Assembly (NCBI RefSeq): GCF_004358185.1
Contig: NZ_SMUV01000056.1
Coordinates: 1 to 64,000 of the forward strand
Origin: Antarcticimicrobium luteum
GTDB taxonomy: Bacteria > Pseudomonadota > Alphaproteobacteria > Rhodobacterales > Rhodobacteraceae
Reading direction: 5' to 3'
DNA: 64,000 nt
How positions within the stretch are numbered: position 1 is the first letter of the stretch; every line of letters begins with the position of its first letter. The notes beneath the pieces are model-generated. The model was not told where the DNA came from, did not search any database, and saw nothing but the letters and a program-made list of their open reading frames with translations. Below, piece after piece: positions 1 to 64,000 of the stretch. Position numbers and translations under genes: made by a program.

Positions 1-44
1 GGGGGGGGGGGAAGGGCGACTTCCGGACCTTCGCTGCGTCATGC

Positions 45-284
45 TCAGATGGCCGCAACGCGCAGAGAGCGCCCTTTCCAAAGTCGCGGAGGCCGAGAAG
101 GGTGAAAGAGCAAGGCCGGCCCATACCGGCCATTCGGCAGGATGCCGCCGCCGCGTGGCCGGTTTTTATTCCGCCGTTGACGCTTGAGCCGGGCAAAGCG
201 TTCGACTTGCTGGGTTCCGAAATCCTTGAGTTTCTGGCCACCAGGAAAGCGCTCGGTCTCGTCAGCCGTGAAATGATTGAACAT
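45..284 (-). CDS. Hypothetical protein, possibly a truncated fragment
   Basis: This 79-residue frame starts 23 bp downstream of the methyltransferase gene on the same strand, so it could be the last gene of that operon. The product is very basic and Arg/Pro-rich in its second half, with no recognisable domain. The start context is unremarkable. It may be the remains of a longer gene whose frame is lost, or a chance frame. The run of twelve G at the very beginning of the window suggests a sequence edge just downstream, so the true end may be missing. No function is proposed. Confidence 0.3.
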   Translation of the reverse strand: MFNHFTADETERFPGGQKLKDFGTQQVERFARLKRQRRNKNRPRGGGILPNGRYGPALLFHPSRPPRLWKGRSLRVAAI

Positions 285-307
285 GCGAGTGTCTCCGGAA
301 AGTGGGT

Positions 308-1300
308 TCAGTCTTCGGATGGCGCGACCGGTCGCACCGCGAAACCGGGAGTCATGTTGCCCCAGATGACGGGTTCGGCCGGAACGTCAGCCTTTCGCGT
401 CATGTGAGCAAAGATCATCGTCGGCTTGATCCGGTCCGTTTCGAGCAGCAATTCGTTGGTACGGGACAGGAAGTCCACCAGCGCCTTTTCGCCGGGGTTT
501 GCCATGTCGATACTCTGCCCATAGCCGCGATCAAAGATGACGTCCATGAACCCGCCGCCAGCCACGAATTTCGAGAAATCGAATTTCTCGATCAGCAGGG
601 GCAGGATGTCCTGCGCGCGAATCCCCTCGAACCCCGATTTCGAGCAGTCGAAATTCAGGTATTTCTCGTGGAAGGCGTTGAACTGGAAATTGTATTTCCA
701 GTGTTCCGGAACGAATTCCCACGCCAGTTCGGTATATTCCAGCGCCTCGGGCCAGCGCATGTGGCCGTTGCGACCGATCATATCGATCGTGGCGAAGACC
801 CCGTCGGGTGCAAGACCTTCGGCGATCTGGTCGAAAAGAAATTCCAGCTCGACGATATGATGCAGCACATGATGGGCGAACATCATGTCGAACGATCCGG
901 GAATGAAAGCCCTGTTGAAGTCGACAATGTGAAATTCGAACCTGTCTTGAAGACCTTCGCGCGCCACCCGTTCCCGCGTTCGCTGTTGCCGGATGTCGGA
1001 CAGTTCGGTGACATGAATGGTGAATTCAGGCTGGCCCCGCGCGATCAGGCGCTGTGCCAAAGCCAGTTCCAGTTGGCCATCTCCGCTGCCGATTGAAAGG
1101 ATGTTTACATGATCCTTATCGGTCGGAATCGCGCTGAGATACATGTCGATAAAGTGGTCGACGCCAAAGACATCCCGCATCTTGGGTGTCATGTAGTTTC
1201 GCATCCAGTACTTATGCGCATCAGGCGGGAAGAAACGCAGCGCGTTATTGGCGTACTGGTTTATCTGTTCCTGAACCTTTTTTTCGTAATCCATCGTCAT
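308..1300 (-). CDS. Class I SAM-dependent methyltransferase
   Basis: The 330-residue protein has a Rossmann-type motif I (ILSIGSGDGQ, about residues 67-76) after an N-terminal helical extension. A hydrophobic strand followed by HHVLHHIVEL (about 140-150) is typical of the Methyltransf_11/12 fold. The substrate cannot be read from sequence. Its start codon overlaps the stop of the upstream sulfotransferase gene by 4 bp (ATGA), so the two are probably translationally coupled. Together with the large glycosyltransferase further upstream they form a minus-strand operon. Context suggests methylation of a sugar or other group on a surface glycan. The family is clear; the role is inference. Confidence 0.8.
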   Translation of the reverse strand: MTMDYEKKVQEQINQYANNALRFFPPDAHKYWMRNYMTPKMRDVFGVDHFIDMYLSAIPTDKDHVNILSIGSGDGQLELALAQRLIARGQPEFTIHVTELSDIRQQRTRERVAREGLQDRFEFHIVDFNRAFIPGSFDMMFAHHVLHHIVELEFLFDQIAEGLAPDGVFATIDMIGRNGHMRWPEALEYTELAWEFVPEHWKYNFQFNAFHEKYLNFDCSKSGFEGIRAQDILPLLIEKFDFSKFVAGGGFMDVIFDRGYGQSIDMANPGEKALVDFLSRTNELLLETDRIKPTMIFAHMTRKADVPAEPVIWGNMTPGFAVRPVAPSED

Positions 1301-2055
1301 ACCTCGAAGAACCGTGCATGTTGCGTTTTCGAAAAATACTCGGCCAGTTCGCTAAAGTTGGATACGAGCGAAGGCAGGTCCTTATTGACGACCTTGCGCA
1401 GTTTCGAGGTCAGTTCCTGCGGTTCAACCCCGAGGAAGCGCTGGATCGCTTCAAGTGTCTGGTTGCGCTGATCGCCGGCCAGCTCTTCGTAGGTAACCTC
1501 GAAGATTGGGTGGTGTTGATACATCTTTTGGAAGAAAACATAGCGCGCCGCGCTTCGATCCAGATCGATGTGGCATTCCTTGACTGGAATTTCGACCATG
1601 TCGAATGTAGGCCGTGCCTCTTCGGAATGTATTTCCGTAACCCGTGTCACTTTCGTGGCGAAATACCACGAGACATAGCGCTCGAAAAGGTTATCGCGCC
1701 GCAGATGGATGATCTTGATATCCGTGTCGCGTCGGATCGTTTCCCGGGTTTCCGCGAACTTGGGAAGGAACAGCTCTTCATGTTTGAGCTTGAGCCCGAC
1801 TGCCTTCTTGCCCTGCGCATCAAAGACATACTTGTACAGGAACGCTGTCTGATGCTTGTCGCGAAAGCGCGTCAGGGCGCTGTTGCGTTCCTCATTCTGG
1901 ATAAGTGCCGTATAGCGCCCCCTCAATGCACTCACACGGTTGGGGTGGTAGACTTCGCCATGACTCTGGATGTCGGGATGCGACAGAAGACTGGTCTCCA
2001 GAAGCGAGCTTCCTGTGCGTGCCGCGCAGGTGATCATGTACAGGTCTGATCTCAT
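1297..2055 (-). CDS. Sulfotransferase (PAPS-dependent, Stf0-like)
   Basis: The 252-residue protein opens with a 5'-phosphosulfate-binding loop (AARTGSSLLETSLLSHP, about residues 11-27). A second conserved strand, IIHLRRDNLFERYVSWY (about 126-142), matches the 3'-phosphate-binding segment of sulfotransferases. It would transfer sulfate from PAPS to a hydroxyl acceptor in the cytoplasm. It lies 13 bp after the giant glycosyltransferase gene and overlaps the methyltransferase gene, so the three look like one transcription unit that builds and decorates a glycan. The acceptor is unknown; sulfation of an exopolysaccharide or glycolipid is inferred from context. Confidence 0.8.
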   Translation of the reverse strand: MRSDLYMITCAARTGSSLLETSLLSHPDIQSHGEVYHPNRVSALRGRYTALIQNEERNSALTRFRDKHQTAFLYKYVFDAQGKKAVGLKLKHEELFLPKFAETRETIRRDTDIKIIHLRRDNLFERYVSWYFATKVTRVTEIHSEEARPTFDMVEIPVKECHIDLDRSAARYVFFQKMYQHHPIFEVTYEELAGDQRNQTLEAIQRFLGVEPQELTSKLRKVVNKDLPSLVSNFSELAEYFSKTQHARFFEV

Positions 2056-2068
2056 GGTATGAAATTCC

Positions 2069-5000
2069 TCACGAATGTCTCTCCGGCAGGAACATGTCTG
2101 CCGCCTCGAAGGCGGCGCGCATGGCGATGCGGCCGCGTGCGAAGGAATAGTTTTCGGCCATGTAGCGCCGCGCCGTCTCTGACATCGCCTGCCACAGCGC
2201 GTCGTCCTGGTTCAGGCGCGTGATCGCCTCGATCCACTCCTCGGGTGTGCGCGCGATGAAGCAATCCTCGCCGTGGCGCAGCCCGACCCCCTCGGCGGCG
2301 ACCGGCGAGAGCACGCAGGGAATGCCGCGGGCCAGCGCCTCGAGCACCTTGCCCTTGATGCCCGCGCCCGACAGCAACGGCGCGACGAAAACGCGGTGCG
2401 GGTCATAGGCGTCGGCCACATCCTGCACGAAGCCAGCCGGGTCCACGCTGTCGCTCTCCAGGGCCTTGATCTCGTCGGTCATGCGCGAGCCATAGACCGA
2501 CAGGACCAGGTCCGGCTGGCTGGCGGTGAGGCGGGGCATGACCTCATGCACGAACCACAGGACGCCCTCGGCATTGGGATGGTGCCGGAAGCTGCCGAGG
2601 AACGAAAGCCCGCTACGCCCGGCCAGCTGCGGCTCCTGAGCGGGCATTTCGACGACCCAGGGCGCGCGTAGCACCTTGGCCTTGCCTTCGCTATAGGCCT
2701 CGATGACGGCGTGTTCCGATTCATTGTAGCTCAGCACCACGTCGACCTGGGCGATCACGCTCATTTCCTGCTCGCGGGTCTGGCGGGCGTCTTCGAGCCG
2801 TTTCTGATCCCCATTGGCCGATGCGGCGCGGATCTCGCGCAGGAAGTGCAGGTCGGCATTGTTGAACAGGACCTTCGCGTCGGGGGCGAGCGCGCGGATC
2901 TGGCTCAGCACCTCGAGGGCGACGTAGTAGCGGGTGATGTAGAAGGCGTCGAACTCTGCCGCGCGCTGGTTCAGGAAATCCTGCATCGTCATGTAGAAGG
3001 GGGAATAGATCATTTCGACCCCGAGCTTCTGCAGGTCCTCGGTGTATTTGCCCAGATGCGCCATGTTGGTGGCGACAAAGGTCACCTTGTAGCCGAGCGA
3101 TTGCACGAGGCGGATTTCCTGAATCGCAGCGTAGGAGCCCGCGTCCTGGTCCGGCCGTGGCGTTGTGTAGTCGATGAAAAGGACCCGCCCGGCGATGCCC
3201 CGATCCTTTTCGAGATCGGGCTTTTGCGCTTCGCGACCATGCTGTGCATAGGCGTTGACCCAGCGGCGCTTGAACTTGGGCCGGTTGACCTCCTGGTAGC
3301 GCTTGAAGCCCTTGGTGACATCAGTGCCTGAAGTCATCCCCTCGTAATGGTAAACGATCGACGAGGGCACGAACCAGGTCGTGTAGCCCGCGTCACGCAC
3401 CTTGAAAGCGAAGTCGGTATCCTCGAAATACATCGGCTCCAAATAGGAAGAGAGACCACCCACTTGCTTCCAGACGGATTTTGGCACCATCATCGCCGCA
3501 CCCGACAGGTAGTCGGCCTGGCGGGCGTAGCAAAAGCGCGGCTCATCCGGGTTCTGGCGGTTGCCATAGTTCCAAGGATTGCCCGATCCCCAAATGATGC
3601 CGCCACCATCCTGCAACCGACCGTCTGGATGGAGCAGCTTGGAGCCCGCAAGGCCCACGCGGTCGAACCGTCCAAAGCAGGCGATCAGTTCGTCCAGCCA
3701 GCCCACCGTTACCTCCACGTCGTTATTGAGCAACACGATATAGTCGCCACGCGCCAGTTCCGCCCCGGCATTGCAGGCGCGAATGAAACGTTGCGGCTCT
3801 GAGTTATGCAACACAGTGATACCCGAGACGATTTCTTCGAGTTTAGCGGTCTCGTCTGTGGAGGCGTCGTCAACCACGATGACTTCGAAGCTGGCCTCGT
3901 TCGGCGCTACCAGCAGCGAGCACAGCGCTCGGTAAGTGACTTCGACCTTGTTATGCGCAGGGATGACGATGGACACGTCGGGGTTTTCGATCTGTGGAAA
4001 CCGTAGCGGCTTCAGGCGGACCTTCTCGTATCCGGCCTCGACCGTCTCCAGTGCATGGGATAACTGCGCAAAATCCATCCCTGGTCCAGCTTTGGCGAAG
4101 AGCGCTCGCAGACTCGCGTAGCGCCGTGGCGTCTGGGCGAAGATCGAGGCAGGGAAGGGAGCGGCGCTTTCACGCTGCATGATATCGGCCGGGGTCAGGA
4201 TCGCCGGCACAAGGATGAAACGTTCCCAGTAGGTCACCGTACCAGATTTGTCACGCAGGCTGAGAAGATGGGTGCTGCCATCGAGATGCACATTAGGCAC
4301 CCGCACCGGGTTACTGCCTGGCTGTATTGCGATCTGCCTGTCGGGTTTGCCATCAACATAAAGACTGAGCAAGGCCTCTGACTTGCTATCTATGAAGAGC
4401 GTATGTCCATACTGGTGATCGACCTGGATGTCGGGTGCCTCGCCAAGTGTCAGGTTCGCGCTGCGCTGGCCGCAGCGCAGCTTAATCGTACTGCCGGGCG
4501 CTGGCAGGGCGGGCAGAAGTGCCGAGAGCCAGACCCCGTCTCCTGGGACGCTGGGGCCGATTGCCACATTCGGTGTAAGGGTGGCCGTCCCATGCGTTCG
4601 ACGTTTGGTCACGTGGTTGTCGGCAAGGAAGACGAAGGGCGCATCGTCGCTGCCATCGTCGACATATCTTTGGTATGCCACCGCTATGCGGATCTCGATG
4701 CGCCCTGTCCAGTTCGGCAAGGGCAGGGCGACCTGCTGGTAGTTTTCCGTTAGTTGCCCGCCGCTATACCCGGATTTGAAGGCCACCTTGTGGGTTTCGG
4801 ATTCGTCGCTTTCCACATGACGGAATTTCACGATCAGCGTGGCCTCGGCGCGGTGCGTCGCTAGGTATGTTTGGAATAACAAGCCAGGTCTATTAGCCTC
4901 GACGATAATTGGTCGCTCAATCTCGACCCGGCAGGGAGCCTCGCGCCGGGTGAAATTCAGCTGTAGGGTCTGGCTGCCAGACAAGACCCAGTCCTTCAGC

Positions 5001-5278
5001 TCGTTGACCCAGAGCTTGTAGATCTCCCCCGGAGCTCCTTCGGGCGGAAGCGAGCGGGTGCGACTCTGTAGATCCAGAGTCTGCAGGCTATACTGGCTCG
5101 GGAGCGTGAAGGCTTTGAGCGTCTCGGTATCTGCGGGCTCAAGCAGGGCGCGTGCGGAACCGATGATGGCTTCAAAGGGTTCTTTCGGAAGACGAGAGAA
5201 ATTTGCAAATACTCTACGGTCTGCGAGCAGAAGTGTGTTCAGATCGGAAATGTCACTTGTAGTGTCCTCTACTATCAT
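2069..5278 (-). CDS. Large two-catalytic-domain glycosyltransferase (GT2 plus GT4-like)
   Basis: The 1069-residue protein has three parts. Residues 1 to about 425 form an N-terminal region with beta-rich segments and no clear catalytic motif. Residues about 430-680 are a GT-A, family 2 domain, with VSIVIPAHN at about 434, VVDDASTDET, and the metal-binding LLNNDVEV near 518. Residues about 695-1065 are a GT-B, family 4-like domain starting at RVLFIDYTTPRPDQDAGSY, with a donor-site segment around SGAGIKGKVLEALA (about 974-987). Such fusions are common in O-antigen, S-layer glycan and capsule loci and can add two successive sugars. It is the first gene of the minus-strand operon. Sugars and linkages cannot be predicted. 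Confidence 0.85.
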   Translation of the reverse strand: MIVEDTTSDISDLNTLLLADRRVFANFSRLPKEPFEAIIGSARALLEPADTETLKAFTLPSQYSLQTLDLQSRTRSLPPEGAPGEIYKLWVNELKDWVLSGSQTLQLNFTRREAPCRVEIERPIIVEANRPGLLFQTYLATHRAEATLIVKFRHVESDESETHKVAFKSGYSGGQLTENYQQVALPLPNWTGRIEIRIAVAYQRYVDDGSDDAPFVFLADNHVTKRRTHGTATLTPNVAIGPSVPGDGVWLSALLPALPAPGSTIKLRCGQRSANLTLGEAPDIQVDHQYGHTLFIDSKSEALLSLYVDGKPDRQIAIQPGSNPVRVPNVHLDGSTHLLSLRDKSGTVTYWERFILVPAILTPADIMQRESAAPFPASIFAQTPRRYASLRALFAKAGPGMDFAQLSHALETVEAGYEKVRLKPLRFPQIENPDVSIVIPAHNKVEVTYRALCSLLVAPNEASFEVIVVDDASTDETAKLEEIVSGITVLHNSEPQRFIRACNAGAELARGDYIVLLNNDVEVTVGWLDELIACFGRFDRVGLAGSKLLHPDGRLQDGGGIIWGSGNPWNYGNRQNPDEPRFCYARQADYLSGAAMMVPKSVWKQVGGLSSYLEPMYFEDTDFAFKVRDAGYTTWFVPSSIVYHYEGMTSGTDVTKGFKRYQEVNRPKFKRRWVNAYAQHGREAQKPDLEKDRGIAGRVLFIDYTTPRPDQDAGSYAAIQEIRLVQSLGYKVTFVATNMAHLGKYTEDLQKLGVEMIYSPFYMTMQDFLNQRAAEFDAFYITRYYVALEVLSQIRALAPDAKVLFNNADLHFLREIRAASANGDQKRLEDARQTREQEMSVIAQVDVVLSYNESEHAVIEAYSEGKAKVLRAPWVVEMPAQEPQLAGRSGLSFLGSFRHHPNAEGVLWFVHEVMPRLTASQPDLVLSVYGSRMTDEIKALESDSVDPAGFVQDVADAYDPHRVFVAPLLSGAGIKGKVLEALARGIPCVLSPVAAEGVGLRHGEDCFIARTPEEWIEAITRLNQDDALWQAMSETARRYMAENYSFARGRIAMRAAFEAADMFLPERHS

Positions 5279-5540
5279 AATCCTATCCTTGATACTATGC
5301 CGTGTGCTGAAGTTGGCCGTGGGGCGTATGACAGATCAGTGTTGAAATTTCCAACATCTTCTCCAAAGCGTGTAGCCGCCCAGACAGTCGTTGCCAAGTT
5401 GTATGGCCTGGTTTTCTATTGGGGCCCGCGAATTCTGTGGAAATTCTCTGGCGGCGCGCTCCGGGCATGTGAAGGGCGTTGTTGAAGAACTTTGTCGGCG
5501 AGGGATTCACTGTGCGAATCCATGCGCTTAGACGGGTGGA

Positions 5541-5666
5541 ATGACGAGGCCCAAGCCTGCCCGCTACCGCACGAAGAACTGGTCGAGTTACAACGCCGCG
5601 CTCAAAAAGCGCGGCTCGCTGCTGATCTGGCTCGATACGGAGATGACCTGGCACGCGCTGCATTAG
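5541..5666 (+). pseudogene. IS5-family transposase, N-terminal fragment
   Basis: ATG at 5541 begins a 41-residue frame containing YRTKNWSSYNAALKKRGSLL and then IWLDTEMTW, the hallmark N-terminus of IS5-group transposases (normally roughly 300 residues). The frame ends at a stop shortly after the ..EMTWHA.. segment, where IS66 sequence takes over. None of the DDE catalytic region is present. It is a broken copy, and the disruption point marks where the IS66-like fragment joined. Confidence 0.75.
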
Positions 5667-5668
5667 GG

Positions 5669-5842
5669 ACGACCGGGGCGAAGCCGGCCCGGCCTGCAGC
5701 CAGCCCGAAACGGCGCGGCGGCGCGACCAAGTCGAGCAGGATCGAGATGGTGGTCGATGGCGTGACCCTGCGTGTGCCGCCGGACATGGATGAGGCGCAA
5801 TTGACCCGGATGATCCGCGCGATCCGGACGACATCGCAATGA
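5669..5842 (+). pseudogene. IS66-family OrfA (TnpA) C-terminal fragment
   Basis: In-frame residues include SRIEMVVDGVTLRVPPDMD and a final TRMIRAIR segment, the pattern of the C-terminal part of IS66 OrfA accessory proteins. The N-terminal HTH half is missing; upstream codons belong to the broken IS5 transposase read in another frame. The stop codon overlaps the ATG of the next fragment (ATGA), as is normal between IS66 orfA and orfB. Confidence 0.6.
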
Positions 5843-5985
5843 TCTCGCCGGCTGGTGGGCTGCGCGTCTACGTGGCCACGCGCCCGACGGATTTCCGGAA
5901 GGGCATAGATGGCCTGGCGCTGCTGGTTCAGGAGACGATGGGCCTCGATCCGTTCAGCGGTGCGGCCTTTGTCTTCCGGACTTCC
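5839..5985 (+). pseudogene. IS66-family OrfB (TnpB) N-terminal fragment
   Basis: The frame begins with MISPAGGLRVYVATRPTDFR and continues through KGIDGLALLVQETMGLDPFSG and FVFR, the signature N-terminus of the IS66 OrfB accessory protein (usually about 115 residues). Similarity stops near residue 49, and the frame then runs into unrelated sequence. The OrfC transposase is absent. Confidence 0.7.
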
Positions 5986-6103
5986 CATAATTTCTGCTCC
6001 TGGTCGCTGCCACGAAGAGCCGGATGGAAGCCTATTCACAATTTTCGTCAACATGGCGAAGGGCGGAATTACTTGGTCACGCCGGTCAAGCTGGTGTAAT
6101 TTT

Positions 6104-6157
6104 CCTGATGCCCTGATGCCCTGATGCCCTGATGCCCTGATGCCCTGATGCCCTGAG
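6104..6157. repeat. 8-bp tandem repeat, six copies
   Basis: Six perfect head-to-tail copies of CCTGATGC start at 6104, 6112, 6120, 6128, 6136 and 6144, followed by a degenerate copy. The unit is not a multiple of three and there are no spacers. It looks like slippage-prone simple sequence at the edge of the IS remnant. Confidence 0.95.
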
Positions 6158-6230
6158 GTCATGATCAGGCAGCCGCGAAATCTTGGCTGATGCAAAATCC
6201 GTCGCCCCGTTTCTAGGATTTTCTTATGGA

Positions 6231-7899
6231 CCCGCATTTCCCAAGTAACTTGACGTTTTCGCACCTCCGATTGCCAGTAACGTGTTATATTTCAGCATGT
6301 TAGTCGGGCTGAAGGTGGCGGATTATGGATCACCCGGAGGGTGCACGCGAAACAGGTGATGGGCGGCTTGGTTTTGACCGCCGGGTGCGGCTGGAATTTC
6401 GTGGCACGCAGCTCAGTTCCGACGGCGGTCTTCTGGTGATGCGCGAGTTGGATGACGTGCTCGGGCTGTCTGATCTTGCGTCTGGGTCTCTGCGCGACAA
6501 CCGCCGTGGCAAGAACACCGTTCACCGGCTTGACGGGCTTTTTCGACAATCGGTCTATGGTCGGCTTGCTGGCTACGAGGACGTCAACGACGCCGACCGA
6601 CTGGCTCTTGATCCCGTTATGCGCCAGGTCGTCGGTTGCCGTGCCGTCGATGCGCAGGCGGCCTCGGCCTCGCAGATGGGGCGGTTCGAGACCGAGACGC
6701 TGGCCTTGGACGAGAACCGGGAGGCGCTGGCCGACCTGAACGGCCAATGGATCGACCGGTTTCACGACCGGACGGGGCTGAAGTATATCGTGCTGGACAT
6801 GGATAGCTCCGTCAGCCCGACCCATGGCGATCAGGAAGGGTCTGCCTGGAACGGGCACTTCGACTGCACCTGCTACCACCCGAACTTCCTGTTCAACCAA
6901 TTTGGCATGCTGGAACGCTGCGCCCTGCGGCATGGCAATGTCCACAGTGCCGATGGCTGGCGAGGCGTCCCTGATCCTGTCATCGCGCGGTATGCCGAAC
7001 GCGACATCATGCGGTTCTTCCGGGCGGATGCCGCCTATGCGATCCCCGCGCTGTATGAACGCCTTGAAGAGGCTGATTACTTCTACACCATCCGGTTGCC
7101 TGTCAACAACGTCCTGCGCGAGAAGATCGCGCATCGGCTGACGCGGCCTGTGGGGCGTCCTTCACAAACCAAGGTCAAGCGGTTCTTTGAGGATTTCCAT
7201 TACAAGGCGCAGAGCTGGGGGGACGAGCGCCGTGTGATTGCCAAGATCGAATGGCATCCGGGCGAGTTGTTCCCTCGCGTGGGCTTCATCGTCACCAACC
7301 TGCCGATGGAGCCGGATTGGGTGGTGCGAATCTACAATCAGCGCGGCACCGCCGAGCAGCACATCAAGGAAGGCAAATACGCCTTCCGCTGGACGCGCCT
7401 GTCCTGCAAACGGTTCCGCGACAACGAGGTGGGGCTGCAACTGTATGCGCTGGCCTACAATCTGGCCAACTTCCTGCGCTGCATCGAGCTACCCGAGGCA
7501 ATGGCCGACTGGTCGTTGACCAGCTTGCAGCTCAAGCTGATCAAGATCGGCGCACGTGTGGTGCGTCACGCCCGCGCCATAACCTTCCAACTCGCCGAGG
7601 TCGCGGTGACCGGCTCAATGGTCAGGGCCATCCTTGCCGCCGTTCAGCGATTGCGGGTGCCGCCGTTATGCGCGTGACCGCGATCCCGACCCAAACTAAG
7701 CTAAATCGGCAGCACAGGTCCGTTCGCCGCGCTGCAAAACGTGGCCGCATTACCAAGGTGACGCTCCTTCGCGGTCCGATCCACCCACATTCGAGCGCTC
7801 TGACGGCCGCAGTCGAGCCTGAAAGCGCAGAACACTTGATCTGGCGGCAGAATCAGGCAAAGTTGATGCTAAGCGGCGGGCTGCTTGGGGAATGTCGGG
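6231..7899 (+). mobile_element. IS1380-family insertion sequence
   Basis: A full-length IS1380-type transposase gene is flanked by an imperfect inverted repeat of about 16 bp: CCCGCATTTCCCAAG at 6231-6245, and CTTGGGGAATGTCGGG at 7884-7899, which reads CCCGACATTCCCCAAG in reverse complement. The resulting length of about 1.67 kb is normal for the family. No 4-bp target duplication is visible directly outside these ends. Either the ends are slightly misplaced or a flank was rearranged after insertion. Confidence 0.75.
6325..7677 (+). CDS. IS1380-family transposase
   Basis: The 450-residue DDE transposase is full length for the family. The N-terminus (FRGTQLSSDGGLLVMRELDD, about residues 25-44) is the classic IS1380 start. 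The catalytic core includes YIVLDMDSSVSPTHG near residue 155 and a C-terminal NQRGTAEQHIKEGK segment (about 338-351) with the conserved glutamate. It would catalyse cut-and-paste movement of the surrounding element. No frameshift or internal stop is seen, so this copy may be active. It is separated from the glycan genes on both sides by degraded sequence. Confidence 0.92.
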   Translation: MDHPEGARETGDGRLGFDRRVRLEFRGTQLSSDGGLLVMRELDDVLGLSDLASGSLRDNRRGKNTVHRLDGLFRQSVYGRLAGYEDVNDADRLALDPVMRQVVGCRAVDAQAASASQMGRFETETLALDENREALADLNGQWIDRFHDRTGLKYIVLDMDSSVSPTHGDQEGSAWNGHFDCTCYHPNFLFNQFGMLERCALRHGNVHSADGWRGVPDPVIARYAERDIMRFFRADAAYAIPALYERLEEADYFYTIRLPVNNVLREKIAHRLTRPVGRPSQTKVKRFFEDFHYKAQSWGDERRVIAKIEWHPGELFPRVGFIVTNLPMEPDWVVRIYNQRGTAEQHIKEGKYAFRWTRLSCKRFRDNEVGLQLYALAYNLANFLRCIELPEAMADWSLTSLQLKLIKIGARVVRHARAITFQLAEVAVTGSMVRAILAAVQRLRVPPLCA

Positions 7900-8275
7900 A
7901 GAACGCGGTGTCGTGCTGGCGCTGGATTGTGGATTTGACCAAATATTGTACCAATCAGAAATCAACTGATGCAATCCCCGCAAACTGGACCAGTTTGCGG
8001 GGATTACATCATGAAGACCTAGGCAGAGGTGCCACTCACATGCTATCGGAGCATATCTCTTGGGCCTTGATCGTCGCTGGCCGTTTTGTCCGAGCTTTTT
8101 TCGGCGATCTCCGAAGAGGCAGCGTGCAACAGATTCTACGGGACATTCGAGACGGATTAAGAGGGTTGGTTCGACTTATGAAATCTTTACTTGAATTACC
8201 CCAAGGAAACTTTATTCCACGATGCTATTCGGTGTAGGTGAATTCTAACGCAATCTAAGAGAGGATAATAAAACT
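7900..8275. other. Intergenic stretch with a strong palindrome, no gene
   Basis: About 375 bp between the IS1380 right end and a small gene. No convincing coding frame is present. It holds the long inverted repeat listed separately and, near its end, an AG-rich ribosome binding site (GAGAGG around 8260) for the small gene at 8276. Confidence 0.6.
7973..8005. repeat. Perfect 16-bp inverted repeat with 1-nt centre
   Basis: AATCCCCGCAAACTGG (7973-7988), a single A, then its exact reverse complement (7990-8005). No T-run follows on either strand, so a simple intrinsic terminator is unlikely. It could be a GntR-like operator (core AACTGG-A-CCAGTT), a remnant transposon end, or a cruciform-forming sequence. 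Confidence 0.85.
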
Positions 8276-8455
8276 ATGATTCAATGTGAACTTGAAGATG
8301 GACGAATGATGTATGTTAATATGGATCGCATCATTAGCATCAGCGAACGTAAGGAAGGGAAAATGGCTCTTGGCCAATTCGATCCGAATGGGGAGCTCAA
8401 GTGGATCAGCGTTGAGCGCTTTCAGATTATCAAGACGGGTACCTGGTACAAATAG
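8276..8455 (+). CDS. Small conserved-looking hypothetical protein (59 aa)
   Basis: ATG at 8276 is preceded by a GAGAGG ribosome binding site and opens a 59-codon frame ending at TAG 8455. The product starts MIQCELEDGRMMYVNMDRII and is rich in short beta-strand-like segments, with the appearance of a small beta-barrel. I do not recognise a family. It precedes the glycosyltransferase gene at 8500 by 44 bp on the same strand and could be its leader gene. Base composition is AT-richer than the core genome, as in the rest of this glycan block. Confidence 0.6.
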   Translation: MIQCELEDGRMMYVNMDRIISISERKEGKMALGQFDPNGELKWISVERFQIIKTGTWYK

Positions 8456-8499
8456 AAGTATTATTCCGGCCTCGATTAGGTGAGCGTGACTACTTAGAT

Positions 8500-10386
8500 A
8501 TGAAAAAGACTTTGGTATTTAGCTTAGGTCAAGGAGGCTACGATAAAGCCTTTTCACATGCTGTTGAAAGCCAACGGGAATATGCCGCAACGCACGGGTA
8601 CGACTATGTTTGCGTTGCGGAACCGGGTGGCCCTACCCTCGGGCGGGAAAATATCTGGCTCAAAACGCTGTTGCTATACGGTGCGCTACTGAAGAATGAC
8701 TATGTACTGTATCTGGACACGGATGTCAGAGTTCAGAAGAGTTGCCCGCCAGTCCGTGAAGCAGTGTCCGACGATGCGCCAATAGGGGTTGTTGCGGGGC
8801 ATTCAGGGCGCGTGAATGCCGGTGTCATTCTCGCGCAGCGGAACCGATACGCACTCGATTTCTTTTCTAGATGGGCAGCCAGCTTGGGCAAACCGATAGC
8901 CTCCCATCACGACGTTGGCTGGGGTGAAAACGGCCATCTCATCCGTCTTATTGAGCAGTTTGGCGTGCAGCTGCTTGACACGCGCTGGAACAACACATTC
9001 GACCCTGCGCTTGCTGACTACATGCGCCATTACACAGGGCCATTGCGTAATGAGTACCTGTTCGAGGGGGAAGAGAAAGAGGCTTGGGATCAGATCCTGA
9101 ATGCCTTGACTGTCTCGAAAGAATCCGGCCCGGTCGACATCATCACATCCTACGCAGAATTGAAGGATGTATATGCCTATTCCGCACCCGCCGAGCAATT
9201 TGCGTCTTTCGACGAATGCTGGGAGCAGATCCGGCAACTCGTCTTTCCTAGTCGAGCCCAGAGTGCTTCGGCGGGAGATTGGGACAAATACAATGTTTAT
9301 GTGGCTGAGGAAGTGTCGGATACCTCGCCCAACGCTTATGTCACCACGCTACGCGACGGGTTGGAGCGCGTCCTTGGAGCGCGGAACGTTAAAACCGGGG
9401 TAGACGCGTTCTGGAATCATAACTTCTCGACCGGAGATGTCTTGCATATTGAGTGGATCGAGTCCCTTTTCAGATGGAAGGTGCCGAGCGAAGAGACACT
9501 TGCGCAGTTCGAAGCCCGCATGCATGAGATCGCTGCAACATCGCCGATCATATACACGGCGCACAATTTCGACCTGATGCCGACATACGGCGATAGCCGA
9601 GTCAGGATGCTACAGTCACTAGCGGACAACGCTTCGCTCGTCTGTCATTTGAGCGAAGCGAATATCGAGCCGTACAACCGCCACCACGCGGGAATTACAG
9701 GACTCAAGGATGTTCCGACGGCGGTCGTGCCGCATGGGGATTACCAACCCTATTTCCGCCTGGAATCAGAACCTTTCGAGGACGCGGCCCTGCAGTCGGA
9801 AAAGATCAAGATCCTCGTATTCGGTCATATCCGGACGGAGCAGGAACTGAATTTCTGCTTGGATGTGGGCAAGGCCCTTGGCGAAGATAGGTTCCAGTTG
9901 ATCTTTGCGGGGGCGATCCATCCCGACATCCTTCACTGGAAAGAACTTCACCGTTTTCGCGATGAATGGGACGGGGGCGCGCGGCGTATTCATCTCAAGG
10001 TGCCGAACGAACAGGTCGTCAGTCTAGTTAGCCAATGCGACGGAATGCTCGTGCCACGGTTCGATCGGTTGAATTCAGGTGTACAGTTTCTCGCATATTC
10101 AATGCTCAAGCCGGTTTTTGTTCCTGCCCAGAACTCGATGGAAGAGGTGCAGAATGTTGCGGTTGGCGCTGGCATTTTTGCCTTGGGCGATGTTAGGGGC
10201 GCAGCTGAGATGATCCGCCAGAACTTTGACAGCGACATCTCGACCCAAATCGCTCAAAGCTTCCGCATCCATTCGTTCAACTACAAAAGGCAGGACCCAT
10301 ACGTCGTTGGATTGGCTCACCGGGCGGCCTATCAAAAGGCCGTTGAATCCCAAAAGTTGCGCAAGGCAGAATTGGTGACCCAATGA
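8500..10386 (+). CDS. Two-domain glycosyltransferase
   Basis: The 628-residue protein has an N-terminal GT-A domain (about 1-240) resembling the galactosyl/mannosyltransferase (GMA12/MNN10-like) fold. It shows a DxD metal site in YLDTDVRV (D73-D75) and the conserved downstream segment VNAGVILAQRN. The C-terminal half (about 265-620) looks like a GT-B glycosyltransferase, with HIEWIE, IIYTAHNFDLMP, VVPHG and NSGVQFLAYSMLKPVFVP motifs. It probably adds one or two sugars to a surface glycan in the cytoplasm. The stop overlaps the next gene's start by 4 bp, so it is coupled to the pyruvyl transferase-like gene. Donor and acceptor are unknown. Confidence 0.75.
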   Translation: MKKTLVFSLGQGGYDKAFSHAVESQREYAATHGYDYVCVAEPGGPTLGRENIWLKTLLLYGALLKNDYVLYLDTDVRVQKSCPPVREAVSDDAPIGVVAGHSGRVNAGVILAQRNRYALDFFSRWAASLGKPIASHHDVGWGENGHLIRLIEQFGVQLLDTRWNNTFDPALADYMRHYTGPLRNEYLFEGEEKEAWDQILNALTVSKESGPVDIITSYAELKDVYAYSAPAEQFASFDECWEQIRQLVFPSRAQSASAGDWDKYNVYVAEEVSDTSPNAYVTTLRDGLERVLGARNVKTGVDAFWNHNFSTGDVLHIEWIESLFRWKVPSEETLAQFEARMHEIAATSPIIYTAHNFDLMPTYGDSRVRMLQSLADNASLVCHLSEANIEPYNRHHAGITGLKDVPTAVVPHGDYQPYFRLESEPFEDAALQSEKIKILVFGHIRTEQELNFCLDVGKALGEDRFQLIFAGAIHPDILHWKELHRFRDEWDGGARRIHLKVPNEQVVSLVSQCDGMLVPRFDRLNSGVQFLAYSMLKPVFVPAQNSMEEVQNVAVGAGIFALGDVRGAAEMIRQNFDSDISTQIAQSFRIHSFNYKRQDPYVVGLAHRAAYQKAVESQKLRKAELVTQ

Positions 10387-11654
10387 CCTCTATTTATGTT
10401 TATTCTTGGAAGCCCGGGAGCGGTGTGAACTTTGGTGACGAGATCGGCCCGATGGTCGTCGACGCCGTGTGCCGCAAATCCAGTATCTCGCTTAAGATCA
10501 TACCATCCGGTCAACCTTTGAAGGCCAAGATTTTCGCTGTTGGATCCGTCCTCCACGAAGCGCGTGGCTCCGACGTCATTTGGGGCGTTGGCGTCAATTC
10601 GAAACATGCCAGCATCTTGCCCCGCAGTTCTGATATCCGTTTCAATGCTGTGCGGGGCCCGCTGACCCGTTCCGTGGTGCGCGATCAGGGCTTTGAATGC
10701 CCCGAGGTTTTTGGCGACCCCGGTCTACTGTTCCCTATGCTATTTGATAAGGAGATTCGGACCCGCCGGGGAGAATTGGAACGGGCCGCTCATGATCTGG
10801 GTGTCAGAATGCCTGAGACGATTGTCATTCCAAACATCAATGACGATCGCTTTCTACCCTATTTTTCTGAGCCACAGCTTGACGGTAGCATCATGTTCAT
10901 TCGGCCACATCTCGACCCGATCACCGTTGCCGCATATATCTCGGCGTCGAGCCGGGTCATCAGCAGTTCCCTGCACGGGCTGGTTTTCGCAGATGTCTAC
11001 GGCAGGTCGACTACGCGCATGACCAGCCAGTACGAGGCAGAGTTCAAGTACACCGACTATTATGAGGGAACGGGACGGCAAACACCCAAAAGTTATCCGG
11101 ACCTTCAACGTAGTTTGGATGGCGAAGAAACCTCGCGTTTGGAGTGGGACCCGGAACCTTTGCTAAAGGCGTTCCCGCTTTTTGACGAGGAACTTATCGA
11201 TCGGCTCAAAGTTGATCGCTTTGAAATGGAGCCGAACAAGACATATGAGGTCGCCGAACTTGAGCGGGACAAATCGCCGCTGGTCGAGGGATGGGCCGAT
11301 CCAGAAAATGGAAGCGCCTGGTCCGTGTCCGAGTGGGCGAATTTTGAGTTCTATGTCAAACAGACACTCTCTCAGGATAGCTTCTTGCGCTTGAACGTTG
11401 GCACTTTGAGCAAAGGCACCGGTGCCTTCACGCTCCTGCGCGTTGTCCACAACGGCGCTGCGGTTGAATCGCACCGCATCGTCAGGGGCGAAAGTGGAGC
11501 GAAAATTGACATCTCTTTGCCCAAGCCAGACGCAGGCAAGAATTATATGATTAGATTCAAGATTGAAAACGCCTCGAGACCGATTGACTATGGTATTGGT
11601 CAAGATGCCCGCCCGCTTGGGGTTTGGGTATCGAACATGACGCTGGTGTCATAG
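10383..11654 (+). CDS. Polysaccharide pyruvyl transferase family protein
   Basis: The 423-residue product begins with the family's typical NFGDEIGPMVV segment (about 17-27), then GVGVNSKHASILP, FNAVRGPLTRSVV and FGDPGLLFP. It also has the conserved SSRVISSSLHGLVFADVYG stretch (about 188-206). Members transfer pyruvate from PEP to form ketals on exopolysaccharide sugars, though many act on other glycans. Residues beyond about 290 form an extra beta-rich C-terminal domain resembling a carbohydrate-binding sandwich. It is coupled to the upstream glycosyltransferase by an ATGA overlap and followed 19 bp later by a sulfotransferase gene. The specific acceptor is inference. Confidence 0.8.
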   Translation: MTSIYVYSWKPGSGVNFGDEIGPMVVDAVCRKSSISLKIIPSGQPLKAKIFAVGSVLHEARGSDVIWGVGVNSKHASILPRSSDIRFNAVRGPLTRSVVRDQGFECPEVFGDPGLLFPMLFDKEIRTRRGELERAAHDLGVRMPETIVIPNINDDRFLPYFSEPQLDGSIMFIRPHLDPITVAAYISASSRVISSSLHGLVFADVYGRSTTRMTSQYEAEFKYTDYYEGTGRQTPKSYPDLQRSLDGEETSRLEWDPEPLLKAFPLFDEELIDRLKVDRFEMEPNKTYEVAELERDKSPLVEGWADPENGSAWSVSEWANFEFYVKQTLSQDSFLRLNVGTLSKGTGAFTLLRVVHNGAAVESHRIVRGESGAKIDISLPKPDAGKNYMIRFKIENASRPIDYGIGQDARPLGVWVSNMTLVS

Positions 11655-11673
11655 ATCTTGATTGAGGGACCTG

Positions 11674-12504
11674 ATGGGCAGAGTAAGATCAATTCTATTG
11701 GCTGGTTGTCCACGCAGTGGGACGTCTTGGATTCATTTCCTGTTAGCGTCCCATCCTGATGCAATTACATGTCGTGAAACCCATGTGTATGACAAATATG
11801 TCGGTCCACTGAAAAACTGGTACGATCAAGAATTCGTGCTCGAGGGCAATGATGGATTGGGGGCGCTCTTCAGCGAAGACGAGTTTGTGCAAGAAATCCT
11901 GGCACCGATTGTTGAGAAGACGTTTGACAAAATTGCGGCCGACACCCAGGGCAAGGTTGTTGTCGAAAAGACCCCCGGCAATATGCTCTGGCATCACCTC
12001 ATAGCACGAATTCAACCGGAAGCCCGCATACTGTTCATCATTCGCGATCCGCGTGCCGTATATGCGTCGTTCAAGGCAGCAAGCGAAAACGCCTGGGGGA
12101 GTTGGACCCGAAAAGGTATTGAGGAATTCTGCCGATCCTGGAAAGAATATGCGACCGCATATCTCGCCGCAAAAAGCTACCGTAGCAAAGACAGCCTCAT
12201 GTGTGTTCGCTACGAAGACATGAAGATGAACGGGAAGAAGGAGCTGACGCAGATTTTCGACTGGGCCGGCCTCGAAGCGCCAGAGGATGTTGTCGACGAA
12301 GCGCTCAAAAACAACACAATTGCCAGCCTGAAAAAATCAGAACCCGGGACGATTCAGCACGACATCCGCCCCGGATTCTATCGCAAAGGCAATGCCTATG
12401 CCTGGGTCGACGAACTGTCACTCAACGAAATCAGGCAAATCGAAACTCACTGCATGAACCTCATGACAATCATGGGTTACAATCGGCACGTTCCGAAGAA
12501 ATAG
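11674..12504 (+). CDS. Sulfotransferase family protein
   Basis: The 276-residue protein contains the 5'-phosphosulfate loop LLAGCPRSGTSWIHFLLASH near its N-terminus and the 3'-phosphate segment ILFIIRDPRAVYASF in the middle, so it should use PAPS. The start is placed at ATG 11674 because a GAGGGA ribosome binding site lies just upstream; an upstream in-frame TTG at 11662 lacks one. It ends the plus-strand run of glycosyltransferase, pyruvyl transferase and sulfotransferase genes. It is not close in sequence to the sulfotransferase at 1297, so two separate sulfation steps are likely. Confidence 0.85.
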   Translation: MGRVRSILLAGCPRSGTSWIHFLLASHPDAITCRETHVYDKYVGPLKNWYDQEFVLEGNDGLGALFSEDEFVQEILAPIVEKTFDKIAADTQGKVVVEKTPGNMLWHHLIARIQPEARILFIIRDPRAVYASFKAASENAWGSWTRKGIEEFCRSWKEYATAYLAAKSYRSKDSLMCVRYEDMKMNGKKELTQIFDWAGLEAPEDVVDEALKNNTIASLKKSEPGTIQHDIRPGFYRKGNAYAWVDELSLNEIRQIETHCMNLMTIMGYNRHVPKK

Positions 12505-12510
12505 CTGGGC

Positions 12511-12954
12511 CTAGAGGAGGTCCGCCATGCCCAAGATTTGCGTCAGCCCTTCACGTAGGCTGACGGTAGGTTTCCAACCCAACGCATTCTCAGCGCGCGA
12601 GATGTCAAGCTGATAGTATGTCGGCTCGTTTTTGTCGGCCTCGACATATTCTACATTCAGCGTTCGACCGCTAAGCTCTTGAACTTCAGCAATTAGTTCA
12701 TTTATTGATGTTCCCCGCCCCGTGCCGATATTGACGACGCCTGCACCGCCAGCATCAATCGCGGCTGCGATAGCGCGTTGTACATCAACGACATTAACGT
12801 AGTCGCGCTGCATGTTGCCCGAACCGAAAATCTTGAATGAATCTCCGGTTCGCAACGCGTTGACCAGCGTGGGGATGACACCGAAGCCGGGTTTGATGGC
12901 CTGACCTACACGATAAGTATTCGTTACCCGGAGAATCGAGGCTTCATGTATCAA
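12511..12954 (-). pseudogene. NAD-dependent sugar epimerase/dehydratase, C-terminal half only
   Basis: The 147 residues match the C-terminal half of extended short-chain dehydrogenases of the UDP/GDP-sugar epimerase type: LRVTNTYRVGQ, then FKIFGSGNMQRDYVNVVDV, GVVNIGTGRGTSINEL and a final ALGWKPTVSLREGL. The N-terminal Rossmann half, with its GxxGxxG and YxxxK motifs, is missing. The frame opens at about 12955, exactly where the truncated RTX gene begins on the other strand. The gene was therefore cut by a rearrangement and cannot be catalytic. It would once have made a nucleotide sugar for the neighbouring glycan genes. Confidence 0.8.
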
Positions 12955-12968
12955 ATTTCTATTATAGT

Positions 12969-13574
12969 TTGACAGGAAATGAAAGCAACAACGATATCAT
13001 TGGCGGGTTGGGGCTGGATGTAATTTCAGGCCTGAAAGGCGACGACACTCTCTTAGGGGAGGGGGGAGAGGACGCGCTGTATGGTGGGGCTGGCAATGAC
13101 ATGCTCAAGGGGGGCCTTGGGGATGACCGGATCTGGGGCGGAGCCCAAGCCGACAAACTTTTCGGTGATGATGGCAATGACGAGATCTGGGGCGGAAACG
13201 GGCGCGATAGAGTCTGGCTAGGTAACGGCGACGACATCTTCCGCGATAACGCGCAGAATGATGCTTTTGGCGACGATATCATTTTCGGAGGTGCTGAGAA
13301 CGACAAGATCGCTATAGGCGGTGGCAACAACCGACTGGAAGGGGGCGTGGGCTCCGACCTGTTTCAATTCGACGCGAATGTAGCGACATGTGCCAACTTG
13401 ATCACTGATTTCGTTCGAGGTGAGGATCACCTGCAAATCTCAGGCATGACTTGGGGCGATTTGAGGCTTTCCGGAGTCGGCAGCGATACGCGGATCATTT
13501 GGGATACAGGTTCGGTCACACTCCAAGGAGTCAGTGTCGCCTCGATCGCGTCGGACGATATTCTCTTCATCTGA
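12969..13574 (+). pseudogene. RTX (hemolysin-type calcium-binding) protein, C-terminal fragment
   Basis: About 200 residues carry several glycine/aspartate-rich nonapeptide repeats (GGAGNDML, GGLGDDRI, GDDGNDEIWGG, GNGDDIF), which bind calcium in RTX proteins. A C-terminal beta-strand region follows (FVRGEDHLQISG, ending in DDILFI) and resembles the secretion-signal end of type I-secreted proteins. There is no proper start: the reading frame runs open back to the junction near 12955, and TTG 12969 is only the first formal start. The N-terminal catalytic or adhesive part is gone. It may be untranslated. Confidence 0.7.
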
Positions 13575-13722
13575 TGCCGGTCTCTTTTTTTGGGGGCTCG
13601 GTTGACCTAGTAGCGCAACCCCGCACCGCCGGTGAACCGCTCCAGCGCCGCCTGGCCTCCGGCCCGAGAACGGTCATGATGGTGTTCAAGCGTTTTCCAA
13701 CGATGAACTTAACCCATTGATT

Positions 13723-14751
13723 TCATAGTGTCACTGTTCGGTCGGTTTTCCAACATAATCTATTGGGAACAAAAGAAATTCCATGTCCCTCACTGTCTGC
13801 AAGCACTTCCATCATTCCCTTGTAGTGGGCGTCATAGGGAATTGCCCTTCCCGCTTGATCCCCCCATACACGTCGGGCGCCTTGCTCAATGCTGAAGAAA
13901 GCGGCAACGAATGCTTTTGCGGAAAGAAGGATCCGATCAAGTTCTTCGAACGAGATCTCGAAGCCTTTGTTCCCACTGATACCGCCGCGGCAACGGAATC
14001 CATTTTCGGTTAAAATGTAGTCCGAGTGGCTGATAGCATTTCGCAGTTGGTTGTTGTAGAAATCGTCGAAAGTCGACCCCACCCCGAGTCCGGCCGCATC
14101 CGAAAGCGTTTTTATGATCTCGATTTTTCGGCCAGTCGACACCCCGCGTTTTTTGAAAGCTTTTTGCTCCCCCTTCGGCAGGTATTCGAAGTACGGGTTG
14201 GGACTATATCCGCCACCAGTCCTAAACCTCAGAAGATTCAGCAAGACTTCGTACGGAGCATCCATCTCTACAATGTGGGTGTAGATCAAGAGCCCTAGTC
14301 GCCATTGGGTCTCGTCAGGATTGCGAAACCATTTCCTTGGCAATTCCAGCCTGAAGAAAACATTGAGGTCATTGAGGACTGCACGAGACTCTGCATATGG
14401 ATCCCAGCCCTTGTCTTCCATCCCAAGCACGCGCAAGAGTGAAGCGAAATACTTGATGATGTCATTGCTCACTGGGTCTTTGGGAAGAAATATCGGCTCC
14501 AATAGATCAACGTAGCTATCGCGTTTGACATTGAATGGGAGCCTTTTGTAGGCGCCCCTATCAACGCGCTGAAATAATTCAATATTTCCCGCCGAGTTCC
14601 CTTGAACATGCTTGGACAAAAAAGAGCGGCACTGCGGCAATGTATATTCATGACAAGCTGACTGCACGTCTGCTGCACGAAATGGTTCAAACAGCCTTTT
14701 GTCGAGGATTGCCTTGTCGATAGACCTGTAGAACTTTTTGTGATCTGCCAT
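13723..14751 (-). CDS. Hypothetical protein with a HEPN-type Rx4H motif
   Basis: The start is set at ATG 14751 (342 residues), because the upstream extension is Cys/Arg-rich and reads like non-coding sequence. Most of the protein is alpha-helical with no domain I can name. Residues 236-244 read LRNAISHSD, fitting the R-x4-H motif (R237, H242) that marks HEPN ribonucleases and HEPN-like domains of abortive-infection proteins. Its neighbours are remnants (RTX, SNase), and it lies 0.97 kb outside the left att site of the dusA element. A role in defence or RNA cleavage is a hypothesis resting on one short motif and the setting. Confidence 0.6.
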   Translation of the reverse strand: MADHKKFYRSIDKAILDKRLFEPFRAADVQSACHEYTLPQCRSFLSKHVQGNSAGNIELFQRVDRGAYKRLPFNVKRDSYVDLLEPIFLPKDPVSNDIIKYFASLLRVLGMEDKGWDPYAESRAVLNDLNVFFRLELPRKWFRNPDETQWRLGLLIYTHIVEMDAPYEVLLNLLRFRTGGGYSPNPYFEYLPKGEQKAFKKRGVSTGRKIEIIKTLSDAAGLGVGSTFDDFYNNQLRNAISHSDYILTENGFRCRGGISGNKGFEISFEELDRILLSAKAFVAAFFSIEQGARRVWGDQAGRAIPYDAHYKGMMEVLADSEGHGISFVPNRLCWKTDRTVTL

Positions 14752-14965
14752 GAATTGCTCGCCTACCTCCGCGCCGTCGCAATGATAACTTGGCGGACTC
14801 GCATGGGCACCCTTTTTCGCATGGCAACTTTGTCCGCACAGCCGACATTCAGGCGATAATGATGCTGCGTGACACATGAATGACCGGTTCGGGGAAGCCG
14901 CACCGCGGCGTCGGCATGGCAAACGAATGTCCGGTGAGGGCCGTTTTCGTCCTTGCGGGCTACTT

Positions 14966-15141
14966 TAGCATCCCGCATAGGCCCCGCCAGAATACCTGGG
15001 CCAGTCCAGCGCCCAGCCGTCCGCCACCAGCGCGCAGGCCAGATCCCGGCCGTCCGGCAGATCGCTGCGCGCCACGATGCGGCGATAGCGGTCCACGTCC
15101 TTCACCTCGCACCGCAGATCGGCCCCGGCCGCCATCCTTCA
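14966..15141 (-). pseudogene. Thermonuclease (SNase-like) fragment
   Basis: The minus strand encodes about 58 residues reading CEVKDVDRYRRIVAR, then DGRDLACALVADGWAL and PRYSGGAYA. This is the conserved second half of the staphylococcal nuclease fold. The 5' part with the first catalytic arginine and aspartates is absent, and the frame ends at a stop right after the conserved SGGAYA block. It is a dead gene piece, too short to be functional. Confidence 0.65.
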
Positions 15142-15656
15142 GTGCGAACCAGGCAAAGGAGGGTCGCGCCGCGCGACTTCGTTGACGTGCGCCTGGCGCC
15201 CGGAAAAAGTTGTCAAACTGTATGGTAACGCATTGATTTATATAGCACGTGGTTTTGGCAACTATTCGCCTCAAGTCGTTGATCTTACCTGAAAATGTAA
15301 AATCCTACTGGGTGCACCACCAATCCCTTTCCTTCCATTAAATCAAATATCTGCGGGCCTCTGTTGACGTTCCGGCCAGATGACTTTTGCGCGGCTGAAA
15401 TAGCGGGAAACGCCCCCGGTCGAGCTGTGCGGGTGAGACCGCCGGAAGACGCGGAAGGGCATCCCGAGCCGCCGGACGGTGGTGATTTTCGTCGCGGTCC
15501 GATACCTTCGGCGGGGACAGTCGGCGGGGACCGTCCCCCATCCGGGACATCGGCCGCGCGGCGCAACACCTCGGGCCGGCTGCAACATCTTGTTGCGCCG
15601 CCCCTCAAAATCGGGGCAAACGGCCCTGAAATCGAGTGAAACGGATCAGACAGAGA
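15142..15656. other. Non-coding stretch upstream of the native dusA start
   Basis: About 515 bp with no convincing gene. The left half is AT-rich (around 15210-15340). The right half is GC-rich with host-like composition and contains a 15-bp direct repeat, GGGCAAACGGCCCTG, at about 15614 and again at about 15680 inside the dusA fragment. It probably once carried the native dusA promoter, now cut off from dusA by the 18.3-kb insertion. Confidence 0.5.
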
Positions 15657-15738
15657 TGAGATCAGAGCCAGAAACGCCCGGGCAAACGGCCCTGTCGCGG
15701 GCCGCCCGCCTCTCCGTCGCGCCGATGATGGATTGGAC
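15657..15738 (+). pseudogene. dusA: Orphaned native 5' end of dusA
   Basis: ATG 15657 opens a frame that reads MRSEPETPGQ, then TALSRAARLSVAPMMDWT. The last 11 residues match the N-terminus of the DusA encoded at 33987 (SRASRLSIAPMMDWTDRHC) apart from two substitutions. After the PMMDWT codons the frame enters element DNA and stops at about 15757. GC-rich codons agree with the host, unlike the AT-richer codons at the current dusA start. This is the displaced first part of the host gene and defines the left junction of the element. Confidence 0.9.
15722..15738. repeat. Left attachment core (attL)
   Basis: CCGATGATGGATTGGAC matches the right copy at 34044-34060 at 16 of 17 positions (T/C mismatch at position 12). 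It lies over the PMMDW codons of dusA, the region used by the known dusA-associated integrases. The crossover must fall within or next to this block. Confidence 0.85.
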
Positions 15739-15791
15739 GGTCAGTTCGGAAATGTGAAAAAATTCAATGCTTTGAGATTTGGGTTCTCGCA

Positions 15792-15800
15792 GAGTCATAC
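15792..15800. promoter_or_regulatory. Candidate integrase arm site, left end
   Basis: GAGTCATAC at 15792-15800 is the reverse complement of the GTATGACTC motif repeated beside attR. It lies 54 bp inside attL, in the non-coding DNA between the junction and the kinase gene. Its presence at both ends points to recombinase binding rather than chance. Confidence 0.55.
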
Positions 15801-15848
15801 GAGTATGCCGATTTTCAGAAATTGTACCGCCCCGGCGAAAGATAGGCC

Positions 15849-18044
15849 TCACGGATTGTAACGCGACCTCCCCGACACATTCCGCGTCCCTTTACAGTAG
15901 GGATAGCCCGAACATCCCCAGAACTGATTTCCCGCGTTTCGCCCTCTGCGGGCAGTTCGCTTCACCATCGGCTTGCCACAATATGGGCAGTCGGGGGTGT
16001 TGCCAGTACTCGTGCGCGTAGTGTGGGTTGGCGAAGCAATGCGCGTTGCTCTGGGCGGTTGGGTTGTTGGTTGAGATGGCGGTGGTACTGTCAAAGCTAC
16101 AGTTGAAGCCGGGACCGATGCACCCAACTCCCGCAGGTCTTGTTCAGCTTGGGAGCGGTCAGCAAGAGCTTCAGTCAGCCCCCTGTCGATTCTGGCCTTA
16201 GCAGGCAATGCGTCCAGCCGTGCCTTGGCATTTCTCAGGGTGCCGAGTCCATTGCGGATCGTAGATTCCAGTTTGGATTTTTCCGCAGCGAACCGACTGC
16301 GCAGTGCTCTTTCATCTGCTACGTCCTGAGCATTCGGCGTCCGGTCATATCTGAACCGTGACTCGTGTCCGCGCCGCCATGCCACCAGTTTGCTGGTCAT
16401 AACCTCTCCAAAACCGGGGACACGCATGACCGCAGATTGTGTCACATCGGCGGCGGTCTCGATTCCGAAAGAAATCAGCGTTGCCGTCTTGGCCGGGCCG
16501 ATACCGGAGATATTCGCACGGCGAAGAGAGAAGCCGTCAAGATAGGCCTGTCGCTGACGCGTCTCCCTATTAGACTTCATCACCATCAATTCGCGTGTGA
16601 GCGAGTCGTCAAGGCCTTTGTAGGCCGTGATAGCGCCATCTAGGTCGCCGCGCACCTTCAGAACCTCGGTCGTGCCGTTTCGCTGAACAAAGGCGTTCAA
16701 CTCGCGCTGCACGCGTTCATCGGCATCCTTGAAGCTCTGTTGAAACGGGCCGGATGATACCTCACGATCATTGAACGTAGTCCACCCCCAGATCGCCAAC
16801 CCAATCCAGATGTAGAACACCGGCGCGGCGTAGATGAAACCGGCAACTGCACCGCCCATCATCAACAATCCCAAGAATGCCCGCCCTCGCTTTCCGCTCT
16901 TCGCTTCACGTAATGCGTTACTGGCACCGCGCGGGGCTGCCACTGCGGGAAGCAAGTCCGCGACTGTTGGGAAGCGGAATGCCAGAATCTCACGGATTGC
17001 CTGTTCTGTGCCACGAGAATCGGTCGGGATGTTCGGTTCTACGCCGGTTAGGTCCGGGAACATATCAAAACCGCTGTTGGCGGTGAGCTTGCACCAGACA
17101 CACCCACCAGCAGTTCTGGGGTAATAGTGCGTTTTGACTTTACTACAACGGTTCAGCGAACCTTCCAGAGAGTTTAGCGCGCGAATCCAGTCCAGCGCAC
17201 TCGGACGTGCGTCCGGTACAAGTCCGAATGCGGCCTCGAATGCGCGGGAGATACCGTCCGGGAACATGTCGAGTGTAAGCGCACCGGGGGGCGGGGATGT
17301 TTGTGTCGCCGCTTGCCGGGTGAGCGAAAAGGCAAACCGGTTTTGGGCGATGGCTTCGCCCATCGAAATATCAGGCCCTTTGTAGCGCCCTGCGTAGGGG
17401 TGACGGCCCATGAACAGAAGGTGAAAGATAGCAACGGCCAGCCCGAAATTGTCGTGTTCTATGGTGCGCCGAACGGATACGAGGTTTTTCCCGTGTAGTT
17501 CAGGCGGCGTGAAGTCAGGTACCCCCACTACACAGGGATATGACTTGCCGTTCAGGCTGAACTGGAAGCTGTCCGCGTCGATCAGCGCGACGGTCGCATC
17601 CAGCGCGACCAAAACACCGGAATGGTTCAGGTCGCCGATGACACACCCTGTCTGGTGCACCTTCCCAACAGCGCGGGCGACGTTCATCGCGGCGTGGACC
17701 ATGAACCGATAATCGGACTTCGGGAAATGGCGCTGGCGAGACTTCGGGCTGTATAGCTCATGCAACGGGCGGTAGCCCGACACAAGCCGCATGACGAAAC
17801 CAAGGAAATTACCGCGACGGTCGGTCGCCACCTCGCCGGGGTAGGCGACAAGGTCGGTCTTGACGGCAAGCCCTTCGCCCACCATCGCCCGCACCTTGTC
17901 TTCCCGTTTAGAACGCAGGCCGGTGTTGTAGATTTTAACGGCCAGCCCGGAGCGGCCTTTGATCGCGTAGACTTCGCCTTCACCGCCCTTGCCGATCAAC
18001 TCGGCAACCGAAACCCGATCCTTTCCGATGACGATTTCTTGCAC
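15849..18044 (-). CDS. TerY-P triad protein kinase with HhH and zinc-finger tail
   Basis: The 731-residue protein begins with a Ser/Thr kinase-like domain (about 1-290): glycine loop GKGGEGEVY (18-26) and ATP lysine K37. The catalytic loop reads GDLNHSG (137-143), so the usual Asn is Gly143, and the DFG position reads DAD (156-158). A hydrophobic segment at about 388-423 suggests one or two membrane passes. Helix-hairpin-helix motifs follow (ISGIGPAKTATLISFG, about 510-525; VPGFGEVMTSKL). A C4 topoisomerase-type zinc finger (CPYCGKPM ... CSGYPYC) closes the protein. With the PP2C and vWA genes upstream it forms the TerY-P triad, known from tellurium-resistance-linked and anti-phage loci. The HhH and zinc parts suggest nucleic acid sensing. 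Confidence 0.85.
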   Translation of the reverse strand: MQEIVIGKDRVSVAELIGKGGEGEVYAIKGRSGLAVKIYNTGLRSKREDKVRAMVGEGLAVKTDLVAYPGEVATDRRGNFLGFVMRLVSGYRPLHELYSPKSRQRHFPKSDYRFMVHAAMNVARAVGKVHQTGCVIGDLNHSGVLVALDATVALIDADSFQFSLNGKSYPCVVGVPDFTPPELHGKNLVSVRRTIEHDNFGLAVAIFHLLFMGRHPYAGRYKGPDISMGEAIAQNRFAFSLTRQAATQTSPPPGALTLDMFPDGISRAFEAAFGLVPDARPSALDWIRALNSLEGSLNRCSKVKTHYYPRTAGGCVWCKLTANSGFDMFPDLTGVEPNIPTDSRGTEQAIREILAFRFPTVADLLPAVAAPRGASNALREAKSGKRGRAFLGLLMMGGAVAGFIYAAPVFYIWIGLAIWGWTTFNDREVSSGPFQQSFKDADERVQRELNAFVQRNGTTEVLKVRGDLDGAITAYKGLDDSLTRELMVMKSNRETRQRQAYLDGFSLRRANISGIGPAKTATLISFGIETAADVTQSAVMRVPGFGEVMTSKLVAWRRGHESRFRYDRTPNAQDVADERALRSRFAAEKSKLESTIRNGLGTLRNAKARLDALPAKARIDRGLTEALADRSQAEQDLRELGASVPASTVALTVPPPSQPTTQPPRATRIASPTHTTRTSTGNTPDCPYCGKPMVKRTARRGRNAGNQFWGCSGYPYCKGTRNVSGRSRYNP

Positions 18045-18046
18045 GA

Positions 18047-18793
18047 TCAGCCCCCGGATATGAGGATGAGTGTCTTGTCATCGTCAGTGCGTTCGCAGAC
18101 CGATGGACCGGCAAGGTATGCGGCCAGCTTCGCCGATAGTTCGACAAGGCGTCCCTCGCCCGGAGCGGAATCTACCGGGCGGAACATTGGGTCGAAGAAC
18201 CGAGGGTGTGCGGCCTGTTCCAGATGCGACAATGCCAGATCGCCAACACCATCGGAGAATAGCGCGAAGGCATCGTGGTCGCGCGGGTCTCGGGTGATGT
18301 TCAGGCGCGGTTCAGGATCATCTGTCACAAAGTAGGTGGTAGACGCATACTCGCCGTTCTCGGGCCAGCACAGCACCTCCCATTGGGTGTCTTTCCGGCC
18401 CACAACGGCGCTATCGCCGACGTGCAGCGTTACAGCTTCATCCGGCGTGACAACGATTGCCGCCAACGTCGCGGCGAATTGCCGAGGTGTAGAGTCCCGC
18501 TGCGTAGCTATTGCCGATATTCGGTCCCGCAGTTCATCTATCCAGTCCGCCAACTCTTCATCGGAGGGCAGGTTTGGATTTGCGCGAACCCATTCCCGGA
18601 GTCGAACCGAAAGGAAACGGCAGGTAAGCCATGCGCCATACGCACCGAATTTGGCGCTGCCTGCGCCATCTGAAACAATAGCGAAAACGCCGCCGTTTTC
18701 GAATGCGGCAACAGCGTAGGCATCTTGCAGCTTGTCACCATTCCAAATGTGCGACGTTCCGATTACGGACGCGGACGCCCACCGCCAAACCAC
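18047..18793 (-). CDS. PP2C-family protein phosphatase of the TerY-P triad
   Basis: The 248-residue protein has the metal-binding motifs of PP2C phosphatases: QDAYA (residues 23-27), IVSDGAG (39-45), LHVGDSAVV (mid-protein), ALFSDGVGD and the C-terminal DDDKTL. It should remove phosphate from Ser/Thr residues, presumably opposing the kinase encoded 2 bp downstream. The gene lies between the vWA gene (4-bp gap) and the kinase gene, the standard triad order. Tight spacing implies one transcript from the divergent region near 19.5 kb. Confidence 0.88.
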   Translation of the reverse strand: MVWRWASASVIGTSHIWNGDKLQDAYAVAAFENGGVFAIVSDGAGSAKFGAYGAWLTCRFLSVRLREWVRANPNLPSDEELADWIDELRDRISAIATQRDSTPRQFAATLAAIVVTPDEAVTLHVGDSAVVGRKDTQWEVLCWPENGEYASTTYFVTDDPEPRLNITRDPRDHDAFALFSDGVGDLALSHLEQAAHPRFFDPMFRPVDSAPGEGRLVELSAKLAAYLAGPSVCERTDDDKTLILISGG

Positions 18794-18797
18794 GGGG

Positions 18798-19475
18798 TCA
18801 CCCTGCTACAGCCCAGCCATCCGGGGCGGTCGGGCTGTCGAGCGGAACGGCATCGCCGGGGTTGGACTGCGAAACGGCGCTAAGCGAACTGGAAAGCCAC
18901 TGGAACAGTTCCTTGAACGCCAGCCCTTTCAGCTTGAGAGGCTGGCGAGTGGCAATCTGGCCAAGCACATTCATGTCCGCCTGTTCCACGCCCACGGCGT
19001 AGAACATGAATTCCTTGCGCTCTTCGCCTTGGTGGACACGCTGTTGTGCCTCCTGCCAACTGTCGGTCGGGGCACCATCAGTAATGAGGAACACCCACGG
19101 GCGGTAATACTTGACGCCATTTTCACGATAGCGGTCCTTGCGCTGGCGGAGCATGTTCAGCCCTTTCACAATCGCTTCGCCCATTGGTGTTGCGTTATCC
19201 GCCACCAGAGTTTCGGGGTAGAAGTGGTCCACCGTGGCGAAGTCGGACTTGATCTCCACCGGCCCGAAAGTGACCATCGCCAGTTCCACCCGCTTTGCGG
19301 CCATGGGATCATTCATGAGTTCCTCCCGCAATGTGGCCAGCCCTTCGTTCAATTCCGAAATGGGCGCGCCGCTCATGGAATAGGAGGTGTCCAGTAGCAA
19401 AATCACCGGACAACGTTGTTCCGGGTTTTCCGCGAATTCCGCATCACTGAATGGCTGTTGGTCAAATTCATCCAC
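18798..19475 (-). CDS. TerY-like von Willebrand factor A protein
   Basis: The 225-residue protein is essentially one vWA domain. It has a complete metal-ion-dependent adhesion site: DTSYS (29-33), the threonine in NATPMGEA (about 94) and the aspartate in LITDGAPTD (about 131). TerY-type vWA proteins are thought to act as metal-dependent scaffolds for the kinase/phosphatase pair. It is the first gene of the triad operon. There are no other ter genes (terB, terC, terD) nearby, so the triad stands alone as in its defence-island occurrences. Confidence 0.88.
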
Positions 19476-19529
19476 GTTTTCACCTCAGACGCTATAGTTT
19501 CACTGGGCCGAAAAAGGTCCATTTTCTCG

Positions 19530-19549
19530 CACCCTACCACCGTAGGGTG
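19530..19549. promoter_or_regulatory. 8-bp inverted repeat in the divergent intergenic region
   Basis: CACCCTAC-CACC-GTAGGGTG is a perfect palindrome with a 4-nt spacer. It lies 55 bp upstream of the terY-like gene and 111 bp before the start at 19660. It is suited to a dimeric repressor controlling the triad, the divergent operon or both. No cognate regulator is evident next to it. Confidence 0.5.
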
Positions 19550-19659
19550 AGCGCGGGAAGCGGTTATGTCTGATGAGTGTTTCCCCCCTTGTATCTTGAT
19601 TGTGGGGCGCGAAGTTCATAGTCTCCGCGTAGAACAAAACGCGAATTTAAAGGCTGCAC

Positions 19660-20190
19660 ATGGGTCATGCTATCGAGCTAACAGAGGAAGAGTCGTCGAT
19701 CCTGTCCGAAATCGAATTGAATCAATCCAAGCTGGACCACGACCAATACAAGCGGCAAGGGCCGTTGGTCTTGCAGCTATTGAAGTCTTTGGTGGACCGG
19801 GGTGCGATACCGGAAGTCCGGCTGCGCTATTGGTCTGATCCGGAATATCAGGTTGGGCGGTTGAAGGCTTCGCACAAAGGCTTGTTTGAACGAAACGGAC
19901 AGCGGGGCGACGAAATCTACACGCACCCTCACTTCCTGAAATACCTGCGCTACTTCCTGTTTGGCGCGCAGTTGCCTGCAGGGGTGATCGCGGAGTTTGA
20001 CGGGGTGGTGGGCAACCCGGAATGTGTTTCATGCGGCGACGTTACCGACATTACTAAGGGCACACGGCGCATCGTTCGGGAATACGGCTTGCAGGGCGAA
20101 GATGAAGAGTTTTACCGGCTGGCATTGGATGTGGGTTTGCATCAGTGGTTTGCCAAGGCGGTGCGGGATGCGGTGAAGCAAGTGCGATAG
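19660..20190 (+). CDS. Hypothetical protein, first gene of the Abi_C operon
   Basis: The 176-residue soluble protein has no family I recognise. It is mostly helical, with a charged N-terminus (ELTEEESSILSEIELNQSKL) and a single CVSC pair near residue 128. It is followed after 15 bp by the Abi_C-domain gene, so the two are very likely co-expressed and may act as partners. It lies divergent from the TerY-P triad, inside the dusA element. Confidence 0.7.
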   Translation: MGHAIELTEEESSILSEIELNQSKLDHDQYKRQGPLVLQLLKSLVDRGAIPEVRLRYWSDPEYQVGRLKASHKGLFERNGQRGDEIYTHPHFLKYLRYFLFGAQLPAGVIAEFDGVVGNPECVSCGDVTDITKGTRRIVREYGLQGEDEEFYRLALDVGLHQWFAKAVRDAVKQVR

Positions 20191-20205
20191 GGGAGAAGAA
20201 GAAAC

Positions 20206-21051
20206 ATGGACGATAAAATCCCGTCACCAGTCATCGGCGTGTTGGGTGAGGTCTTCAGCGATCACTACACGCATTCGGATATTGACCGGCTTTTCACCTA
20301 CGCGGACGCGCCGGGGGATGCTCCGGAGGGCAACAAAGTCAAGAAAACCGTCGAATGGTTGCGATGGACCAACAAGCAAACCGAAAGGCCGTTGGAAGTG
20401 CTGGGGACACTCTTGGAGGACCTTCTCGAAAAGGAGCCTTGGGATTCCGCCTACAGTCCACCTTGGGCTACCGATGATGAGCCGGAATGGTCTGTCACCC
20501 TGCGAAGTCGCCAAGATCGCATTCGTACCGCCTTGGGCAAGGCAGGGCTGGCCTATTCTTCTGGCGGACATGTGGGATCCGCATCAGCTACACCCACGGC
20601 GTCACTGCGGGAAATGATCGAACGCGGCGGGTTATCAGCCGTTGCAGTGGAAATGACACGGGCACTCAAACAGGTTGAGGGCGATCCGAATGCCGCTGCC
20701 CACTACGCCGGGAATGTGCTGGAAGCTGCGCTGAAAGCCTACCTTACCAAGAAGGGCGTCACGTTCAACGATCAGAGCGAGACTTTGAATGGCCTTTGGC
20801 AACTCACACGCGATGATCTTGGGATCAACCCGAAAAACCTCGAAGCCAAGGACCTGAAAAAGATCGCGTCCGGGCTGAACAGCATAGTTGATGGGACGAT
20901 GTATATGAGGAACAAGAAGAGCGGCGCGCATGGTCGAACAGAGGACCAGTTGCGCGCCGCGGTTCTTCGCCCGCGCCATGCTAGGTTAGTCATCCATTCG
21001 GCGCATACGCTGGCGGCATATGTTCTGGAGTGCCTCGCGGACGCTCCATAG
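20206..21051 (+). CDS. Abortive infection (Abi_C/HEPN) domain protein
   Basis: In the 281-residue protein, the first half (about 1-125) has no recognised fold. The second half (about 145-280) resembles the Abi_C C-terminal domain, with LEAALKAYLTKKGV, IASGLNSIVDGTMYMRNK and a final AAYVLECL helix. R235-x6-H242 in RNKKSGAHG fits the HEPN nuclease motif. Abi_C proteins occur in phage-defence loci and probably cleave RNA on infection. The gene is paired with the 19660 gene and followed by a membrane-anchored protein gene after about 60 bp. RNase activity is inference from the motif. Confidence 0.78.
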   Translation: MDDKIPSPVIGVLGEVFSDHYTHSDIDRLFTYADAPGDAPEGNKVKKTVEWLRWTNKQTERPLEVLGTLLEDLLEKEPWDSAYSPPWATDDEPEWSVTLRSRQDRIRTALGKAGLAYSSGGHVGSASATPTASLREMIERGGLSAVAVEMTRALKQVEGDPNAAAHYAGNVLEAALKAYLTKKGVTFNDQSETLNGLWQLTRDDLGINPKNLEAKDLKKIASGLNSIVDGTMYMRNKKSGAHGRTEDQLRAAVLRPRHARLVIHSAHTLAAYVLECLADAP

Positions 21052-21113
21052 AAACATGAAGCCCGCACCACTATATTGTGAGCGTCGGGCGCAAATGAAT
21101 CATAGGTATAGTG

Positions 21114-22202
21114 ATGGCGGATGATAGCGATGAAGGCGAAGGGGAAGGCCGCAGGGCCTTTGATCTATCTGAGCTGACTGGGTTCGGCGAGGACTATTTC
21201 AGCGCATCCGATAGGCTTGCCAGAGAGTACGAGAAGCTGAACCCGTCGCTATCTGCGATCACGAAAGCCTTTGAGGTGTCCGGGTTGGGAAGTCTATCCA
21301 GCGTCATGGATGCGGCTGGGATGAACGCTGCTCAACAGGCACTTGGTTTGGGCAAAACCGGCGAAATCGGGCAGATCATGGACGATCTGACAGGCACCAA
21401 GGCGCTCGCCGAAGCGACCCGCAGCCTTCAAATGCCGAGTGTTGGAATTCTTGCTGACCTTACCAAGAGCCTCGACTTGGTGGGTTTCAACGCGGCGGCC
21501 CAACGAATCCTAGACACGGATAGCATGGTCGGAAGCACCTTCTCTCGCCTGACGCAGGATTTGCAAACCGGCATCGCGGTACAGGCGATGCGCGCCATGG
21601 AAATGCCGGGCCTGCAAAATATTCTTGGAACTCTGAACACGGGCGGCATTGGACGGGCCATTGCCGATGCAAACCTCGCGCTTGGTGTCGGGCTGCCTGC
21701 AACGTTTGGGCAGGATTTGCAGTCGGCGGTTGGTGGCCTCGCCAACCATATGGGCGCGATGGGGGAAATTGGCCGCGCCCATCAGGCGGCATTCGAGAGT
21801 TTCCGGCTTACAAACCTTGAGACGCTGTTGGCCAAATCGTTGGCGGTCCATGAAGCGCTGCTGGAAGAACAGCAACAAGCTACGCTCGACGCGAAGGCCG
21901 AGGCGAAGTTCAACAGGCGTTTGGCCGTGGTACTCGCAGTCATCAACATCATCATGCTCCTAATGTCGATGGTCGGCACGATAGAGGACTGGATGACCGA
22001 TGAAGACGCCGCGACGAAGGCCAACACCGCCGCAATCGTGGAAATGCGTGACGCCTTTGACGCCATGGCGAGCGAAATGGAAGCCATGCGCGCGACACAG
22101 GAAGCCGAAGCAGAACGGCAGTCGGAAGCCGATGCTGAAATCGCTGGGATACTACGGGATATTGCCGACGCTCTTGCTGACCGAACGGAGACTGACGAAT
22201 GA
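21114..22202 (+). CDS. Hypothetical protein with one C-terminal membrane segment and coiled coil
   Basis: The 362-residue protein begins with an acidic stretch. It continues through a long helical region (about 60-240) rich in Ala, Gly, Leu and Met with a repeating LQMPSVG / MEMPGLQ style. One hydrophobic segment (LAVVLAVINIIMLLMSMVG, about 274-292) follows, then a charged coiled-coil-like tail rich in Glu and Ala. ATG 21114 was chosen over the adjacent GTG 21111. It lies 62 bp after the Abi_C gene on the same strand, separated by a weak GCCCG/CGGGC hairpin. No family is recognised. A membrane-linked effector or sensor for the adjoining Abi_C module is a guess from context. Confidence 0.6.
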   Translation: MADDSDEGEGEGRRAFDLSELTGFGEDYFSASDRLAREYEKLNPSLSAITKAFEVSGLGSLSSVMDAAGMNAAQQALGLGKTGEIGQIMDDLTGTKALAEATRSLQMPSVGILADLTKSLDLVGFNAAAQRILDTDSMVGSTFSRLTQDLQTGIAVQAMRAMEMPGLQNILGTLNTGGIGRAIADANLALGVGLPATFGQDLQSAVGGLANHMGAMGEIGRAHQAAFESFRLTNLETLLAKSLAVHEALLEEQQQATLDAKAEAKFNRRLAVVLAVINIIMLLMSMVGTIEDWMTDEDAATKANTAAIVEMRDAFDAMASEMEAMRATQEAEAERQSEADAEIAGILRDIADALADRTETDE

Positions 22203-22333
22203 CGATGTGGAAGCGGATTCCTCAACGCTAGTCCGGTCGCATAGTTATCATAGGGCGCTGTGGACCTGAAACACATTCTCCAAAAAAGGTAGTTGACAAT
22301 CCGTCCGCGGCATGAACCGTTCGTGTCCCTCGC

Positions 22334-22362
22334 TTGACATTTTGATTCGTTTCATGTACAAG
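22334..22362 (+). promoter_or_regulatory. Sigma-70-type promoter for the regulator operon
   Basis: TTGACA at 22334-22339 and TACAAG at 22357-22362 are separated by 17 bp. Transcription would start near 22370 and run through two small hairpins into the gene at 22451. Confidence 0.6.
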
Positions 22363-22377
22363 TGAAGCACATTCAGA

Positions 22378-22415
22378 GAACGCTGATGGCGTTCTAGACA
22401 GTGCCGGGGGCACTG
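22378..22415 (+). promoter_or_regulatory. Leader with two consecutive hairpins
   Basis: GAACGC-TGATG-GCGTTC (22378-22394) and CAGTGCC-GGG-GGCACTG (22399-22415) are perfect stems 4 bp apart, between the promoter and the gene start at 22451. No U-run follows. They could be RNA leader structures that affect translation, or DNA operators for the HTH protein encoded just downstream. Confidence 0.5.
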
Positions 22416-22450
22416 TGAATCTTCACCGAAAAACAGAAATGGAGGGTCCA

Positions 22451-23017
22451 GTGGATCAGGGACTCCACACCGTATCCGTGCGGGATATTTGCGCGGTCTA
22501 TGACGTAACTACTCGCACCGTTAACCGGTGGCTGAATGAAAGCGGCGAACCCGCGCCACGTTTCCGGGGTGGGGAAGAAGCCTACTTCGCGATAGCAGAC
22601 TTGATGCTACGCATTCCGCGTGACCCTGCGCCGTTGCTGTCGTTGGATCGCCAGCGGCGACCGGACGCATCGCCCGAGATCGGTTTAGGCTACGAGATCA
22701 CCAAGCGCGCAAAGCGCCTCTGGATGGTTATTACGCCCGAGCAGCGGCAGAAAATGTCCGAGGTGCAGGCGGCATATCGAGAGGCGGTGGCGCGTGCCTT
22801 CTGGGAAAAGGTCCTGTTTCTGGACTCGGATCACCTCACGCAATCTCTCTCGCTGCATCCTGCCATCCTACAGGCTGTGGTCGGAAATGCCGATTTGCCA
22901 GAGGACTGGGAAGACTTCTGCATCGCATTCACCCTCGCAAACACGTCGCCTAAGAGCCTTTGGCGGCTGACGAAATCACATACCTATAACGAAGGAAAAA
23001 CTACCCATGCCGCATGA
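22451..23017 (+). CDS. HTH (MerR-like) DNA-binding protein
   Basis: The start is assigned to GTG 22451 (188 residues), because GGAGGG lies 5 nt upstream; an earlier GTG at 22415 falls within a hairpin and lacks a ribosome binding site. Residues about 8-50 (VSVRDICAVYDVTTRTVNRW followed by a wing-like GGEEAYFAIADL) look like a MerR-type winged helix. The rest is helical with unknown role. The position right after the leader, upstream of the tiny-gene cluster and primase, suits an early regulator or an excisionase-like factor. The 3' end overlaps the next gene by 11 bp. Confidence 0.65.
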   Translation: MDQGLHTVSVRDICAVYDVTTRTVNRWLNESGEPAPRFRGGEEAYFAIADLMLRIPRDPAPLLSLDRQRRPDASPEIGLGYEITKRAKRLWMVITPEQRQKMSEVQAAYREAVARAFWEKVLFLDSDHLTQSLSLHPAILQAVVGNADLPEDWEDFCIAFTLANTSPKSLWRLTKSHTYNEGKTTHAA

Positions 23018-23417
23018 TAGCGATTTTCAGATCACCGACGAGATGATCGAATTCAACACCGAAGCCCGTGGCGCGACCGCTGCGCTATTGGAAAACCTCA
23101 AATCCACATCCGCCGGTGCGCGCCTATCGGCCACCATCGCCAAGGTTACTGGATTGGTGGCCCAGAGATACGGGGTCGTGATCGACAGTGATAGCGCCCT
23201 TATGTTGCCGGGTGTCAAAGCGGCGGTGATGGGGTCTGACCTTCTTGATGAAGACAGTCTCTTGTTTGCCGCCGAGCAAAAGATTGCCGCCGTGGCCTTC
23301 AAGGCTCTGGGTGGGTCTAACGGGGGAGGGGCCAGCGACACACGAGTCCCCGACAACTTCGATACTATGTCCCCTCAGGCGCGCATCAACTGGGCGCGAC
23401 AGAACGGGGTTGCGTGA
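23007..23417 (+). CDS. Hypothetical protein (136 aa)
   Basis: The frame overlaps the regulator gene by 11 bp, so it is probably translationally coupled to it. The product is helical and Ala/Ser-rich, with a Gly/Ser linker (GGSNGGGASD) and a short tail (MSPQARINWARQNGVA) that resembles small phage proteins. No domain is recognised. It is part of the early region upstream of the primase. Confidence 0.6.
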   Translation: MPHDSDFQITDEMIEFNTEARGATAALLENLKSTSAGARLSATIAKVTGLVAQRYGVVIDSDSALMLPGVKAAVMGSDLLDEDSLLFAAEQKIAAVAFKALGGSNGGGASDTRVPDNFDTMSPQARINWARQNGVA

Positions 23418-23485
23418 TGAGCTGGCAAGATAAGCAACTAATCGTTCTCCAAGCGAACGTTGGTACGGGGAAGGCGGTTCAATGA
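23417..23485 (+). CDS. Possible 22-residue microprotein
   Basis: ATG 23417 overlaps the preceding TGA (TGATG), and the TGA at 23483-23485 overlaps the next gene's ATG. The 22 residues begin MSWQDKQLIVLQ. Its only support is the exact chaining of overlaps, which suggests it may serve for translational coupling. Confidence 0.35.
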   Translation: MSWQDKQLIVLQANVGTGKAVQ

Positions 23486-23742
23486 TTGCCGATATCGACC
23501 GCGTCACCGACCAGCTTAAGGCCGAACTGGCGCAGATCGCAGCCGTGCACGGAGTCGCAGTGGTGGACCTGCGCGCGAGCGAGGTCCGCAGCCGCTACGG
23601 TGTAAACGGAACCGTGATGGCGCGGGCGCTGCGCAACGCTGGATTTTGGCTGTGCGATGACAACCGCTGGCGAGCGATTGCGGGCGCGTCACAGATCGCA
23701 ATTACAGGGACGACCAGCGACGGGGGCACTCCCGCCCCCTGA
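23482..23742 (+). CDS. Hypothetical protein (86 aa)
   Basis: The product is a small protein whose central part (VDLRASEVRSRYGVNGTVMARALRNAGF, about 29-56) could fold as a helix-turn-helix. The tail WLCDDNRWRAI resembles phage-encoded DNA-binding proteins that read out a winged element. A GGGGAAGG ribosome binding site lies upstream. It is followed by about 235 bp of very GC-rich sequence with no gene. Function unknown. Confidence 0.55.
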   Translation: MIADIDRVTDQLKAELAQIAAVHGVAVVDLRASEVRSRYGVNGTVMARALRNAGFWLCDDNRWRAIAGASQIAITGTTSDGGTPAP

Positions 23743-23977
23743 GGCGTTGGGGAAGGGCGGGGCGTCTGCCACGGCAGTCAGCCCGCCCGATGACCAATCC
23801 CCCGCGACAAGTCCAGCGGCGCGGGGTGGGGAGTGTGGCCCCCGAGGGGCGGCGGTTTCGTGTCACGCCGCCGCCCCACTATCAGAATACCTGCGCGACC
23901 GCAGAACCGTGCCGGACAGGCGGCGGGGTGGTGGAAGGTAACTGTCCCGCGCGCCACGCATCGAGAAAGGAAAGAGT

Positions 23978-24124
23978 ATGACGAAGGCACAGGTCGCGAC
24001 GGCGGAAGTGATGGAGATTTGCGAGAAGCTGGATGATCTGAGCGCGAATCCGGTGAACGGCGGGGACATGGTCCGCTTACTCGGTCTCTCAAGAAAGCAC
24101 TGGATCGGCAGGCCCGCGAGATGA
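23978..24124 (+). CDS. Small hypothetical protein (48 aa)
   Basis: ATG 23978 has a good GAAAGGAAAG ribosome binding site. The product contains VMEICEKLDDLSANP and a possible short HTH (MVRLLGLSRKHW). The stop (TGA 24122-24124) overlaps the ATG at 24121, coupling it to the next small frame. Unrecognised; size and location suit an early phage-type gene. Confidence 0.5.
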   Translation: MTKAQVATAEVMEICEKLDDLSANPVNGGDMVRLLGLSRKHWIGRPAR

Positions 24125-24267
24125 AGAAGCAGGCCGATATAGGCCTGTGTCAGGAAAACCGGACATTTCCCGTTGCAGCGCCGCAACACGGCCCGAAAAG
24201 CGACACATGCAATGCGGGATTGTGGGCGGTGAAGATCACCCAAAAGGGCGTCTTTTCGTCTTCATGA
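24121..24267 (+). CDS. Small hypothetical protein (48 aa)
   Basis: This frame starts on an ATGA overlap with the preceding small gene and ends at 24267. The residues show no recognisable pattern and the C-terminus is Ser-rich. It is supported only by the overlap and intact frame, and could be spurious. Confidence 0.35.
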   Translation: MKKQADIGLCQENRTFPVAAPQHGPKSDTCNAGLWAVKITQKGVFSSS

Positions 24268-24296
24268 CGAACCATTTTTGATCGGACGGTCAAGGA

Positions 24297-24308
24297 GTCG
24301 TCTTTAAG
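24297..24308. promoter_or_regulatory. Shared 12-bp motif GTCGTCTTTAAG, copy 1
   Basis: The same 12 bp occur at 31811-31822, where they form part of a palindrome upstream of the PrtN-like gene. Here the motif lies 84 bp upstream of the small gene at 24393. Two copies in front of two operons of one element suggest a shared operator or activator site. Confidence 0.4.
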
Positions 24309-24392
24309 GTAAATGTCCGAATTTAATGAATATTTTCAGAGTTCGCAGTTGCGGCTATGCTGGTCATGCAACCATGAGAAGGAGAACTAAGC

Positions 24393-24569
24393 ATGACCGT
24401 AGATCAGACAATCACCGGCGCCATGACCTTGAGTGACACTATCGCAGAAAGTGTCCTGTCCAGCCGTTCGAACGGGGCGGCAATCGCCGCAGCAGAACAG
24501 CTTCTGATCGTCCTGAGGGCGCAGGCCGAATTGATCGGGCGCGATAACGTGGTGCCGCTTAATGGATAA
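24393..24569 (+). CDS. Small hypothetical protein (58 aa)
   Basis: ATG 24393 follows a strong GAAGGAGAAC ribosome binding site. The product is a helical, Ala-rich 58-residue peptide (MTVDQTITGAMTLSDT at the N-terminus, then NGAAIAAAEQLLIVL). It overlaps the next gene by 8 bp, forming a coupled pair just upstream of the primase gene. Function unknown. Confidence 0.6.
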   Translation: MTVDQTITGAMTLSDTIAESVLSSRSNGAAIAAAEQLLIVLRAQAELIGRDNVVPLNG

Positions 24570-24942
24570 GCCGCGCATCAAGTTAAAGGTATGGGGCAAG
24601 GACCGCAATTTTAACCACCTCAAGTGCTGTGCGCTTTCGCGTACACGGGAAGGCGACCCGCGTTACTACAAGGAGGCCGAGGAACAGCACGGGGAACGTG
24701 CAATGGTCAATTACATCCGTCATGAGTACACCAATTATGATGACCTCATTGAACGGGGATATGACCGTGACGAAGTCCGCCCGTTGGTGCTTCGAAGGAT
24801 CGGGGAAGCGTACCCCTCCCTGCTTAGGGAGTGCACCCGTCAGGGCGCGGATATGACGGGCTACAAGTTTGATCTGGTGCCTAACGAGCAAGGAATCTTG
24901 CAACGTGTTTGGCGGCACGATCAAGTCGCCAGACCCGTCTAA
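24562..24942 (+). CDS. Hypothetical protein (126 aa)
   Basis: The product is charged and Tyr/Arg-rich (WGKDRNFNHLKCCALSRTRE, then YIRHEYTNYDDLIERGYD), with no recognised domain. It is coupled to the upstream 58-residue gene and lies 125 bp before the primase start. Its position suggests a replication accessory role, but no motif supports this. Confidence 0.6.
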   Translation: MDKPRIKLKVWGKDRNFNHLKCCALSRTREGDPRYYKEAEEQHGERAMVNYIRHEYTNYDDLIERGYDRDEVRPLVLRRIGEAYPSLLRECTRQGADMTGYKFDLVPNEQGILQRVWRHDQVARPV

Positions 24943-25066
24943 TACAACACGATAGAGCCGTCCCCTAACGGGGGCACAACGTAAGATCGGACCCACCGAA
25001 TACAATGTCCGCACAACGCCGATTCAGGCGGCGGGTGAGGTGCGTCCAAAATATGGAGCAGTAAAA

Positions 25067-28000
25067 ATGAATCTTTCAGCGGCGCAGGCGTTCGAGACCG
25101 CCGGGGCAGGAGCACGGGAAGCGTGGGCGGAGGTGATCCAGTTCCCCATTAACCTGATGGGGGGCCGCGTTAGCGGCGGCAAGACTGCCGAACCGGCGTT
25201 CGACATGGAAGCGGAGCGCGGCGAGGATATCAACGACGCCGCCACCTACGGCGGAATGTCGGAAGGGCTTGCGGAGTTTCTGAACAAGGACGCCACGTTC
25301 CTGATCGGCCAGATGTGGGGCGCAAAGGATCGCCGCAACACACAGGACGGCGATTGGCAGGCTGTGACCATGCCGTGGGGCCGCTGGATCGAAGGCGGAC
25401 CCGCGACGGGCAAGCGCCCGGTGTGGGGCTTCTCCCGCCACCCAGAGGGAAAGCACAAGGAAGGGGCATCCATCGTTCTAGGATCGTCAATCGAAGGCGC
25501 GCGCAAAGCAAATGCAATGGACGAGATGTACGCCCTTGGTCTCGATATCGACTCCGGGGCGGCGCTGGATGATGTAATCGCCACGGTCCGCCGCAAGAAC
25601 CTGTGCGCCCTGATCTATACCAGCCACAGCCACGGCAAGCGCGGCCTTGAGCTAAAGCGCGATGACGTCATGCGCAAACTCGGGATCGACACGGACCCGA
25701 CCTTGCCGCAGGTACAAGAGTATCTGAGGGCGCACAGCAAGAGCCGGTACGAGGAATCTTTCGTCGCCGCCGTGACCATCGCAGACCAAAAGCGCCAGAC
25801 CAAGGAAGGCGTTAAGATTGCGCTGGACACACCGCCGCTGGATAAGTTCCGCATCATCTTCCCGCTTGCCGACGCGGTGAAGCTGATCGACCTTGCTCCA
25901 ACGCAGTCTGCGGCCCTTGAGGTGTGGGAAGACAAGATCACCGGCATGGCCCAGCGTGAACTTGGAATCCACTTCGACACGTCGTGTACTGACCCGTCGC
26001 GCCTGTTCTATACCGCGCGGCATGCCAAGGAATCCGAATGGGACTGCCTGATCCTGTGGGGCGAACCGCTGCGGTTCGAAGACGTGCCCACGATGAAAAA
26101 GGCGGAGTATACCCGGACCCGTGGCGGCGGCAACGCGTTCAGCATCGCCGGGGGCGATGCTGAAAAAGCGCCCGAGGCCGTCACCCCGTCCGGGAAGAGC
26201 CTCAACGAATGGCACTTCAGTCGCGGCGGCGCGAAAGACAGATTCCAACTGGCGTCTTTGCTGGAAGACCTGTGCCCGGACAAGATCCGCCATGCCGGGG
26301 GCGAGGCTCAGGGGCAGGTGCACACAGAATGCCCGTTCGAGCATGAGCACTCGAAATGGGGCGGCACCGCCACGATGGCAATCGACGCCATGGACGCAGA
26401 CAGAGGCTATTGGACGTGGTTCTGTCACCACGACTCCTGCCAAGGACGGCACAAGCTTCAGTTTCTGGAAGAGGCCTTGAATCAAGGTTGGTTTACAGAG
26501 GAAGACCTATTCAACGAGGATGGGCCGTACCTGTTGCCGCCGGGCGAGGAAGTCACCGGCACGCCAGGACGGCAAGACAGTGGTTCGGAAGTGGCCGCGT
26601 CAGCGGCTGACGCCGCCAACTACTTCGTACAGGCCGGGGAATTCGACAAGAACACCCGAGGGGTGGACGTCGAAAAGTGGATGAAGCAATTCGCTGGTAA
26701 GGAACTGGACCCGGCGGACAAAAACCAAATCACCGATATCATCGTGGAACGGACGCCGCTCGGTAAGCGCGATGTAAACAAGATGTGGTCCAAGGTGGAC
26801 CGCGTAAAAGAGCGCATGGCGGCGAACGAGGCTAAGGCCAAGGCGGACGACTCCGGCGTGATCATGACGGACGGCGACTTCACCGACATGTGCGACAAGG
26901 CGCAGGGCATGGTAGACGCGGCTAACGCCGCCACGCCCTTCCTGTTCGTCCGGGGCGGGGAACTGTGCACCGTGCAAGAGGACGATGGAATCTCCGGCAT
27001 CAAGGTTCTGTCGTCGCAAGGTGCGTTTGCTTACTACCTCAACACGGCGGCACGGTTCGCCAAGCGCATGGGCGATGACGTACAAGGCGCGCCTGCACCT
27101 ATCGAGGTGGAAAAGCACCTGTATCACGCGCCGCGTAATCGCTACCCCGGCTTGAAGGGTGTGACGTCCAATCCGTTCTTTACGAAAACTGGTGATCTGG
27201 TGACACAGCCGGGATATCACGACGAGTCTCAGATGTACTACGCGCCCGGTGATTTTGTGGTCCCCGGCGTCAGCCGGAATCCGTCACTGGAGGAGGCCAA
27301 GGCCGCGATTGATATGCTGGCGGATGCACTGGCAGACTTCCCCTTCGATGGGCTGACCCGCGCGCAGATCAAAGAACAGTTTTGGGAAGGTGGAGTCCCG
27401 TCTCTGGTCAACTTCCTGTCGGCGCTTCTGCTGCCGTTCATGCGTGAAATGATCGACGGCAGGACGCCGGGGCACGCGATCAACAAGCCCTGTCCCGGCA
27501 CCGGTGCAAGCTACCTTGTGGATGTTCTGAGTATCATCAATACCGGGGAAGATACGCCCGCGCACAAACCATCCGAGGACAAAGCGGAGTTTGCCAAGGC
27601 GCTGGTGGGGCTGTTGCTGGACGGTGACCCTATCATCAACTTGGATAATATCAGCGCCGGTATGGATAGCGGAGAACTTGCGGCGGCGATGACATCAAGC
27701 AAATACTTCCCCCGGATTCTCGGGAAGTCTGAGACCCGGAAGATTGCCGTTACTTGCCTTTGGCTTCTGACTGCGAACAAGCTGGAACTGTCCGATGAAC
27801 TGAAACGGCGCTGCATCCTGATCGCTCTGAATGCCAACATGGAAAATCCGGAAGACCGGACGGGATTCCAGCGCTCCGATATCCGGGGATATGTCCGCGA
27901 GAACCGGGCGGAATTCGTTCATGCTTGCCTGACGATCATTCAATTCTGGGTAGCCTCAGGCATGGAACAGGATGACACCAAGCACCTAGCCTCATTCGAG

Positions 28001-28312
28001 AACTGGGCGCGCGTCATGGGCGGGGTGTGGAAAGCATGTGAGGTGCCGGGATTCATGGGCAACATGCACATGTTGAAAACACTGACCGATGGCAAGCGCG
28101 ACGAAATGGGCGAGTTGATTCAGGCGCTGGTGGATGCTGCGGTATCGACCGACAAGGAATTGACTGCCGAGTCCTACCTGTTCAAGGCGCGCAAGGCAGG
28201 GAGCGACGACAAGTTCCTGAGCGTGATGGGCGTGCTGAACGCGTTCGAAGAGCCGCCACGGTTCGCGAAATGGGGAGGCGTTGAACGAGTCGAAGGCTGG
28301 TCTCGCCTCTGA
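25067..28312 (+). CDS. Large primase/AAA+ helicase-like replication protein
   Basis: The start is set at ATG 25067 (1081 residues). The N-terminal half resembles phage and plasmid primase-polymerase proteins: an ALIYTSHSHGK segment near 180, a FRIIFPLAD strand near 255, and FDTSCTDPSRLFYT near 303. A Cys/His cluster follows (TECPFEHEHSKW ... FCHHDSC, about 420-460) that could bind zinc. The C-terminal part is AAA+-like, with a Walker A-like PGTGAS (about 808-813) lacking the usual lysine, Walker B LDGDPIINLDN (about 848-858) and sensor LLTAN (about 899). It probably starts replication of the excised element. The missing lysine may weaken ATP use. Confidence 0.7.
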   Translation: MNLSAAQAFETAGAGAREAWAEVIQFPINLMGGRVSGGKTAEPAFDMEAERGEDINDAATYGGMSEGLAEFLNKDATFLIGQMWGAKDRRNTQDGDWQAVTMPWGRWIEGGPATGKRPVWGFSRHPEGKHKEGASIVLGSSIEGARKANAMDEMYALGLDIDSGAALDDVIATVRRKNLCALIYTSHSHGKRGLELKRDDVMRKLGIDTDPTLPQVQEYLRAHSKSRYEESFVAAVTIADQKRQTKEGVKIALDTPPLDKFRIIFPLADAVKLIDLAPTQSAALEVWEDKITGMAQRELGIHFDTSCTDPSRLFYTARHAKESEWDCLILWGEPLRFEDVPTMKKAEYTRTRGGGNAFSIAGGDAEKAPEAVTPSGKSLNEWHFSRGGAKDRFQLASLLEDLCPDKIRHAGGEAQGQVHTECPFEHEHSKWGGTATMAIDAMDADRGYWTWFCHHDSCQGRHKLQFLEEALNQGWFTEEDLFNEDGPYLLPPGEEVTGTPGRQDSGSEVAASAADAANYFVQAGEFDKNTRGVDVEKWMKQFAGKELDPADKNQITDIIVERTPLGKRDVNKMWSKVDRVKERMAANEAKAKADDSGVIMTDGDFTDMCDKAQGMVDAANAATPFLFVRGGELCTVQEDDGISGIKVLSSQGAFAYYLNTAARFAKRMGDDVQGAPAPIEVEKHLYHAPRNRYPGLKGVTSNPFFTKTGDLVTQPGYHDESQMYYAPGDFVVPGVSRNPSLEEAKAAIDMLADALADFPFDGLTRAQIKEQFWEGGVPSLVNFLSALLLPFMREMIDGRTPGHAINKPCPGTGASYLVDVLSIINTGEDTPAHKPSEDKAEFAKALVGLLLDGDPIINLDNISAGMDSGELAAAMTSSKYFPRILGKSETRKIAVTCLWLLTANKLELSDELKRRCILIALNANMENPEDRTGFQRSDIRGYVRENRAEFVHACLTIIQFWVASGMEQDDTKHLASFENWARVMGGVWKACEVPGFMGNMHMLKTLTDGKRDEMGELIQALVDAAVSTDKELTAESYLFKARKAGSDDKFLSVMGVLNAFEEPPRFAKWGGVERVEGWSRL

Positions 28313-29807
28313 CGATCTGTGGACTCGTCTCGCAAACAGCCTGCGCGGCTACACCGGCGACGCACAGGGCCAAATCCGGCGCATGGGCGACGAACTGGAC
28401 CTGTCCAAGGTGCAGGCCACATCGCTGCACAGCGCCCTTACCGCCGCGATCAACACCGATGACCCGTCAGCATATGCCGACGCCCTGCGCGGCGTTAGAG
28501 GCCAGCTAACCGCAGTTTCCGGCGGCGTCGAGAACATGACCGGAAGTCAGCGGGCTTTCTATGAAATGCTGGTGGAGTCCGAGGACAAAGCCCGCCAATT
28601 GGCGGCGCTGGACATGGCTACCCCCGTGTCCGCTGCAGCGGATGAAGCCGCCCGGCTGGCGGAAAAATTCGGGCTATCGCTGGGGCTGGCCCGCCAACTG
28701 GCGAACGTGGGTAAGAAGCCGGGCGGAACCGTGTCTGGTTTCGAATCCAATGACCCTCGGAATCCATCGAATGCCGGTAAGTGGACCGGCGGTTATTCCA
28801 CGTCATGGGAAGCTTGGACCCCGAAAAAATCGCGGGGCGGGGGCGGCGCAAATCTGACCGACGATCTGACCCGCACCACGGCGGCGATGCGTGAGCAGGG
28901 ACTCGCATTGGAGGCGCTGGCAGCGGGCCGTTACAGCAGCGAAGAGGCCGCGCGCCTGTGGGCGCAGGCCATGGTTGAAGGCAACGGCACCATCGACGCG
29001 CAGACCGCCGCAATGCTGGTGAATATCGACACGATGGCCCAACGCAATGAGGCCATGCGCAACGCGCCTGCCGACTTCGGCAAGGAACTGGCAGCGGGCA
29101 CTGAGACAGCGCTTGAAAACGCCATTCGGGAGGGCCTGACCGGCGGCAAACCTTCGATACAAAACTTTGCCAAGGCCATTCAATCGCACGTCGCCGGGGC
29201 GCTGGCAAAATCGCTCGCAACGAAAATTACAAGCGGTCTAGGCCTTGACCGGCTGTTCAACGCAGGCGGGACCACAGCGGCAGCCCAAATGCAGGCTGGA
29301 ATTGTGACCGGGGGTAACATCGCCGCCCAAACCATCGCGCAGGCGGTGGCGACCGGCAACGCGACAGCCGCAGCAACCGGCGGGGGCGGTGGGTCCGGAA
29401 ATTGGCTATCGACCGCCTTGAATTTCGCTGTGTCGGCGTTCACCGGCGTTCCGATGTTCAAAGAAGGTGGATTCAGTGACGCTCCACACCCGTTCGCCAA
29501 TGCCCCGCACTATGCCGAGGGTACATCCAACACGTCGAACGGAATCCCCGCTGTGCTGCACCCGAACGAGGCAGTCGTGCCCCTGACGCGTGGACGTAAA
29601 ATTCCGGTTGAGGGCGCAGGCGGCGGGGGCAACAACTTCGGCGACATCAACATCGCTACCACCGTGAACGTAGAAGGGGACTCCAACGCTGAGGACTCCG
29701 CCAAGATCGCGCAGGCGGTGGGCGAGACAGTGGACGGCCGCATTCGCCAGATTTTGGCTGAAGAATCCGCCTACGGCGGCATCATGAACCCGCGCGGCGG
29801 GTACTGA
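28281..29807 (+). pseudogene. Phage tail tape-measure protein, C-terminal fragment
   Basis: About 500 residues match the C-terminal half of tape-measure proteins. There are long Ala-rich helical repeats, a hydrophobic glycine-rich segment (NWLSTALNFAVSAFTGVPMF, about 374-393), and the very typical ending FKEGGFSD ... GIPAVLHPNEAVVPL ... GRKIPVE. The frame overlaps the end of the primase gene by 32 bp and has only a TTG with no ribosome binding site, so the normal N-terminal part is gone. No other tail gene is present. It is either a deletion scar or a retained fragment. Translation by coupling to the primase stop cannot be excluded. Confidence 0.75.
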
Positions 29808-29838
29808 GCCACCCAAATCGAGCACAGAAAGAAAGAAC

Positions 29839-30099
29839 ATGAATCACCTGAAAATCATCGAACGCGGCGGACGCGTATCTGCGCCGCTGGCACTGGAAAA
29901 AGGCCCGCATGCAGTCATCGCAGAAGGCACCCGCGACGGCGCAGGCCTGCGCATCGGCTGGCAGCTATTCCCGCTGACCGGCCTAAACATCATCGAACTG
30001 GAAGGCGGCACCACCACCGCCGAACTTGTCAACACCGGTCCAGACACCGACGCTGCAATCTACCTCGCCAAGCTCCACCCCGTCGCGGGGGGCAACTGA
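29839..30099 (+). CDS. Small hypothetical phage-like protein (86 aa)
   Basis: The gene has an AGAAAGAAAG ribosome binding site before ATG 29839. The product looks beta-rich (APLALEKGPHAVIAEGTRDG, then IIELEGGTTTAELVN) with no cysteines and no membrane segment. It sits between the tape-measure fragment and the terminase small subunit gene, starting 1 bp before the latter's ATG. Phage structural accessory proteins of this size are common; no family is recognised. Confidence 0.6.
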   Translation: MNHLKIIERGGRVSAPLALEKGPHAVIAEGTRDGAGLRIGWQLFPLTGLNIIELEGGTTTAELVNTGPDTDAAIYLAKLHPVAGGN

Positions 30100-30100
30100 C

Positions 30101-30637
30101 ATGGCCCGCCTTGGAAACCACAAACATGAGCAATTTTCTCAACTAATCGCCGCAGGCGGCAAGCAGCGGGAGTCGTACATCGCCTGCGGGTATAGTGAAA
30201 AGAACGCAAAATCGCACGCCAGCCACCTAGCGGCTCGCCCGGACGTGAAGGCCCGGATTGAGGAATTGCAGGGGCAGGCGCTGGCACCGGTCATCGGCAA
30301 CATCGACCTCCCGTGGCTCACTGTGCCATGGCTTGCGGCCCAGTATGACCTAATCAGACAGAAGGCCATGGCGGCTGGGGACATGAAAACTGCGTCCGCG
30401 ACAGTGAAGAACGTTCAAAGCCTCATTGACCTTGAGTCACGCCTAGCCACCGAGAAAGCAGCCCCCCCCACGCCGGTGGCCCGAATAGACGTCAACGCCC
30501 TTGGCGGCATCTTGGGGAAGGTGGAAAACATCGTGAAGGCATCCAAGGCCCCGGCACCGGGGTGCGTGGAACTCGACTCGACGGTCCCCGCCGTCGTCAA
30601 GCTGCGGGCATACCGGGCGGCTGATCGCGCGACATGA
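30101..30637 (+). CDS. Terminase small subunit-like protein (TerS)
   Basis: ATG 30101 gives 178 residues. The N-terminal 60 or so (EQFSQLIAAGGKQRESYIAC, then GYSEKNAKSHASHLAARPDV and KARIEEL) follow the Terminase_2/phage HTH pattern, where a helix-turn-helix is followed by a charged helix. The remainder is helical (about 75-125) with a less ordered tail. A small terminase recognises packaging sites and normally works with a large ATPase/nuclease subunit, which is absent here. An orphan small terminase is a hallmark of phage-inducible chromosomal islands, which redirect helper packaging. The next gene is convergent, 15 bp away. Confidence 0.72.
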   Translation: MARLGNHKHEQFSQLIAAGGKQRESYIACGYSEKNAKSHASHLAARPDVKARIEELQGQALAPVIGNIDLPWLTVPWLAAQYDLIRQKAMAAGDMKTASATVKNVQSLIDLESRLATEKAAPPTPVARIDVNALGGILGKVENIVKASKAPAPGCVELDSTVPAVVKLRAYRAADRAT

Positions 30638-30652
30638 GCGCGACCGGCAATT

Positions 30653-31666
30653 TCATTGCTCAGTGGTCATTGCTCTACGCCGAACCATTTCCTGCATTCC
30701 CATATCGGTAAGAGACCAAAACAGATTAACGCCACCACCTACGGTTTTCGCGGTTTTTACCGACACAAGATTCAGCGCCATGAGCTGAATCTTAATGGTT
30801 TGAAACAGTTCATCGGTCATTACAAACGATCTCCCGCTCCTGTTTCCCGTGTTGAACCTTCTCCAGACGCCTTCGCAAATAATAGGGCCAACTGTCCTAT
30901 CGGGTTTTGCCTGCATCAAATGGGGTGCCAACAACTCGAATATCTCTCCAAGGCTGGTGGCTATCTCGATGCTAGATGTCGTTGATGAGTATTGGCCCGG
31001 CCTTGTATGTGAGTACTTCCCGGTTAGGGTGATGAACGTATCCAATCCTGCAAGGTTCTCCGGTACGGCAACCTGCGGCTTTGCTTCCGCCAAAACCTGT
31101 TTCAAGCGCTCGTTTTCCTCCTGAACAGCGACTAGCCGTTCAAGAGTTTCCTGAGAGGATGATTGGTCACCTCTAATCCATCCGGGCCGGTGTTTGGTTG
31201 CCTTGGCGTAATCCAACGCTTCGCGGATCGCCAGCTTAAGACCGTCTGTGGTTGTCCAGCCCTTGCGCAGCCTTCCGTCCGAAACAGTGGCAATGAACGC
31301 TTCCAATTTGGCCCGTTTCTCCGGATGGTCTTCCGTCTTGTTGGCGGGAAGTTCACCGCGCTCGTCCCGTAGCATAACGAGTACCGGGACACCGATTTCG
31401 ACTGCGTAGTCATATTCTTTTTCGGTATAGCTTTTTCCGTCAGGAGCTAGAGAGCCATAGCGACCAGCGATTATGAGCACATAGTAATCGCACTGCGAGA
31501 TAATGGTTTTGATGAACTCGAACTGTTCTTCGTCGGCTGCGGGAAATGCTTCCATGCCGACCGGGAAGTCCCCCGCGCGAATGATTGTCTGTTCGACGGC
31601 TTTACGCTCTTCCTTCAGGTCCTCATAGGTCGAGCTAATGAAAACCTGATACCTCTTCTCGCTCAT
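30653..31666 (-). CDS. DUF4062 protein (TIR-like N-terminal domain)
   Basis: The 337-residue product starts with the signature YQVFISSTYEDLKEERKAVE (about 6-25), followed by QCDYYVLIIAGRYGS and SYTEKEYDYAVE, which define DUF4062. A coiled-coil stretch (LERLVAVQEENERLKQVLAE, about 174-193) leads to a C-terminal domain with a final helical part. DUF4062 shares the flavodoxin-like fold of TIR/SEFIR domains and is common in proteins suspected of defence or signalling. The gene is the only minus-strand cargo in the right half of the element and ends 16 bp from the TerS gene. Role unproved. Confidence 0.8.
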   Translation of the reverse strand: MSEKRYQVFISSTYEDLKEERKAVEQTIIRAGDFPVGMEAFPAADEEQFEFIKTIISQCDYYVLIIAGRYGSLAPDGKSYTEKEYDYAVEIGVPVLVMLRDERGELPANKTEDHPEKRAKLEAFIATVSDGRLRKGWTTTDGLKLAIREALDYAKATKHRPGWIRGDQSSSQETLERLVAVQEENERLKQVLAEAKPQVAVPENLAGLDTFITLTGKYSHTRPGQYSSTTSSIEIATSLGEIFELLAPHLMQAKPDRTVGPIICEGVWRRFNTGNRSGRSFVMTDELFQTIKIQLMALNLVSVKTAKTVGGGVNLFWSLTDMGMQEMVRRRAMTTEQ

Positions 31667-31965
31667 GAAATCGGGCCTCTACTTATTATCGCTTTGCACG
31701 CATCGTGCATTGATTAGCGCGAACCTGCAACCTCTAGGCGACATGCCGTATCGATTTTACACCGTTCTATTCGACGGTAGCTACAAACCCCATCCCAATG
31801 ATGCAAGAAAGTCGTCTTTAAGACGAATAACATGTTGATAACGTGTATTTTTTTTAGATCTTGGGTGTGATTCAGGATTGCAAAACGTGTTGCACGATGC
31901 TAGGTGAAACCTACCGAAACACGGAAAGGAATTCGGCATGAAGCACTAGTAAAAGGAGACCTATA
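31667..31965. other. Divergent promoter region with three palindromes
   Basis: The roughly 300 bp between the DUF4062 gene and the PrtN-like gene have no gene. They contain TGCACG-CAT-CGTGCA (31695-31709), TCGTCTT-T-AAGACGA (31812-31826, overlapping the second GTCGTCTTTAAG motif) and a T-rich run near 31848. A further GTTGCACGATGC near 31890 repeats part of the first palindrome. This is a likely control region for both genes. Confidence 0.6.
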
Positions 31966-32226
31966 TTGAACACACAGTTCCTGTTGATGGCCCGGTATGA
32001 GGGCGCAACGATGATCCCGGCGGACACCGTCCGCGAAGACTTTTTCCCACACCTGACCCGTCCCAAGTTCCTGCGAAAGATCGCGGACGGGGATATCAAG
32101 TTGCCGGTGGTCCAGATGGAAGAAAGTCAGAAGAGCGCCAAGGGTTTCGATATCCGCGACCTTGCCGCATACTATGACGAACGGCGGGACCAAGCCCGCC
32201 GCGATTTCGAAAAATTGCATCACTGA
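31966..32226 (+). CDS. Pyocin activator PrtN-family regulator
   Basis: TTG 31966 is used as the start because AAAGGAG lies about 8 nt upstream and the residues from there match PrtN proteins: NTQFLLMARYEGATMIPAD, FFPHLTRPKFLRKI, and LPVVQMEESQKSAKGFDIRDLAAYYDERR. The 86-residue length is normal. PrtN activates pyocin operons in Pseudomonas, and relatives occur near phage and defective-phage genes. Here it lies in the right end, upstream of two small genes and facing the integrase. It probably controls element genes in response to stress, but its target sites are unknown. Confidence 0.82.
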   Translation: MNTQFLLMARYEGATMIPADTVREDFFPHLTRPKFLRKIADGDIKLPVVQMEESQKSAKGFDIRDLAAYYDERRDQARRDFEKLHH

Positions 32227-32236
32227 GGGCGGCGGT

Positions 32237-32569
32237 ATGATTAAGAAATACACCCGCGAGCGCCTCTATTCTCGCCCCGATCTGACCGAACGGGGATGGA
32301 CGAAATCCATGCAGGATAGGTACCTGCCGGAACCGGACGATTTCAGGGAGAACCCGCATTATAAATGCGCCGGAGTCATGCATTTGTGGCTGCGGGCGCG
32401 GATTCACCGCATCGAAAAAGGTAAAAGGTTTCAGGCGACCAAGGCGCGGGCTGACGCCCGTCGCGCCAAGTTGCCAGAGCGGCAGAGCAAGCCGCGCATG
32501 ACAGCCTTGGAACGTAGGCAGACGGAGCATGACGCGGCATATGCTGCGGGGGATGGCTACTATGACTGA
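32237..32569 (+). CDS. Hypothetical protein (110 aa)
   Basis: ATG 32237 follows the PrtN gene by 10 bp, with GAGGGCGGCGG as ribosome binding site. The product is strongly basic and rich in Arg/Lys and aromatic residues (YTRERLYSRPDLTERGW, DRYLPEPDDF), so a DNA- or RNA-binding role is possible. No family is recognised. Its 3' end overlaps the next gene by 8 bp, so the three genes form one operon. Confidence 0.65.
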   Translation: MIKKYTRERLYSRPDLTERGWTKSMQDRYLPEPDDFRENPHYKCAGVMHLWLRARIHRIEKGKRFQATKARADARRAKLPERQSKPRMTALERRQTEHDAAYAAGDGYYD

Positions 32570-32753
32570 GCAAGCAATGCCCGATGGTGTAGAAGTCGCC
32601 CGCACTGCCCTTGTAGCCATGGGGTGGGATGGCGTAGATCAAGGCCCAGTCGCCGCTCTAATCTACTTCCTGACGCAGGAGATTAAGGCGGAGGGATACC
32701 CCGGCGAGAGTACAAGAAGTATGCTTCACGCTATCGCGGAGCATTACGGGTGA
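32562..32753 (+). CDS. Small hypothetical protein (63 aa)
   Basis: ATG 32562 (reading MTEQAMPDGVEVARTAL) overlaps the stop of the preceding gene and is preferred over the earlier in-frame ATG at 32529. The product is a short helical, acidic protein. It closes the PrtN operon and is followed by a terminator hairpin. Function unknown. Confidence 0.55.
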   Translation: MTEQAMPDGVEVARTALVAMGWDGVDQGPVAALIYFLTQEIKAEGYPGESTRSMLHAIAEHYG

Positions 32754-32760
32754 AGTGAAA

Positions 32761-32789
32761 CAGGTATGCCCCCGTTAGGGGGGCACCTG
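32761..32789. terminator. Bidirectional terminator hairpin
   Basis: The stem pairs CAGGT.GCCCCC with GGGGGGCACCTG around a GTTA loop, with a small bulge. It lies between the converging PrtN operon and the integrase gene and would stop transcription from either side. Confidence 0.7.
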
Positions 32790-32790
32790 T

Positions 32791-33885
32791 TCAGGTGACA
32801 GCTTCAATCCATTTCCAGTCCTGATACTTGTCACCGCTTTGGCGGACGTGGGTGTAACGCTCTAGGCTCTTCCATGCCTTGTGACCGGTCACTGCGGCGA
32901 GTTGCGGGACCGTACGCCCCATTTCAGCTAAGCGGCTGGTGCCTTCATGCCTGAGGTCATGGAAATGCAAATCCTCTATACCGAGGAACTTGCAGGCTTC
33001 CGTGAACCTGCGGCTGACCGTGTCGCTGTTGTACGGGAATATCCGGTCTTTCTTCCGGGGCATGGTGTCGATGATGGCACAGCACGGGTCGGGAAGTTCC
33101 ACCCACGTATCAACGCCCCTCTTAGCGCCGGGGTTTTTCATCTTTCGAACGAGGACTCGCTTGTGGTCTGGTTCGTAATCACCCCACGCAATCCGCAGAA
33201 TCTCCGCCTGACGGCGGGTGCTGAAAATCGCAAAGGCCGTGATGATGTGCATAGGCATCGTGCGGGTGTCTGCTTCTGTGGCCTGCTGGAAATGCTCCAT
33301 AAGCCTGTCCAGTTCTTCCAGCGTGGGGCGGCGCGTCCGCTCTTCCGGCTTGCTGACGAAGCCCATGGTGCCGCAAACCTTCTGGGCGTCCTGCATAGCC
33401 TGCGAGTTCAGGGGATAGCCCCAGAGGGGGCGGGCGGTTGAGAACACCCCAGACAGGTGCGAGAGGTAGTTGAGGGCCGTCGCCGGGGAGTTCAGGCCGG
33501 GGCGCTTGTGCAGTTCCTTGACGAAGGCAACGATATGGTGGGACTCGATCTGGTCGCAGGCCATGTTCGCTATGTCGTACTCGTCCCGGATCGTTTTCAG
33601 CACCTGCGCCTTGGTCTTCCCGATTTCCCGCATGGACTCCTTGACGTACTGGTCTATGGCATCCCCGAGAGTCACGCCCTTTTCGCTACGCTTCTTGACT
33701 TCGCGACCGGCGGCGATATCCGCGTCAATCTCAGCCTCACGCTTCTTTGCCCATGCCTGAGCGGTCTTCAGTTTGTCAAAGGACCTTGTTTCAGTGTATC
33801 GCTTGCCGCTGGGGAGTGTCCTAGTGATCTGGGCTTTGTGCCCGGTTGATCCGTCCTTGCGCTGTACGGGTGGGAAGGTGGCCAT
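32791..33885 (-). CDS. int: Tyrosine-type site-specific integrase (dusA-associated)
   Basis: ATG 33885 is chosen (364 residues, beginning MATFPPVQRKDGSTGHKAQI); longer frames run into the repeat-rich attR region. The N-terminal arm-binding and core-binding domains occupy about 1-180. The catalytic residues are all visible: Arg in STRRQAEILRIAW (near 225), Lys in VRKMKNPGAKRG, HxxR in FHDLRHEGTSRLA (near 320), His in TGHKAWK and Tyr in LERYTHV (near 350). It catalyses integration and excision at dusA. It lies at the right end facing inward, with the start 101 bp from the dusA start. This matches the dusA-targeting integrases known in proteobacterial prophages and islands. Confidence 0.93.
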   Translation of the reverse strand: MATFPPVQRKDGSTGHKAQITRTLPSGKRYTETRSFDKLKTAQAWAKKREAEIDADIAAGREVKKRSEKGVTLGDAIDQYVKESMREIGKTKAQVLKTIRDEYDIANMACDQIESHHIVAFVKELHKRPGLNSPATALNYLSHLSGVFSTARPLWGYPLNSQAMQDAQKVCGTMGFVSKPEERTRRPTLEELDRLMEHFQQATEADTRTMPMHIITAFAIFSTRRQAEILRIAWGDYEPDHKRVLVRKMKNPGAKRGVDTWVELPDPCCAIIDTMPRKKDRIFPYNSDTVSRRFTEACKFLGIEDLHFHDLRHEGTSRLAEMGRTVPQLAAVTGHKAWKSLERYTHVRQSGDKYQDWKWIEAVT

Positions 33886-33889
33886 TCTC

Positions 33890-33982
33890 GTATGACTCCG
33901 GTGTTGGTTCGTATGACTCCGAGTCATACAGTATGACAAAATGGGCGTAAATGGTCCAAAATAGGCCGAAATGGTATGACTC
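33890..33982. promoter_or_regulatory. Cluster of integrase arm-type repeats in the int-dusA intergenic region
   Basis: GTATGACTC occurs at 33890-33898, 33911-33919 and 33974-33982. Its reverse complement GAGTCATAC lies at 33921-33929, and a partial copy, GTATGAC, at 33931-33937. The same motif is found inside attL at 15792. All copies lie in the 101-bp gap that must also hold the promoters of both int and dusA. Confidence 0.65.
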
Positions 33983-33986
33983 GGTG

Positions 33987-35012
33987 ATGGTAAAAAAGAC
34001 TGCAAAATCAAGCGTTTCAAGGGCTTCAAGGCTATCTATTGCCCCGATGATGGACTGGACCGATCGCCATTGCCGCTATTTCCACCGGCTGCTCAGCCGC
34101 GAGGCGTTGCTTTATACCGAGATGGTGACCGCGCCGGCACTGGTGCGGGGCGGCGCGCTGCATCTGTTGGACCACAGCCCCGAGGAGCATCCTGTCGCGC
34201 TGCAGCTGGGCGGCTCGGACCCGGCGGAACTGGCGCGGGCGGCGCGGCTGGGGGCCGAGGCCGGCTATGACGAGATCAACCTCAACTGCGGCTGCCCGTC
34301 GGACCGGGTGCAGTCGGGCACATTCGGCGCGGTGCTGATGACCCGGCCGGGGCTGGTCGCCGATTGCGTCGCGGCGATGCGGGACGCGGTGGATGTCGAG
34401 GTCACGGTGAAATGCCGCATCGGGGTCGACGACCAGGATCCGGACCAGGTGCTGCCGGATTTCCTCGCGCGGGTTTCGGCGGCGGGCTGCGGCCGCTTCA
34501 CCATCCATGCGCGCAAGGCCTGGCTGCGGGGGCTGTCCCCGAAGGAAAACCGGGACATTCCGCCGCTCGATTACGATCTGGTGATGCGGATGAAGGCGGC
34601 GTTCCCGCATCTTCACCTTTCGGTGAACGGCGGCGTCGCCGCGCTGGATCAGGCAAGCGGCTTTCTCGATGCCGGGCTTGACGGGGTGATGATCGGGCGC
34701 GCAGCCTATCACACCCCGGCCGATATCCTCGCCGCGGCCGACCCGGTGATCTTCGGCACCGGCGCGGCGGCCGATCCGGTTCAGGTGGCGCGCGCCATGC
34801 TGCCCTATATCGACCGGCATATTGAGGCCGGCGGGCGGCTGCATCAGGTGACGCGGCACATGCTGGGCCTGTTCGCGGGGCGGCCCGGGGCGCGGGCCTG
34901 GCGGCGAATCCTGTCCGAGGGGGCGACGCGCCCCGGCGCCGGATCCGATCTGGTGGAACAGGCGCTGGCGCGGGTCGGGGCCGAGGCCTCGGCGCCACAG
35001 GGCGCGGACTGA
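33987..35012 (+). CDS. dusA: tRNA-dihydrouridine synthase A
   Basis: The 341-residue FMN-dependent enzyme reduces uridine in the D-loop of tRNA. It shows SIAPMMDWTDRHCRYFHR at the N-terminus, the catalytic cysteine in INLNCGCPSDRV, and SVNGGV and GVMIGRAAY in the barrel. Start ATG 33987 and the first 20 or so codons are supplied by the integrated element; the displaced host start lies at 15657. Codons before 34044 are AT-richer than the rest, matching a swap of the 5' end. The reading frame remains intact, so the element preserves function but replaces the promoter. TauE/SafE follows 72 bp downstream. Confidence 0.93.
   Translation: MVKKTAKSSVSRASRLSIAPMMDWTDRHCRYFHRLLSREALLYTEMVTAPALVRGGALHLLDHSPEEHPVALQLGGSDPAELARAARLGAEAGYDEINLNCGCPSDRVQSGTFGAVLMTRPGLVADCVAAMRDAVDVEVTVKCRIGVDDQDPDQVLPDFLARVSAAGCGRFTIHARKAWLRGLSPKENRDIPPLDYDLVMRMKAAFPHLHLSVNGGVAALDQASGFLDAGLDGVMIGRAAYHTPADILAAADPVIFGTGAAADPVQVARAMLPYIDRHIEAGGRLHQVTRHMLGLFAGRPGARAWRRILSEGATRPGAGSDLVEQALARVGAEASAPQGAD
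34044..34060. repeat. Right attachment core (attR)
   Basis: CCGATGATGGACTGGAC matches attL (15722-15738) at 16 of 17 positions. It lies in the dusA codons for PMMDW. The host gene continues downstream without interruption. Confidence 0.85.
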
Positions 35013-35084
35013 GCGGCGCGGGGGTGCTGGCCCCCGCCTGCGGAACCGTGTAAGCCGCCGGAAAATCCAAACGAGGAAACCGCC

Positions 35085-35909
35085 ATGCCCGATACGATGC
35101 TGCTGATGCAAATGCTGGTTCTGCTGCTGGTGATCGGCGCCCTGGCCGGGGTTCTGGCCGGGCTTCTGGGCGTCGGTGGGGGAATCGTTCTGGTGCCGTC
35201 CTTCTTCTATGCGTTCCAGACCCTGGGCTACGGCGGGCCGCAGCTGATGCAGATGTGCCTGGCGACCTCGCTGGCCACCATCATCGTGACCTCGGTCCGC
35301 TCGGTGCTGAGCCACAACAAGAAGGGCGCGGTCGACTGGACCATCCTGCGCGGCTGGGGCCCGGGAATCGCGCTTGGGGCCATCGTCGGCGTTCTGGTCG
35401 CCTCGTCGCTGCGCTCGAGCACGCTGCAGGGGCTGTTCGGCGTGCTGGGTGTCGTGATCGGCCTTTATCTGGGCTTCGGCAAATCCGAGTGGCGCCTGGG
35501 CGAGGCGATGCCAAAGGGCATCCGCCGCGCGGTGGTGTCGCCGATGGTGGGCTTTCTCTCGGTGCTGATGGGGATCGGCGGCGGCAGTTTCGGCGTGCCG
35601 CTGATGAGCCTTTACAACACGCCCATCCACCGGGCCGTGGCCACCGCGGCGGGCTTTGGCGTGATCATCGCGGTGCCCTCGGTTGCGGGGTTCCTGCTGC
35701 TGCCGATCGATGCGGCCAGCCGGCCGCCCTATACGGTTGGCGCTGTGAACATTCCCGCCTTCCTGGTGGTGATCGCGATGACGCTGAGCACCGCGCCGCT
35801 GGGCGTGAAACTGGCCCATGCGATGGACCCCAAGCCGCTGCGCCGGGTCTTTGCGGTGTTCCTGACGCTGGTGGCGCTGAACATGCTGCGCAAGGCGATG
35901 GGCTGGTAA
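35085..35909 (+). CDS. Sulfite exporter TauE/SafE family membrane protein
   Basis: The 274-residue protein has eight or so hydrophobic segments. The repeated TauE motifs are visible: LLGVGGGIVLVPSFF near residue 25 and MGIGGGSFGVPLMSLYN near 160, which are the two halves of the internal duplication. Family members move sulfite, sulfoacetate or other organosulfur anions across the inner membrane. Nothing in the neighbourhood defines the substrate. It starts 72 bp after dusA and may share its transcript. Confidence 0.88.
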   Translation: MPDTMLLMQMLVLLLVIGALAGVLAGLLGVGGGIVLVPSFFYAFQTLGYGGPQLMQMCLATSLATIIVTSVRSVLSHNKKGAVDWTILRGWGPGIALGAIVGVLVASSLRSSTLQGLFGVLGVVIGLYLGFGKSEWRLGEAMPKGIRRAVVSPMVGFLSVLMGIGGGSFGVPLMSLYNTPIHRAVATAAGFGVIIAVPSVAGFLLLPIDAASRPPYTVGAVNIPAFLVVIAMTLSTAPLGVKLAHAMDPKPLRRVFAVFLTLVALNMLRKAMGW

Positions 35910-36078
35910 CAGCGCCTTTCGCAGGCTGCCGGCACGCCGTATCTGAAGCGAGAGGACGCCTGCGGCCTGTGATCCTGTCATGCCGCCGCCGGCTTGTTTT
36001 GGGCACGAATACCCCCGCCGCAGGCAGGGCGGGCCTCTGCGGGTGCTGGCCTTCAGGGCGGTCGGGGCGGCGGTGCGA

Positions 36079-36309
36079 TCAGCCCTTCAGCCGGGCGGCG
36101 CGGCCGCCGCGGCGCCGGGTCAGGGCTGGCGCGCGGGCGGGCAGGTCGGCCATGATGTCGCGGCGCTCCTGCGCCGTCATGCGCGACCAGCGGGCGATCT
36201 CGTCCAGGCTGCGCAGGCAGCCGATGCAGATCCGCTCTTCGGGATGCACCACGCAGACCTGCACACAGGGGCTGTCCACCTCATCGCGGCTCCAGACCTG
36301 ATCGTTCAT
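36079..36309 (-). CDS. DUF1289 protein
   Basis: The 76-residue protein carries the four conserved cysteines of DUF1289 in SPCVQVCVVHPEERICIGCL (residues about 13-32), likely a metal or Fe-S site. IARWSRMTAQERRDIM follows. ATG 36309 overlaps the ruvX stop codon by 4 bp, making it the last gene of the ccmI-ruvX-DUF1289 operon. Function is unknown. Confidence 0.85.
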   Translation of the reverse strand: MNDQVWSRDEVDSPCVQVCVVHPEERICIGCLRSLDEIARWSRMTAQERRDIMADLPARAPALTRRRGGRAARLKG

Positions 36310-36788
36310 GCGCTGCCTTCCGTCTTCATGTGACGCAGCCGGTCCAGCGCCCCCTGCAGGATAAACGAGGCCGCCACGTTGTCGATCCGCTCGGCGCGAC
36401 GCTTTCGCGACGTATCCGCCTCCAGCAGGGCGCGTTCGGCCGCCACCGAGCTGAGGCGCTCGTCCCAGAACCCGATCGGCAGTTCGGTCAGCCGGGACAG
36501 GTTGCGGGCAAAGGCGCGGGTCGACTGACAGCGCGGCCCCTCGGTGCCGTCCATGTTGCGCGGCAGGCCCAGCAGGATGCCGCCGGCGTCGCGGTCGCGG
36601 GCGATCTGCAACAGATGCTCGGCATCGGGGGTGAATTTCTTGCGCCAGATGGTCTCCAGCGGGCTGGCCACCGCGCCGATCCGGTCGGAGACGGCGACGC
36701 CGATGGTCTTGTCGCCCAGATCCAGACCCACCAGTGCGGTCATCGGCGGCAGGGCGGCGGCAAACTCCTCGAAGGCGTCGAAGATCAC
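36306..36788 (-). CDS. ruvX: Putative Holliday junction resolvase / pre-16S rRNA nuclease (YqgF)
   Basis: The 160-residue RNase H-fold protein has LVGLDLGDKTIGVAVSD (about 19-35), a GGILLGLPRNMDG segment and the acidic WDERLSSVAAERAL motif near 110, all typical of YqgF/RuvX. It starts at GTG 36788, which overlaps the ccmI stop by 4 bp. E. coli YqgF matures the 5' end of 16S rRNA; a resolvase role has also been proposed. The gene is essential in many bacteria. Confidence 0.88.
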   Translation of the reverse strand: MIFDAFEEFAAALPPMTALVGLDLGDKTIGVAVSDRIGAVASPLETIWRKKFTPDAEHLLQIARDRDAGGILLGLPRNMDGTEGPRCQSTRAFARNLSRLTELPIGFWDERLSSVAAERALLEADTSRKRRAERIDNVAASFILQGALDRLRHMKTEGSA

Positions 36789-38020
36789 CCGCCGATCCCC
36801 GCCTTTTGCGCCGCGTCCTCGATCTGTGCCAGCGCTGCGGCGTCCTCGGCGAATGTCTGTTTCGCCTCCGCATAGATCGCCCGGGCGCGTTCGGTCTCGC
36901 CCAGCACGCCGAGCGCGCCGATCAGCCGCGCCCATTCGGCGGGGCTGCCGCCCTCGCTCGCCAGCCGGTCGGACAGGCGGCCGACCATGCTGCGGATCAT
37001 CTCCTGGCGATCGCCGGCGCTCATGTCGGCGGCGGCCGCCACATCCTCGGAACTGGGACCGGCCAGCATCGGCGCGCCGCCGCCGGCCGGCGGCAGGGCA
37101 TATTCGACGCCGGCGCGCGCCGCCATCTGCTCGATCTGACCACGGATCGGGGCGATCCAATAGGCGTCCGGCGGACCCTGGCGCAGGGTTTCCTCCCAGA
37201 TCCGGAAGGCGATGTCGGGCCGCCCGGTCTGGGCCATCATCACCCCCCAGTAATAGCGCGCGGGTCCGTTGGTCCGGTCGCGCTCCAGCGCACCGGCCAG
37301 CGCCGCCTCGGCCTGGGGCGAGACATAGCCGCCGGCGGCCATGATCAGCAGTTCGGCATAGTCCGAGAAATCCTGCGCCGCGGCGGCGTCCCCCTTGATC
37401 CGCAGCACCTGTTCCTTGGCCATGTAGGCGGCCTGGAAATTGCCGCTGTTGGCCTCGTGCTGGGCCAGCAGGTCGTGGCCGCGCGCATCGTCGGGGCGAT
37501 TTGCCACGGTGCTGCGAAGCTGGTCGACCAGCGCCTTGTAGCCGTCATCGATCTCGCGCGGCGGCTGCGCCGGCATCTGCGCCTCGGCCGCCGCCTGGTC
37601 GGGGCGGGAATTGCGGAACTCGTCGGCCATGGCCAGCCGGTGCTTGAGCCCCAGATCGCCATAACCCGGCGCGCCGAGGCCACGGTAGAGCAGCACGGAG
37701 CCGGCGATCACCAGAACCGCCAGCGCCACCGCGGTGACCAGGGTCACCGCCTGAGGCTGGCCGCTGCCGCCCTGCGCCTTGCGGGCGGAGGCATCGGCGG
37801 CCAGGATGCGGCGCGACACCTCTGCGCGGATGCGCTCGGCATCGGCGGCACCGATCACGCCGCGCGCAAGGTCGCGGTCGATTTCCTTCAACTGGTCGCG
37901 ATAGACCTGCAGGTCATAGGCCGCCGCAGGTCCGGCGCCGCCGCGCGCGCGCATCAGCGCCAGTGTGAGCAGCGCAGCCACTGCCAGCGCCATCGCCGAT
38001 GTGATAATCCAGAACGTCAT
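36785..38020 (-). CDS. ccmI: Cytochrome c biogenesis protein CcmI
   Basis: ATG 38020 gives 411 residues. Two membrane segments (about 4-22 and 95-115) flank a cytoplasmic loop containing the conserved VYRDQLKEIDRDLARGVI stretch. The periplasmic C-terminal part consists of TPR-like helices (ARYYWGVMMAQTGR and similar). CcmI holds apocytochrome c for haem attachment in the system I pathway. It starts the minus-strand operon, divergent from soxB with a 169-bp gap. Confidence 0.9.
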   Translation of the reverse strand: MTFWIITSAMALAVAALLTLALMRARGGAGPAAAYDLQVYRDQLKEIDRDLARGVIGAADAERIRAEVSRRILAADASARKAQGGSGQPQAVTLVTAVALAVLVIAGSVLLYRGLGAPGYGDLGLKHRLAMADEFRNSRPDQAAAEAQMPAQPPREIDDGYKALVDQLRSTVANRPDDARGHDLLAQHEANSGNFQAAYMAKEQVLRIKGDAAAAQDFSDYAELLIMAAGGYVSPQAEAALAGALERDRTNGPARYYWGVMMAQTGRPDIAFRIWEETLRQGPPDAYWIAPIRGQIEQMAARAGVEYALPPAGGGAPMLAGPSSEDVAAAADMSAGDRQEMIRSMVGRLSDRLASEGGSPAEWARLIGALGVLGETERARAIYAEAKQTFAEDAAALAQIEDAAQKAGIGG

Positions 38021-38189
38021 GACCACTCCCGTTTGGACATGATCTATAGGCGCGGGCCGCGCGAAAAAAGGGCAAATCGCCGCTTGGGGCCGTCATGTCG
38101 CAACTGTATCCTAGAACGGCGATTTGCGTCATGGCCCGTCAGCGGCTAGGGGGCATAGAAGGCCGCAGACCAACCGATCGGATTCGCCC

Positions 38190-39434
38190 ATGAAACGATA
38201 CTCCGCCTTTGCCGTCGCCCGCGAGGCCTTGAGCTATCACACCGGCTGGGGCCGGGCCTGGCGCGCGCCGGAGCCGAAGCCCCGCTATGACGTGATCATC
38301 GTCGGCGCCGGCGGTCATGGTCTGGCCACCGCCTATTACCTGGGCAAGAATTTCGGCATCACCAATGTGGCGGTGCTGGAAAAGGGCTGGCTGGGCGGCG
38401 GCAACACCGGCCGCAACACCACCATCATCCGGTCGAACTACCTCCAGGATCCCTCGGCGGCGATCTACGAGAAATCCCGCGCGCTCTATGAAAACCTCAG
38501 CCAGGATCTGAACTACAACGTCATGTTCTCCCCCCGCGGCGTGATCATGCTGGCCCAGACCGAGCATGAGGTGCGCGGCTATCGGCGCACCGCCCACGCC
38601 AACGCGTTGCAGGGCGTGACCACCGAATGGATCAGCCCGGCGCGGGTCAAGGAACTGGTGCCGATCATCAACCTCGACGGGCCGCGCTATCCGGTTCTGG
38701 GCGGGCTGTGGCAGGCGCGCGGCGGCACCGCCCGGCACGATGCGGTGGCCTGGGGCTATGCCCGCGCCTGTTCGGCCATGGGCATGGACATCATCCAGCA
38801 ATGCGAGGTCACCGGCGTGCGCCGCGAGGGCGGCAAGGTGATGGGGGTCGATACCACCCGGGGCGCCATCGACTGCGACAAGCTGGGCATCGTGGTCGCC
38901 GGCCACTCCGGCGTGCTGGCCGATATGGCCGGGTTCCGCCTGCCGATCGAGAGCGTGGCATTGCAGGCGCTGGTCAGCGAGCCGATCAAGCCCTGCATGG
39001 ACGTGGTGGTGATGGCCAACACCGTGCATGGCTACATGTCCCAGTCCGACAAGGGCGAGATGGTGATCGGCGGCGGCGCCGACGGCTATAACAACTACAC
39101 CCAGCGCGGCAGCTTCCACCATGTCGAGGAAACCGTGCGCGCGCTGATCGAGACCTTTCCGATGATCAGCCGTCTCAAGATGCTGCGGCAATGGGGCGGC
39201 ATCGTCGACATGACCGGCGACCGCTCGCCGATCCTGTCGAAAACCCCGGTCGAGGGGGTCTTCATCAACTGCGGCTGGGGCACCGGCGGGTTCAAGGCGA
39301 TCCCCGGCTCCGGCTGGGGCATGGCCGAACTGATTGCCAAGGGGCACTCGCCACTGACCGATGCCTTCTCTCTCGACCGCTTCAAGGAAGGCCGCTTCAT
39401 CGACGAGAGCGTCGCGGCGGGGGTGGCGCATTGA
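38190..39434 (+). CDS. soxB: Sarcosine oxidase subunit beta
   Basis: The 414-residue flavoprotein has an N-terminal ADP-binding motif YDVIIVGAGGHGLATAYYLG (about 33-52) followed by the GGGNTGRNTTIIRSNY flavin region, both classic for SoxB of heterotetrameric sarcosine oxidase. ATG 38190 is chosen because residues from there match the usual N-terminus. The enzyme demethylates sarcosine to glycine, forming 5,10-methylene-THF and H2O2. It is the first gene of soxBDAG. Sarcosine arises from glycine betaine breakdown, common in marine Rhodobacteraceae. Confidence 0.95.
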   Translation: MKRYSAFAVAREALSYHTGWGRAWRAPEPKPRYDVIIVGAGGHGLATAYYLGKNFGITNVAVLEKGWLGGGNTGRNTTIIRSNYLQDPSAAIYEKSRALYENLSQDLNYNVMFSPRGVIMLAQTEHEVRGYRRTAHANALQGVTTEWISPARVKELVPIINLDGPRYPVLGGLWQARGGTARHDAVAWGYARACSAMGMDIIQQCEVTGVRREGGKVMGVDTTRGAIDCDKLGIVVAGHSGVLADMAGFRLPIESVALQALVSEPIKPCMDVVVMANTVHGYMSQSDKGEMVIGGGADGYNNYTQRGSFHHVEETVRALIETFPMISRLKMLRQWGGIVDMTGDRSPILSKTPVEGVFINCGWGTGGFKAIPGSGWGMAELIAKGHSPLTDAFSLDRFKEGRFIDESVAAGVAH

Positions 39435-39567
39435 TGCGCGCTCTTGCCCCTGCGCAGGCCCGTGGCCTGCGCCGCGCCCGACCCGCCCCCACAGGGCGGG
39501 CGCGTTCCGCACCCACCCTTCGGGCCGGGCGCGACGCCCGGACGTCAGTTGCCGAAAGGATGACCCG

Positions 39568-39897
39568 ATGCTGATCCTGACCTGCCCCTATTGCGGCGTC
39601 GATGCCGAGGAAACCGAGCTGGCCCCGGGCGGCGAGGCGCATCTGAAACGCTTTGGCCCAGGCGCCTCGGACGAGGAGTTCCGCGACTATCTCTTCGCCC
39701 GCGAAAACCCCAAGGGCGTGCATTTCGAGCGCTGGCGCCACGCCCATGGCTGCGGCAAGTGGTTTCACGCCGCCCGCTGCACCATGACGCTGGAGGTGTT
39801 CGGCACCTATCCCGCCCAGACGACCAAGCCGCCCAAGGCGATCCGCGAGGCGATTACGGCCAAACGCCCCGGCTGGACATGGAGAGAGTTCGAATGA
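39568..39897 (+). CDS. soxD: Sarcosine oxidase subunit delta
   Basis: The 109-residue protein has the zinc-binding cysteine/histidine set of SoxD: LTCPYCG (residues 4-10), then HAHGCGKWFHAARC in the middle. GEAHLKRFGP and YLFARENPKG are typical too. It is the smallest structural subunit of the heterotetramer. The 133-bp gap before it is GC-rich and has no gene. Confidence 0.95.
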   Translation: MLILTCPYCGVDAEETELAPGGEAHLKRFGPGASDEEFRDYLFARENPKGVHFERWRHAHGCGKWFHAARCTMTLEVFGTYPAQTTKPPKAIREAITAKRPGWTWREFE

Positions 39898-39958
39898 GCC
39901 GTCTTCTTCGCAAAAATACTCACATCGCGCCCCCTGCCTCCAGCGAAAGGTCTGCCGG

Positions 39959-42900
39959 ATGAGCACCCGTATCGCCAATCAGGGCCGTCTGATCGACCGC
40001 TCCAAACCCGTCCGGTTCACCTTCAACGGCAAGAGCCTGCAGGGCTATGCCGGCGATACGCTCGCCTCGGCGCTGCTGGCCAATGACCAGATGCTGGTGG
40101 GCCGCTCGTTCAAATACCACCGCCCGCGCGGCATCGTCGCCTCGGGTGCCGAAGAGCCGAACGCGCTGGTCGGTCTGGGACAGGGCGAGACATTCGAGCC
40201 GAACCAGCGCGCCACCACGACCGAGCTGTTCGACGGTCTCACGGCGCAAAGCCAGAACCACTGGCCCAGCCTCGAGTTCGACATCGGCGCGGTGAACAGC
40301 GCCTTTGCCCGGTTCCTGCCCGGGGGGTTCTATTACAAGACCTTCATCCACCCGCGCGCCTTCTGGAAACATGTCTACGAGCCGTTCATCCGCCAGTCCG
40401 CCGGCCTCGGCAAGGCGCCGAAGGACCGCGACGCCGATACCTACGAGCACTTCTATGTCTTCGCCGATCTGGTGGTGATCGGCGGCGGCGTCGCCGGGCT
40501 TCAGGCGGCCAAAGCGGCCGGCGAGACCGGCGCCAGGGTGCTGCTGATCGAACAGACCGCCCATTGGGGCGGCCGCGCCCCGGTGGACGGCGGCGAGATC
40601 GACGGGATGGCGCCCGAGGATTGGATCGCGCAGACGCTGGACGCGCTGAGGGCGATGCCCAACGTCACCCTGCGTGCCCGCTGCATGGGTTCGGGGGTCT
40701 ATGACCACGGCTATGTGCTGGGCTACGAGCGGCTGACCGACCACGCGCCCGAAACGGCCGGGCCGCGTCACCGGCTCTGGCGGATCCGCGCGGGCCAGGT
40801 GATCACCGCCACCGGCGCGATCGAACGCCCGCTGAGTTTCGCCGGCAACGACGTGCCCGGCGTGATGCTGGCCTCGGCGATGCGCGACTATGCGGTCAAC
40901 TACGGCGTCGCGCCGGGCCGGCGGGTGATCGTGGTGACCAACAACGACGACGCCTATCGCACCGCCATTGCCCTGAAACGGGCCGGCATCGACGTGCTGC
41001 GCGTCCTCGACGCGCGGACCAGCGGCGGCGGCGCCCTGATGGAAGAGGCCAAGGCGCAGGGTATTCGCATCGACTGCGGCCGCGCCATCGCCAAGGTCAC
41101 CGGCGGCAAGCGCGTGGCCAAGGTCGCGATCTGCGCGCAGGAGGGGCAGGGCGCCGCGCTGGAGGAGGTCGCCTGCGACGCCGTCGCCATGTCCGGCGGC
41201 TGGTCGCCGGTGGTGCACCTGTGGTCCCATTGCGGCGGCAAGCTGATCTGGGATGACGCCTGGGCGATGTTCCGCCCCGATCCCGCCCGCGCCCCCACCG
41301 GCGCCGATGGCCGGCCCTTTGTCACCGCCGCCGGGGCCGCCAATGGCGAGCTGACCCTCGGCGCGACGCTCGCCGATGCCGATGCGGCGGGCAAAGCGGC
41401 CGCCAAATCCGCCGGGTTCAAACCCAGGCGGATCAGGACGCCGCAGGGCAGCGTCACCGATGAGGCGCCGCTTGTCCCGGTCTGGCTGATGCCGCGCGCC
41501 GCCAAGGTGGAGTTGCGGGCAAAGGCCTGGCTGGACTATCAGAACGACGTCAAGGTTTCCGACGTGCAACTGGCCGCGCGCGAGGGCTATGAAAGCGTCG
41601 AACATACCAAGCGATACACTACGCTTGGCATGGCGACGGATCAGGGCAAGTTGAGCAATATCAATGGCCTGGCGACGCTTTCCGAGGCGTTGGGTGAGGC
41701 GATTCCGCAGGTCGGCACCACCACCTTCCGCCCGCCCTATACGCCGATCTCCTTCGGCGCCATCGCCGGTGAGGCGCGCGGCGCGGTGTTCCAGCCGCTG
41801 CGCCGCACCCCGATCCACGACTGGCACGAGGCCCATGGCGCCACCTGGGAGCCGGTCGGCCAGTGGCGCCGCCCCTATACCTATCCGCAGAACGGTGAGA
41901 CCCCCCATGACGCGGTGATGCGCGAGGTGAGAAACACGCGCCAAGCCGTTGGAATGCTTGACGCATCCACACTGGGAAAGATCCTGGTCCGGGGCCCCGA
42001 CGCGGGTCGGTTCCTCGACTTGCTCTACACCAACATGATGTCGACGCTGAAGCCGGGCAAATGCCGCTATGGGCTGATGTGCTCGGAAAACGGCTTTCTG
42101 ATGGACGACGGCGTGGTGGCGCGGATCGACGAAGAGACCTTCCTGTGCCACACCACCACCGGCGGGGCCGAGCATATCCATGCCCATATGGAGGAATGGC
42201 TGCAGACCGAATGGTGGGACTGGCAGGTCTACACCGCCAATGTGACCGAGCAATATGCCCAGATCGCCGTGGTCGGCCCGAAGGCCCGCGCGGTTCTGGA
42301 AAAGCTCGGCGGCATGGATGTCAGCAAGGAAACGCTGCCCTTCATGGCCTGGGCCGACGGCACGCTGGGAGGCATCGGGGTGCGGCTCTACCGGATCTCC
42401 TTCTCCGGCGAGCTCAGCTATGAAATCGCGGTGCGGGCAGGTCAGGGCCGCGCGCTCTGGGATCGGCTGACGCAGGCGGGGGCCGAATTCGGCATGATGC
42501 CCTATGGCACCGAGGCGTTGCACATCATGCGCGCCGAAAAGGGCTTTATCATGATCGGGGACGAGACCGACGGCACCGTGATCCCGCAGGATCTGGGCCT
42601 CGGCTGGGCGATCTCGAAGAAGAAAGAGGATTATCTCGGCAAGCGGGCACAGCAGCGCAGCCACATGACCGATCCGACCCGCTGGAAACTGGTCGGTCTG
42701 GAAACCCTCGACGGCGGCGTGCTGCCCGATGGCGCCTATGCGGTGGCCGAGGGCACCAATGCCAACGGTCAGCGCAACGTGCAGGGACGGGTCACCTCCA
42801 CCTATCAGTCGCCGACGCTGGGCCGTGGCATCGCCATGGGGCTGGTGCTGCACGGCCCCGACCGGATGGGCGAGGTGCTGGAGTTTCCCGGCACCGATGG

Positions 42901-42970
42901 CAAGATCAGCAAGGCTCGGATCGTCGATCCGGTGTTCTACGACAAGGACGGGGAGAAGCAGAATGTCTGA
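39959..42970 (+). CDS. soxA: Sarcosine oxidase subunit alpha
   Basis: The 1003-residue subunit has an N-terminal 2Fe-2S-like fold (FNGKSLQGYAGDTLASALLA, about 22-41) with a NAD/FAD-binding region (VVIGGGVAGLQAAKAA, about 175-190). A second nucleotide-binding part follows, and the C-terminal third is a GcvT-like folate-binding domain (from about 620). It accepts the methyl group onto tetrahydrofolate. The stop overlaps the soxG start by 8 bp. The long open frame on the opposite strand here is a GC-bias shadow. Confidence 0.96.
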   Translation: MSTRIANQGRLIDRSKPVRFTFNGKSLQGYAGDTLASALLANDQMLVGRSFKYHRPRGIVASGAEEPNALVGLGQGETFEPNQRATTTELFDGLTAQSQNHWPSLEFDIGAVNSAFARFLPGGFYYKTFIHPRAFWKHVYEPFIRQSAGLGKAPKDRDADTYEHFYVFADLVVIGGGVAGLQAAKAAGETGARVLLIEQTAHWGGRAPVDGGEIDGMAPEDWIAQTLDALRAMPNVTLRARCMGSGVYDHGYVLGYERLTDHAPETAGPRHRLWRIRAGQVITATGAIERPLSFAGNDVPGVMLASAMRDYAVNYGVAPGRRVIVVTNNDDAYRTAIALKRAGIDVLRVLDARTSGGGALMEEAKAQGIRIDCGRAIAKVTGGKRVAKVAICAQEGQGAALEEVACDAVAMSGGWSPVVHLWSHCGGKLIWDDAWAMFRPDPARAPTGADGRPFVTAAGAANGELTLGATLADADAAGKAAAKSAGFKPRRIRTPQGSVTDEAPLVPVWLMPRAAKVELRAKAWLDYQNDVKVSDVQLAAREGYESVEHTKRYTTLGMATDQGKLSNINGLATLSEALGEAIPQVGTTTFRPPYTPISFGAIAGEARGAVFQPLRRTPIHDWHEAHGATWEPVGQWRRPYTYPQNGETPHDAVMREVRNTRQAVGMLDASTLGKILVRGPDAGRFLDLLYTNMMSTLKPGKCRYGLMCSENGFLMDDGVVARIDEETFLCHTTTGGAEHIHAHMEEWLQTEWWDWQVYTANVTEQYAQIAVVGPKARAVLEKLGGMDVSKETLPFMAWADGTLGGIGVRLYRISFSGELSYEIAVRAGQGRALWDRLTQAGAEFGMMPYGTEALHIMRAEKGFIMIGDETDGTVIPQDLGLGWAISKKKEDYLGKRAQQRSHMTDPTRWKLVGLETLDGGVLPDGAYAVAEGTNANGQRNVQGRVTSTYQSPTLGRGIAMGLVLHGPDRMGEVLEFPGTDGKISKARIVDPVFYDKDGEKQNV

Positions 42971-43529
42971 ACCGATCAGCGCGCTGCCCGGCGCCCGCCA
43001 CGACGGGCTGGCCCGCATCGAAGAGGCCGGGCTTCAGGGCATGATCACCCTGCGCGGCGATCTGGCCACCAAACCGGTGAAGGCGGCCGTCGCCGCCGCC
43101 ACCGGCGGCAAGACTCCGGGCCTGCGCGGCGTAGCGGCGGGCAAGACCGGCACCGCCCTGTGGATGTCGCCGGACGAGCTGCTGCTGCTCTGCCCCTATG
43201 ACGAGGTGGCGCAGAGGCTGGAAAAGGTGACCGCCGCCCTCGGCGACGCCCATGCGCTGGCCGTCGACGTCTCGGACGCGCGCGCGATGTTCTCGGTCTC
43301 CGGCCCCGCCGCGCGCGAGGTTCTGGCCAAGCTCTGCCCGGTCGACCTCTCGCCGCAGGCCTTCGCTCCGGGCGTGGTCCGACGCAGCCGCATGGCGCAG
43401 GTTCCGGCGGCGATCTGGATGCCGGACGCGCAGGGGTTCCGGGTGATCTGCTTCCGCTCGGTGGCACGATACGCCTTCGATCTGCTCGGGGCGGCGGCGC
43501 AGCCGGGATCGGCGGTGGGCGTCTACTGA
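42963..43529 (+). CDS. soxG: Sarcosine oxidase subunit gamma
   Basis: The 188-residue protein shows SoxG features: an early LQGMITLRGDL stretch, LWMSPDELLLL near the middle, a central VDVSDARAMFSVSGPAAREV segment, and a C-terminal FDLLGAAAQ region. It completes the sarcosine oxidase heterotetramer and overlaps soxA by 8 bp. The operon ends here; no folate enzymes such as purU or glyA follow. Confidence 0.93.
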   Translation: MSEPISALPGARHDGLARIEEAGLQGMITLRGDLATKPVKAAVAAATGGKTPGLRGVAAGKTGTALWMSPDELLLLCPYDEVAQRLEKVTAALGDAHALAVDVSDARAMFSVSGPAAREVLAKLCPVDLSPQAFAPGVVRRSRMAQVPAAIWMPDAQGFRVICFRSVARYAFDLLGAAAQPGSAVGVY

Positions 43530-43637
43530 CCGGTCCTGGCCGGAGAGGGGGCGCCGGCAACCGGGCCGACGGGTGACGCGGCGGCCGTAATCGGGTATGG
43601 TGCGGCCATCCCATGCCCGATCCCGAAGGAGGCCGCG

Positions 43638-44084
43638 ATGAAGACCGCCCGGGCCCTGATCTTTCCTGTGATCTGCCTTTTCAGCTTGGCACTGGCGCTC
43701 GGCCTGCCCGCCGCGCCCGCTGCGGCGGAGACAATTTATGACTGTGCAGCCACCTCCAATGTGAAACGCAGCAGATACGGTAAGGGCAGCTATATCGCGC
43801 CCACACTTCGCCTTGTGATCGACGAGGCCACCGGCACCGCCACCGTCTACGACAGCGTCATTGCCGCCGAACATGGCGGGCCGATCGCCGCAAAGCTTGC
43901 GCGCGGCGGCAACGCGCTTCGGCTGAACTGGTCGCTTCTGGCGCCGTTCAGGAAGAACCGCAAGGCGAAGGCGAGCTATTCCCTGACGCTCGATCTGACG
44001 CGGATGACCGCGTCGATCCGGGTCACCGTGCATGGCGAGTTTCAGGACACGCTGGGCAAGGCCCGCTGCGCCGTGGCGAAATAG
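43638..44084 (+). CDS. Secreted hypothetical protein
   Basis: The 148-residue protein has a clear signal peptide: a basic start (MKTARAL), a hydrophobic core and a probable cut after AAPAAAE near residue 30. The mature part is beta-rich, with two cysteines (YDCAA near 37 and a C-terminal ARCAVAK) that may pair in the periplasm. No family is recognised. It lies 108 bp after soxG on the same strand and converges with the FkbM gene. Confidence 0.72.
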   Translation: MKTARALIFPVICLFSLALALGLPAAPAAAETIYDCAATSNVKRSRYGKGSYIAPTLRLVIDEATGTATVYDSVIAAEHGGPIAAKLARGGNALRLNWSLLAPFRKNRKAKASYSLTLDLTRMTASIRVTVHGEFQDTLGKARCAVAK

Positions 44085-44087
44085 CCC

Positions 44088-44852
44088 TCAGCCGGCAAAC
44101 AGGAAGGTGCGGAACCGCGTCAGCGCATCCGGGGCGGTGAAATCCGCCGCGCTAATCGGTGTGCCGTCCGCGTCCCGGCAACTGGCGTAGAACGACAGCG
44201 CCTCGGCCAGCGCCGCCATTTTCGCCGCCCGCTCCGCCTCGGCCAGATAGGGCGCGTGGGTGGACAGATAGAGCGCCGGACGCTGCGCCCTGAGCCAGGG
44301 CAGCAGGGCCGGCAACAGATCGAATTCCGCCCCCTCCACATCCATCTTGACCAGCGAGACCGCCGACAGATCCGCATCGGCGGCAAAACGGTCCCATCCC
44401 AGCGTCACCACATCCCTGCCGCCCGCCGCCCCGGCGTTCAGAAGGCTGCTCATGCTGTCGCCCGGCTCGCCGCCGAAACTGGCCATCCGGGCGATGCCGG
44501 TGCGGCCCGACAACGCGACGGGCAGGGCGGAGATATTGGCCAGCCCGTTCAGCTCGATATTCCAGGCCAGATAGCGGAATGCGGTGGCGTCCGGCTCGAA
44601 CGCCCAGACATGGCGGGCCTTGCGGGCGGCATAAAGCACGGTGGGGCCGATCCAGGCGCCGATGTCGATGTAATCGGCGCCGCCGGAAAGATGCGCGTCG
44701 AGCACGGCAAAGGTTTCCGGCTCCCAATCGCCGGCGCTGGCCCGGCGCCAGAACTTGCTGTGATAGGGATCGAGCCGGAACGGCACCCCGCCCAGACGCC
44801 CGCCATAGTGCCCGCGCGCCCTGAAAATCGCCTTTCGCATCCGTGTCAGCAT
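44088..44852 (-). CDS. FkbM family methyltransferase
   Basis: ATG 44852 (254 residues) is preferred, because the upstream extension is Arg/Pro-rich and unlike protein. Motifs fit FkbM methyltransferases: YIDIGAWIGPTVLYAAR (near 60), WAFEPDATAFRYLAWNIELN (near 83), and VSLVKMDVEGAEFDLLPALL (near 163), where the DVEGAE block is diagnostic. It uses SAM; the substrate may be a sugar or lipid. It ends 3 bp from the convergent gene at 43638. Confidence 0.85.
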   Translation of the reverse strand: MLTRMRKAIFRARGHYGGRLGGVPFRLDPYHSKFWRRASAGDWEPETFAVLDAHLSGGADYIDIGAWIGPTVLYAARKARHVWAFEPDATAFRYLAWNIELNGLANISALPVALSGRTGIARMASFGGEPGDSMSSLLNAGAAGGRDVVTLGWDRFAADADLSAVSLVKMDVEGAEFDLLPALLPWLRAQRPALYLSTHAPYLAEAERAAKMAALAEALSFYASCRDADGTPISAADFTAPDALTRFRTFLFAG

Positions 44853-44976
44853 GGTGCAGCGCCCCCGCCTGTCGGACCCCTCGCCGGGGCCGGTTTTCCG
44901 CCTTGGCCCTTGACCCCGCGGCGGCTGGGCCGCATGTAAACCGGGGAAACGCAACTTTATCAGCAGGGGGCCCGAG

Positions 44977-45579
44977 ATGGCTTTTGAATTACCCGATCTT
45001 CCTTATGCACATGACGCGCTGGCATCCAAGGGCATGTCGGCCGAAACGCTGGAATATCACCACGACCTGCACCACAAGGCCTATGTCGACAACGGCAACA
45101 AGCTGATCGCCGGCACCGAGTGGGAAGGCAAATCGCTGGAAGAGATCGTCAAGGGCACCTACCAGGCCGGCGCGGTCGCCCAGAACGGCATCTTCAACAA
45201 CGCTTCGCAGCACTGGAACCACGCCCAGTTCTGGGAAATGATGGGTCCGAACATCTCGGCGATGCCGGGCGCGCTGGAAAAGGCGCTGACCGAGGCCTTC
45301 GGTTCGGTCGACGAGTTCAAGTCGCAGTTCGCCGCCGCCGGCGCCGGCCAGTTCGGCTCGGGCTGGGCCTGGCTGGTGCAGAACGCCGACGGCTCGCTGG
45401 CGGTGACCAAGACCGAGAACGGCGTCAACCCGCTGTGCTTCGACCAGACCGCGCTGCTGGGCTGCGACGTGTGGGAACATTCCTACTACATCGACTTCCG
45501 CAACAAGCGTCCGGCCTATCTGGACAACTTCCTGAACAACCTGGTGAACTGGGAAAACGTCGCCTCGCGCCTGAAGTAA
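44977..45579 (+). CDS. sodB: Superoxide dismutase (Fe/Mn)
   Basis: The 200-residue enzyme has the metal ligands of the family: His in the N-terminal ETLEYHHDLHHKAYVDNGNK, NHAQFWEMM, and the C-terminal LLGCDVWEHSYYIDF. A GGGGGCCCGAG stretch precedes ATG 44977. It converts superoxide to peroxide and oxygen in the cytoplasm. The presence of a Gly/Gln-type active site (AGQFGSGWAWLV) suggests Fe rather than Mn, but metal choice cannot be settled. A strong terminator follows. Confidence 0.95.
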   Translation: MAFELPDLPYAHDALASKGMSAETLEYHHDLHHKAYVDNGNKLIAGTEWEGKSLEEIVKGTYQAGAVAQNGIFNNASQHWNHAQFWEMMGPNISAMPGALEKALTEAFGSVDEFKSQFAAAGAGQFGSGWAWLVQNADGSLAVTKTENGVNPLCFDQTALLGCDVWEHSYYIDFRNKRPAYLDNFLNNLVNWENVASRLK

Positions 45580-45628
45580 GGCGGCCGGAGCGCCGGGCAC
45601 GATCCCGGCCGCTTCCCCTGTACGCATC

Positions 45629-45652
45629 ACGCCCGGCCGATTGGCCGGGCGT
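45629..45652 (+). terminator. Intrinsic terminator after sodB
   Basis: ACGCCCGGCC-GATT-GGCCGGGCGT forms a perfect 10-bp stem, followed by TTCTCTTT. It lies 50 bp after the sodB stop codon. Confidence 0.88.
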
Positions 45653-45700
45653 TTCTCTTTCCTCTTCTTCTCACTTCGAATACTCCTCCCTCCGGCGGAG

Positions 45701-45726
45701 CGGGCAGGTGTCGTGCCCGGTTTTTT
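45701..45726 (+). terminator. Second terminator-like hairpin
   Basis: CGGGCA-GGTGTCG-TGCCCG (45701-45719) is followed by GTTTTTTC. It lies 64 bp before the rarD start, and may be a back-up terminator for sodB or part of the rarD leader. Confidence 0.65.
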
Positions 45727-45789
45727 CATGTCTCCCGCGGGCGAAATTTCAGCAAGAAGACGTCGGCGGCGCCAAGGAGGGCCCTGGAT

Positions 45790-46740
45790 ATGACCGAGAC
45801 GCAAAAGGGCATGCTTGCGATGATCGGCGCCTGCACGATCTGGGGGCTGTCGCCGCTTTATTACAAACTGCTGGCCCATGTCCCGCCGCTGGAGGTGCTG
45901 GCGCATCGCACGCTGTGGTCCTTCGTGCTGTTCGCGGCGATCCTGGCGCTGCGCGGCCGGCTGCCAGAGGTGCGCAGCGCGCTCCGCGGCTGGCGCCGGG
46001 TGGCGCTTTTCGCGCTGGCCTCGGCGATGATCTCGACCAACTGGTTCTTCTACATCCTGTCGATCCAGATCGGCCATGCGACCGAGGCCTCGCTGGGCTA
46101 CTACATCTTTCCGCTGGTGGCGGTGCTGATCGGCCGCTTCGGCTTTGGCGAGCGTCTGGCGACGGCGCAATGGCTGGCGGTGGCGCTGGCGGCGCTGGCG
46201 GTGCTGGGGCTCACCTGGGGGCTGGGGGTGGCGCCCTGGATCGCGCTGCTGCTGGCCTCGACCTTCGGGCTTTACGGCGCGGTGAAAAAGCATCTGCCGG
46301 TGGGGCCGATGGTCTCGGTGACCATCGAGATCCTGTTCTTTCTGCCGGTCGGCTTGACCATGCTGGCGATCCAGCACGGCAGCGGCCAGGGCGCCTTCGG
46401 GCGCGCGTTCTGGGACAGCGCGCTGCTGGTGCTGTCCGGCCCGCTCACCGCGACTCCGCTGATCCTGTTCAGCGCGGCGGCGCGGCGGGTGCCGATGGCC
46501 ACGGTGGGGCTGCTGCAATACCTCAACCCGACGCTGCAGTTTCTCTGCGCCGTGCTGGTGTTCGGCGAACCATTCACCCTCTGGCACCGGATCGCCTTTG
46601 GCCTGATCTGGGTGGCGCTGGCGCTGTTCTCGGTCTCGGCCCTGCGTCAGGACAGGGCGTCGCGCAGGGCCGCCATGGCGGCGACCGGCGTGTCGGCCCA
46701 GGTCAGGAACCCGGCAAGCGAGCCGTCGGCAAAGCCCTGA
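45790..46740 (+). CDS. rarD: RarD/EamA-family transporter
   Basis: The 316-residue membrane protein has about ten hydrophobic helices in two EamA repeats. It starts TQKGMLAMIGACTIWGLSPL and carries the RarD-typical HRTLWSFVL and STNWFFYILSIQIGHATEAS segments. RarD proteins are drug/metabolite exporters; the name refers to chloramphenicol sensitivity. The last 31 or so codons overlap the converging LOG gene by 94 bp. The start is preceded by AAGGAGGG. Confidence 0.9.
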   Translation: MTETQKGMLAMIGACTIWGLSPLYYKLLAHVPPLEVLAHRTLWSFVLFAAILALRGRLPEVRSALRGWRRVALFALASAMISTNWFFYILSIQIGHATEASLGYYIFPLVAVLIGRFGFGERLATAQWLAVALAALAVLGLTWGLGVAPWIALLLASTFGLYGAVKKHLPVGPMVSVTIEILFFLPVGLTMLAIQHGSGQGAFGRAFWDSALLVLSGPLTATPLILFSAAARRVPMATVGLLQYLNPTLQFLCAVLVFGEPFTLWHRIAFGLIWVALALFSVSALRQDRASRRAAMAATGVSAQVRNPASEPSAKP

Positions 46741-47198
46741 TCGATCACATGGTCGATCAGGGCCTTCAGCGGATCCCAGTAGCCTTCGGTGTTGAGCATC
46801 ACCACCGGCTTGTCATGCAGGCCCAGCTGGCGCCAGGTCAGCGCCTCGAACAGCTCGTCGAGCGATCCGGCCCCGCCCGGCAGCACCACCACCGCGTCGG
46901 CGTTCATGAACATCACTTTCTTGCGCTCATGCATGGTCTCGGTGACGACGTAGCGGGTCAGATCGGTCTTGCCGACCTCCCAGGCGACCAGATGCGCCGG
47001 GATCACCCCAAAGGTGTCGCCGCCGCCCGCCTGCGCGGCGCGCGCGACCTCGCCCATCAGCCCCACATCGCCGGCGCCATAGACCAGCCGCCAGCCCTGA
47101 TCGGCCAGCGCGGCACCCATATCGCGGGCGGCCGCGCCATAGGCGGGCAAAGCGCCCGCGCGTGAGCCACAATAGACACAAACGGATTTGCTGGGCAT
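46647..47198 (-). CDS. LOG-family nucleotide monophosphate phosphoribohydrolase
   Basis: The 183-residue protein has SVCVYCGSRAGALP at the N-terminus, LVYGAGDVGLMGEVARAA near 40 and the hallmark VVVLPGGAGSLDELFEAL (about 105-122, PGGxGT/SxxE), all typical of LOG proteins. They remove ribose 5'-phosphate from cytokinin-type and other nucleotides. ATG 47198 starts it. Its 3' end overlaps rarD's 3' end by 94 bp on opposite strands. Confidence 0.9.
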   Translation of the reverse strand: MPSKSVCVYCGSRAGALPAYGAAARDMGAALADQGWRLVYGAGDVGLMGEVARAAQAGGGDTFGVIPAHLVAWEVGKTDLTRYVVTETMHERKKVMFMNADAVVVLPGGAGSLDELFEALTWRQLGLHDKPVVMLNTEGYWDPLKALIDHVIDQGFADGSLAGFLTWADTPVAAMAALRDALS

Positions 47199-47318
47199 CG
47201 GCGCGCCTCTCATACTCTTGTCAATGGGGTAAGTTACGTGTTTTGACCCCTGATAGCCGGATTGATAGGCTGGCTCAACTGCGCGGACGGCAGCTCCGCG
47301 GATGGGGGAAAGACACGA

Positions 47319-49043
47319 ATGGCATCTGAAGCGGGAAGTGGCGGCATCGCCGGCTGGATCTGGGGTCTGCTGGCCGGGTTTGCTGCGGCGGCGATCGGCG
47401 GGGGTCTGTATGTCGCCGGGGTGTTTGGTCCCGCGCCTTCCCCGGCCCCGGAGCCGCCCGCGCCGGCGGCCCGGCAGGCCACCGCCCCCGCGCCAAAACC
47501 TGACCCCGCCACCCAGGCGACGCCCGCACCCGTACCCGCATCCGGCGCCGACGCCGTGACCGAACCGGCCACCCAAGAGCGGACGGACACCGTTTCCGCC
47601 CCCGCGCCGGACCAGACAGCGCAGGCCGGGGCCACCCCGTCGGCCCCCGAACCGGACAAGGCAGACCCCGCCGTGCCGCCGCTTGCCGCGCCCAGTTTCG
47701 ATCTGGTGCGGGTAGAGCCCGACGGCACCACCGTGATCGCCGGCAAGGCCGCCCCCGCCAGCACCATCACCGTGCTGCTTGACGCGGAGGAGATCGACAG
47801 CTTCACCGTCGCCGGCACCGGCGAATTTGCCAGTTTCCTCACCCTGCCGCCCAGCGATGCGCCCCGGGTCATGATGCTGCGCGCCGATCTCGACGGGCAA
47901 AGCGTGCTTTCTGACGATCAGATCATCCTTGCCCCGACTCCGCAGCCCGCGCCGCAGATCGCCCAGGTCGACGCGACCGCCGCGACCGGCGGGGCAGGGA
48001 CGCCGGAGGGGGCGGCGGATCGACCCGCCGCCCCGCCACAGCCGCAACCCGCCGGAGCAGAGGCCGGCGCCCAGCCCGCGACCGAACCGGCACCGGCTAC
48101 GGACACCGCCGCCGAACAGGTTGCCCGCGCCGACACCGCGACCGCGCCGCAGCCGACCGGACCCGCCACCGAAACAGCTACCGAAACAGCTACCGAAACA
48201 ACCACCGAAGCAGGGGCCGAAACGACGACCGAAACAGTGGCCGGATCATCGACCGAACCGGGCGCGGCTCAGACAGCCCCGGCACCCGCATCGTCGGATC
48301 AGGTCGCGCCGGCTCCGGCCGCCGGCATCCCCGCGACGTCCGCCGCCACATCGGCCGCCACATCCGCCACCGCGCCGGCGCCGCTCACCCCGCCGGCCAC
48401 GCAGGAGGCGGCGGCGGTCACCGCATCCGTGCCCGAACCGGCGCCTGAACCCACGCCCCAAGCGGCGCCGAACTCCGCGCCCGCCCCGGCGCCCGTCGCG
48501 GTGCTGCGCGCCGATGCGAGCGGGGTCGAACTGATCCAGCCCGCTACCGCGCCCGAGCCCGAGGTGATGGACCAGATCGCCCTCGATACCATCAGCTATT
48601 CCGAGACCGGCGATGTGCTGCTGTCGGGCCGCGCCGGGGTTCTCTCGGTTGTGCGTGTCTATCTCGACAACAAGGCTGTCGCGGATCTGACCGCGGGCGG
48701 GGATGGCCGTTGGAAAGGCCAGCTCACCGGCGTGGAACCCGGCGTCTACATCCTGCGCCTGGACGAGGTGAACGCGGCCGGAGAGGTCGTCAGCCGCCTG
48801 GAAACCCCCTTCAAGCGCGAGGCGCCCGAGGCGCTGCGCCCGCCCGCGCCGGAGCCGGGCGACCCCAAGGGCGCCCCGGCAGTGCGCGCGGTGACGGTGC
48901 AGAAGGGCGACACGCTCTGGGCGATCTCGCGCGACCGCTATGGCGAGGGGATCCTCTATGTCCGCGTGTTCGAGGCCAACCGCGACCGCATCCGCGACCC
49001 CGACCTGATCTATCCCGGGCAGGTGTTCACCATTCCCGAATAG
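47319..49043 (+). CDS. LysM-domain protein with a proline/alanine-rich stalk
   Basis: The 574-residue protein begins with one membrane anchor (GIAGWIWGLLAGFAAAAIGG, about 8-27). A long Pro/Ala/Thr-rich stalk holds small Ig-like beta-domains, one near residue 125 (LVRVEPDGTTVIAGKA) and one near 420. Near residue 285 short TETA-type repeats are encoded by a 12-bp tandem repeat. The C-terminus is a single LysM motif (VTVQKGDTLWAISRDRYGEG, about 527-546, then IYPGQVFTIP), which binds peptidoglycan. It probably spans the periplasm as an envelope scaffold. Low-complexity sequence explains long open frames on both strands. Confidence 0.85.
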   Translation: MASEAGSGGIAGWIWGLLAGFAAAAIGGGLYVAGVFGPAPSPAPEPPAPAARQATAPAPKPDPATQATPAPVPASGADAVTEPATQERTDTVSAPAPDQTAQAGATPSAPEPDKADPAVPPLAAPSFDLVRVEPDGTTVIAGKAAPASTITVLLDAEEIDSFTVAGTGEFASFLTLPPSDAPRVMMLRADLDGQSVLSDDQIILAPTPQPAPQIAQVDATAATGGAGTPEGAADRPAAPPQPQPAGAEAGAQPATEPAPATDTAAEQVARADTATAPQPTGPATETATETATETTTEAGAETTTETVAGSSTEPGAAQTAPAPASSDQVAPAPAAGIPATSAATSAATSATAPAPLTPPATQEAAAVTASVPEPAPEPTPQAAPNSAPAPAPVAVLRADASGVELIQPATAPEPEVMDQIALDTISYSETGDVLLSGRAGVLSVVRVYLDNKAVADLTAGGDGRWKGQLTGVEPGVYILRLDEVNAAGEVVSRLETPFKREAPEALRPPAPEPGDPKGAPAVRAVTVQKGDTLWAISRDRYGEGILYVRVFEANRDRIRDPDLIYPGQVFTIPE

Positions 49044-49094
49044 ATGCCGAAAGGGGCGGCAGGATCTCGGACCCGCGCCGCCGGGGCGCCCGGA

Positions 49095-49442
49095 TCAGCC
49101 GCGCCGCGCGCCCGGCGGCTTGCCGTCGCAGGCCATCAGGGACGAACAAATCTCGGGATGCGCGCCGCAGCAGTCGGTCAGCAGATAGCCCATCAGATCG
49201 CGCAGCGCGCCGTAACTCACCCGATAGCAGATGTTGCGTCCCTTGCGCTCCGACTCGATGAGCCCCGCCGCCTCCAGTGCATTGAGATGAAAGCTCAGGC
49301 GCGAGGCAGACAGCTCCAGCGCCGCGCCGATTTCACCCGCGGTCAGGCCGTCGTGCCCCCTGGGCACCATCAGGCGCACCGCTTCCAGCCGGTGTTCGTT
49401 GGCCAGCGCGGACAGGGCATTTAGGGCTCGACACTGCTTCAC
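49095..49442 (-). CDS. ArsR/SmtB-family transcriptional regulator
   Basis: The 115-residue winged-helix repressor has ALNALSALANEHRLEAVRLM (helix 1-2 region), DGLTAGEIGAALELSASRLS as the recognition part, and LIESERKGRNICYRV as the wing. A C-terminal CCGAHPEIC cluster could sense a metal or thiol-reactive agent. It is transcribed divergently from the ABC exporter gene with an 86-bp gap, so it likely represses both. Confidence 0.88.
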   Translation of the reverse strand: MKQCRALNALSALANEHRLEAVRLMVPRGHDGLTAGEIGAALELSASRLSFHLNALEAAGLIESERKGRNICYRVSYGALRDLMGYLLTDCCGAHPEICSSLMACDGKPPGARRG

Positions 49443-49444
49443 GT

Positions 49445-49468
49445 TTCAACTACTCATGAACTATTGAA
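49445..49468. promoter_or_regulatory. Candidate ArsR operator
   Basis: TTCAA (49445-49449) and TTGAA (49464-49468) form an interrupted inverted repeat in the AT-rich gap between the arsR-type gene and the divergent ABC exporter, right at the arsR start. The size and location suit a dimeric ArsR protein. Confidence 0.45.
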
Positions 49469-49528
49469 TTATATAGGCCATATTTCGGCCATGGATGTCA
49501 AGTCACACAGGCGCTATCTGAACTCACC

Positions 49529-51340
49529 ATGAGCGACACAACAAACCCCACCGCTGCCCACTCCGAACGCCGATCCGGCTGGCGCACCATCCGCAGGGTC
49601 GCCCCCTACCTCTGGCCGGCCGAACACCCCTGGGTGAAACGCCGGGTGGTGCTGGCGATGGCGATGCTGATCCTGTCCAAGCTGATCGCGGTCTATACGC
49701 CGGTCCTCTACAAGGGCGCGGTCGACGCGCTGGCCGCCGAGGGGGTGCCGATGCTGGCGCTGGGGGCGGTCGGGCTGACCGTGGCCTATGGCGTGGCGCG
49801 GATGATGTCCGTCGGCCTGCAGCAACTGCGCGACGCCTTCTTTGCCCCGGTGGCGCAGCGGGCGCTGCGGCGGCTGGCGCTGGAAACCTTCGCGCATATC
49901 CACCGGCTGTCGATGCGCTATCACATCTCCCGCAAGACCGGCGGTCTGTCCCGCATCATCGAGCGCGGGGTCAAGGGGGTCGAATTCCTGCTGCGCTTCA
50001 TGCTGTTCAGCGTCGGCCCGCTGATCCTCGAGCTGTCGCTGGTCGCCATCATCCTGACCGTGCTGTTCGACGCCTGGTATCTGCTGATCGTGGTGGTGAC
50101 CATCGGGCTCTATGTCTGGTTCACCTTCAAGGTCACCGAATGGCGGGTGCAGCTGCGGCGCGAGATGAACGATTCGGACACCGACGCCAACCAGAAGGCG
50201 ATCGACAGCCTGCTGAACTACGAGACGGTCAAGTATTTCGGCGCCGAGGCGCGCGAGGCCGCCCGCTATGACGGCGCCATGCGCGGCTATGAACGCGCCG
50301 CGCTCAAGACCGCCTATTCGCTGGCCTTCCTGAACTTCGGCCAGTCGTTCCTGATCACGCTGGGGCTGATCGGGGTGATGGTGCTGGCCGCCCTGGGCGT
50401 GCAGAGCGGCGCGCTGACCGTCGGCGATTTCGTCATGGTCAACGCCTATATGATCCAGATCACCATTCCGCTGAACTTTCTCGGCACCGTCTACCGCGAG
50501 ATCCGCCAGGCGCTGGTCGACATGGGCGAGATGTTCGATCTGCTCGAACAGCCGCAGGAGGTCTGCGACAAGCCCGGCGCGCCGCCGCTCAGGGTCACCG
50601 GCGGCCAGATCGAGATGGACAATGTCCGCTTCGGCTACAACCCCGACCGCGAGATCCTCAAGGGCGTCAGCCTGACGGTTCCGGCCGGCCAGACCGTCGC
50701 CATCGTCGGCGCCACCGGCTCGGGAAAATCGACCATCGGGCGGCTGCTGTTCCGGTTCTACGACGTCACCGGCGGCGCCCTGCGCATCGACGGGCAGGAT
50801 CTGCGCGACGTGACGCAAACCAGCCTGCACGACGCCATCGGCGTGGTGCCGCAGGATACCGTGCTGTTCAACGACTCCATCCGCTACAACATCGCCTATG
50901 GCCGCGACGGCGCCACCCAGGACGAGATCGAGGCCGCCGCCCGCGCGGCCCAGATCCACGATTTCATCGTCAGCCTGCCGCAGGGCTACGACACCCAGGT
51001 GGGCGAGCGCGGTCTGAAGCTGTCGGGCGGCGAGAAACAGCGCGTCGGCATCGCCCGCACCCTGCTCAAGAACCCGCCCATCCTGCTGCTCGACGAGGCC
51101 ACCAGCGCGCTCGACACCCAGACCGAGCAGGAGATCCAGGGCGCGCTTGCCCTCGCCGGCGAGGGGCGCACGGTGATCACCATCGCCCACCGCCTCTCGA
51201 CCATCGCCGAGGCCGACCGCATCGTGGTGCTGGAGGCCGGCGAGATCGTCGAGCAGGGCGCGCATGACGATCTGCTGGCGCGGCGCGGGCGCTATGCCAC
51301 CCTGTGGCAGCGCCAGCAGGCCAGCGCCGACGCCGCCTGA
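49529..51340 (+). CDS. ATM1/HMT1-type ABC transporter, fused permease and ATPase
   Basis: The 603-residue half-transporter has an N-terminal six-helix membrane domain (about 25-330) with RLSMRYHISRKTGGLSRIIE, typical of the ATM1/HMT1 group. The ATPase domain (about 360-600) has Walker A VGATGSGKST, signature LSGGEKQRVGIA and Walker B ILLLDEATSALD. Members export glutathione-conjugated metals or sulfur species for Fe-S cluster and metal homeostasis. Divergence from an ArsR-type regulator supports a metal or thiol stress role. Confidence 0.9.
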   Translation: MSDTTNPTAAHSERRSGWRTIRRVAPYLWPAEHPWVKRRVVLAMAMLILSKLIAVYTPVLYKGAVDALAAEGVPMLALGAVGLTVAYGVARMMSVGLQQLRDAFFAPVAQRALRRLALETFAHIHRLSMRYHISRKTGGLSRIIERGVKGVEFLLRFMLFSVGPLILELSLVAIILTVLFDAWYLLIVVVTIGLYVWFTFKVTEWRVQLRREMNDSDTDANQKAIDSLLNYETVKYFGAEAREAARYDGAMRGYERAALKTAYSLAFLNFGQSFLITLGLIGVMVLAALGVQSGALTVGDFVMVNAYMIQITIPLNFLGTVYREIRQALVDMGEMFDLLEQPQEVCDKPGAPPLRVTGGQIEMDNVRFGYNPDREILKGVSLTVPAGQTVAIVGATGSGKSTIGRLLFRFYDVTGGALRIDGQDLRDVTQTSLHDAIGVVPQDTVLFNDSIRYNIAYGRDGATQDEIEAAARAAQIHDFIVSLPQGYDTQVGERGLKLSGGEKQRVGIARTLLKNPPILLLDEATSALDTQTEQEIQGALALAGEGRTVITIAHRLSTIAEADRIVVLEAGEIVEQGAHDDLLARRGRYATLWQRQQASADAA

Positions 51341-51449
51341 GACCCGCCGCGCCGCGGCGCGGCGCGAAATCACCCGGGTGTCGCCACGATTTCGTCCCCT
51401 TGCTATGGTGTGACAAGGCACAGGACACCTTGAAACGGGCAGGCGGAAC

Positions 51450-53066
51450 ATGGGCAACAGGATGGGTTTGGCGGCGGCGCTCTTTGCGGCCGAACTGGTC
51501 GCGGTCGTGCTGGTGTTTCAGGTTCTTTCCGATTTCGAATGCCGCCAGACCGGCGTCGAGCAGGCCTGCCGCGCGCTGCGCGGCGGCGCGCTGCGCGGCC
51601 TTTGCATCGCCGCCGCGCTCGGGCTGGTGCTCGCGCTGCGGGCCGATCTGCGCCGCGATCTCGCCGCGCGCGTCGACGCGGTCCCGGGCCACCCGGGATG
51701 GGCGCTGCTGCACGGGCTTGGCCTCGCGCTCATCTTCCTGCCCTGGCTGGCCACCGACGCCGCGACGCACCGCGCCGGCTTTGACCTTTTCCTGGCGCTG
51801 CTGACGGGGGGCGCGGCGCTGGCCGCGCTGGGGGGGCTGTTCTGGCTGATGCCGCCGCGCGACTGGTCGGGCTGGCTGCGCCGGGGCGGCGCGCTGCTGG
51901 CGATCCTGGTGGTGGCGGCGCTGATTCCCGACCTCGCCGACGCACTGGGCTTTGCCTGGCAGACCGACGCGCTGCTGCTCTCGACCTTCTACGGGGTGGC
52001 GGTGCTGCTGTCGCTGGCCGGTCAGAGCGTCAATCTGAACCTGACCCCGCCCACCATCGGCACCGGCGATTTTCATGTCGAGGTCGCCTCCTCCTGTTCC
52101 GGCATCGAGGGGTTTGCCCTGGTCGCGGGCTTCATGGCGATCTACGCGCTGCTGATGCAGGGCAACCTGCGCATCGGGCGCTACTGGCTGATCGTTCTGC
52201 CGGCGGCGCTGCTGGTCAGCTGGCTGTTCAATCTGCTGCGCATCACCGGGCTGATCCTGATCGGCGCCCATGGCTCGCCGGCGCTGGCGGTCAACGGATT
52301 TCACAGCTTTGCCGGCTGGCTGTTCTTCACCCTTCTGGCGCTCGGCATTCTGACGGTGGTGCAGGGGCTGCCCGCGTTGCAGCGTACCGGGGCAACCGGG
52401 GCCGCCGGGGCGGGACAGGCGGCAGGCGCGGGGGCGGGGGCGGCTGAGGCTCCGGACGCCGCGCTGACCGGGGACTGGGCCGCGGCGCGCATCGTTCCCT
52501 TCATCGTGTTCATGTTCTCGGGACTGGTCGTCAACGCCTTCTGGCAGGCCCCGGCGCTCGGCTTTCCGCTACAGGCGGCAATGATGGCCGCGGCGCTCTG
52601 GCTGTTCCGCGCGCCGCTGCTGGCGCTGGACTGGCGGCTCGATCCGGTGGCGCTGCTGGCCGGACTCGCCGTGGGGCTGGGCTGGATCGCGCTCGCCCCT
52701 GCCGGGGCCGCGCCGCTGCAAGGTCTCGACCGGCTCGGCACCGGCGCCTTCGCGCTCTGGGCGGCGATCCGGATCCTCGGCACCTCCCTGCTGGTACCGG
52801 TGGTCGAAGAGGCGTTCTTTCGCGGCTACCTGCTGGCGCGGCTCGATACCGGCAGCTGGCAAATGCGGCTGTCCGCGATCATCATCTCCAGCCTGGCCTT
52901 CGCCCTGCTGCACGGGCGCATTCTCGAGGCCGGGATCGCCGGGCTGGTGTTCGCCGTGGTGATGCTGCGCCGCGGCCGGCTGGGCGATGCGATCCTGGCC
53001 CATGCAACGGCAAACGCCGCGGTGGCGACCGCGGCGTTGCTTGCAGGGGACTGGTCGCTGATCTGA
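51450..53066 (+). CDS. xrtE: Exosortase E/protease fusion (VPEID-CTERM system)
   Basis: The 538-residue membrane protein joins two enzymes. The first part (about 1-310) is exosortase-like, with the catalytic cysteine in SSCSGIEGFAL (near 215), the arginine in LLRITGLI (near 265) and the histidine in NGFHSFAGW (near 287). The last part (about 340-538) is a CAAX/CPBP-type protease, with VVEEAFFRGYL, FALLHGRI and ILAHATANA. This architecture is known as exosortase E and pairs with VPEID-CTERM proteins. Such a target is encoded 28 bp downstream on the other strand. It would process and anchor that protein at the cell surface. Confidence 0.9.
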   Translation: MGNRMGLAAALFAAELVAVVLVFQVLSDFECRQTGVEQACRALRGGALRGLCIAAALGLVLALRADLRRDLAARVDAVPGHPGWALLHGLGLALIFLPWLATDAATHRAGFDLFLALLTGGAALAALGGLFWLMPPRDWSGWLRRGGALLAILVVAALIPDLADALGFAWQTDALLLSTFYGVAVLLSLAGQSVNLNLTPPTIGTGDFHVEVASSCSGIEGFALVAGFMAIYALLMQGNLRIGRYWLIVLPAALLVSWLFNLLRITGLILIGAHGSPALAVNGFHSFAGWLFFTLLALGILTVVQGLPALQRTGATGAAGAGQAAGAGAGAAEAPDAALTGDWAAARIVPFIVFMFSGLVVNAFWQAPALGFPLQAAMMAAALWLFRAPLLALDWRLDPVALLAGLAVGLGWIALAPAGAAPLQGLDRLGTGAFALWAAIRILGTSLLVPVVEEAFFRGYLLARLDTGSWQMRLSAIIISSLAFALLHGRILEAGIAGLVFAVVMLRRGRLGDAILAHATANAAVATAALLAGDWSLI

Positions 53067-53094
53067 GGCGAACGCCCGCCCGAGTCAGGCCAGA

Positions 53095-53355
53095 TCAGGG
53101 CCGGCTGCTGCGGCGCTTGACTTCCCAGGCCAGCGCCAGCGCGGCACCGAGTGTGGCCAGCGCCAGCAGCCCGGTCGAGGCGTCGATCTCCGGCACGCGC
53201 GAACTGGTGTCACCCGTGTCTCCCCAGCACCAGTCGAAAAAGCGGGACGTCCAGCTGCCGCCGCTCCATGTCGAGGCCGAGGCCGAGGCCGAGGCCGAGG
53301 TCATCAGCAGGGCGGCCAGAGATGCGGCTGAGGTCAGTACGCGACGATACATCAT
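53095..53355 (-). CDS. VPEID-CTERM sorting domain protein
   Basis: The 86-residue protein has a signal peptide (MMYRRVLTSAASLAALLM) followed by a Ser/Ala repeat that reflects a 6-bp GAGGCC tandem repeat on the plus strand. A short Trp-rich middle (SWTSRFFDWCW) comes next. Near residue 54 is VPEID, then a hydrophobic helix (about 58-78) and a basic tail KRRSSRP: the complete VPEID-CTERM signal. It faces the exosortase E gene and is almost certainly its substrate. The mature part is only about 30 residues, so it may be a small surface peptide. Confidence 0.9.
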   Translation of the reverse strand: MMYRRVLTSAASLAALLMTSASASASASTWSGGSWTSRFFDWCWGDTGDTSSRVPEIDASTGLLALATLGAALALAWEVKRRSSRP

Positions 53356-53688
53356 TAAAATCCTCCGGGTTGTGTTCCGGTTTCAATTTACCCACCTGGG
53401 AAGATTTCGCAAAAGTTGAGTAAAGATCGTCTCATTTTCGTCGAAATTTACGATTTCGCGGCGACAATCCAGGCCCGCGGTTTTCATTGTTTCAGCTCCC
53501 TGAACCGTCGCCACCCGCAATTCCGTCCGCCGTGACGATTCACCGACAAAAACCGAGACGCGATGCCCGGCCAGATCCGGCCGGCAATCCGGGGCCGGGC
53601 ACGATCCGTCGTCCGGCGCGGGCAGAGAAAGGGGCAGGGACACAGACGAGGGCAGGGCCGCCGCCTGCGCTGCCGCCTGGTCCGGTTG
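53356..53688. other. Intergenic region between the RND pump and the VPEID-CTERM gene
   Basis: About 330 bp upstream of the VPEID-CTERM gene. An AT-rich stretch near 53380-53460 is a probable promoter area, and a GGAGGAT ribosome binding site (minus strand) precedes the gene. An 86-codon minus-strand frame (53383-53643) is present, but it has ordinary sequence and no ribosome binding site I trust, so I do not call it. Confidence 0.45.
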
Positions 53689-56600
53689 CTACTCTGCCGC
53701 CTTCAGCGATGGGGCGGGGCCGGGCTGCTCTGCCGGGCCGTCCGGCGCGCTGCCGTCGTCCCAGAGGATTTCGCGCGGCTTGAGCTTGCGCGCCGAGCGG
53801 CGCAGCCGCATGTCGCGGGCAATCCGGCTCGACCGGCCGGCGCTCAGCCGCGCCAGCCCGCGGCCCAGCAGCCCCAGATAGGTTCCGATCCAGACCCGCA
53901 GCGCCAGCAGCGACGGGGTGACCACCAGCGTCAGCACGGTGGCGATGCCCAGTCCGAACACCACCGCCGTGGCCAGCTGCTTCCACCACAGCGCGGTCGG
54001 GCTGTCGATGGAATAGCCGCCGCCGATGAAATCCAGGCTCAGGCCGAACATCATCGGCGTCAGCCCCGCCATGGTGGTGATGGTGGTCAGCAGCACCGGC
54101 CGGATCCGCGATTCCGCGGTGCGCACGATCGCCTCGATCCGCGGCATATAGCGGGAATACTCCTGATAGGTGTCGATCAGCACGATGTTGTTGTTCACCA
54201 CGATGCCCGCCAGCGCCACGATCCCGGTGCCGGTCATGATGATCGAGAACGGCTGCTGCATCACCATCATGCCGATCAGCACCCCGGTGGTCGACAGCAC
54301 CACCGCCAGCAGCACCAGCACCGAGTTGTAGAAGCTGTTGAACTGCGCCAGCAGGATGATGAACATCAGGCCCAGCGCGGCCAGGAACGCCTTGGACAGG
54401 AACGCCTGGCTCTCGGCCTGCTCCTCCTGATCGCCGGTCCATTCCCATGCGATATCGGCGGGGAAGGGATCGGTCTCCAGCCACTTGGTCAGCGCCGCGA
54501 TGCGCTCGTTGGCGTTGATCGGGGCGATATGGGCGCTGCCATCGGCAAGCGCCTGTTTCAGGGCCGCGATGCTCTCCGCGCCGGTCAGACGGACCAGCTC
54601 GTAGCGGTCCCCCTTGGGGGTCTCGATCACCTCGCCGCCGCCGGCGACACCGCCCTCCAGGCTGTGCAGCGCGGCCAGCCGCCGCTCGGCCCCGGTTTCG
54701 GGATCCTCGGTCACTGCCTTGACCAGCCCGGCCTGCACATCCGCCTTCACGTCGTAAAAGCGCTGCTGGTCGACCCGGCTGATCTTGGCCAGCTTCGCCA
54801 CCGGCTTGCGGGTGACGAAATTCGACAGCGGCACCAGCCCGTCGCCGATGCGCACCTTCAGCGTATCGAGCGTGCTCAGCACCCGGTCCTCGCGCGGCAG
54901 CCGCACCCGGATCTCGATCTCGTCGTCCGAATTCTCGACCCGCATGGTGTCCAGCAGGATGCCGCGGGTGACCAGCTGCACCATCGCCCCCACGGTGGCC
55001 ACATCGGCGCCGAACCGGCCGGCCTTCTCGACATCGACGTCGATCTGCCAGTCGATGCCGGGCAGCGGCAGCGAATCCTCGATCTTGATCAGCCCCGGCG
55101 TCTCTTCGAACAGCTTGCGGGCCTGTTCGGTCGCCGCGGTCAGGCTGCCCCAGTCGTCGCCCTTCAGACGCAGGTGCACCGGCTTGGCCGAGGCCGGACC
55201 ACGCCCCAGCGCCACCACCTCGGTCTCGAACCCGGGCAGTTTCGCCAGCTCCGCGCTCAACTGGTCCAGCACGAAATCGCCATCGAATTCGGGGGCCGTC
55301 ACGTGGCGGGTGAACCGGCCGTCGCCCCAGGTCTCGGTGACGGTCGGGCGGTCCTCCCAGGGGATGATCTCGAACTGGATCTGGCCCACCGTATCGGGCG
55401 GCAGCTGCGCGCCGCCGTTGTTCTGGTTCAGCCCGCCGTCGCCGGCAAAGGAAAACACGTTGGTCACCGCCGGATGGCTGATCACCACCTGCTCGGCCTG
55501 GCGCACCATCATGTCGGTCTCGGCCAGCGAGACGTTGCCGCGCGCGCGCACATAGACGGTGGCCTGCTCCGGTTCGGACTCGACAAAGAACTCGACGCCG
55601 CGCGAATTGGCCGGGAACAGCACCGCGGTGACATAGAACACACCGGCGAAGACCGTGGCGATGGCGATCACCGGCATGACCGGATTGCCGGCGATGGCAT
55701 AGATCACCCAGCCGAACAGCGTGTGCCGGTTCTGCGCCGCGACCCGGCGCGGCGGGCGCTGGATCTTCGCCGCGCTCAGCGTGATCGAGGCGGCAAAGGC
55801 CGCCAGCAGGAACAGCGCCGCACCCAGAAGCGCCCCGGCCATCGGCGACACGCCCGCCTCTGCCGGCAGCAGATAGGCCGGGTTCAGCACCTGCATCGCG
55901 CCCAGGAACATGGAATAGAGCGCCACCGGCACCAGCGCCGCCCGCACCACCCAGGGCAGCCGCGTCCGCAGCCGCTCCGAGGTACGGGTGAACACCCGGC
56001 TGATCCGCCCGGTCACCCCGCCCATCACCGGCAGATAGACCAGCGCCACCACCAGCGAGGCCGACAGCACGAAGATCAGCGTCACCGGCAGCATGCCCAT
56101 GAATTCGCCCGGCACCCCGGGCCAGAAAAGCATCGGCAAGAAGGCGCAGAGCGTCGTCGCGGTCGAACTGACGATCGGCCAGAACATTCGCTGCGCCGCA
56201 TCCACATAGGCGTGCATCGGGCCGACGCCCTCATTGATCCGCTTGTCGGCGTATTCCACCACCACGATGGCGCCATCGACCAGCATCCCCACCGCCAGGA
56301 TCAGCCCGAACATCACGATGTTCGAGATCGACACCCCCATCACCGCCAGCAGCGCAAAGCACAAAAGGAACGATGTCGGGATGGCAAAGCCGACCAGCAG
56401 CGCGGCGCGGCTGCCCAGCGAGGACAGCACCACGATCATCACCAGCGCGATCGCGGTCAGCACCGAGCCTTCGAGCTGGCCGACCATTGAACCGACCACT
56501 CGGCTCTGGTCGTTCGATGTGCCCACCTGGATCGCGGCCTGCAATTCCGGCGGCCATTTCGCGCGCGAGGTCTCCAGCGTCTGCTTCACCATCTCGACGG

Positions 56601-57480
56601 TGTCGATCAGGTTATAGCCCTTGCGCTTGACCACCTGCAGCGCGACCGTGTTCTCGCCGTCGAAGCGGGCGGTGCCCTCGCGGTCCTCGAAGGTATAGTT
56701 GATCTGCGCCAGCTCTCCCAGCGTCACCACCCGGTCGCCGTTGGTCTTGACCGGCAGGTCATAGACATCCTGCGGGCTGTCGAAGGACGACGGGATCTTG
56801 ACCGAAAAGGTGCCCTGATCGGTCTCGACCTCGCCGGCGGCGATCAGCTGGTTGTTGTTCTGCACCACGCTGATCAGCTCGGCGGCGGTGACGTTGTAGG
56901 ATTCCAGCCGCAACGGGTCGATCACCACCTCCAGCATCTCGTCGCGGTTGCCGGCGATGCCGGCCTCCAGCACCGGGTCCAGCGCCTCCAGATCGTCCTG
57001 CAGCTGCTTGGCGACCCGCGCCATGGTGCGCTCGGGCACCGCGCCGGTCAGGTTGACGATGACGATGGGAAATTCGGAAAAGTTGATCTCGGCGATGGTG
57101 TATTGCTCGGCGCCGTCGGGGAAATTGGCCTGCGCCGAATTCATCGCGTCGCGCACATCGGCGGTGGTGGCGGTCTTGTCCCAGCCGAATTCGAACTCCA
57201 GCGCCACGCCTGCATAGCCCTCGGCGGCGGTCGCCGTCATCTTGTCGAGCCCGTCCAGATCGGCCAGCTCGGTCTCCATCGGCTTGACCAGCAGCGTCTC
57301 GGCATCCTCGGCCGAGATGCCGGGGAACTGCACCGACACGAACAGCGCCGGGATCTCGATATCCGGCTCGCCCTCCTTGGGCAGGCTGGTATAGGCATAG
57401 CCGCCCACCAGGATCGAGATCACGATAAAGGCGATGACCATCCGCGCCCGGGCGGCGGCCCAGTCGACGATGCCTGTCAT
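53689..57480 (-). CDS. RND efflux transporter permease subunit
   Basis: The 1263-residue inner membrane protein has the AcrB/MexB-type layout: an N-terminal helix (MVIAFIVISILVGGYAY), a large periplasmic loop, a bundle of hydrophobic helices, a second loop, and a final bundle. IVMFGLILAVGMLVDGAIVVVEYAD (near 390) contains the conserved charged helix 4. It is about 200 residues longer than AcrB, with extra sequence between the halves (about 500-620) and a C-terminal charged tail. It pumps substrates with proton import. The start overlaps the adaptor gene's stop by 4 bp. An outer-membrane channel gene is not adjacent. Confidence 0.92.
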   Translation of the reverse strand: MTGIVDWAAARARMVIAFIVISILVGGYAYTSLPKEGEPDIEIPALFVSVQFPGISAEDAETLLVKPMETELADLDGLDKMTATAAEGYAGVALEFEFGWDKTATTADVRDAMNSAQANFPDGAEQYTIAEINFSEFPIVIVNLTGAVPERTMARVAKQLQDDLEALDPVLEAGIAGNRDEMLEVVIDPLRLESYNVTAAELISVVQNNNQLIAAGEVETDQGTFSVKIPSSFDSPQDVYDLPVKTNGDRVVTLGELAQINYTFEDREGTARFDGENTVALQVVKRKGYNLIDTVEMVKQTLETSRAKWPPELQAAIQVGTSNDQSRVVGSMVGQLEGSVLTAIALVMIVVLSSLGSRAALLVGFAIPTSFLLCFALLAVMGVSISNIVMFGLILAVGMLVDGAIVVVEYADKRINEGVGPMHAYVDAAQRMFWPIVSSTATTLCAFLPMLFWPGVPGEFMGMLPVTLIFVLSASLVVALVYLPVMGGVTGRISRVFTRTSERLRTRLPWVVRAALVPVALYSMFLGAMQVLNPAYLLPAEAGVSPMAGALLGAALFLLAAFAASITLSAAKIQRPPRRVAAQNRHTLFGWVIYAIAGNPVMPVIAIATVFAGVFYVTAVLFPANSRGVEFFVESEPEQATVYVRARGNVSLAETDMMVRQAEQVVISHPAVTNVFSFAGDGGLNQNNGGAQLPPDTVGQIQFEIIPWEDRPTVTETWGDGRFTRHVTAPEFDGDFVLDQLSAELAKLPGFETEVVALGRGPASAKPVHLRLKGDDWGSLTAATEQARKLFEETPGLIKIEDSLPLPGIDWQIDVDVEKAGRFGADVATVGAMVQLVTRGILLDTMRVENSDDEIEIRVRLPREDRVLSTLDTLKVRIGDGLVPLSNFVTRKPVAKLAKISRVDQQRFYDVKADVQAGLVKAVTEDPETGAERRLAALHSLEGGVAGGGEVIETPKGDRYELVRLTGAESIAALKQALADGSAHIAPINANERIAALTKWLETDPFPADIAWEWTGDQEEQAESQAFLSKAFLAALGLMFIILLAQFNSFYNSVLVLLAVVLSTTGVLIGMMVMQQPFSIIMTGTGIVALAGIVVNNNIVLIDTYQEYSRYMPRIEAIVRTAESRIRPVLLTTITTMAGLTPMMFGLSLDFIGGGYSIDSPTALWWKQLATAVVFGLGIATVLTLVVTPSLLALRVWIGTYLGLLGRGLARLSAGRSSRIARDMRLRRSARKLKPREILWDDGSAPDGPAEQPGPAPSLKAAE

Positions 57481-58733
57481 TGCGCCGCCTCCCGATAGGT
57501 GGGCGCCACATGCACGCCCTCGGTCACGAAATCCTGGCCCACCACGATGATGTCGGCCCGCTCCGGCAGCCCGCCCAGCCAGACCCCGTCCACATCGTCG
57601 CGCAGCAGCGTCACCGGCAGAAAGCCGACCACATCGCCGGGGTCGACGACCCGAACGCCCAGCCGGCCCTCGTTGTTCAGGGTCAGCGCCGATTGCGGCA
57701 CCTTGTGCGCCAGCGCCCCGTCGGCCGCGATGGCGATATCCGCGGTCTGACCGTCGCGGATGCTCAGATCCGGGTTGGGCACGGTGATCTCCACCTCAAA
57801 GGTGCGGGTGGTCGGATCGGCTGAGCGGCTCAGGAACGTCACCCGCCCCGCCACCTGCACGCCGGTGGCCAGCCGCGCCCCGGCCTGCGCGTCGGGGGTC
57901 ACCCGCGCGACCTCGGTTTCGGGCACATAGCCGACCACCTTGATCGGATCGAGCTGGATCACCTCGGCGCAGAGGCCGCCGGGCTGGAGCAGGCTGCCCA
58001 GCTCGGCCGCATCGGTCTCCAGCAGCCCGTCGAAGGGCGCGGTGATGGTCAGGCGGGTGATCTCGCGTTCGGCGGCGGCGACGGCGGCCTGCGCCGCCTC
58101 GATCCCCGACCGGGTGGCCTCCAGCCCGGCCTCGGCCGAGGCGATGGCCGCCTCGGCGCTGCGCACACCGGCGGCGCGGCCCAGCAGGGTGGTCTCGGCC
58201 GTATATCCGCCCTCGTTCAGCTTCTTGGCGGCGGTGTAATTGATCTGCGCCTCGTCCAGCACCGCATGGGCCTCCTGCAGCCGCGCCTCGGCCTCGGGCA
58301 CCCGCGCCCGCGCCTCGGTCAGCGCTGCGCGCTGCTGCGCCAGGGTCGCCTCGCGCGTGCCCGGGTCCAGCTTGCACAGAACATCGCCGGTCTTGACGAA
58401 GGCGCCCTTGCGCAGCGGTTCCGAGACGACCGCGCCGGTGGTCTCGGCGCGCACCTGCACCTTCCGCTTCGCCTGGGTCTGGCCGCGCAGCCGCACCGCG
58501 CTGTCGATGGTCCGCGCCTGCGAGCGCAGCACCACGACCCCCACCGCCCGGACCCCCGTCTGCGCCGGAACCCCGGCGCCGGACTCCGCCGCCGCGTCAT
58601 CCCCGCCGACCGCCTGCGCCGCCTCTTCCGCGTTGGCGCCGCGGGCAAAGGCCAGCAGCCGGTCCCGCTCGAACACCGCGAGGTAAAGCGCGGCGGTCAC
58701 CAGAATTGCGGTCAGAAAGGGAATGGGTCGCAT
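57477..58733 (-). CDS. RND efflux periplasmic adaptor (membrane fusion protein)
   Basis: The 418-residue adaptor has an N-terminal membrane anchor (FLTAILVTAALYLAVF). A lipoyl-like part (VRAETTGAVVSEPLRKGAFV, near 97) and a long alpha-helical hairpin rich in Ala, Glu and Arg (about 130-215) follow. Beta-barrel strands come next (ITAPFDGLLETDAAELGSLL and others). It links the pump to an outer-membrane channel. It is the first gene of the two-gene operon, transcribed leftward. Confidence 0.92.
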   Translation of the reverse strand: MRPIPFLTAILVTAALYLAVFERDRLLAFARGANAEEAAQAVGGDDAAAESGAGVPAQTGVRAVGVVVLRSQARTIDSAVRLRGQTQAKRKVQVRAETTGAVVSEPLRKGAFVKTGDVLCKLDPGTREATLAQQRAALTEARARVPEAEARLQEAHAVLDEAQINYTAAKKLNEGGYTAETTLLGRAAGVRSAEAAIASAEAGLEATRSGIEAAQAAVAAAEREITRLTITAPFDGLLETDAAELGSLLQPGGLCAEVIQLDPIKVVGYVPETEVARVTPDAQAGARLATGVQVAGRVTFLSRSADPTTRTFEVEITVPNPDLSIRDGQTADIAIAADGALAHKVPQSALTLNNEGRLGVRVVDPGDVVGFLPVTLLRDDVDGVWLGGLPERADIIVVGQDFVTEGVHVAPTYREAAQ

Positions 58734-59040
58734 ATGGGTTTCTCTCGGTAAATTCGGCCAAAACTCGCCTGGGGTCCATAAACAGCGAACACATGGAGGC
58801 TTTGGGGGAGTCTGTCCAGGCTAAACCAAGCGGTTCAGTTCGGTTTTTTTTGACGAATCCGCCCCGTATCATGGAAATTTGCCGGCCTGCCGGGCCTTGG
58901 CTTGTCGCCACATGCGGGTTAATAGGGGGCAATTCGCCCCTTTGGGCATGACGCCGGGGCAGCCGGAAACACCGGGCCGGAAGGGCCCGCAGAACAGGAT
59001 CCGCAAAGCCGGATCCGCAGAACAGGGCCGGGGGCAAGGC
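58734..59040. other. Divergent promoter region, no gene
   Basis: The roughly 300 bp separate the RND operon from the yfgM-like gene. The left part is AT-richer, with a T-run near 58843-58850. No gene or palindrome that I would call an operator was seen. It should hold both promoters. Confidence 0.4.
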
Positions 59041-59715
59041 ATGAGCGACGCCGACAGTTTCATCGAAGAAGTCACCGAAGAGGTCCGCCGCGACCGGCTG
59101 TTCGCGATGTTCCGCCGCTATGGCTGGATCGCCGTGGTGGTGATCGTCGCCGTGGTCGGCGGCGCCGCCTATAACGAGTATCGCAAGGCGCAGGATACCG
59201 CCGCCGCGCAGGCTCTGGGCGACGCGATGCTGGCCGCGCTGGAATCCGATGCCGCCGCCGACCGGGCTGCGGCGCTGGCCGACATCCGGGCCGGCAGCCC
59301 CGGCGGCGAGGCGGTGCTCGATTTCATGACCGCCGCCGCCCGCGCCGAGGCCGGAGAGATCGCGGCGGCCGTCGCCGACCTCGAGGACATCGCCCGCAAC
59401 GGCGAGCTGCCGGAAATCTATCGCCAGATCGCCAGCTTCAAGGCGCTGGTGCTGCAGGCCGGCACCTTGCCGGCCGACGCCCGCCGGATGCAGTTCGAGG
59501 CGCTGGCAAGCCCCGGCGCGCCGCTGCGCCTGCTGGCCGAGGAACAGATCGCGCTGATCGACATTTCCGAGGGCGCCACCGAGGCCGCGCTCGACCGGCT
59601 TCAGGCCATCCTTCAGGATGCCGAGGCCGATGTCGTCTTGCAGCAACGCGTCAGACAGGTCATCGTGGCGCTTGGCGGCACGCCCGCCGCGACGCCGGGC
59701 CGCCAGCAGGGCTGA
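59041..59715 (+). CDS. yfgM: YfgM-like tetratricopeptide membrane protein
   Basis: The 224-residue protein has a short cytoplasmic N-terminus (SFIEEVTEEVRRDRLFAMFR), a single membrane segment (WIAVVVIVAVVGGAA, about 27-42) and an Ala-rich, helical TPR-like periplasmic part. It is followed by bamB and der, the same order as yfgM-bamB-der of E. coli. YfgM assists folding at the Sec translocon. The gene is short for TPR detection but context is strong. Confidence 0.82.
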   Translation: MSDADSFIEEVTEEVRRDRLFAMFRRYGWIAVVVIVAVVGGAAYNEYRKAQDTAAAQALGDAMLAALESDAAADRAAALADIRAGSPGGEAVLDFMTAAARAEAGEIAAAVADLEDIARNGELPEIYRQIASFKALVLQAGTLPADARRMQFEALASPGAPLRLLAEEQIALIDISEGATEAALDRLQAILQDAEADVVLQQRVRQVIVALGGTPAATPGRQQG

Positions 59716-59806
59716 GCGCCCTGGCCGGAACGAGGGACGGCGCCCGCAAGCCGGACAGGATGACCCGGGCAGATTGAACACGGACAGGACGACAGGCATC
59801 ATCAGT

Positions 59807-61141
59807 ATGAACGCAGCGTTTTCCCTTTCGCGCACCGGTCTCGCCCTTCTCGGCGGCGCGGTGCTGTTCCTGGCCGGCTGCGCCGAGCCGGAAATCATCC
59901 TTCCCGGCGAACGCGAGGATATCCGCCCGTTCGCCGAGGCGCGCCAGGTCGAGGATTTCTCGGGCAACGTCAGCCGCGCCATCCGCCTGCCCGGGCAAAG
60001 CGTCAACGCCGCCTGGACCCAGGCTCAGGGCACGCCGGCCTATCGCATCGCGCATCCCGCGCTCGCCGCCGCGCCCCGCCTGGTCTGGTCGGCTCCGATC
60101 GGGGCGGGCGACAGCCGCCGGCAACGCATCACCGCCGCCCCGGTGGTGGCGAACGGTCTGATCTATACCCTCGACGCCGCCGCCCGCGTCAGTGCCGTCA
60201 CCCGCGACGGCGCCGTCGCCTGGAGCGCCGATCTCACCCCGCCCGCCGATGATCAGGAACAGGCCACCGGCGGCGGTCTGGCCTATCACGACGGCACGCT
60301 CTACGTCTCCTCCGGCTTCGGCCTGCTGACCGCGCTGGACGCGGCCACCGGCAAGCAGCGCTGGCAGCAAAAACTCGACGCCACCGGCTCGGGCCAGCCC
60401 ACGGTCTACAAGGGGCTGATCTATCTGGTCGCCGGCGACGACACCGGCTGGGCCGTGCACACCGACGATGGCCGCATCGCCTGGCAGGTCTCGGCCACCC
60501 CCAGCATCACCAATGTTCTGGGCGCGCCGGCGCCGGCGCTGACCCCCGATCTGGCGATCTTCGCCTTCGGCTCGGGCGATCTGATGGCCACTTTCCGCCG
60601 CGGCGGCCTGCGCCGCTGGTACGCCTCGGTCGCCGGCCAGCGCAAGGGACGCGCCCAGGCGCTGATCATGGACGTGACCGGCAGCCCGGTGGTGGTGGGC
60701 AAGCGGATCTACGCCGGCAACCATGCCGGCCGCACCGTCGCCTATGAGCTCGATACCGGCGAACGCCTCTGGACCGCGCAGGAGGGGGCCCTGGGCCCGG
60801 TTCTGCCCGCCGGCGACAGCGTCTTTGCCGTCACCGACCGCAACCAGCTGGTTCGTCTCGACGCCCGCGACGGCGCCACCGTCTGGGCGGTCAATCTCTC
60901 CGATTACCTGCGCGACAGTTCCAAGAAACGCGGCGCCGTTTACGCCAACTACGGGCCGATCCTGGCCGGCGGGCGGATCGTGGTGGCCTCCAATGACGGC
61001 TTTCTGCGCTTCTTCGACCCCAAGGACGGCAGCCTTTCCGCCTCGGCCCAGGTGCCGGGCGGCGCCACCAGCGCGCCGGTTGTGGCGGGCCGCACGCTCT
61101 ATGTCGTCAGCGCCACCGGCGAACTGCACGCTTTCCGTTGA
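59807..61141 (+). CDS. bamB: Outer membrane assembly lipoprotein BamB
   Basis: The 444-residue protein starts at ATG 59807 with a lipoprotein signal, the lipobox LFLAGC ending at about residue 25. The rest contains repeated beta-propeller (PQQ-like) blades: GLIYTLDAAARVSAV, GTLYVSSGFGLLTALDAATG, GRTVAYELDTGERLW and GFLRFFDPKDGSL. BamB supports BamA in inserting beta-barrel proteins into the outer membrane. It lies 91 bp after yfgM and 50 bp before der. Confidence 0.93.
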   Translation: MNAAFSLSRTGLALLGGAVLFLAGCAEPEIILPGEREDIRPFAEARQVEDFSGNVSRAIRLPGQSVNAAWTQAQGTPAYRIAHPALAAAPRLVWSAPIGAGDSRRQRITAAPVVANGLIYTLDAAARVSAVTRDGAVAWSADLTPPADDQEQATGGGLAYHDGTLYVSSGFGLLTALDAATGKQRWQQKLDATGSGQPTVYKGLIYLVAGDDTGWAVHTDDGRIAWQVSATPSITNVLGAPAPALTPDLAIFAFGSGDLMATFRRGGLRRWYASVAGQRKGRAQALIMDVTGSPVVVGKRIYAGNHAGRTVAYELDTGERLWTAQEGALGPVLPAGDSVFAVTDRNQLVRLDARDGATVWAVNLSDYLRDSSKKRGAVYANYGPILAGGRIVVASNDGFLRFFDPKDGSLSASAQVPGGATSAPVVAGRTLYVVSATGELHAFR

Positions 61142-61145
61142 CGTT

Positions 61146-61169
61146 CAGATGCGCTAAGGGGCGCATCTG
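61146..61169 (+). terminator. Hairpin between bamB and der
   Basis: CAGATGCGC-TAAGGG-GCGCATCTG is a perfect 9-bp stem, followed by AGTTTTCG. It begins 5 bp after the bamB stop and may terminate or attenuate transcription before der, whose start is 23 bp further on. Confidence 0.65.
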
Positions 61170-61191
61170 AGTTTTCGAAAGTCAAAGGTCC

Positions 61192-62658
61192 ATGTCCTTC
61201 ACCCTCGCCATCGTGGGTCGGCCGAATGTCGGCAAATCCACTCTGTTCAACCGCCTCGTCGGCAAGCGTTTGGCGCTGGTCGACGACCAGCCCGGCGTCA
61301 CCCGTGATCTGCGCGAAGGCGAGGCGCGGCTGGGCGATCTGCGCTTTACCGTGATCGACACCGCCGGGCTCGAGGACGCCACCGACGACAGCCTTCAGGG
61401 GCGGATGCGCCGGCTGACCGAGCGCGCCGTGGACATGGCCGATGTCTGCCTGTTCATGATCGACGCCCGTACCGGCGTCACCCCCATCGACGAGATGTTC
61501 GCCGAGATCCTGCGCAAACGGTCCGCCCATGTGATGCTGGCCGCCAACAAGGCCGAGGGCGCCGCCGCCGACGCCGGCGTGATCGAGGCCTGGGGCCTTG
61601 GCCTGGGCGAGCCGATCCGGCTTTCCGCCGAACACGGCGAGGGGCTCAACGATCTTTATGCCCAGCTGCAGCCGCTGGCCGACGAATTCGCCGCCCGTGC
61701 CGATGACCACACCCCCGAAATCGAGGTCGACCTGGACGAGGACGCCGATTTCGAGGACGGCGACGAGATCTCCCGCACCCCGGTCCCGACCGCGGCCAAG
61801 CCGTTGCAGATCGCCGTGGTGGGCCGCCCCAACGCCGGCAAATCGACCCTCATCAACAAGGTTCTGGGCGAAGAGCGTCTGCTCACCGGCCCCGAGGCCG
61901 GCATCACCCGCGACGCCATCTCGCTGCGGATGGAATGGGACGGCACGCCGATTCGCATCTTCGACACCGCTGGCATGCGCAAAAAGGCCAAGGTGCAGGA
62001 GAAACTGGAAAAGCTCTCGGTCTCGGACGGGTTGCGCGCGGTCAAGTTCGCCGAGGTGGTGGTTGTGCTGCTCGACGCCGCCATCCCCTTCGAACAACAG
62101 GATCTGCGCATCGCCGATCTGGCCGAGCGCGAGGGTCGCGCCGTGGTCGTCGCCGTCAACAAATGGGACGTCGAAGAGCACAAGCAGGAAAAGCTGCGCG
62201 ATCTGAAAGAGGCCTTCGACCGCCTGCTGCCGCAGCTGCGCGGCGCGCCGCTGGTCACCGTTTCGGCCAAGACGGGCAGGGGGCTCGACCGTCTGCACGA
62301 CGCCATCCTGCGCGCCTATGACGTATGGAACCGCCGCGTCTCCACCGCCCGGCTCAACCGCTGGCTCTCCGGCATGCTTGAGGCGCACCCGCCCCCCGCG
62401 CCGCAGGGCAAACGGATCAAGCTGCGCTACATGACCCAGGCCAAGACCCGGCCGCCAGGCTTCGTGGTGATGTGCTCGCACCCCGACAAGATGCCGGAAA
62501 GCTATTCGCGGTATCTGGTCAACGGGCTGCGCCAGGATTTCGACATGCCCGGCACACCGATCCGCCTGACGCTGCGCGGGCAGGGCGACAAGAACCCGTA
62601 CAAGGGCCGCAAGAAGGCGCAGCCGAGCAAGCTTAAGAAACATCTGAAGGGGAAGTAG
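61192..62658 (+). CDS. der: Ribosome biogenesis GTPase Der (EngA)
   Basis: The 488-residue protein has tandem GTPase domains. The first has [16 protein letters not shown] (about 8-23), DTAGLED and NKAE. The second starts near residue 205 with [23 protein letters not shown] and NKWDV. A C-terminal KH-like domain ends in a Lys-rich tail. Der is needed for 50S subunit maturation. No frameshift is seen. Confidence 0.96.
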
Positions 62659-63075
62659 GAGGCCCGGCCGAAGGGCTCTCCTCCCCCGACAGGCTCTCCA
62701 TTCTTTCACCGCTCGCCCGGCCGCAAGGCCGGGCCGCGCCCGACCCTCCCCCCCGGGAGGGCACATTGGTGACCTCACGCGCCGAACCCGCGTTCAGCGG
62801 AGCGACGGCGCCTCGCATCTCTCGAACGTCAATGCGCCCACCCAGGGTCGGGCGCGCCCCTTCTCACTATGGGCGTTCCCCTCAGACACCGCCGGCGCCT
62901 CCCCCTGTCAGGGGAGGGTCAGGGAGTGGGTGATGCGACGGACCAAAACCGCACGAACTGCCCCACCCGCCACATTCCGCCTGTTCCCCCCCAAGTCTGG
63001 GGTTGTTTTGCGGCCCGAACCTGCTAATTGGCCGCTTTCTGACACGGGTCCCCATTGGCCGGAGGCGCACCCCTG
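62659..63075. other. Long intergenic region with palindromes, no gene
   Basis: The roughly 417 bp between der and nspC hold two hairpins: GCCCGGCC-GCAA-GGCCGGGC (62715-62734), probably the der terminator, and CCTCCCC-CTGTCA-GGGGAGG (62898-62917), which resembles a dispersed REP-type palindrome. The rest looks non-coding. The nspC promoter should lie in the last 100 bp. Confidence 0.5.
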
Positions 63076-64000
63076 ATGCAAACCCCCTATTACCTGATCG
63101 ACAAGGCGCAGCTTCTCCCCAACATGGAAAAGATCGCCTGGCTGCGCGAGCATTCCGGCGCCAAGGCGCTGCTGGCGCTGAAATGCTTTGCCACCTGGTC
63201 GGTCTTCGACCTGATGAGCGACTATATGGACGGCACCACCTCCTCCTCGCTTTTCGAGGTGAAACTGGGGCGCGAGAAATTCCCCGGCGAAACCCATGCC
63301 TATTCGGTGGCCTGGGCCGATCACGAGATCGACGAGGTGCTGGCCAACTCCGACAAGGTGATCTTCAACACCGTCGGCCAGCTGACCCGGTTCGAGCAGG
63401 CCAGCCGCGACCACGTGCGGGGTCTGCGCGTCAACCCCGGCATCTCCACCTCCGGCTTCGACCTTGCCGACCCGGCCCGCCCGTTCAGCCGCCTTGGCGA
63501 ACATGACCCCAAGGACATCGAACCGGTGATGGATCAGATCACCGGCTTCATGTTCCACAACAACTGCGAGAACGCCGATTTCGACCGTTTCGACGCCATG
63601 CTCGGCACCATCGAGCAGCGCTTCGGTTATCTGATCCGCCAGATGAAATGGATCTCCCTGGGCGGCGGCATCCATTTCACCGGCGAAGGCTACCCGCTCG
63701 ACCGCCTCGCCGAACGGCTCAAACGCTTTGCCGGCGAGAACGAGGTGCAGGTCTATCTGGAGCCGGGCGAGGCCGCGATCACCGGATCCGCCACGCTGGA
63801 GGTCACCGTTCTCGACACGCTCTTCAACGGAAAACACCTTGCCATCGTCGACAGCTCGATCGAGGCGCATATGCTCGATTTGCTGATCTACCGCGAATCC
63901 GCCAGGATGGAGCCGAACGAGGGGCCCGAGGAATGGATGATCTGCGGCAAATCCTGCCTGGCCGGGGACATCTTCGGCGAATTCCGCTTCCCCGCGCCTT
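63076..64000 (+). CDS. nspC: Carboxynorspermidine decarboxylase (partial, runs off the window)
   Basis: The 308 visible residues start at ATG 63076 with TPYYLIDKAQLLPNMEKI. The PLP lysine should lie in LLALKCFATWSVF (near 35). SSSLFEVKLGREKF, LRVNPGISTSG, FMFHNNCENADF, SLGGGIHFTG and YLEPGEA follow. These are the hallmarks of NspC, an alanine-racemase-fold enzyme that converts carboxynorspermidine or carboxyspermidine to the polyamine. The last residues seen, CGKSCLAGDIFGEF, belong to the C-terminal part, so the end lies just beyond the window. The partner dehydrogenase is expected further downstream. Confidence 0.92.
   Translation, partial: MQTPYYLIDKAQLLPNMEKIAWLREHSGAKALLALKCFATWSVFDLMSDYMDGTTSSSLFEVKLGREKFPGETHAYSVAWADHEIDEVLANSDKVIFNTVGQLTRFEQASRDHVRGLRVNPGISTSGFDLADPARPFSRLGEHDPKDIEPVMDQITGFMFHNNCENADFDRFDAMLGTIEQRFGYLIRQMKWISLGGGIHFTGEGYPLDRLAERLKRFAGENEVQVYLEPGEAAITGSATLEVTVLDTLFNGKHLAIVDSSIEAHMLDLLIYRESARMEPNEGPEEWMICGKSCLAGDIFGEFRFPAP

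Follow-up and report, generated by a model that had tools for sequence, protein, structure and literature searches.

Which kind of mobile element occupies the 5' end of the dus gene of Antarcticimicrobium luteum, within the 64,000-nucleotide stretch of contig NZ_SMUV01000056.1 analysed here (hereafter the window)? An earlier note, made from the sequence alone, had read positions 22451-33885 as a candidate phage satellite with an integrase, a primase-helicase, an orphan small terminase (TerS) and a PrtN-like gene, and had named a prophage reduced by deletion as the alternative. Here, we argue that the element at dus very probably belongs to a Rhodobacteraceae-specific satellite family that parasitises ~150 kb siphophages of the RcXuper/DSS3P8 type, and that it is an internally deleted copy of such a satellite. 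Each of the four genes named earlier gave a profile match, so that the gene content held, while the extent had to be redrawn and the inventory had missed two genes, a truncated tape measure (28281-29807) and a mini-scaffold (23007-23417).

The extent follows from two 17-bp att copies, which delimit an element of 18.3 kb and place TerY-P cargo and an Abi_C gene inside it. The features of integration are as follows.

15722-34043: the dus element, TerY-P cargo included
15656-15738, plus strand: attL, the displaced original dus 5' end MRSEPETPGQTALSRAARLSVAPMMDWT, ending in the att core CCGATGATGGATTGGAC (15722-15738)
15792-15800, minus strand: GTATGACTC site at the left end, a probable integrase/Xis arm site
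31966-32226, plus strand: PrtN-family directionality factor, Xis-like (PF11112 3e-25; PHROG "excisionase" 8e-28)
32791-34029, minus strand: dusA-type tyrosine integrase (Phage_integrase, PF00589 3e-19)
33890-33982: four GTATGACTC sites grouped at the right end, probable arm sites
34044-34060, plus strand: attR core CCGATGATGGACTGGAC, inside the 5' end of dus (33951-35012)

The attL core matches the dus core at 34044-34060 in 16 of 17 positions (pairs with at most one mismatch: 0 expected in shuffles), and all five copies of GTATGACTC in the window lie less than 200 bp from an element end, where 0.13 would be expected. The same end clustering of GTATGACTC-type sites recurs in a relative at dus (L042), and the sites are probably bound as arm sites by the integrase and Xis. 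Relatives of the integrase (68-74% identical) adjoin dus in L042 and L052. With its dusA-type integrase, 5' dus end and direct repeats, the element is a dusA-specific genomic island in the sense of Farrugia et al. 2015 (PMC4482086), with which it shares integrase family, 5' dus site and a PrtN homologue; this likeness covers the integration module only, and the word "satellite" is absent from that paper. PrtN had been counted, together with dusA integration, as part of the novelty, which turned out to be ordinary, as PrtN is present in 60 of 94 dusA islands (PMC4482086). We likewise rejected PrtN as a late-gene activator peculiar to the dus element, given that it is the usual partner in dusA islands and is called an excisionase by PHROG.

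Between these ends, the element carries a core of satellite-type genes on the plus strand.

22415-23017, plus strand: helix-turn-helix (HTH) protein, the first satellite-core gene
23007-23417, plus strand: mini-scaffold, CpmB-like by analogy, with C-terminus MSPQARINWARQNGVA (family HMM 3e-24)
25040-28312, plus strand: primase-helicase (phrog_10537, E 1e-249), C-terminal ~60-70 aa lost
28270-28290 (near 28277): deletion junction joining the primase 3' end to the mid tape measure
28281-29807, plus strand: truncated tail tape-measure gene, C-terminal ~470 aa
30101-30637, plus strand: TerS (the ORF opens at 30026)

The primase-helicase is 49% identical to RCXUPER_133 of phage RcXuper across 1002 aa and has the SaPI5 primase-helicase as its best fold match; a PDB sequence search with it gave no match, and the aligned homologues, that of the phage included, have another residue in place of the helicase P-loop lysine (GTGA). 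TerS falls just short of the curated cut-off for Terminase_2 (4e-5), matches the PHROG small terminase subunit (4e-11) and aligns along its full length with RcXuper TerS (34%). The gene at 29839-30099 bears no similarity to the gene that immediately precedes TerS in RcXuper. No large terminase (TerL), portal or capsid (MCP) gene was found in the element by PHROG, Pfam or RcXuper tblastn, which agrees with the absence of capsid genes claimed earlier; one structural gene is, however, partly present, namely the tape-measure fragment. This fragment covers positions 1579-1949 of 1972 in phrog_9807 (4e-25), matches the RcXuper/DSS3P8 phages at its C-terminus, and scores 6e-127 against the satellite tape-measure HMM, for which it was itself among the building sequences.

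Homology of the primase ends at ...AKWGG, the tape-measure frame lacks its N-terminal half, and other islands hold 3-6 kb of cargo plus a recombinase at the corresponding position. Judged by these alignments, the dus element is a copy with an internal deletion, in which the end of the primase runs into mid tape measure; having lost the primase tail and tape-measure N-terminus, it may be immobile. A real deletion between primase and tape measure is also what one would expect of a reduced prophage, i.e., a temperate phage, RcXuper-like or otherwise, whose head and tail genes disappeared once it had inserted at dus; the truncated tape measure and TerS belong to the structural and packaging gene sets of a large phage, prophages too use dusA integrases (PMC4482086), and locus L053 has prophage-type tape-measure homology near the same integrase. 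The relatives argue against this reading. Six att-delimited elements of 14.2-18.3 kb, at dus, tRNA-Phe or tRNA-Thr, were recovered, and those other than the dus element are listed here.

L042: 14.2 kb, dus, att-bounded
L005: 16.1 kb, tRNA-Phe, 53-bp repeat
L066: 15.8 kb, tRNA-Phe, 45-bp repeat
L004 (Citreimonas salinaria DSM 26880): 14.8 kb, tRNA-Thr, 25-bp repeat
L032: 16.0 kb, tRNA-Thr, 26-bp repeat

L042 shares the dus site and is close to the dus element in integrase (68%), PrtN (60%) and TerY-P genes (73-82%). Relatives in other Rhodobacteraceae genera share the core of HTH gene, mini-scaffold and primase followed by TerS or tape measure, within a recurring layout of integrase, HTH regulator, mini-scaffold, primase, TerS or tape measure, and defence cargo; most of the 13 islands with a mini-scaffold have HTH gene, scaffold and primase plus either TerS or tape measure. 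Hence, the order that the earlier note expected to be conserved under a satellite reading does recur elsewhere, at 14-18 kb. Among 39 further island ORFs, no head genes appeared in the best 25 of 30 matched PHROG families. A reduced prophage would have to account for a compact block that other genera carry too, at different att sites and with different integrases, and in which no head genes were found. Moreover, three of the genes lie at ~34, 97 and 127 kb in the phage, from which a simple run of deletions does not yield the island order, and the satellite tape measures are intact yet half-length (979-1081 aa in five satellites vs 1900 in the phage, both ends conserved). We therefore regard a reduced prophage as very improbable, and a lone prophage deletion was rejected as the main reading because att-bounded relatives exist. 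The deletion suspected in the earlier note is real, while the thing reduced appears to be a satellite and not a prophage; conserved layout, att-bounded relatives and the lack of detected head genes together support the satellite reading well.

If the dus element is a satellite, the next question is whose. Its primase-helicase, TerS, tape measure and scaffold motif all have their best, or sole, matches among phages in RcXuper/DSS3P8 siphophages (~146-150 kb), in which the four matching genes lie tens of kb apart. For TerS, the phage matches are six phages of this group only, and homologues occur in eight other islands. For the primase, the complete phages with close relatives were only RcXuper-type phages of 146-150 kb and environmental kin, and IMG/VR scans turned up an island-like provirus (L073) besides large contigs of RcXuper-type phages, and no satellite-only virome contig. 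Complete prophages carrying the same genes, which would have spoken against a satellite, did not appear among the primase kin, which sit in islands or RcXuper-type phages and in no ordinary dusA prophage. TerS and tape measure are mutually exclusive among islands and never occur together in an intact relative, the dus element being the one exception.

An HMM of satellite mini-scaffold C-termini ranks the RcXuper head scaffold (RCXUPER_47; head scaffold by PHROG, 3e-30) first among 1693 RcXuper C-termini (E 3.5e-9), and still at E 4e-7 to 1e-8 with close members omitted, against 0.014 for the best column-shuffled profile; among phages, the scaffold C-terminus matches only six RcXuper/DSS3P8-group members (E <= 2e-10). 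The motif stands in two copies in most mini-scaffolds. The body, mostly helical in the predicted model, has no relation to that of the phage scaffold, and a fold search with the model returned nothing significant among solved folds. The family occurs in 16 of 397 host-family genomes and, with the genome of the window set aside, in none of the 366 others sampled from the class; 14 of 18 loci sit 2-5 kb upstream of a primase. The HTH family (~170 aa), whose genes immediately precede the mini-scaffold gene in other islands, has no curated match, and no AlpA or Stl-like Pfam match was found in the dus element.

A satellite of another helper, an unsampled siphophage sharing scaffold, tape-measure and TerS types with RcXuper, would differ from our preferred reading in the name of the helper only. 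Identities of the dus element to RcXuper of only 34-50% and the existence of environmental phages with related primases leave this some weight, yet L005 points to the RcXuper group in the broad sense (primase N-domain 77% identical in protein and DNA, tape-measure end 69% in protein), and we consider another helper unlikely. The host genome yielded no capsid protein of the RcXuper type, so the helper would have to come from outside the cell, by infection.

The remaining genes are defence cargo.

15849-19475, minus strand: TerY-P cargo of three genes, by Pfam
15849-18044, minus strand: TerY-P kinase/Zn-ribbon protein
18047-18793, minus strand: TerY-P PP2C phosphatase
18798-19475, minus strand: TerY-P VWA protein
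20206-21051, plus strand: Abi_C / AbiJ-like gene (PF14355 4e-15; PADLOC AbiJ 2e-12)
30653-31666, minus strand: DUF4062 gene (PF13271 5e-30)

The TerY-P triplet is 80/73/82% identical to that of the L042 dus island, and relatives carry DarTG (L067) and an HNH effector-like gene. Such strong cargo, together with a tape measure lacking its N-terminus, would also suit a defence or genomic island with phage decoys, in which tape-measure fragment, TerS and mini-scaffold serve only to inhibit assembly of the helper, with no packaging of the island itself. However, a dedicated replication protein, an Xis and a full-length TerS would be difficult to account for if the element were not mobilised, and intact relatives retain both tape-measure ends, as expected for tail assembly, making this the least probable reading, slightly behind a reduced prophage. 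Rhodobacteraceae defence genes (TerY-P, DarTG, AbiJ-like) travel on satellite-type elements.

From these homologies, we infer how a satellite of this family might be mobilised. PrtN-type Xis and integrase would excise the element from dus, and the primase-helicase, kin to the helper's own, would replicate it. The mini-scaffold, with a C-terminal sequence as in the helper head scaffold, would compete for helper coat protein and redirect assembly, probably to small heads, and satellite TerS would steer the helper large terminase onto satellite DNA. In sister elements, a half-length tape measure with helper-type conserved N- and C-terminal ends would replace the helper ruler and give shorter chimeric tails. 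Taken together, this leads to a tentative proposal, not quite probable in our view, that an undescribed satellite family reshapes a ~150-kb siphophage at head and tail alike, with mini-scaffolds (usually bearing two helper-motif copies) for small heads and a tape measure of ~55% helper length with both helper-type ends for short tails, each lineage using one of two strategies, TerS piracy or replacement of the tape measure. Laboratory bacteria serve as isolation hosts of RcXuper-type phages, which makes the satellite hypothesis directly testable.

PLE satellites, like the Rhodobacteraceae elements, have a dedicated replication gene, and we know of no homology between PLE and the Rhodobacteraceae family. 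Our literature search found no paper on satellites of RcXuper-type phages or in Rhodobacter, and no report of a Rhodobacteraceae satellite family or of tape-measure piracy and scaffold mimicry combined, each of which is known elsewhere (PLE and SaPI CpmB, respectively). The PLEs of Vibrio cholerae (helper ICP1) are alike in being small integrated satellites of a large phage with their own tape measure differing in length from the helper's, which makes chimeric shorter tails; this tail piracy was first shown in 2026, and its authors predicted a broader occurrence (PMC12987554). PLEs differ in host order and att sites and in the size of the gap, PLE11 and ICP1 tape measures being 95 aa apart vs about 980-1080 against 1900 here, a much larger difference (~820-920 residues) that should make tail resizing easy to see by microscopy. 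They also resize heads with TcaP (PMC10945586), whereas an internal-scaffold mimic is proposed here. P4-like satellites share integrase, primase-helicase and (as proposed here) capsid-size control, and differ in that Sid, Psu and Delta genes were not found in Pfam/PHROG scans and an own TerS is present. SaPI/PICI elements are alike in their own TerS, a primase-helicase with a SaPI5 fold match and a size of 14-18 kb, and, by analogy, in a small alternative scaffold having only the coat-binding C-terminus in common with the helper scaffold (the RIIK C-terminus of CpmB and 80alpha scaffold; PMC5644958), which here is a C-terminal match by sequence. Unlike in SaPI/PICI, there is no detectable sequence homology, AlpA/Stl and CpmB-type sequence or fold homology were not found, and the Rhodobacteraceae elements have a tape-measure gene, a mostly doubled scaffold motif, dus/tRNA att sites and a 150-kb phage as putative helper. 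With a candidate helper group that can be named, the Rhodobacteraceae elements would be a family separate from the PLEs and from a different bacterial class, and would extend apparent mimicry of the scaffold C-terminus, here aimed at a very large helper, beyond SaPIs of Gram-positive bacteria.

GC content falls from ~0.68 to ~0.57 left of dus in the window (host genome 4.66 Mb), and the dus core CCGATGATGGACTGGAC at 34044-34060 has a second copy, differing at one position, at 15722-15738, after a displaced dus 5' end still coding for ...ARLSVAPMMDWT; sequence shuffling gave an expectation of no such repeat. The window has five GTATGACTC sites, every one of them a short way inside one or other element end (0.13 expected), and those of the related island L042 are placed likewise. 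The repeated core and the end-clustered sites thus delimit an element of 18.3 kb at about 15722-34043, larger than the 22451-33885 that an earlier note had assigned to a candidate phage satellite. The genes which that note had named were all found (a dusA-type integrase, a PrtN-family protein, small terminase TerS and a 1090-aa replication protein), while it had missed a tape-measure gene (TMP) and a "mini-scaffold", i.e., a small protein with a phage-scaffold-like C-terminus. TerY-P and an AbiJ-like gene also lie inside the element.

Features of the window
6325-7677, DDE transposase (DDE_Tnp_1_4), left of the element
8500-13574, low-GC stretch whose genes encode glycosyltransferase-like proteins and a short RTX-repeat protein, left of the element
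20206-21051, AbiJ-like gene in the cargo slot
23007-23417, mini-scaffold
25040-28312, replication protein (primase)
28281-29807, truncated TMP

The first two are apparently a separate acquired region, distinct from the element.

Three of these genes point to one phage group. Among 50,697 phage records, the primase best matched six phages of 146-150 kb (RcXuper, DSS3P8, vB_RpoS-V10, RpAliso, DSS3_MAL1, and MD18), TerS matched only these six, and three of them headed the TMP match list; in RcXuper, primase, TerS, and TMP lie at ~97, ~127, and ~34 kb. The replication protein matched no Pfam or NCBIfam family, and its predicted model best matched the SaPI5 primase-helicase (E 7e-7) and D5-type primase-helicases in the PDB, with modest TM-scores. 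Motifs identified by eye were GLDIDSG, CTDPSRLFY, and a Cys/His cluster, while the P-loop (residues ~816-824) reads PGTGA with the usual lysine replaced, as in most aligned islands and the phage homologue, so that helicase activity is uncertain. In island L005, the N-terminal half of the primase gene (10062-11405) shares 77% DNA identity with RcXuper and the other half is unlike it, suggesting that the gene exchanged a domain with a helper-type phage fairly recently. Separately, loci L035-L039 carry the helicase half, mostly beside a gene homologous to that for the RecD-like helicase of RcXuper (at 64.6-66.0 kb in that phage).

The mini-scaffold, ending in MSPQARINWARQNGVA, matched no curated family. 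Its relatives (~105-165 aa) lie directly 3' of an HTH gene in many islands and share the scaffold-like end, most with a second, internal motif copy (e.g., MTPAQKLSFARQHGL in L033). A profile of satellite C-termini ranked the RcXuper scaffold first among 1693 RcXuper C-termini (E 3.5e-9; 4e-7 after removing L004, L033, and the window), whereas with 20 column-shuffled profiles the scaffold came seventh at best and the best E for anything was 0.014. This scaffold, RCXUPER_47, was assigned by PHROG (head scaffold, 3e-30) and lies directly upstream of the major capsid gene; its 34-residue C-terminal query had significant matches only in the six phages. The predicted mini-scaffold model is largely helical, with a short C-terminal helix across the motif (mean pLDDT 77), and matched no known fold in a fold search. 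Members of this protein family turned up in 16 of the 397 host-family genomes examined and, leaving out the window's own, in no genome of a sample of 366 from the class, a distribution that agrees with the host range of RcXuper-group phages.

Across islands, the core usually reads HTH, mini-scaffold, [TerS], small genes, primase-helicase, defence cargo, serine recombinase, and [TMP], with int at either end.

Att-delimited islands
L004, 14.8 kb, tRNA-Thr
L032, 16.0 kb, tRNA-Thr
L005, 16.1 kb, tRNA-Phe
L066, 15.8 kb, tRNA-Phe
L042, 14.2 kb, dus
Window element, 18.3 kb, dus

Among 39 other island ORFs, none of the 25 PHROG families listed (of 30 matched) was a head or packaging family. The contents of the cargo slot vary from island to island and are defence genes: DarTG (L067, 7696-9530), an HNH effector-like gene (L066, 8778-9539), and the AbiJ-like gene of the window. 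TerS occurs in L029-L031, L033, L034, L042, L044, L046, and the window, although distant members depend on iterated profiles that include themselves, and only the window, L046 (3e-9), L030, L044, and L033 scored in the first round. TMP occurs in L004, L005, L045, L066, L067, and the window. Relics lie at L065 3651-6899 and L068 8758-9120, one with an in-frame TGA and one a 187-codon fragment by an integrase-like remnant. The two genes meet only in the window, where TMP is broken and TerS shifted rightward, as if they offered alternative ways to exploit a helper.

The five intact satellite TMPs (979-1081 aa vs 1900 aa in RcXuper) keep the first ~50 and last ~400 residues without the middle, the latter 69% identical to RcXuper in L005. 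The window TMP matches only positions 1579-1949 of a 1972-position profile; its N-terminal half is missing and its frame is fused to a primase ending ~60-70 residues early. Other islands carry cargo, often plus a serine recombinase, between primase and TMP. The lost TMP half, shortened primase, and absent intervening genes thus mark the window copy as internally deleted.

We propose that PrtN and Int would excise the element, that an RcXuper-group phage would probably serve as helper, and that its packaging may be redirected to the satellite, giving small heads and short tails. The host genome yielded no RcXuper-type capsid gene. In the open-licence papers searched, we found no description of the island family, the helper relation, or the combination; precedents exist separately for satellites, for scaffold mimicry, and for TMP piracy. 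SaPI1 CpmB follows the same logic as the mini-scaffold, sharing a C-terminal RIIK helix-hook with the 80alpha scaffold (PMC5644958). In Vibrio cholerae, the PLE11 and helper TMPs differ by 95 residues and satellite tails are ~10 nm shorter (PMC12987554); its authors also pointed to tmp genes elsewhere among satellites, both in PLE-like elements and in cf-PICIs, with which the TMP genes of our islands are consistent.

Follow-up and report, generated by a model that had tools for sequence, protein, structure and literature searches.

Repeats between int and dusA in a dusA-integrated element as candidate arm-type sites of the element's own integrase

In the 64,000-nucleotide stretch of Antarcticimicrobium luteum DNA analysed here (the window), the repeats GTATGACTC between int and dusA are very likely arm-type sites of the integrase (Int) of the element itself, through which Int would repress its own gene and might lower dusA expression. 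Binding, bending, autorepression and the effect on dusA are inferred. A sequence-only reading had called them integrase arm-type repeats, and the comparison of related elements speaks for this: matching words are found at both ends of an element, the layout of the copies is conserved, and the word co-varies with the N-terminal domain of Int.

Results

The element and its repeats

The coordinates of the features are listed in Table 1. The attL and attR cores, CCGATGATGGA(T/C)TGGAC, have one mismatch in 17 bp, and joining the outer flanks in silico gave an open dusA of 344 codons, in frame. At the attL end, genes for kinase-like, PP2C and VWA proteins lie in a row (15849-19475), followed by a gene for an AbiJ/Abi_C protein (20206-21051); together these look like defence or stress cargo. 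The element also carries a primase-like protein, a weak match to a terminase small subunit and a DUF4062 protein (30653-31666). An ORF at 28281-29807 matches the C-terminal part only of a tape-measure family, which suggests a degraded tail module. No excisionase or RdfN gene was recognised among the element ORFs searched.

Table 1. Features of the dusA-integrated element in the window
Feature	Position	Strand	Remarks
dusA-integrated element	15722-34060		cores 18,322 bp apart
attL core	15722-15738	+	17 bp
attR core	34044-34060	+	17 bp
Displaced host dusA 5' end	15656-15738	+	tblastn 68% over 19 aa; in-frame join to dusA
Probable scar of an earlier element	15558-15674	+	GCAACA-type arm array and part of donated dusA start; alignment to L106
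Putative far-side arm-type repeat	15792-15800	-	exact GAGTCATAC; inside the element, 54 bp beyond the 17-bp attL core
Possible degenerate second far-arm copy	15801-15809	-	GAGTATGCC; inferred from sequence
int, tyrosine recombinase of the dusA-associated integrase family	32791-33885	-	364 aa; Pfam PF00589 E 1.9e-19; phrog_1 integrase 6.3e-44
Predicted arm-binding domain, int codons 1-60	33706-33885	-	AlphaFold model, three strands plus helix
Putative arm-type repeat, copy 1	33890-33898	+	exact GTATGACTC; layout kept in relatives
Putative arm-type repeat, copy 2	33911-33919	+	exact GTATGACTC; 21 bp from copy 1
Putative inverted arm-type repeat	33921-33929	-	exact GTATGACTC, inverted
Partial copy	33931-33939	+	GTATGACAA; 7/9 letters
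Weak promoter-like site toward dusA	33933-33962	+	ATGACA-18-CAAAAT; 1 found vs 0.1 expected; sole such match in the window interval
A-runs	33938-33971	+	steps 11, 9, 11 bp; might form an intrinsic bend between arms and core
Putative arm-type repeat, copy 3	33974-33982	+	exact GTATGACTC
dusA with element-donated first codons	33987-35012	+	Pfam PF01207 E 1.8e-79

The divergent genes int and dusA are separated by 101 bp (33886-33986, taking 33885 as the first base of int and 33987 as that of dusA). The three direct copies, the inverted copy and the partial copy described there from the sequence alone were all located, and their positions bear out that the repeats sit in the upstream region shared by both genes. 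The five sites were also said to fill this region; they are present but cover 45 of the 101 bp, and 33940-33973 is empty. Copy 1 lies 4 bp ahead of the start codon of int, by position in the int ribosome-binding region, and copy 3 lies 5 bp ahead of that of dusA. Copy 2 and the inverted copy form a 19-bp palindrome with 9-bp arms and 1 bp between them. The further inverted copy that had been placed inside attL is there if attL is taken in the wide sense of arm plus core, but it lies beyond the core itself. The relative G160 carries the same word as this far arm, also beyond its core, and its counterpart of the possible second far-side copy is GAGTCATACGCAAGTCATGC.

In the whole 4.66-Mb assembly, exact GTATGACTC was found five times, each time at one end or the other of the element, and the reversed pattern, used as a control, was found twice. 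With one mismatch allowed, the word occurred 8 times in the window (6.3 expected; 36 of 100 shuffles reached 8). Since the one-mismatch word is not enriched in the window overall, the signal lies in the clustering of exact copies.

Conservation of the layout and change of the word

In relatives, a repeat was likewise found a few bp before the int start, with a second copy about 20 bp further on and an inverted partner. Among 62 nonredundant int-side regions (reduced from 82), 47 had an exact 7-mer direct repeat within the first 50 bp, compared with 1.7 expected from mononucleotide shuffles; the offsets were mostly 19-22 bp, with peaks at 20 and 21. An inverted 6-mer pair within 12 bp was present in 43 of the 62 regions, compared with 6.3 in shuffles. 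The direct repeat was missing in 15 of these regions and the inverted pair in 19, and the position of copy 3 (33974) had no counterpart at that place in the closest relatives, L002-L004.

The repeat word itself differs by clade and includes GTATGACTC, GGAACAACTT, TTACAACA, TTTGGTCCA, GGTATGCC and others. The sequence-only reading had made its case depend on conservation of the motif next to related integrases. This holds for the layout, which is mostly kept, but one exact word beside all related integrases had to be rejected: among 30 loci of the integrase family, exact GTATGACTC was found in only three (the window, G228 and G160) and the variant GTATGATTC in a fourth (G001). The dusA gene was present in 27 of the 30 family loci returned.

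Between the array and the core, A-runs in 28 int-side regions recurred at 9-12 bp, with 20 seen and 7.3 expected at lag 11, and were rare at lags 5, 15 and 25. This phasing is suggestive of a bend, in regions that are related and not independent sequences.

Matching of the two arms of one element

The int-side word recurred beyond the core in all 13 distinct complete phages used, where attP is one stretch, as judged by eye. Both arms were readable in 29 elements, comprising the window, 4 integrated relatives, 13 phages and 11 viral contigs. The mean score of an element's own arm was 9.62, compared with 7.47 for swapped arms (0 of 100,000 permutations). The own arm was top or tied-top in only 10 of the 29 elements; several elements have similar words. 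For G149 and L205, the own arm scored no better than the median of the other elements, and for BcepIL02 and L177 the best-scoring match was not the repeat. The far arm of L079 (G149) is GTACCAA, compared with TTTGGTCCA in its int-side array, and that of L205 is CGTACCA, compared with TTGCTACA; it is possible that these elements are recombinant or shifting in specificity. The core was similar in 28 of the 29 elements; TRS1 uses another, non-dusA site.

By scanning for cores and translations, attL was located in G160, G328, G149 and G203. A search by a strict inverted-motif pair found nothing, no attL was found for the remaining integrases whose interiors were scanned, and the surroundings of further copies of the word in G228 and G001 gave none. 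The phage cores were chosen manually, as was the int-side start of G203, which was placed on its repeat; a second stretch resembling the core occurs further along in L185. Excluded from the comparison were L098 (PAJU2, tRNA site), L042 (attR only), L171 (dusA called by tblastn), the near-duplicates L036, L040, L092 and L162, and viral contigs with dusA or with less than 130 bp beyond the core.

The integrase and its predicted arm-binding domain

Residues R224, H309, R312, H335 and Y344 of Int, which we take to be the catalytic R-H-R-H/Y residues of a tyrosine recombinase, were invariant in both alignments. The best phage relative of Int was 51.8% identical. Of 394 genomes from the same bacterial family, 59 (counting this one) had a match to Int at E 1e-40 or better. 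The AlphaFold model had an overall pLDDT of 91.4. At the N-terminus (pLDDT 86-92 by blocks of ten), it has strands at 6-8, 14-23 and 29-36 and a helix at 39-58; the second strand holds residues 17 and 21. Residues 71-351 of the model aligned with lambda Int at Z 18.0 and 2.6 A over 252 residues (structures 1z19, 1z1g and 5j0n); 1z1g aligned from residue 1 of the model, but with an rmsd of 12.1 A over the whole chain. A sequence search of solved structures gave one weak, unconvincing match. Lambda Int uses an N-terminal domain for the arms and a catalytic domain for the core, with arms on both sides of the core. The Int of the window likewise has two features of a heterobivalent integrase, namely a predicted three-stranded N-terminal sheet plus helix, and repeats on both sides of the core; its words and spacing differ from those of lambda. 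To our knowledge, a palindromic pair beside the int start is not a feature of lambda.

Across 45 integrases, word distance was correlated with distance in residues 1-60 (r 0.40), in the catalytic part (0.24) and in the core-binding part (0.16). Four of 49 integrases had been dropped, L010 and L026 because the N-terminus was not recovered and PS6 and L180 because the repeat call was off the motif. The partial correlation of the word with the N-terminus given the catalytic part was 0.32 (p 2e-4, the lower limit for 5000 permutations), and that with the catalytic part given the N-terminus was 0.03 (p 0.34); when the N-terminus was narrowed to residues 12-34, a catalytic remnant stayed (0.12, p 0.03). 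The columns most associated with the word corresponded to window residues 21, 17 and 5, followed by 324 (fourth) and 205 (fifth). Residues 1-60 held 11 of the 20 top columns and 48 of the 272 columns tested. Distant pairs (catalytic distance >0.45) that share residues 17 and 21 had a word similarity of 0.78, compared with 0.56 (21 of 266 pairs). Among control column pairs, 40 and 44 gave p 0.018 at one threshold and the six other tests were flat (seven tests ran; one more had too few pairs). The GTATGACTC clade departs from the two-residue pattern, its residues 17 and 21 varying while the word is constant, and T17-R21 occurs with several different words. By these alignments, the word tracks the N-terminal domain of Int rather than the catalytic part.

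Transcription toward dusA and int

The promoter-like site toward dusA overlaps the partial copy GTATGACAA, and in L002-L004 the best promoter match toward dusA was at the same place as in the window. Promoters were scored with a sigma-70 matrix in 48 of the 62 regions, those of the phage records and of G203 being left out. In these 48 regions, the scores were not above those of shuffles (mean z 0.29 toward dusA and 0.08 toward int). In 24 of the 48 regions, the best -10 toward int was 30-50 bp away from the int start, at or beside the palindrome, with scores likewise not above shuffles.

Elements integrated in dusA have been described as supplying the promoter and the N-terminus of dusA (PMC4482086, PMC8409611). 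For IMEVchUSA3, a new dusA promoter is reported to be supplied, and dusA was still expressed in E. coli after integration, at a reduced level (PMC8409611). In the account given of KplE1 IntS, the arm-type sites overlap the int promoter and int is negatively autoregulated (PMC2951348). The published promoter replacement and the autoregulation of IntS make plausible the idea, put forward from the sequence alone, that integrase controls dusA. Such control could couple the element to tRNA modification, and we regard it as a fair hypothesis.

Scars of earlier elements at dusA

The displaced dusA start was aligned with the int-adjacent region of L106, and 93 of 121 aligned columns were identical, including the GCAACA repeats and the palindrome. 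The alignment score was 86, compared with a maximum of 32 in its own 60 shuffles and of 37 in all 4800 shuffles. Judging from this alignment, the host dusA probably had an earlier upstream region that came from a previous element with another word. No second integrase was found in the window by tblastn with the window Int.

The same test was applied to 80 dusA loci at which no adjacent integrase had been recognised with the window Int, namely 79 from relatives and the attL of the window; in 60 of the 80, only 541 bp was examined. Fifteen of the 80 exceeded the largest of 4,800 shuffled scores, compared with one of 80 reversed and none of 80 reverse-complemented controls. Besides the attL of the window, the scar-like loci were L222, L223, L224, L237, L243, L249, L242, L213, L225, L108, L101, L244, L215 and L251, of which L215 and L251 were barely above the largest shuffle (38 vs 37). 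Clear traces of an int N-terminus were found in L222 (with an early stop), L223, L225 and L244, of which L223 may be functional. A further trace, in L243, is doubtful and consists mostly of a translated intergenic stretch. L211 and L254 were below the threshold, yet had int traces. Some of the 15 scar-like loci may have a divergent or decayed integrase rather than none. Since the shared stretch holds an integrase-type array, transfer from element to host seems more likely than elements copying host promoters.

Discussion

We propose that the N-terminal domain of Int would grip four or five int-side copies and one or two far-side copies, while the catalytic part would act at the core within dusA, and attP would thereby fold into an intasome. 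The phased A-runs between the array and the core may give the bend. As the int-side array is placed where transcription and translation of int occur, Int filling the array would repress its own gene. The array is also part of the stretch that takes the place of the upstream region of dusA, and Int on it may lower dusA transcription as well, which is the least certain step.

It is improbable, in our estimate, that the repeats are instead operators through which a separate regulator, such as a phage repressor or an excisionase of the RdfN type, acts on the divergent int and dusA promoters, with the palindrome as a dimer site. Palindromes of 19 bp are typical of operators, and that between int and dusA would suit one; there is also a weak helix-turn-helix match inside the element (22415-23017), and a directionality factor, RdfN, is described in related elements (PMC8409611). 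However, a copy of the word also lies about 18 kb off, past the opposite core of the integrated element, and in complete phages the int-side word likewise reappears past the core; the sequence of the word, moreover, follows the N-terminal domain of the integrase. An origin by chance or as simple low-complexity repeats would agree with the near-expected one-mismatch count in the window, but the genome holds no further exact copy, and many different sequences share the layout, so that we give this origin almost no weight.

With the repeats as arm-type sites of Int, there is still close to an even chance that they have no practical effect on dusA, either because the dusA promoter lies nearer to its start or because too little Int is present while the element is integrated. 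The continued, only reduced expression of dusA reported for IMEVchUSA3 in E. coli (PMC8409611) is in line with this, as is the finding that no convincing promoter overlaps the array. On the other hand, the only promoter-like match toward dusA in the window overlaps a repeat copy, and another copy lies 5 bp from the start codon of dusA.

The element of the window resembles the prophages and islands with dusA-associated integrases (DAI) of Farrugia et al. (2015) (PMC4482086), for which semiconserved core repeats are described, with an integrase beside the 5' end of dusA and replacement of the first dusA codons and of the upstream region. That paper describes core direct repeats, and the terms "arm-type" and "arm site" are absent from its main text; the arm arrays and clade-specific words are added here. 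In IMEVchUSA3 and other Vibrio dusA islands, the int promoter is reported to be active, and the description, by which they are compared here, attributes control to RdfN and AcaCD/SgaC with no integrase binding sites seen in it (PMC8409611). KplE1 IntS differs in that its target is described as a tRNA gene, argW (PMC2951348), which is presumably independent of the overlapped promoter. A literature search for dusA together with arm-type sites found no paper. Arm-type sites are ordinary in kind, and the detail is new for the dusA integrase family as far as literature searches show.

A more far-reaching reading, which we consider unlikely, is that the arm words have diversified because dusA elements share nearly one core. 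The words would be read by a few residues of the second strand, so that the integrase of one element does not move another. With an array in every upstream region that an element hands over to dusA, dihydrouridylation of host tRNA would then come under the control of successive integrases, and decayed elements would leave their promoters as a permanent part of the host.

If Int reads the words, dusA elements would form a natural series in which one integrase fold has many arm specificities on a nearly constant core, which would make the rule of arm recognition directly testable. Likewise, dusA would be a host gene whose promoter has been repeatedly replaced by mobile elements, with integrase sites attached each time.
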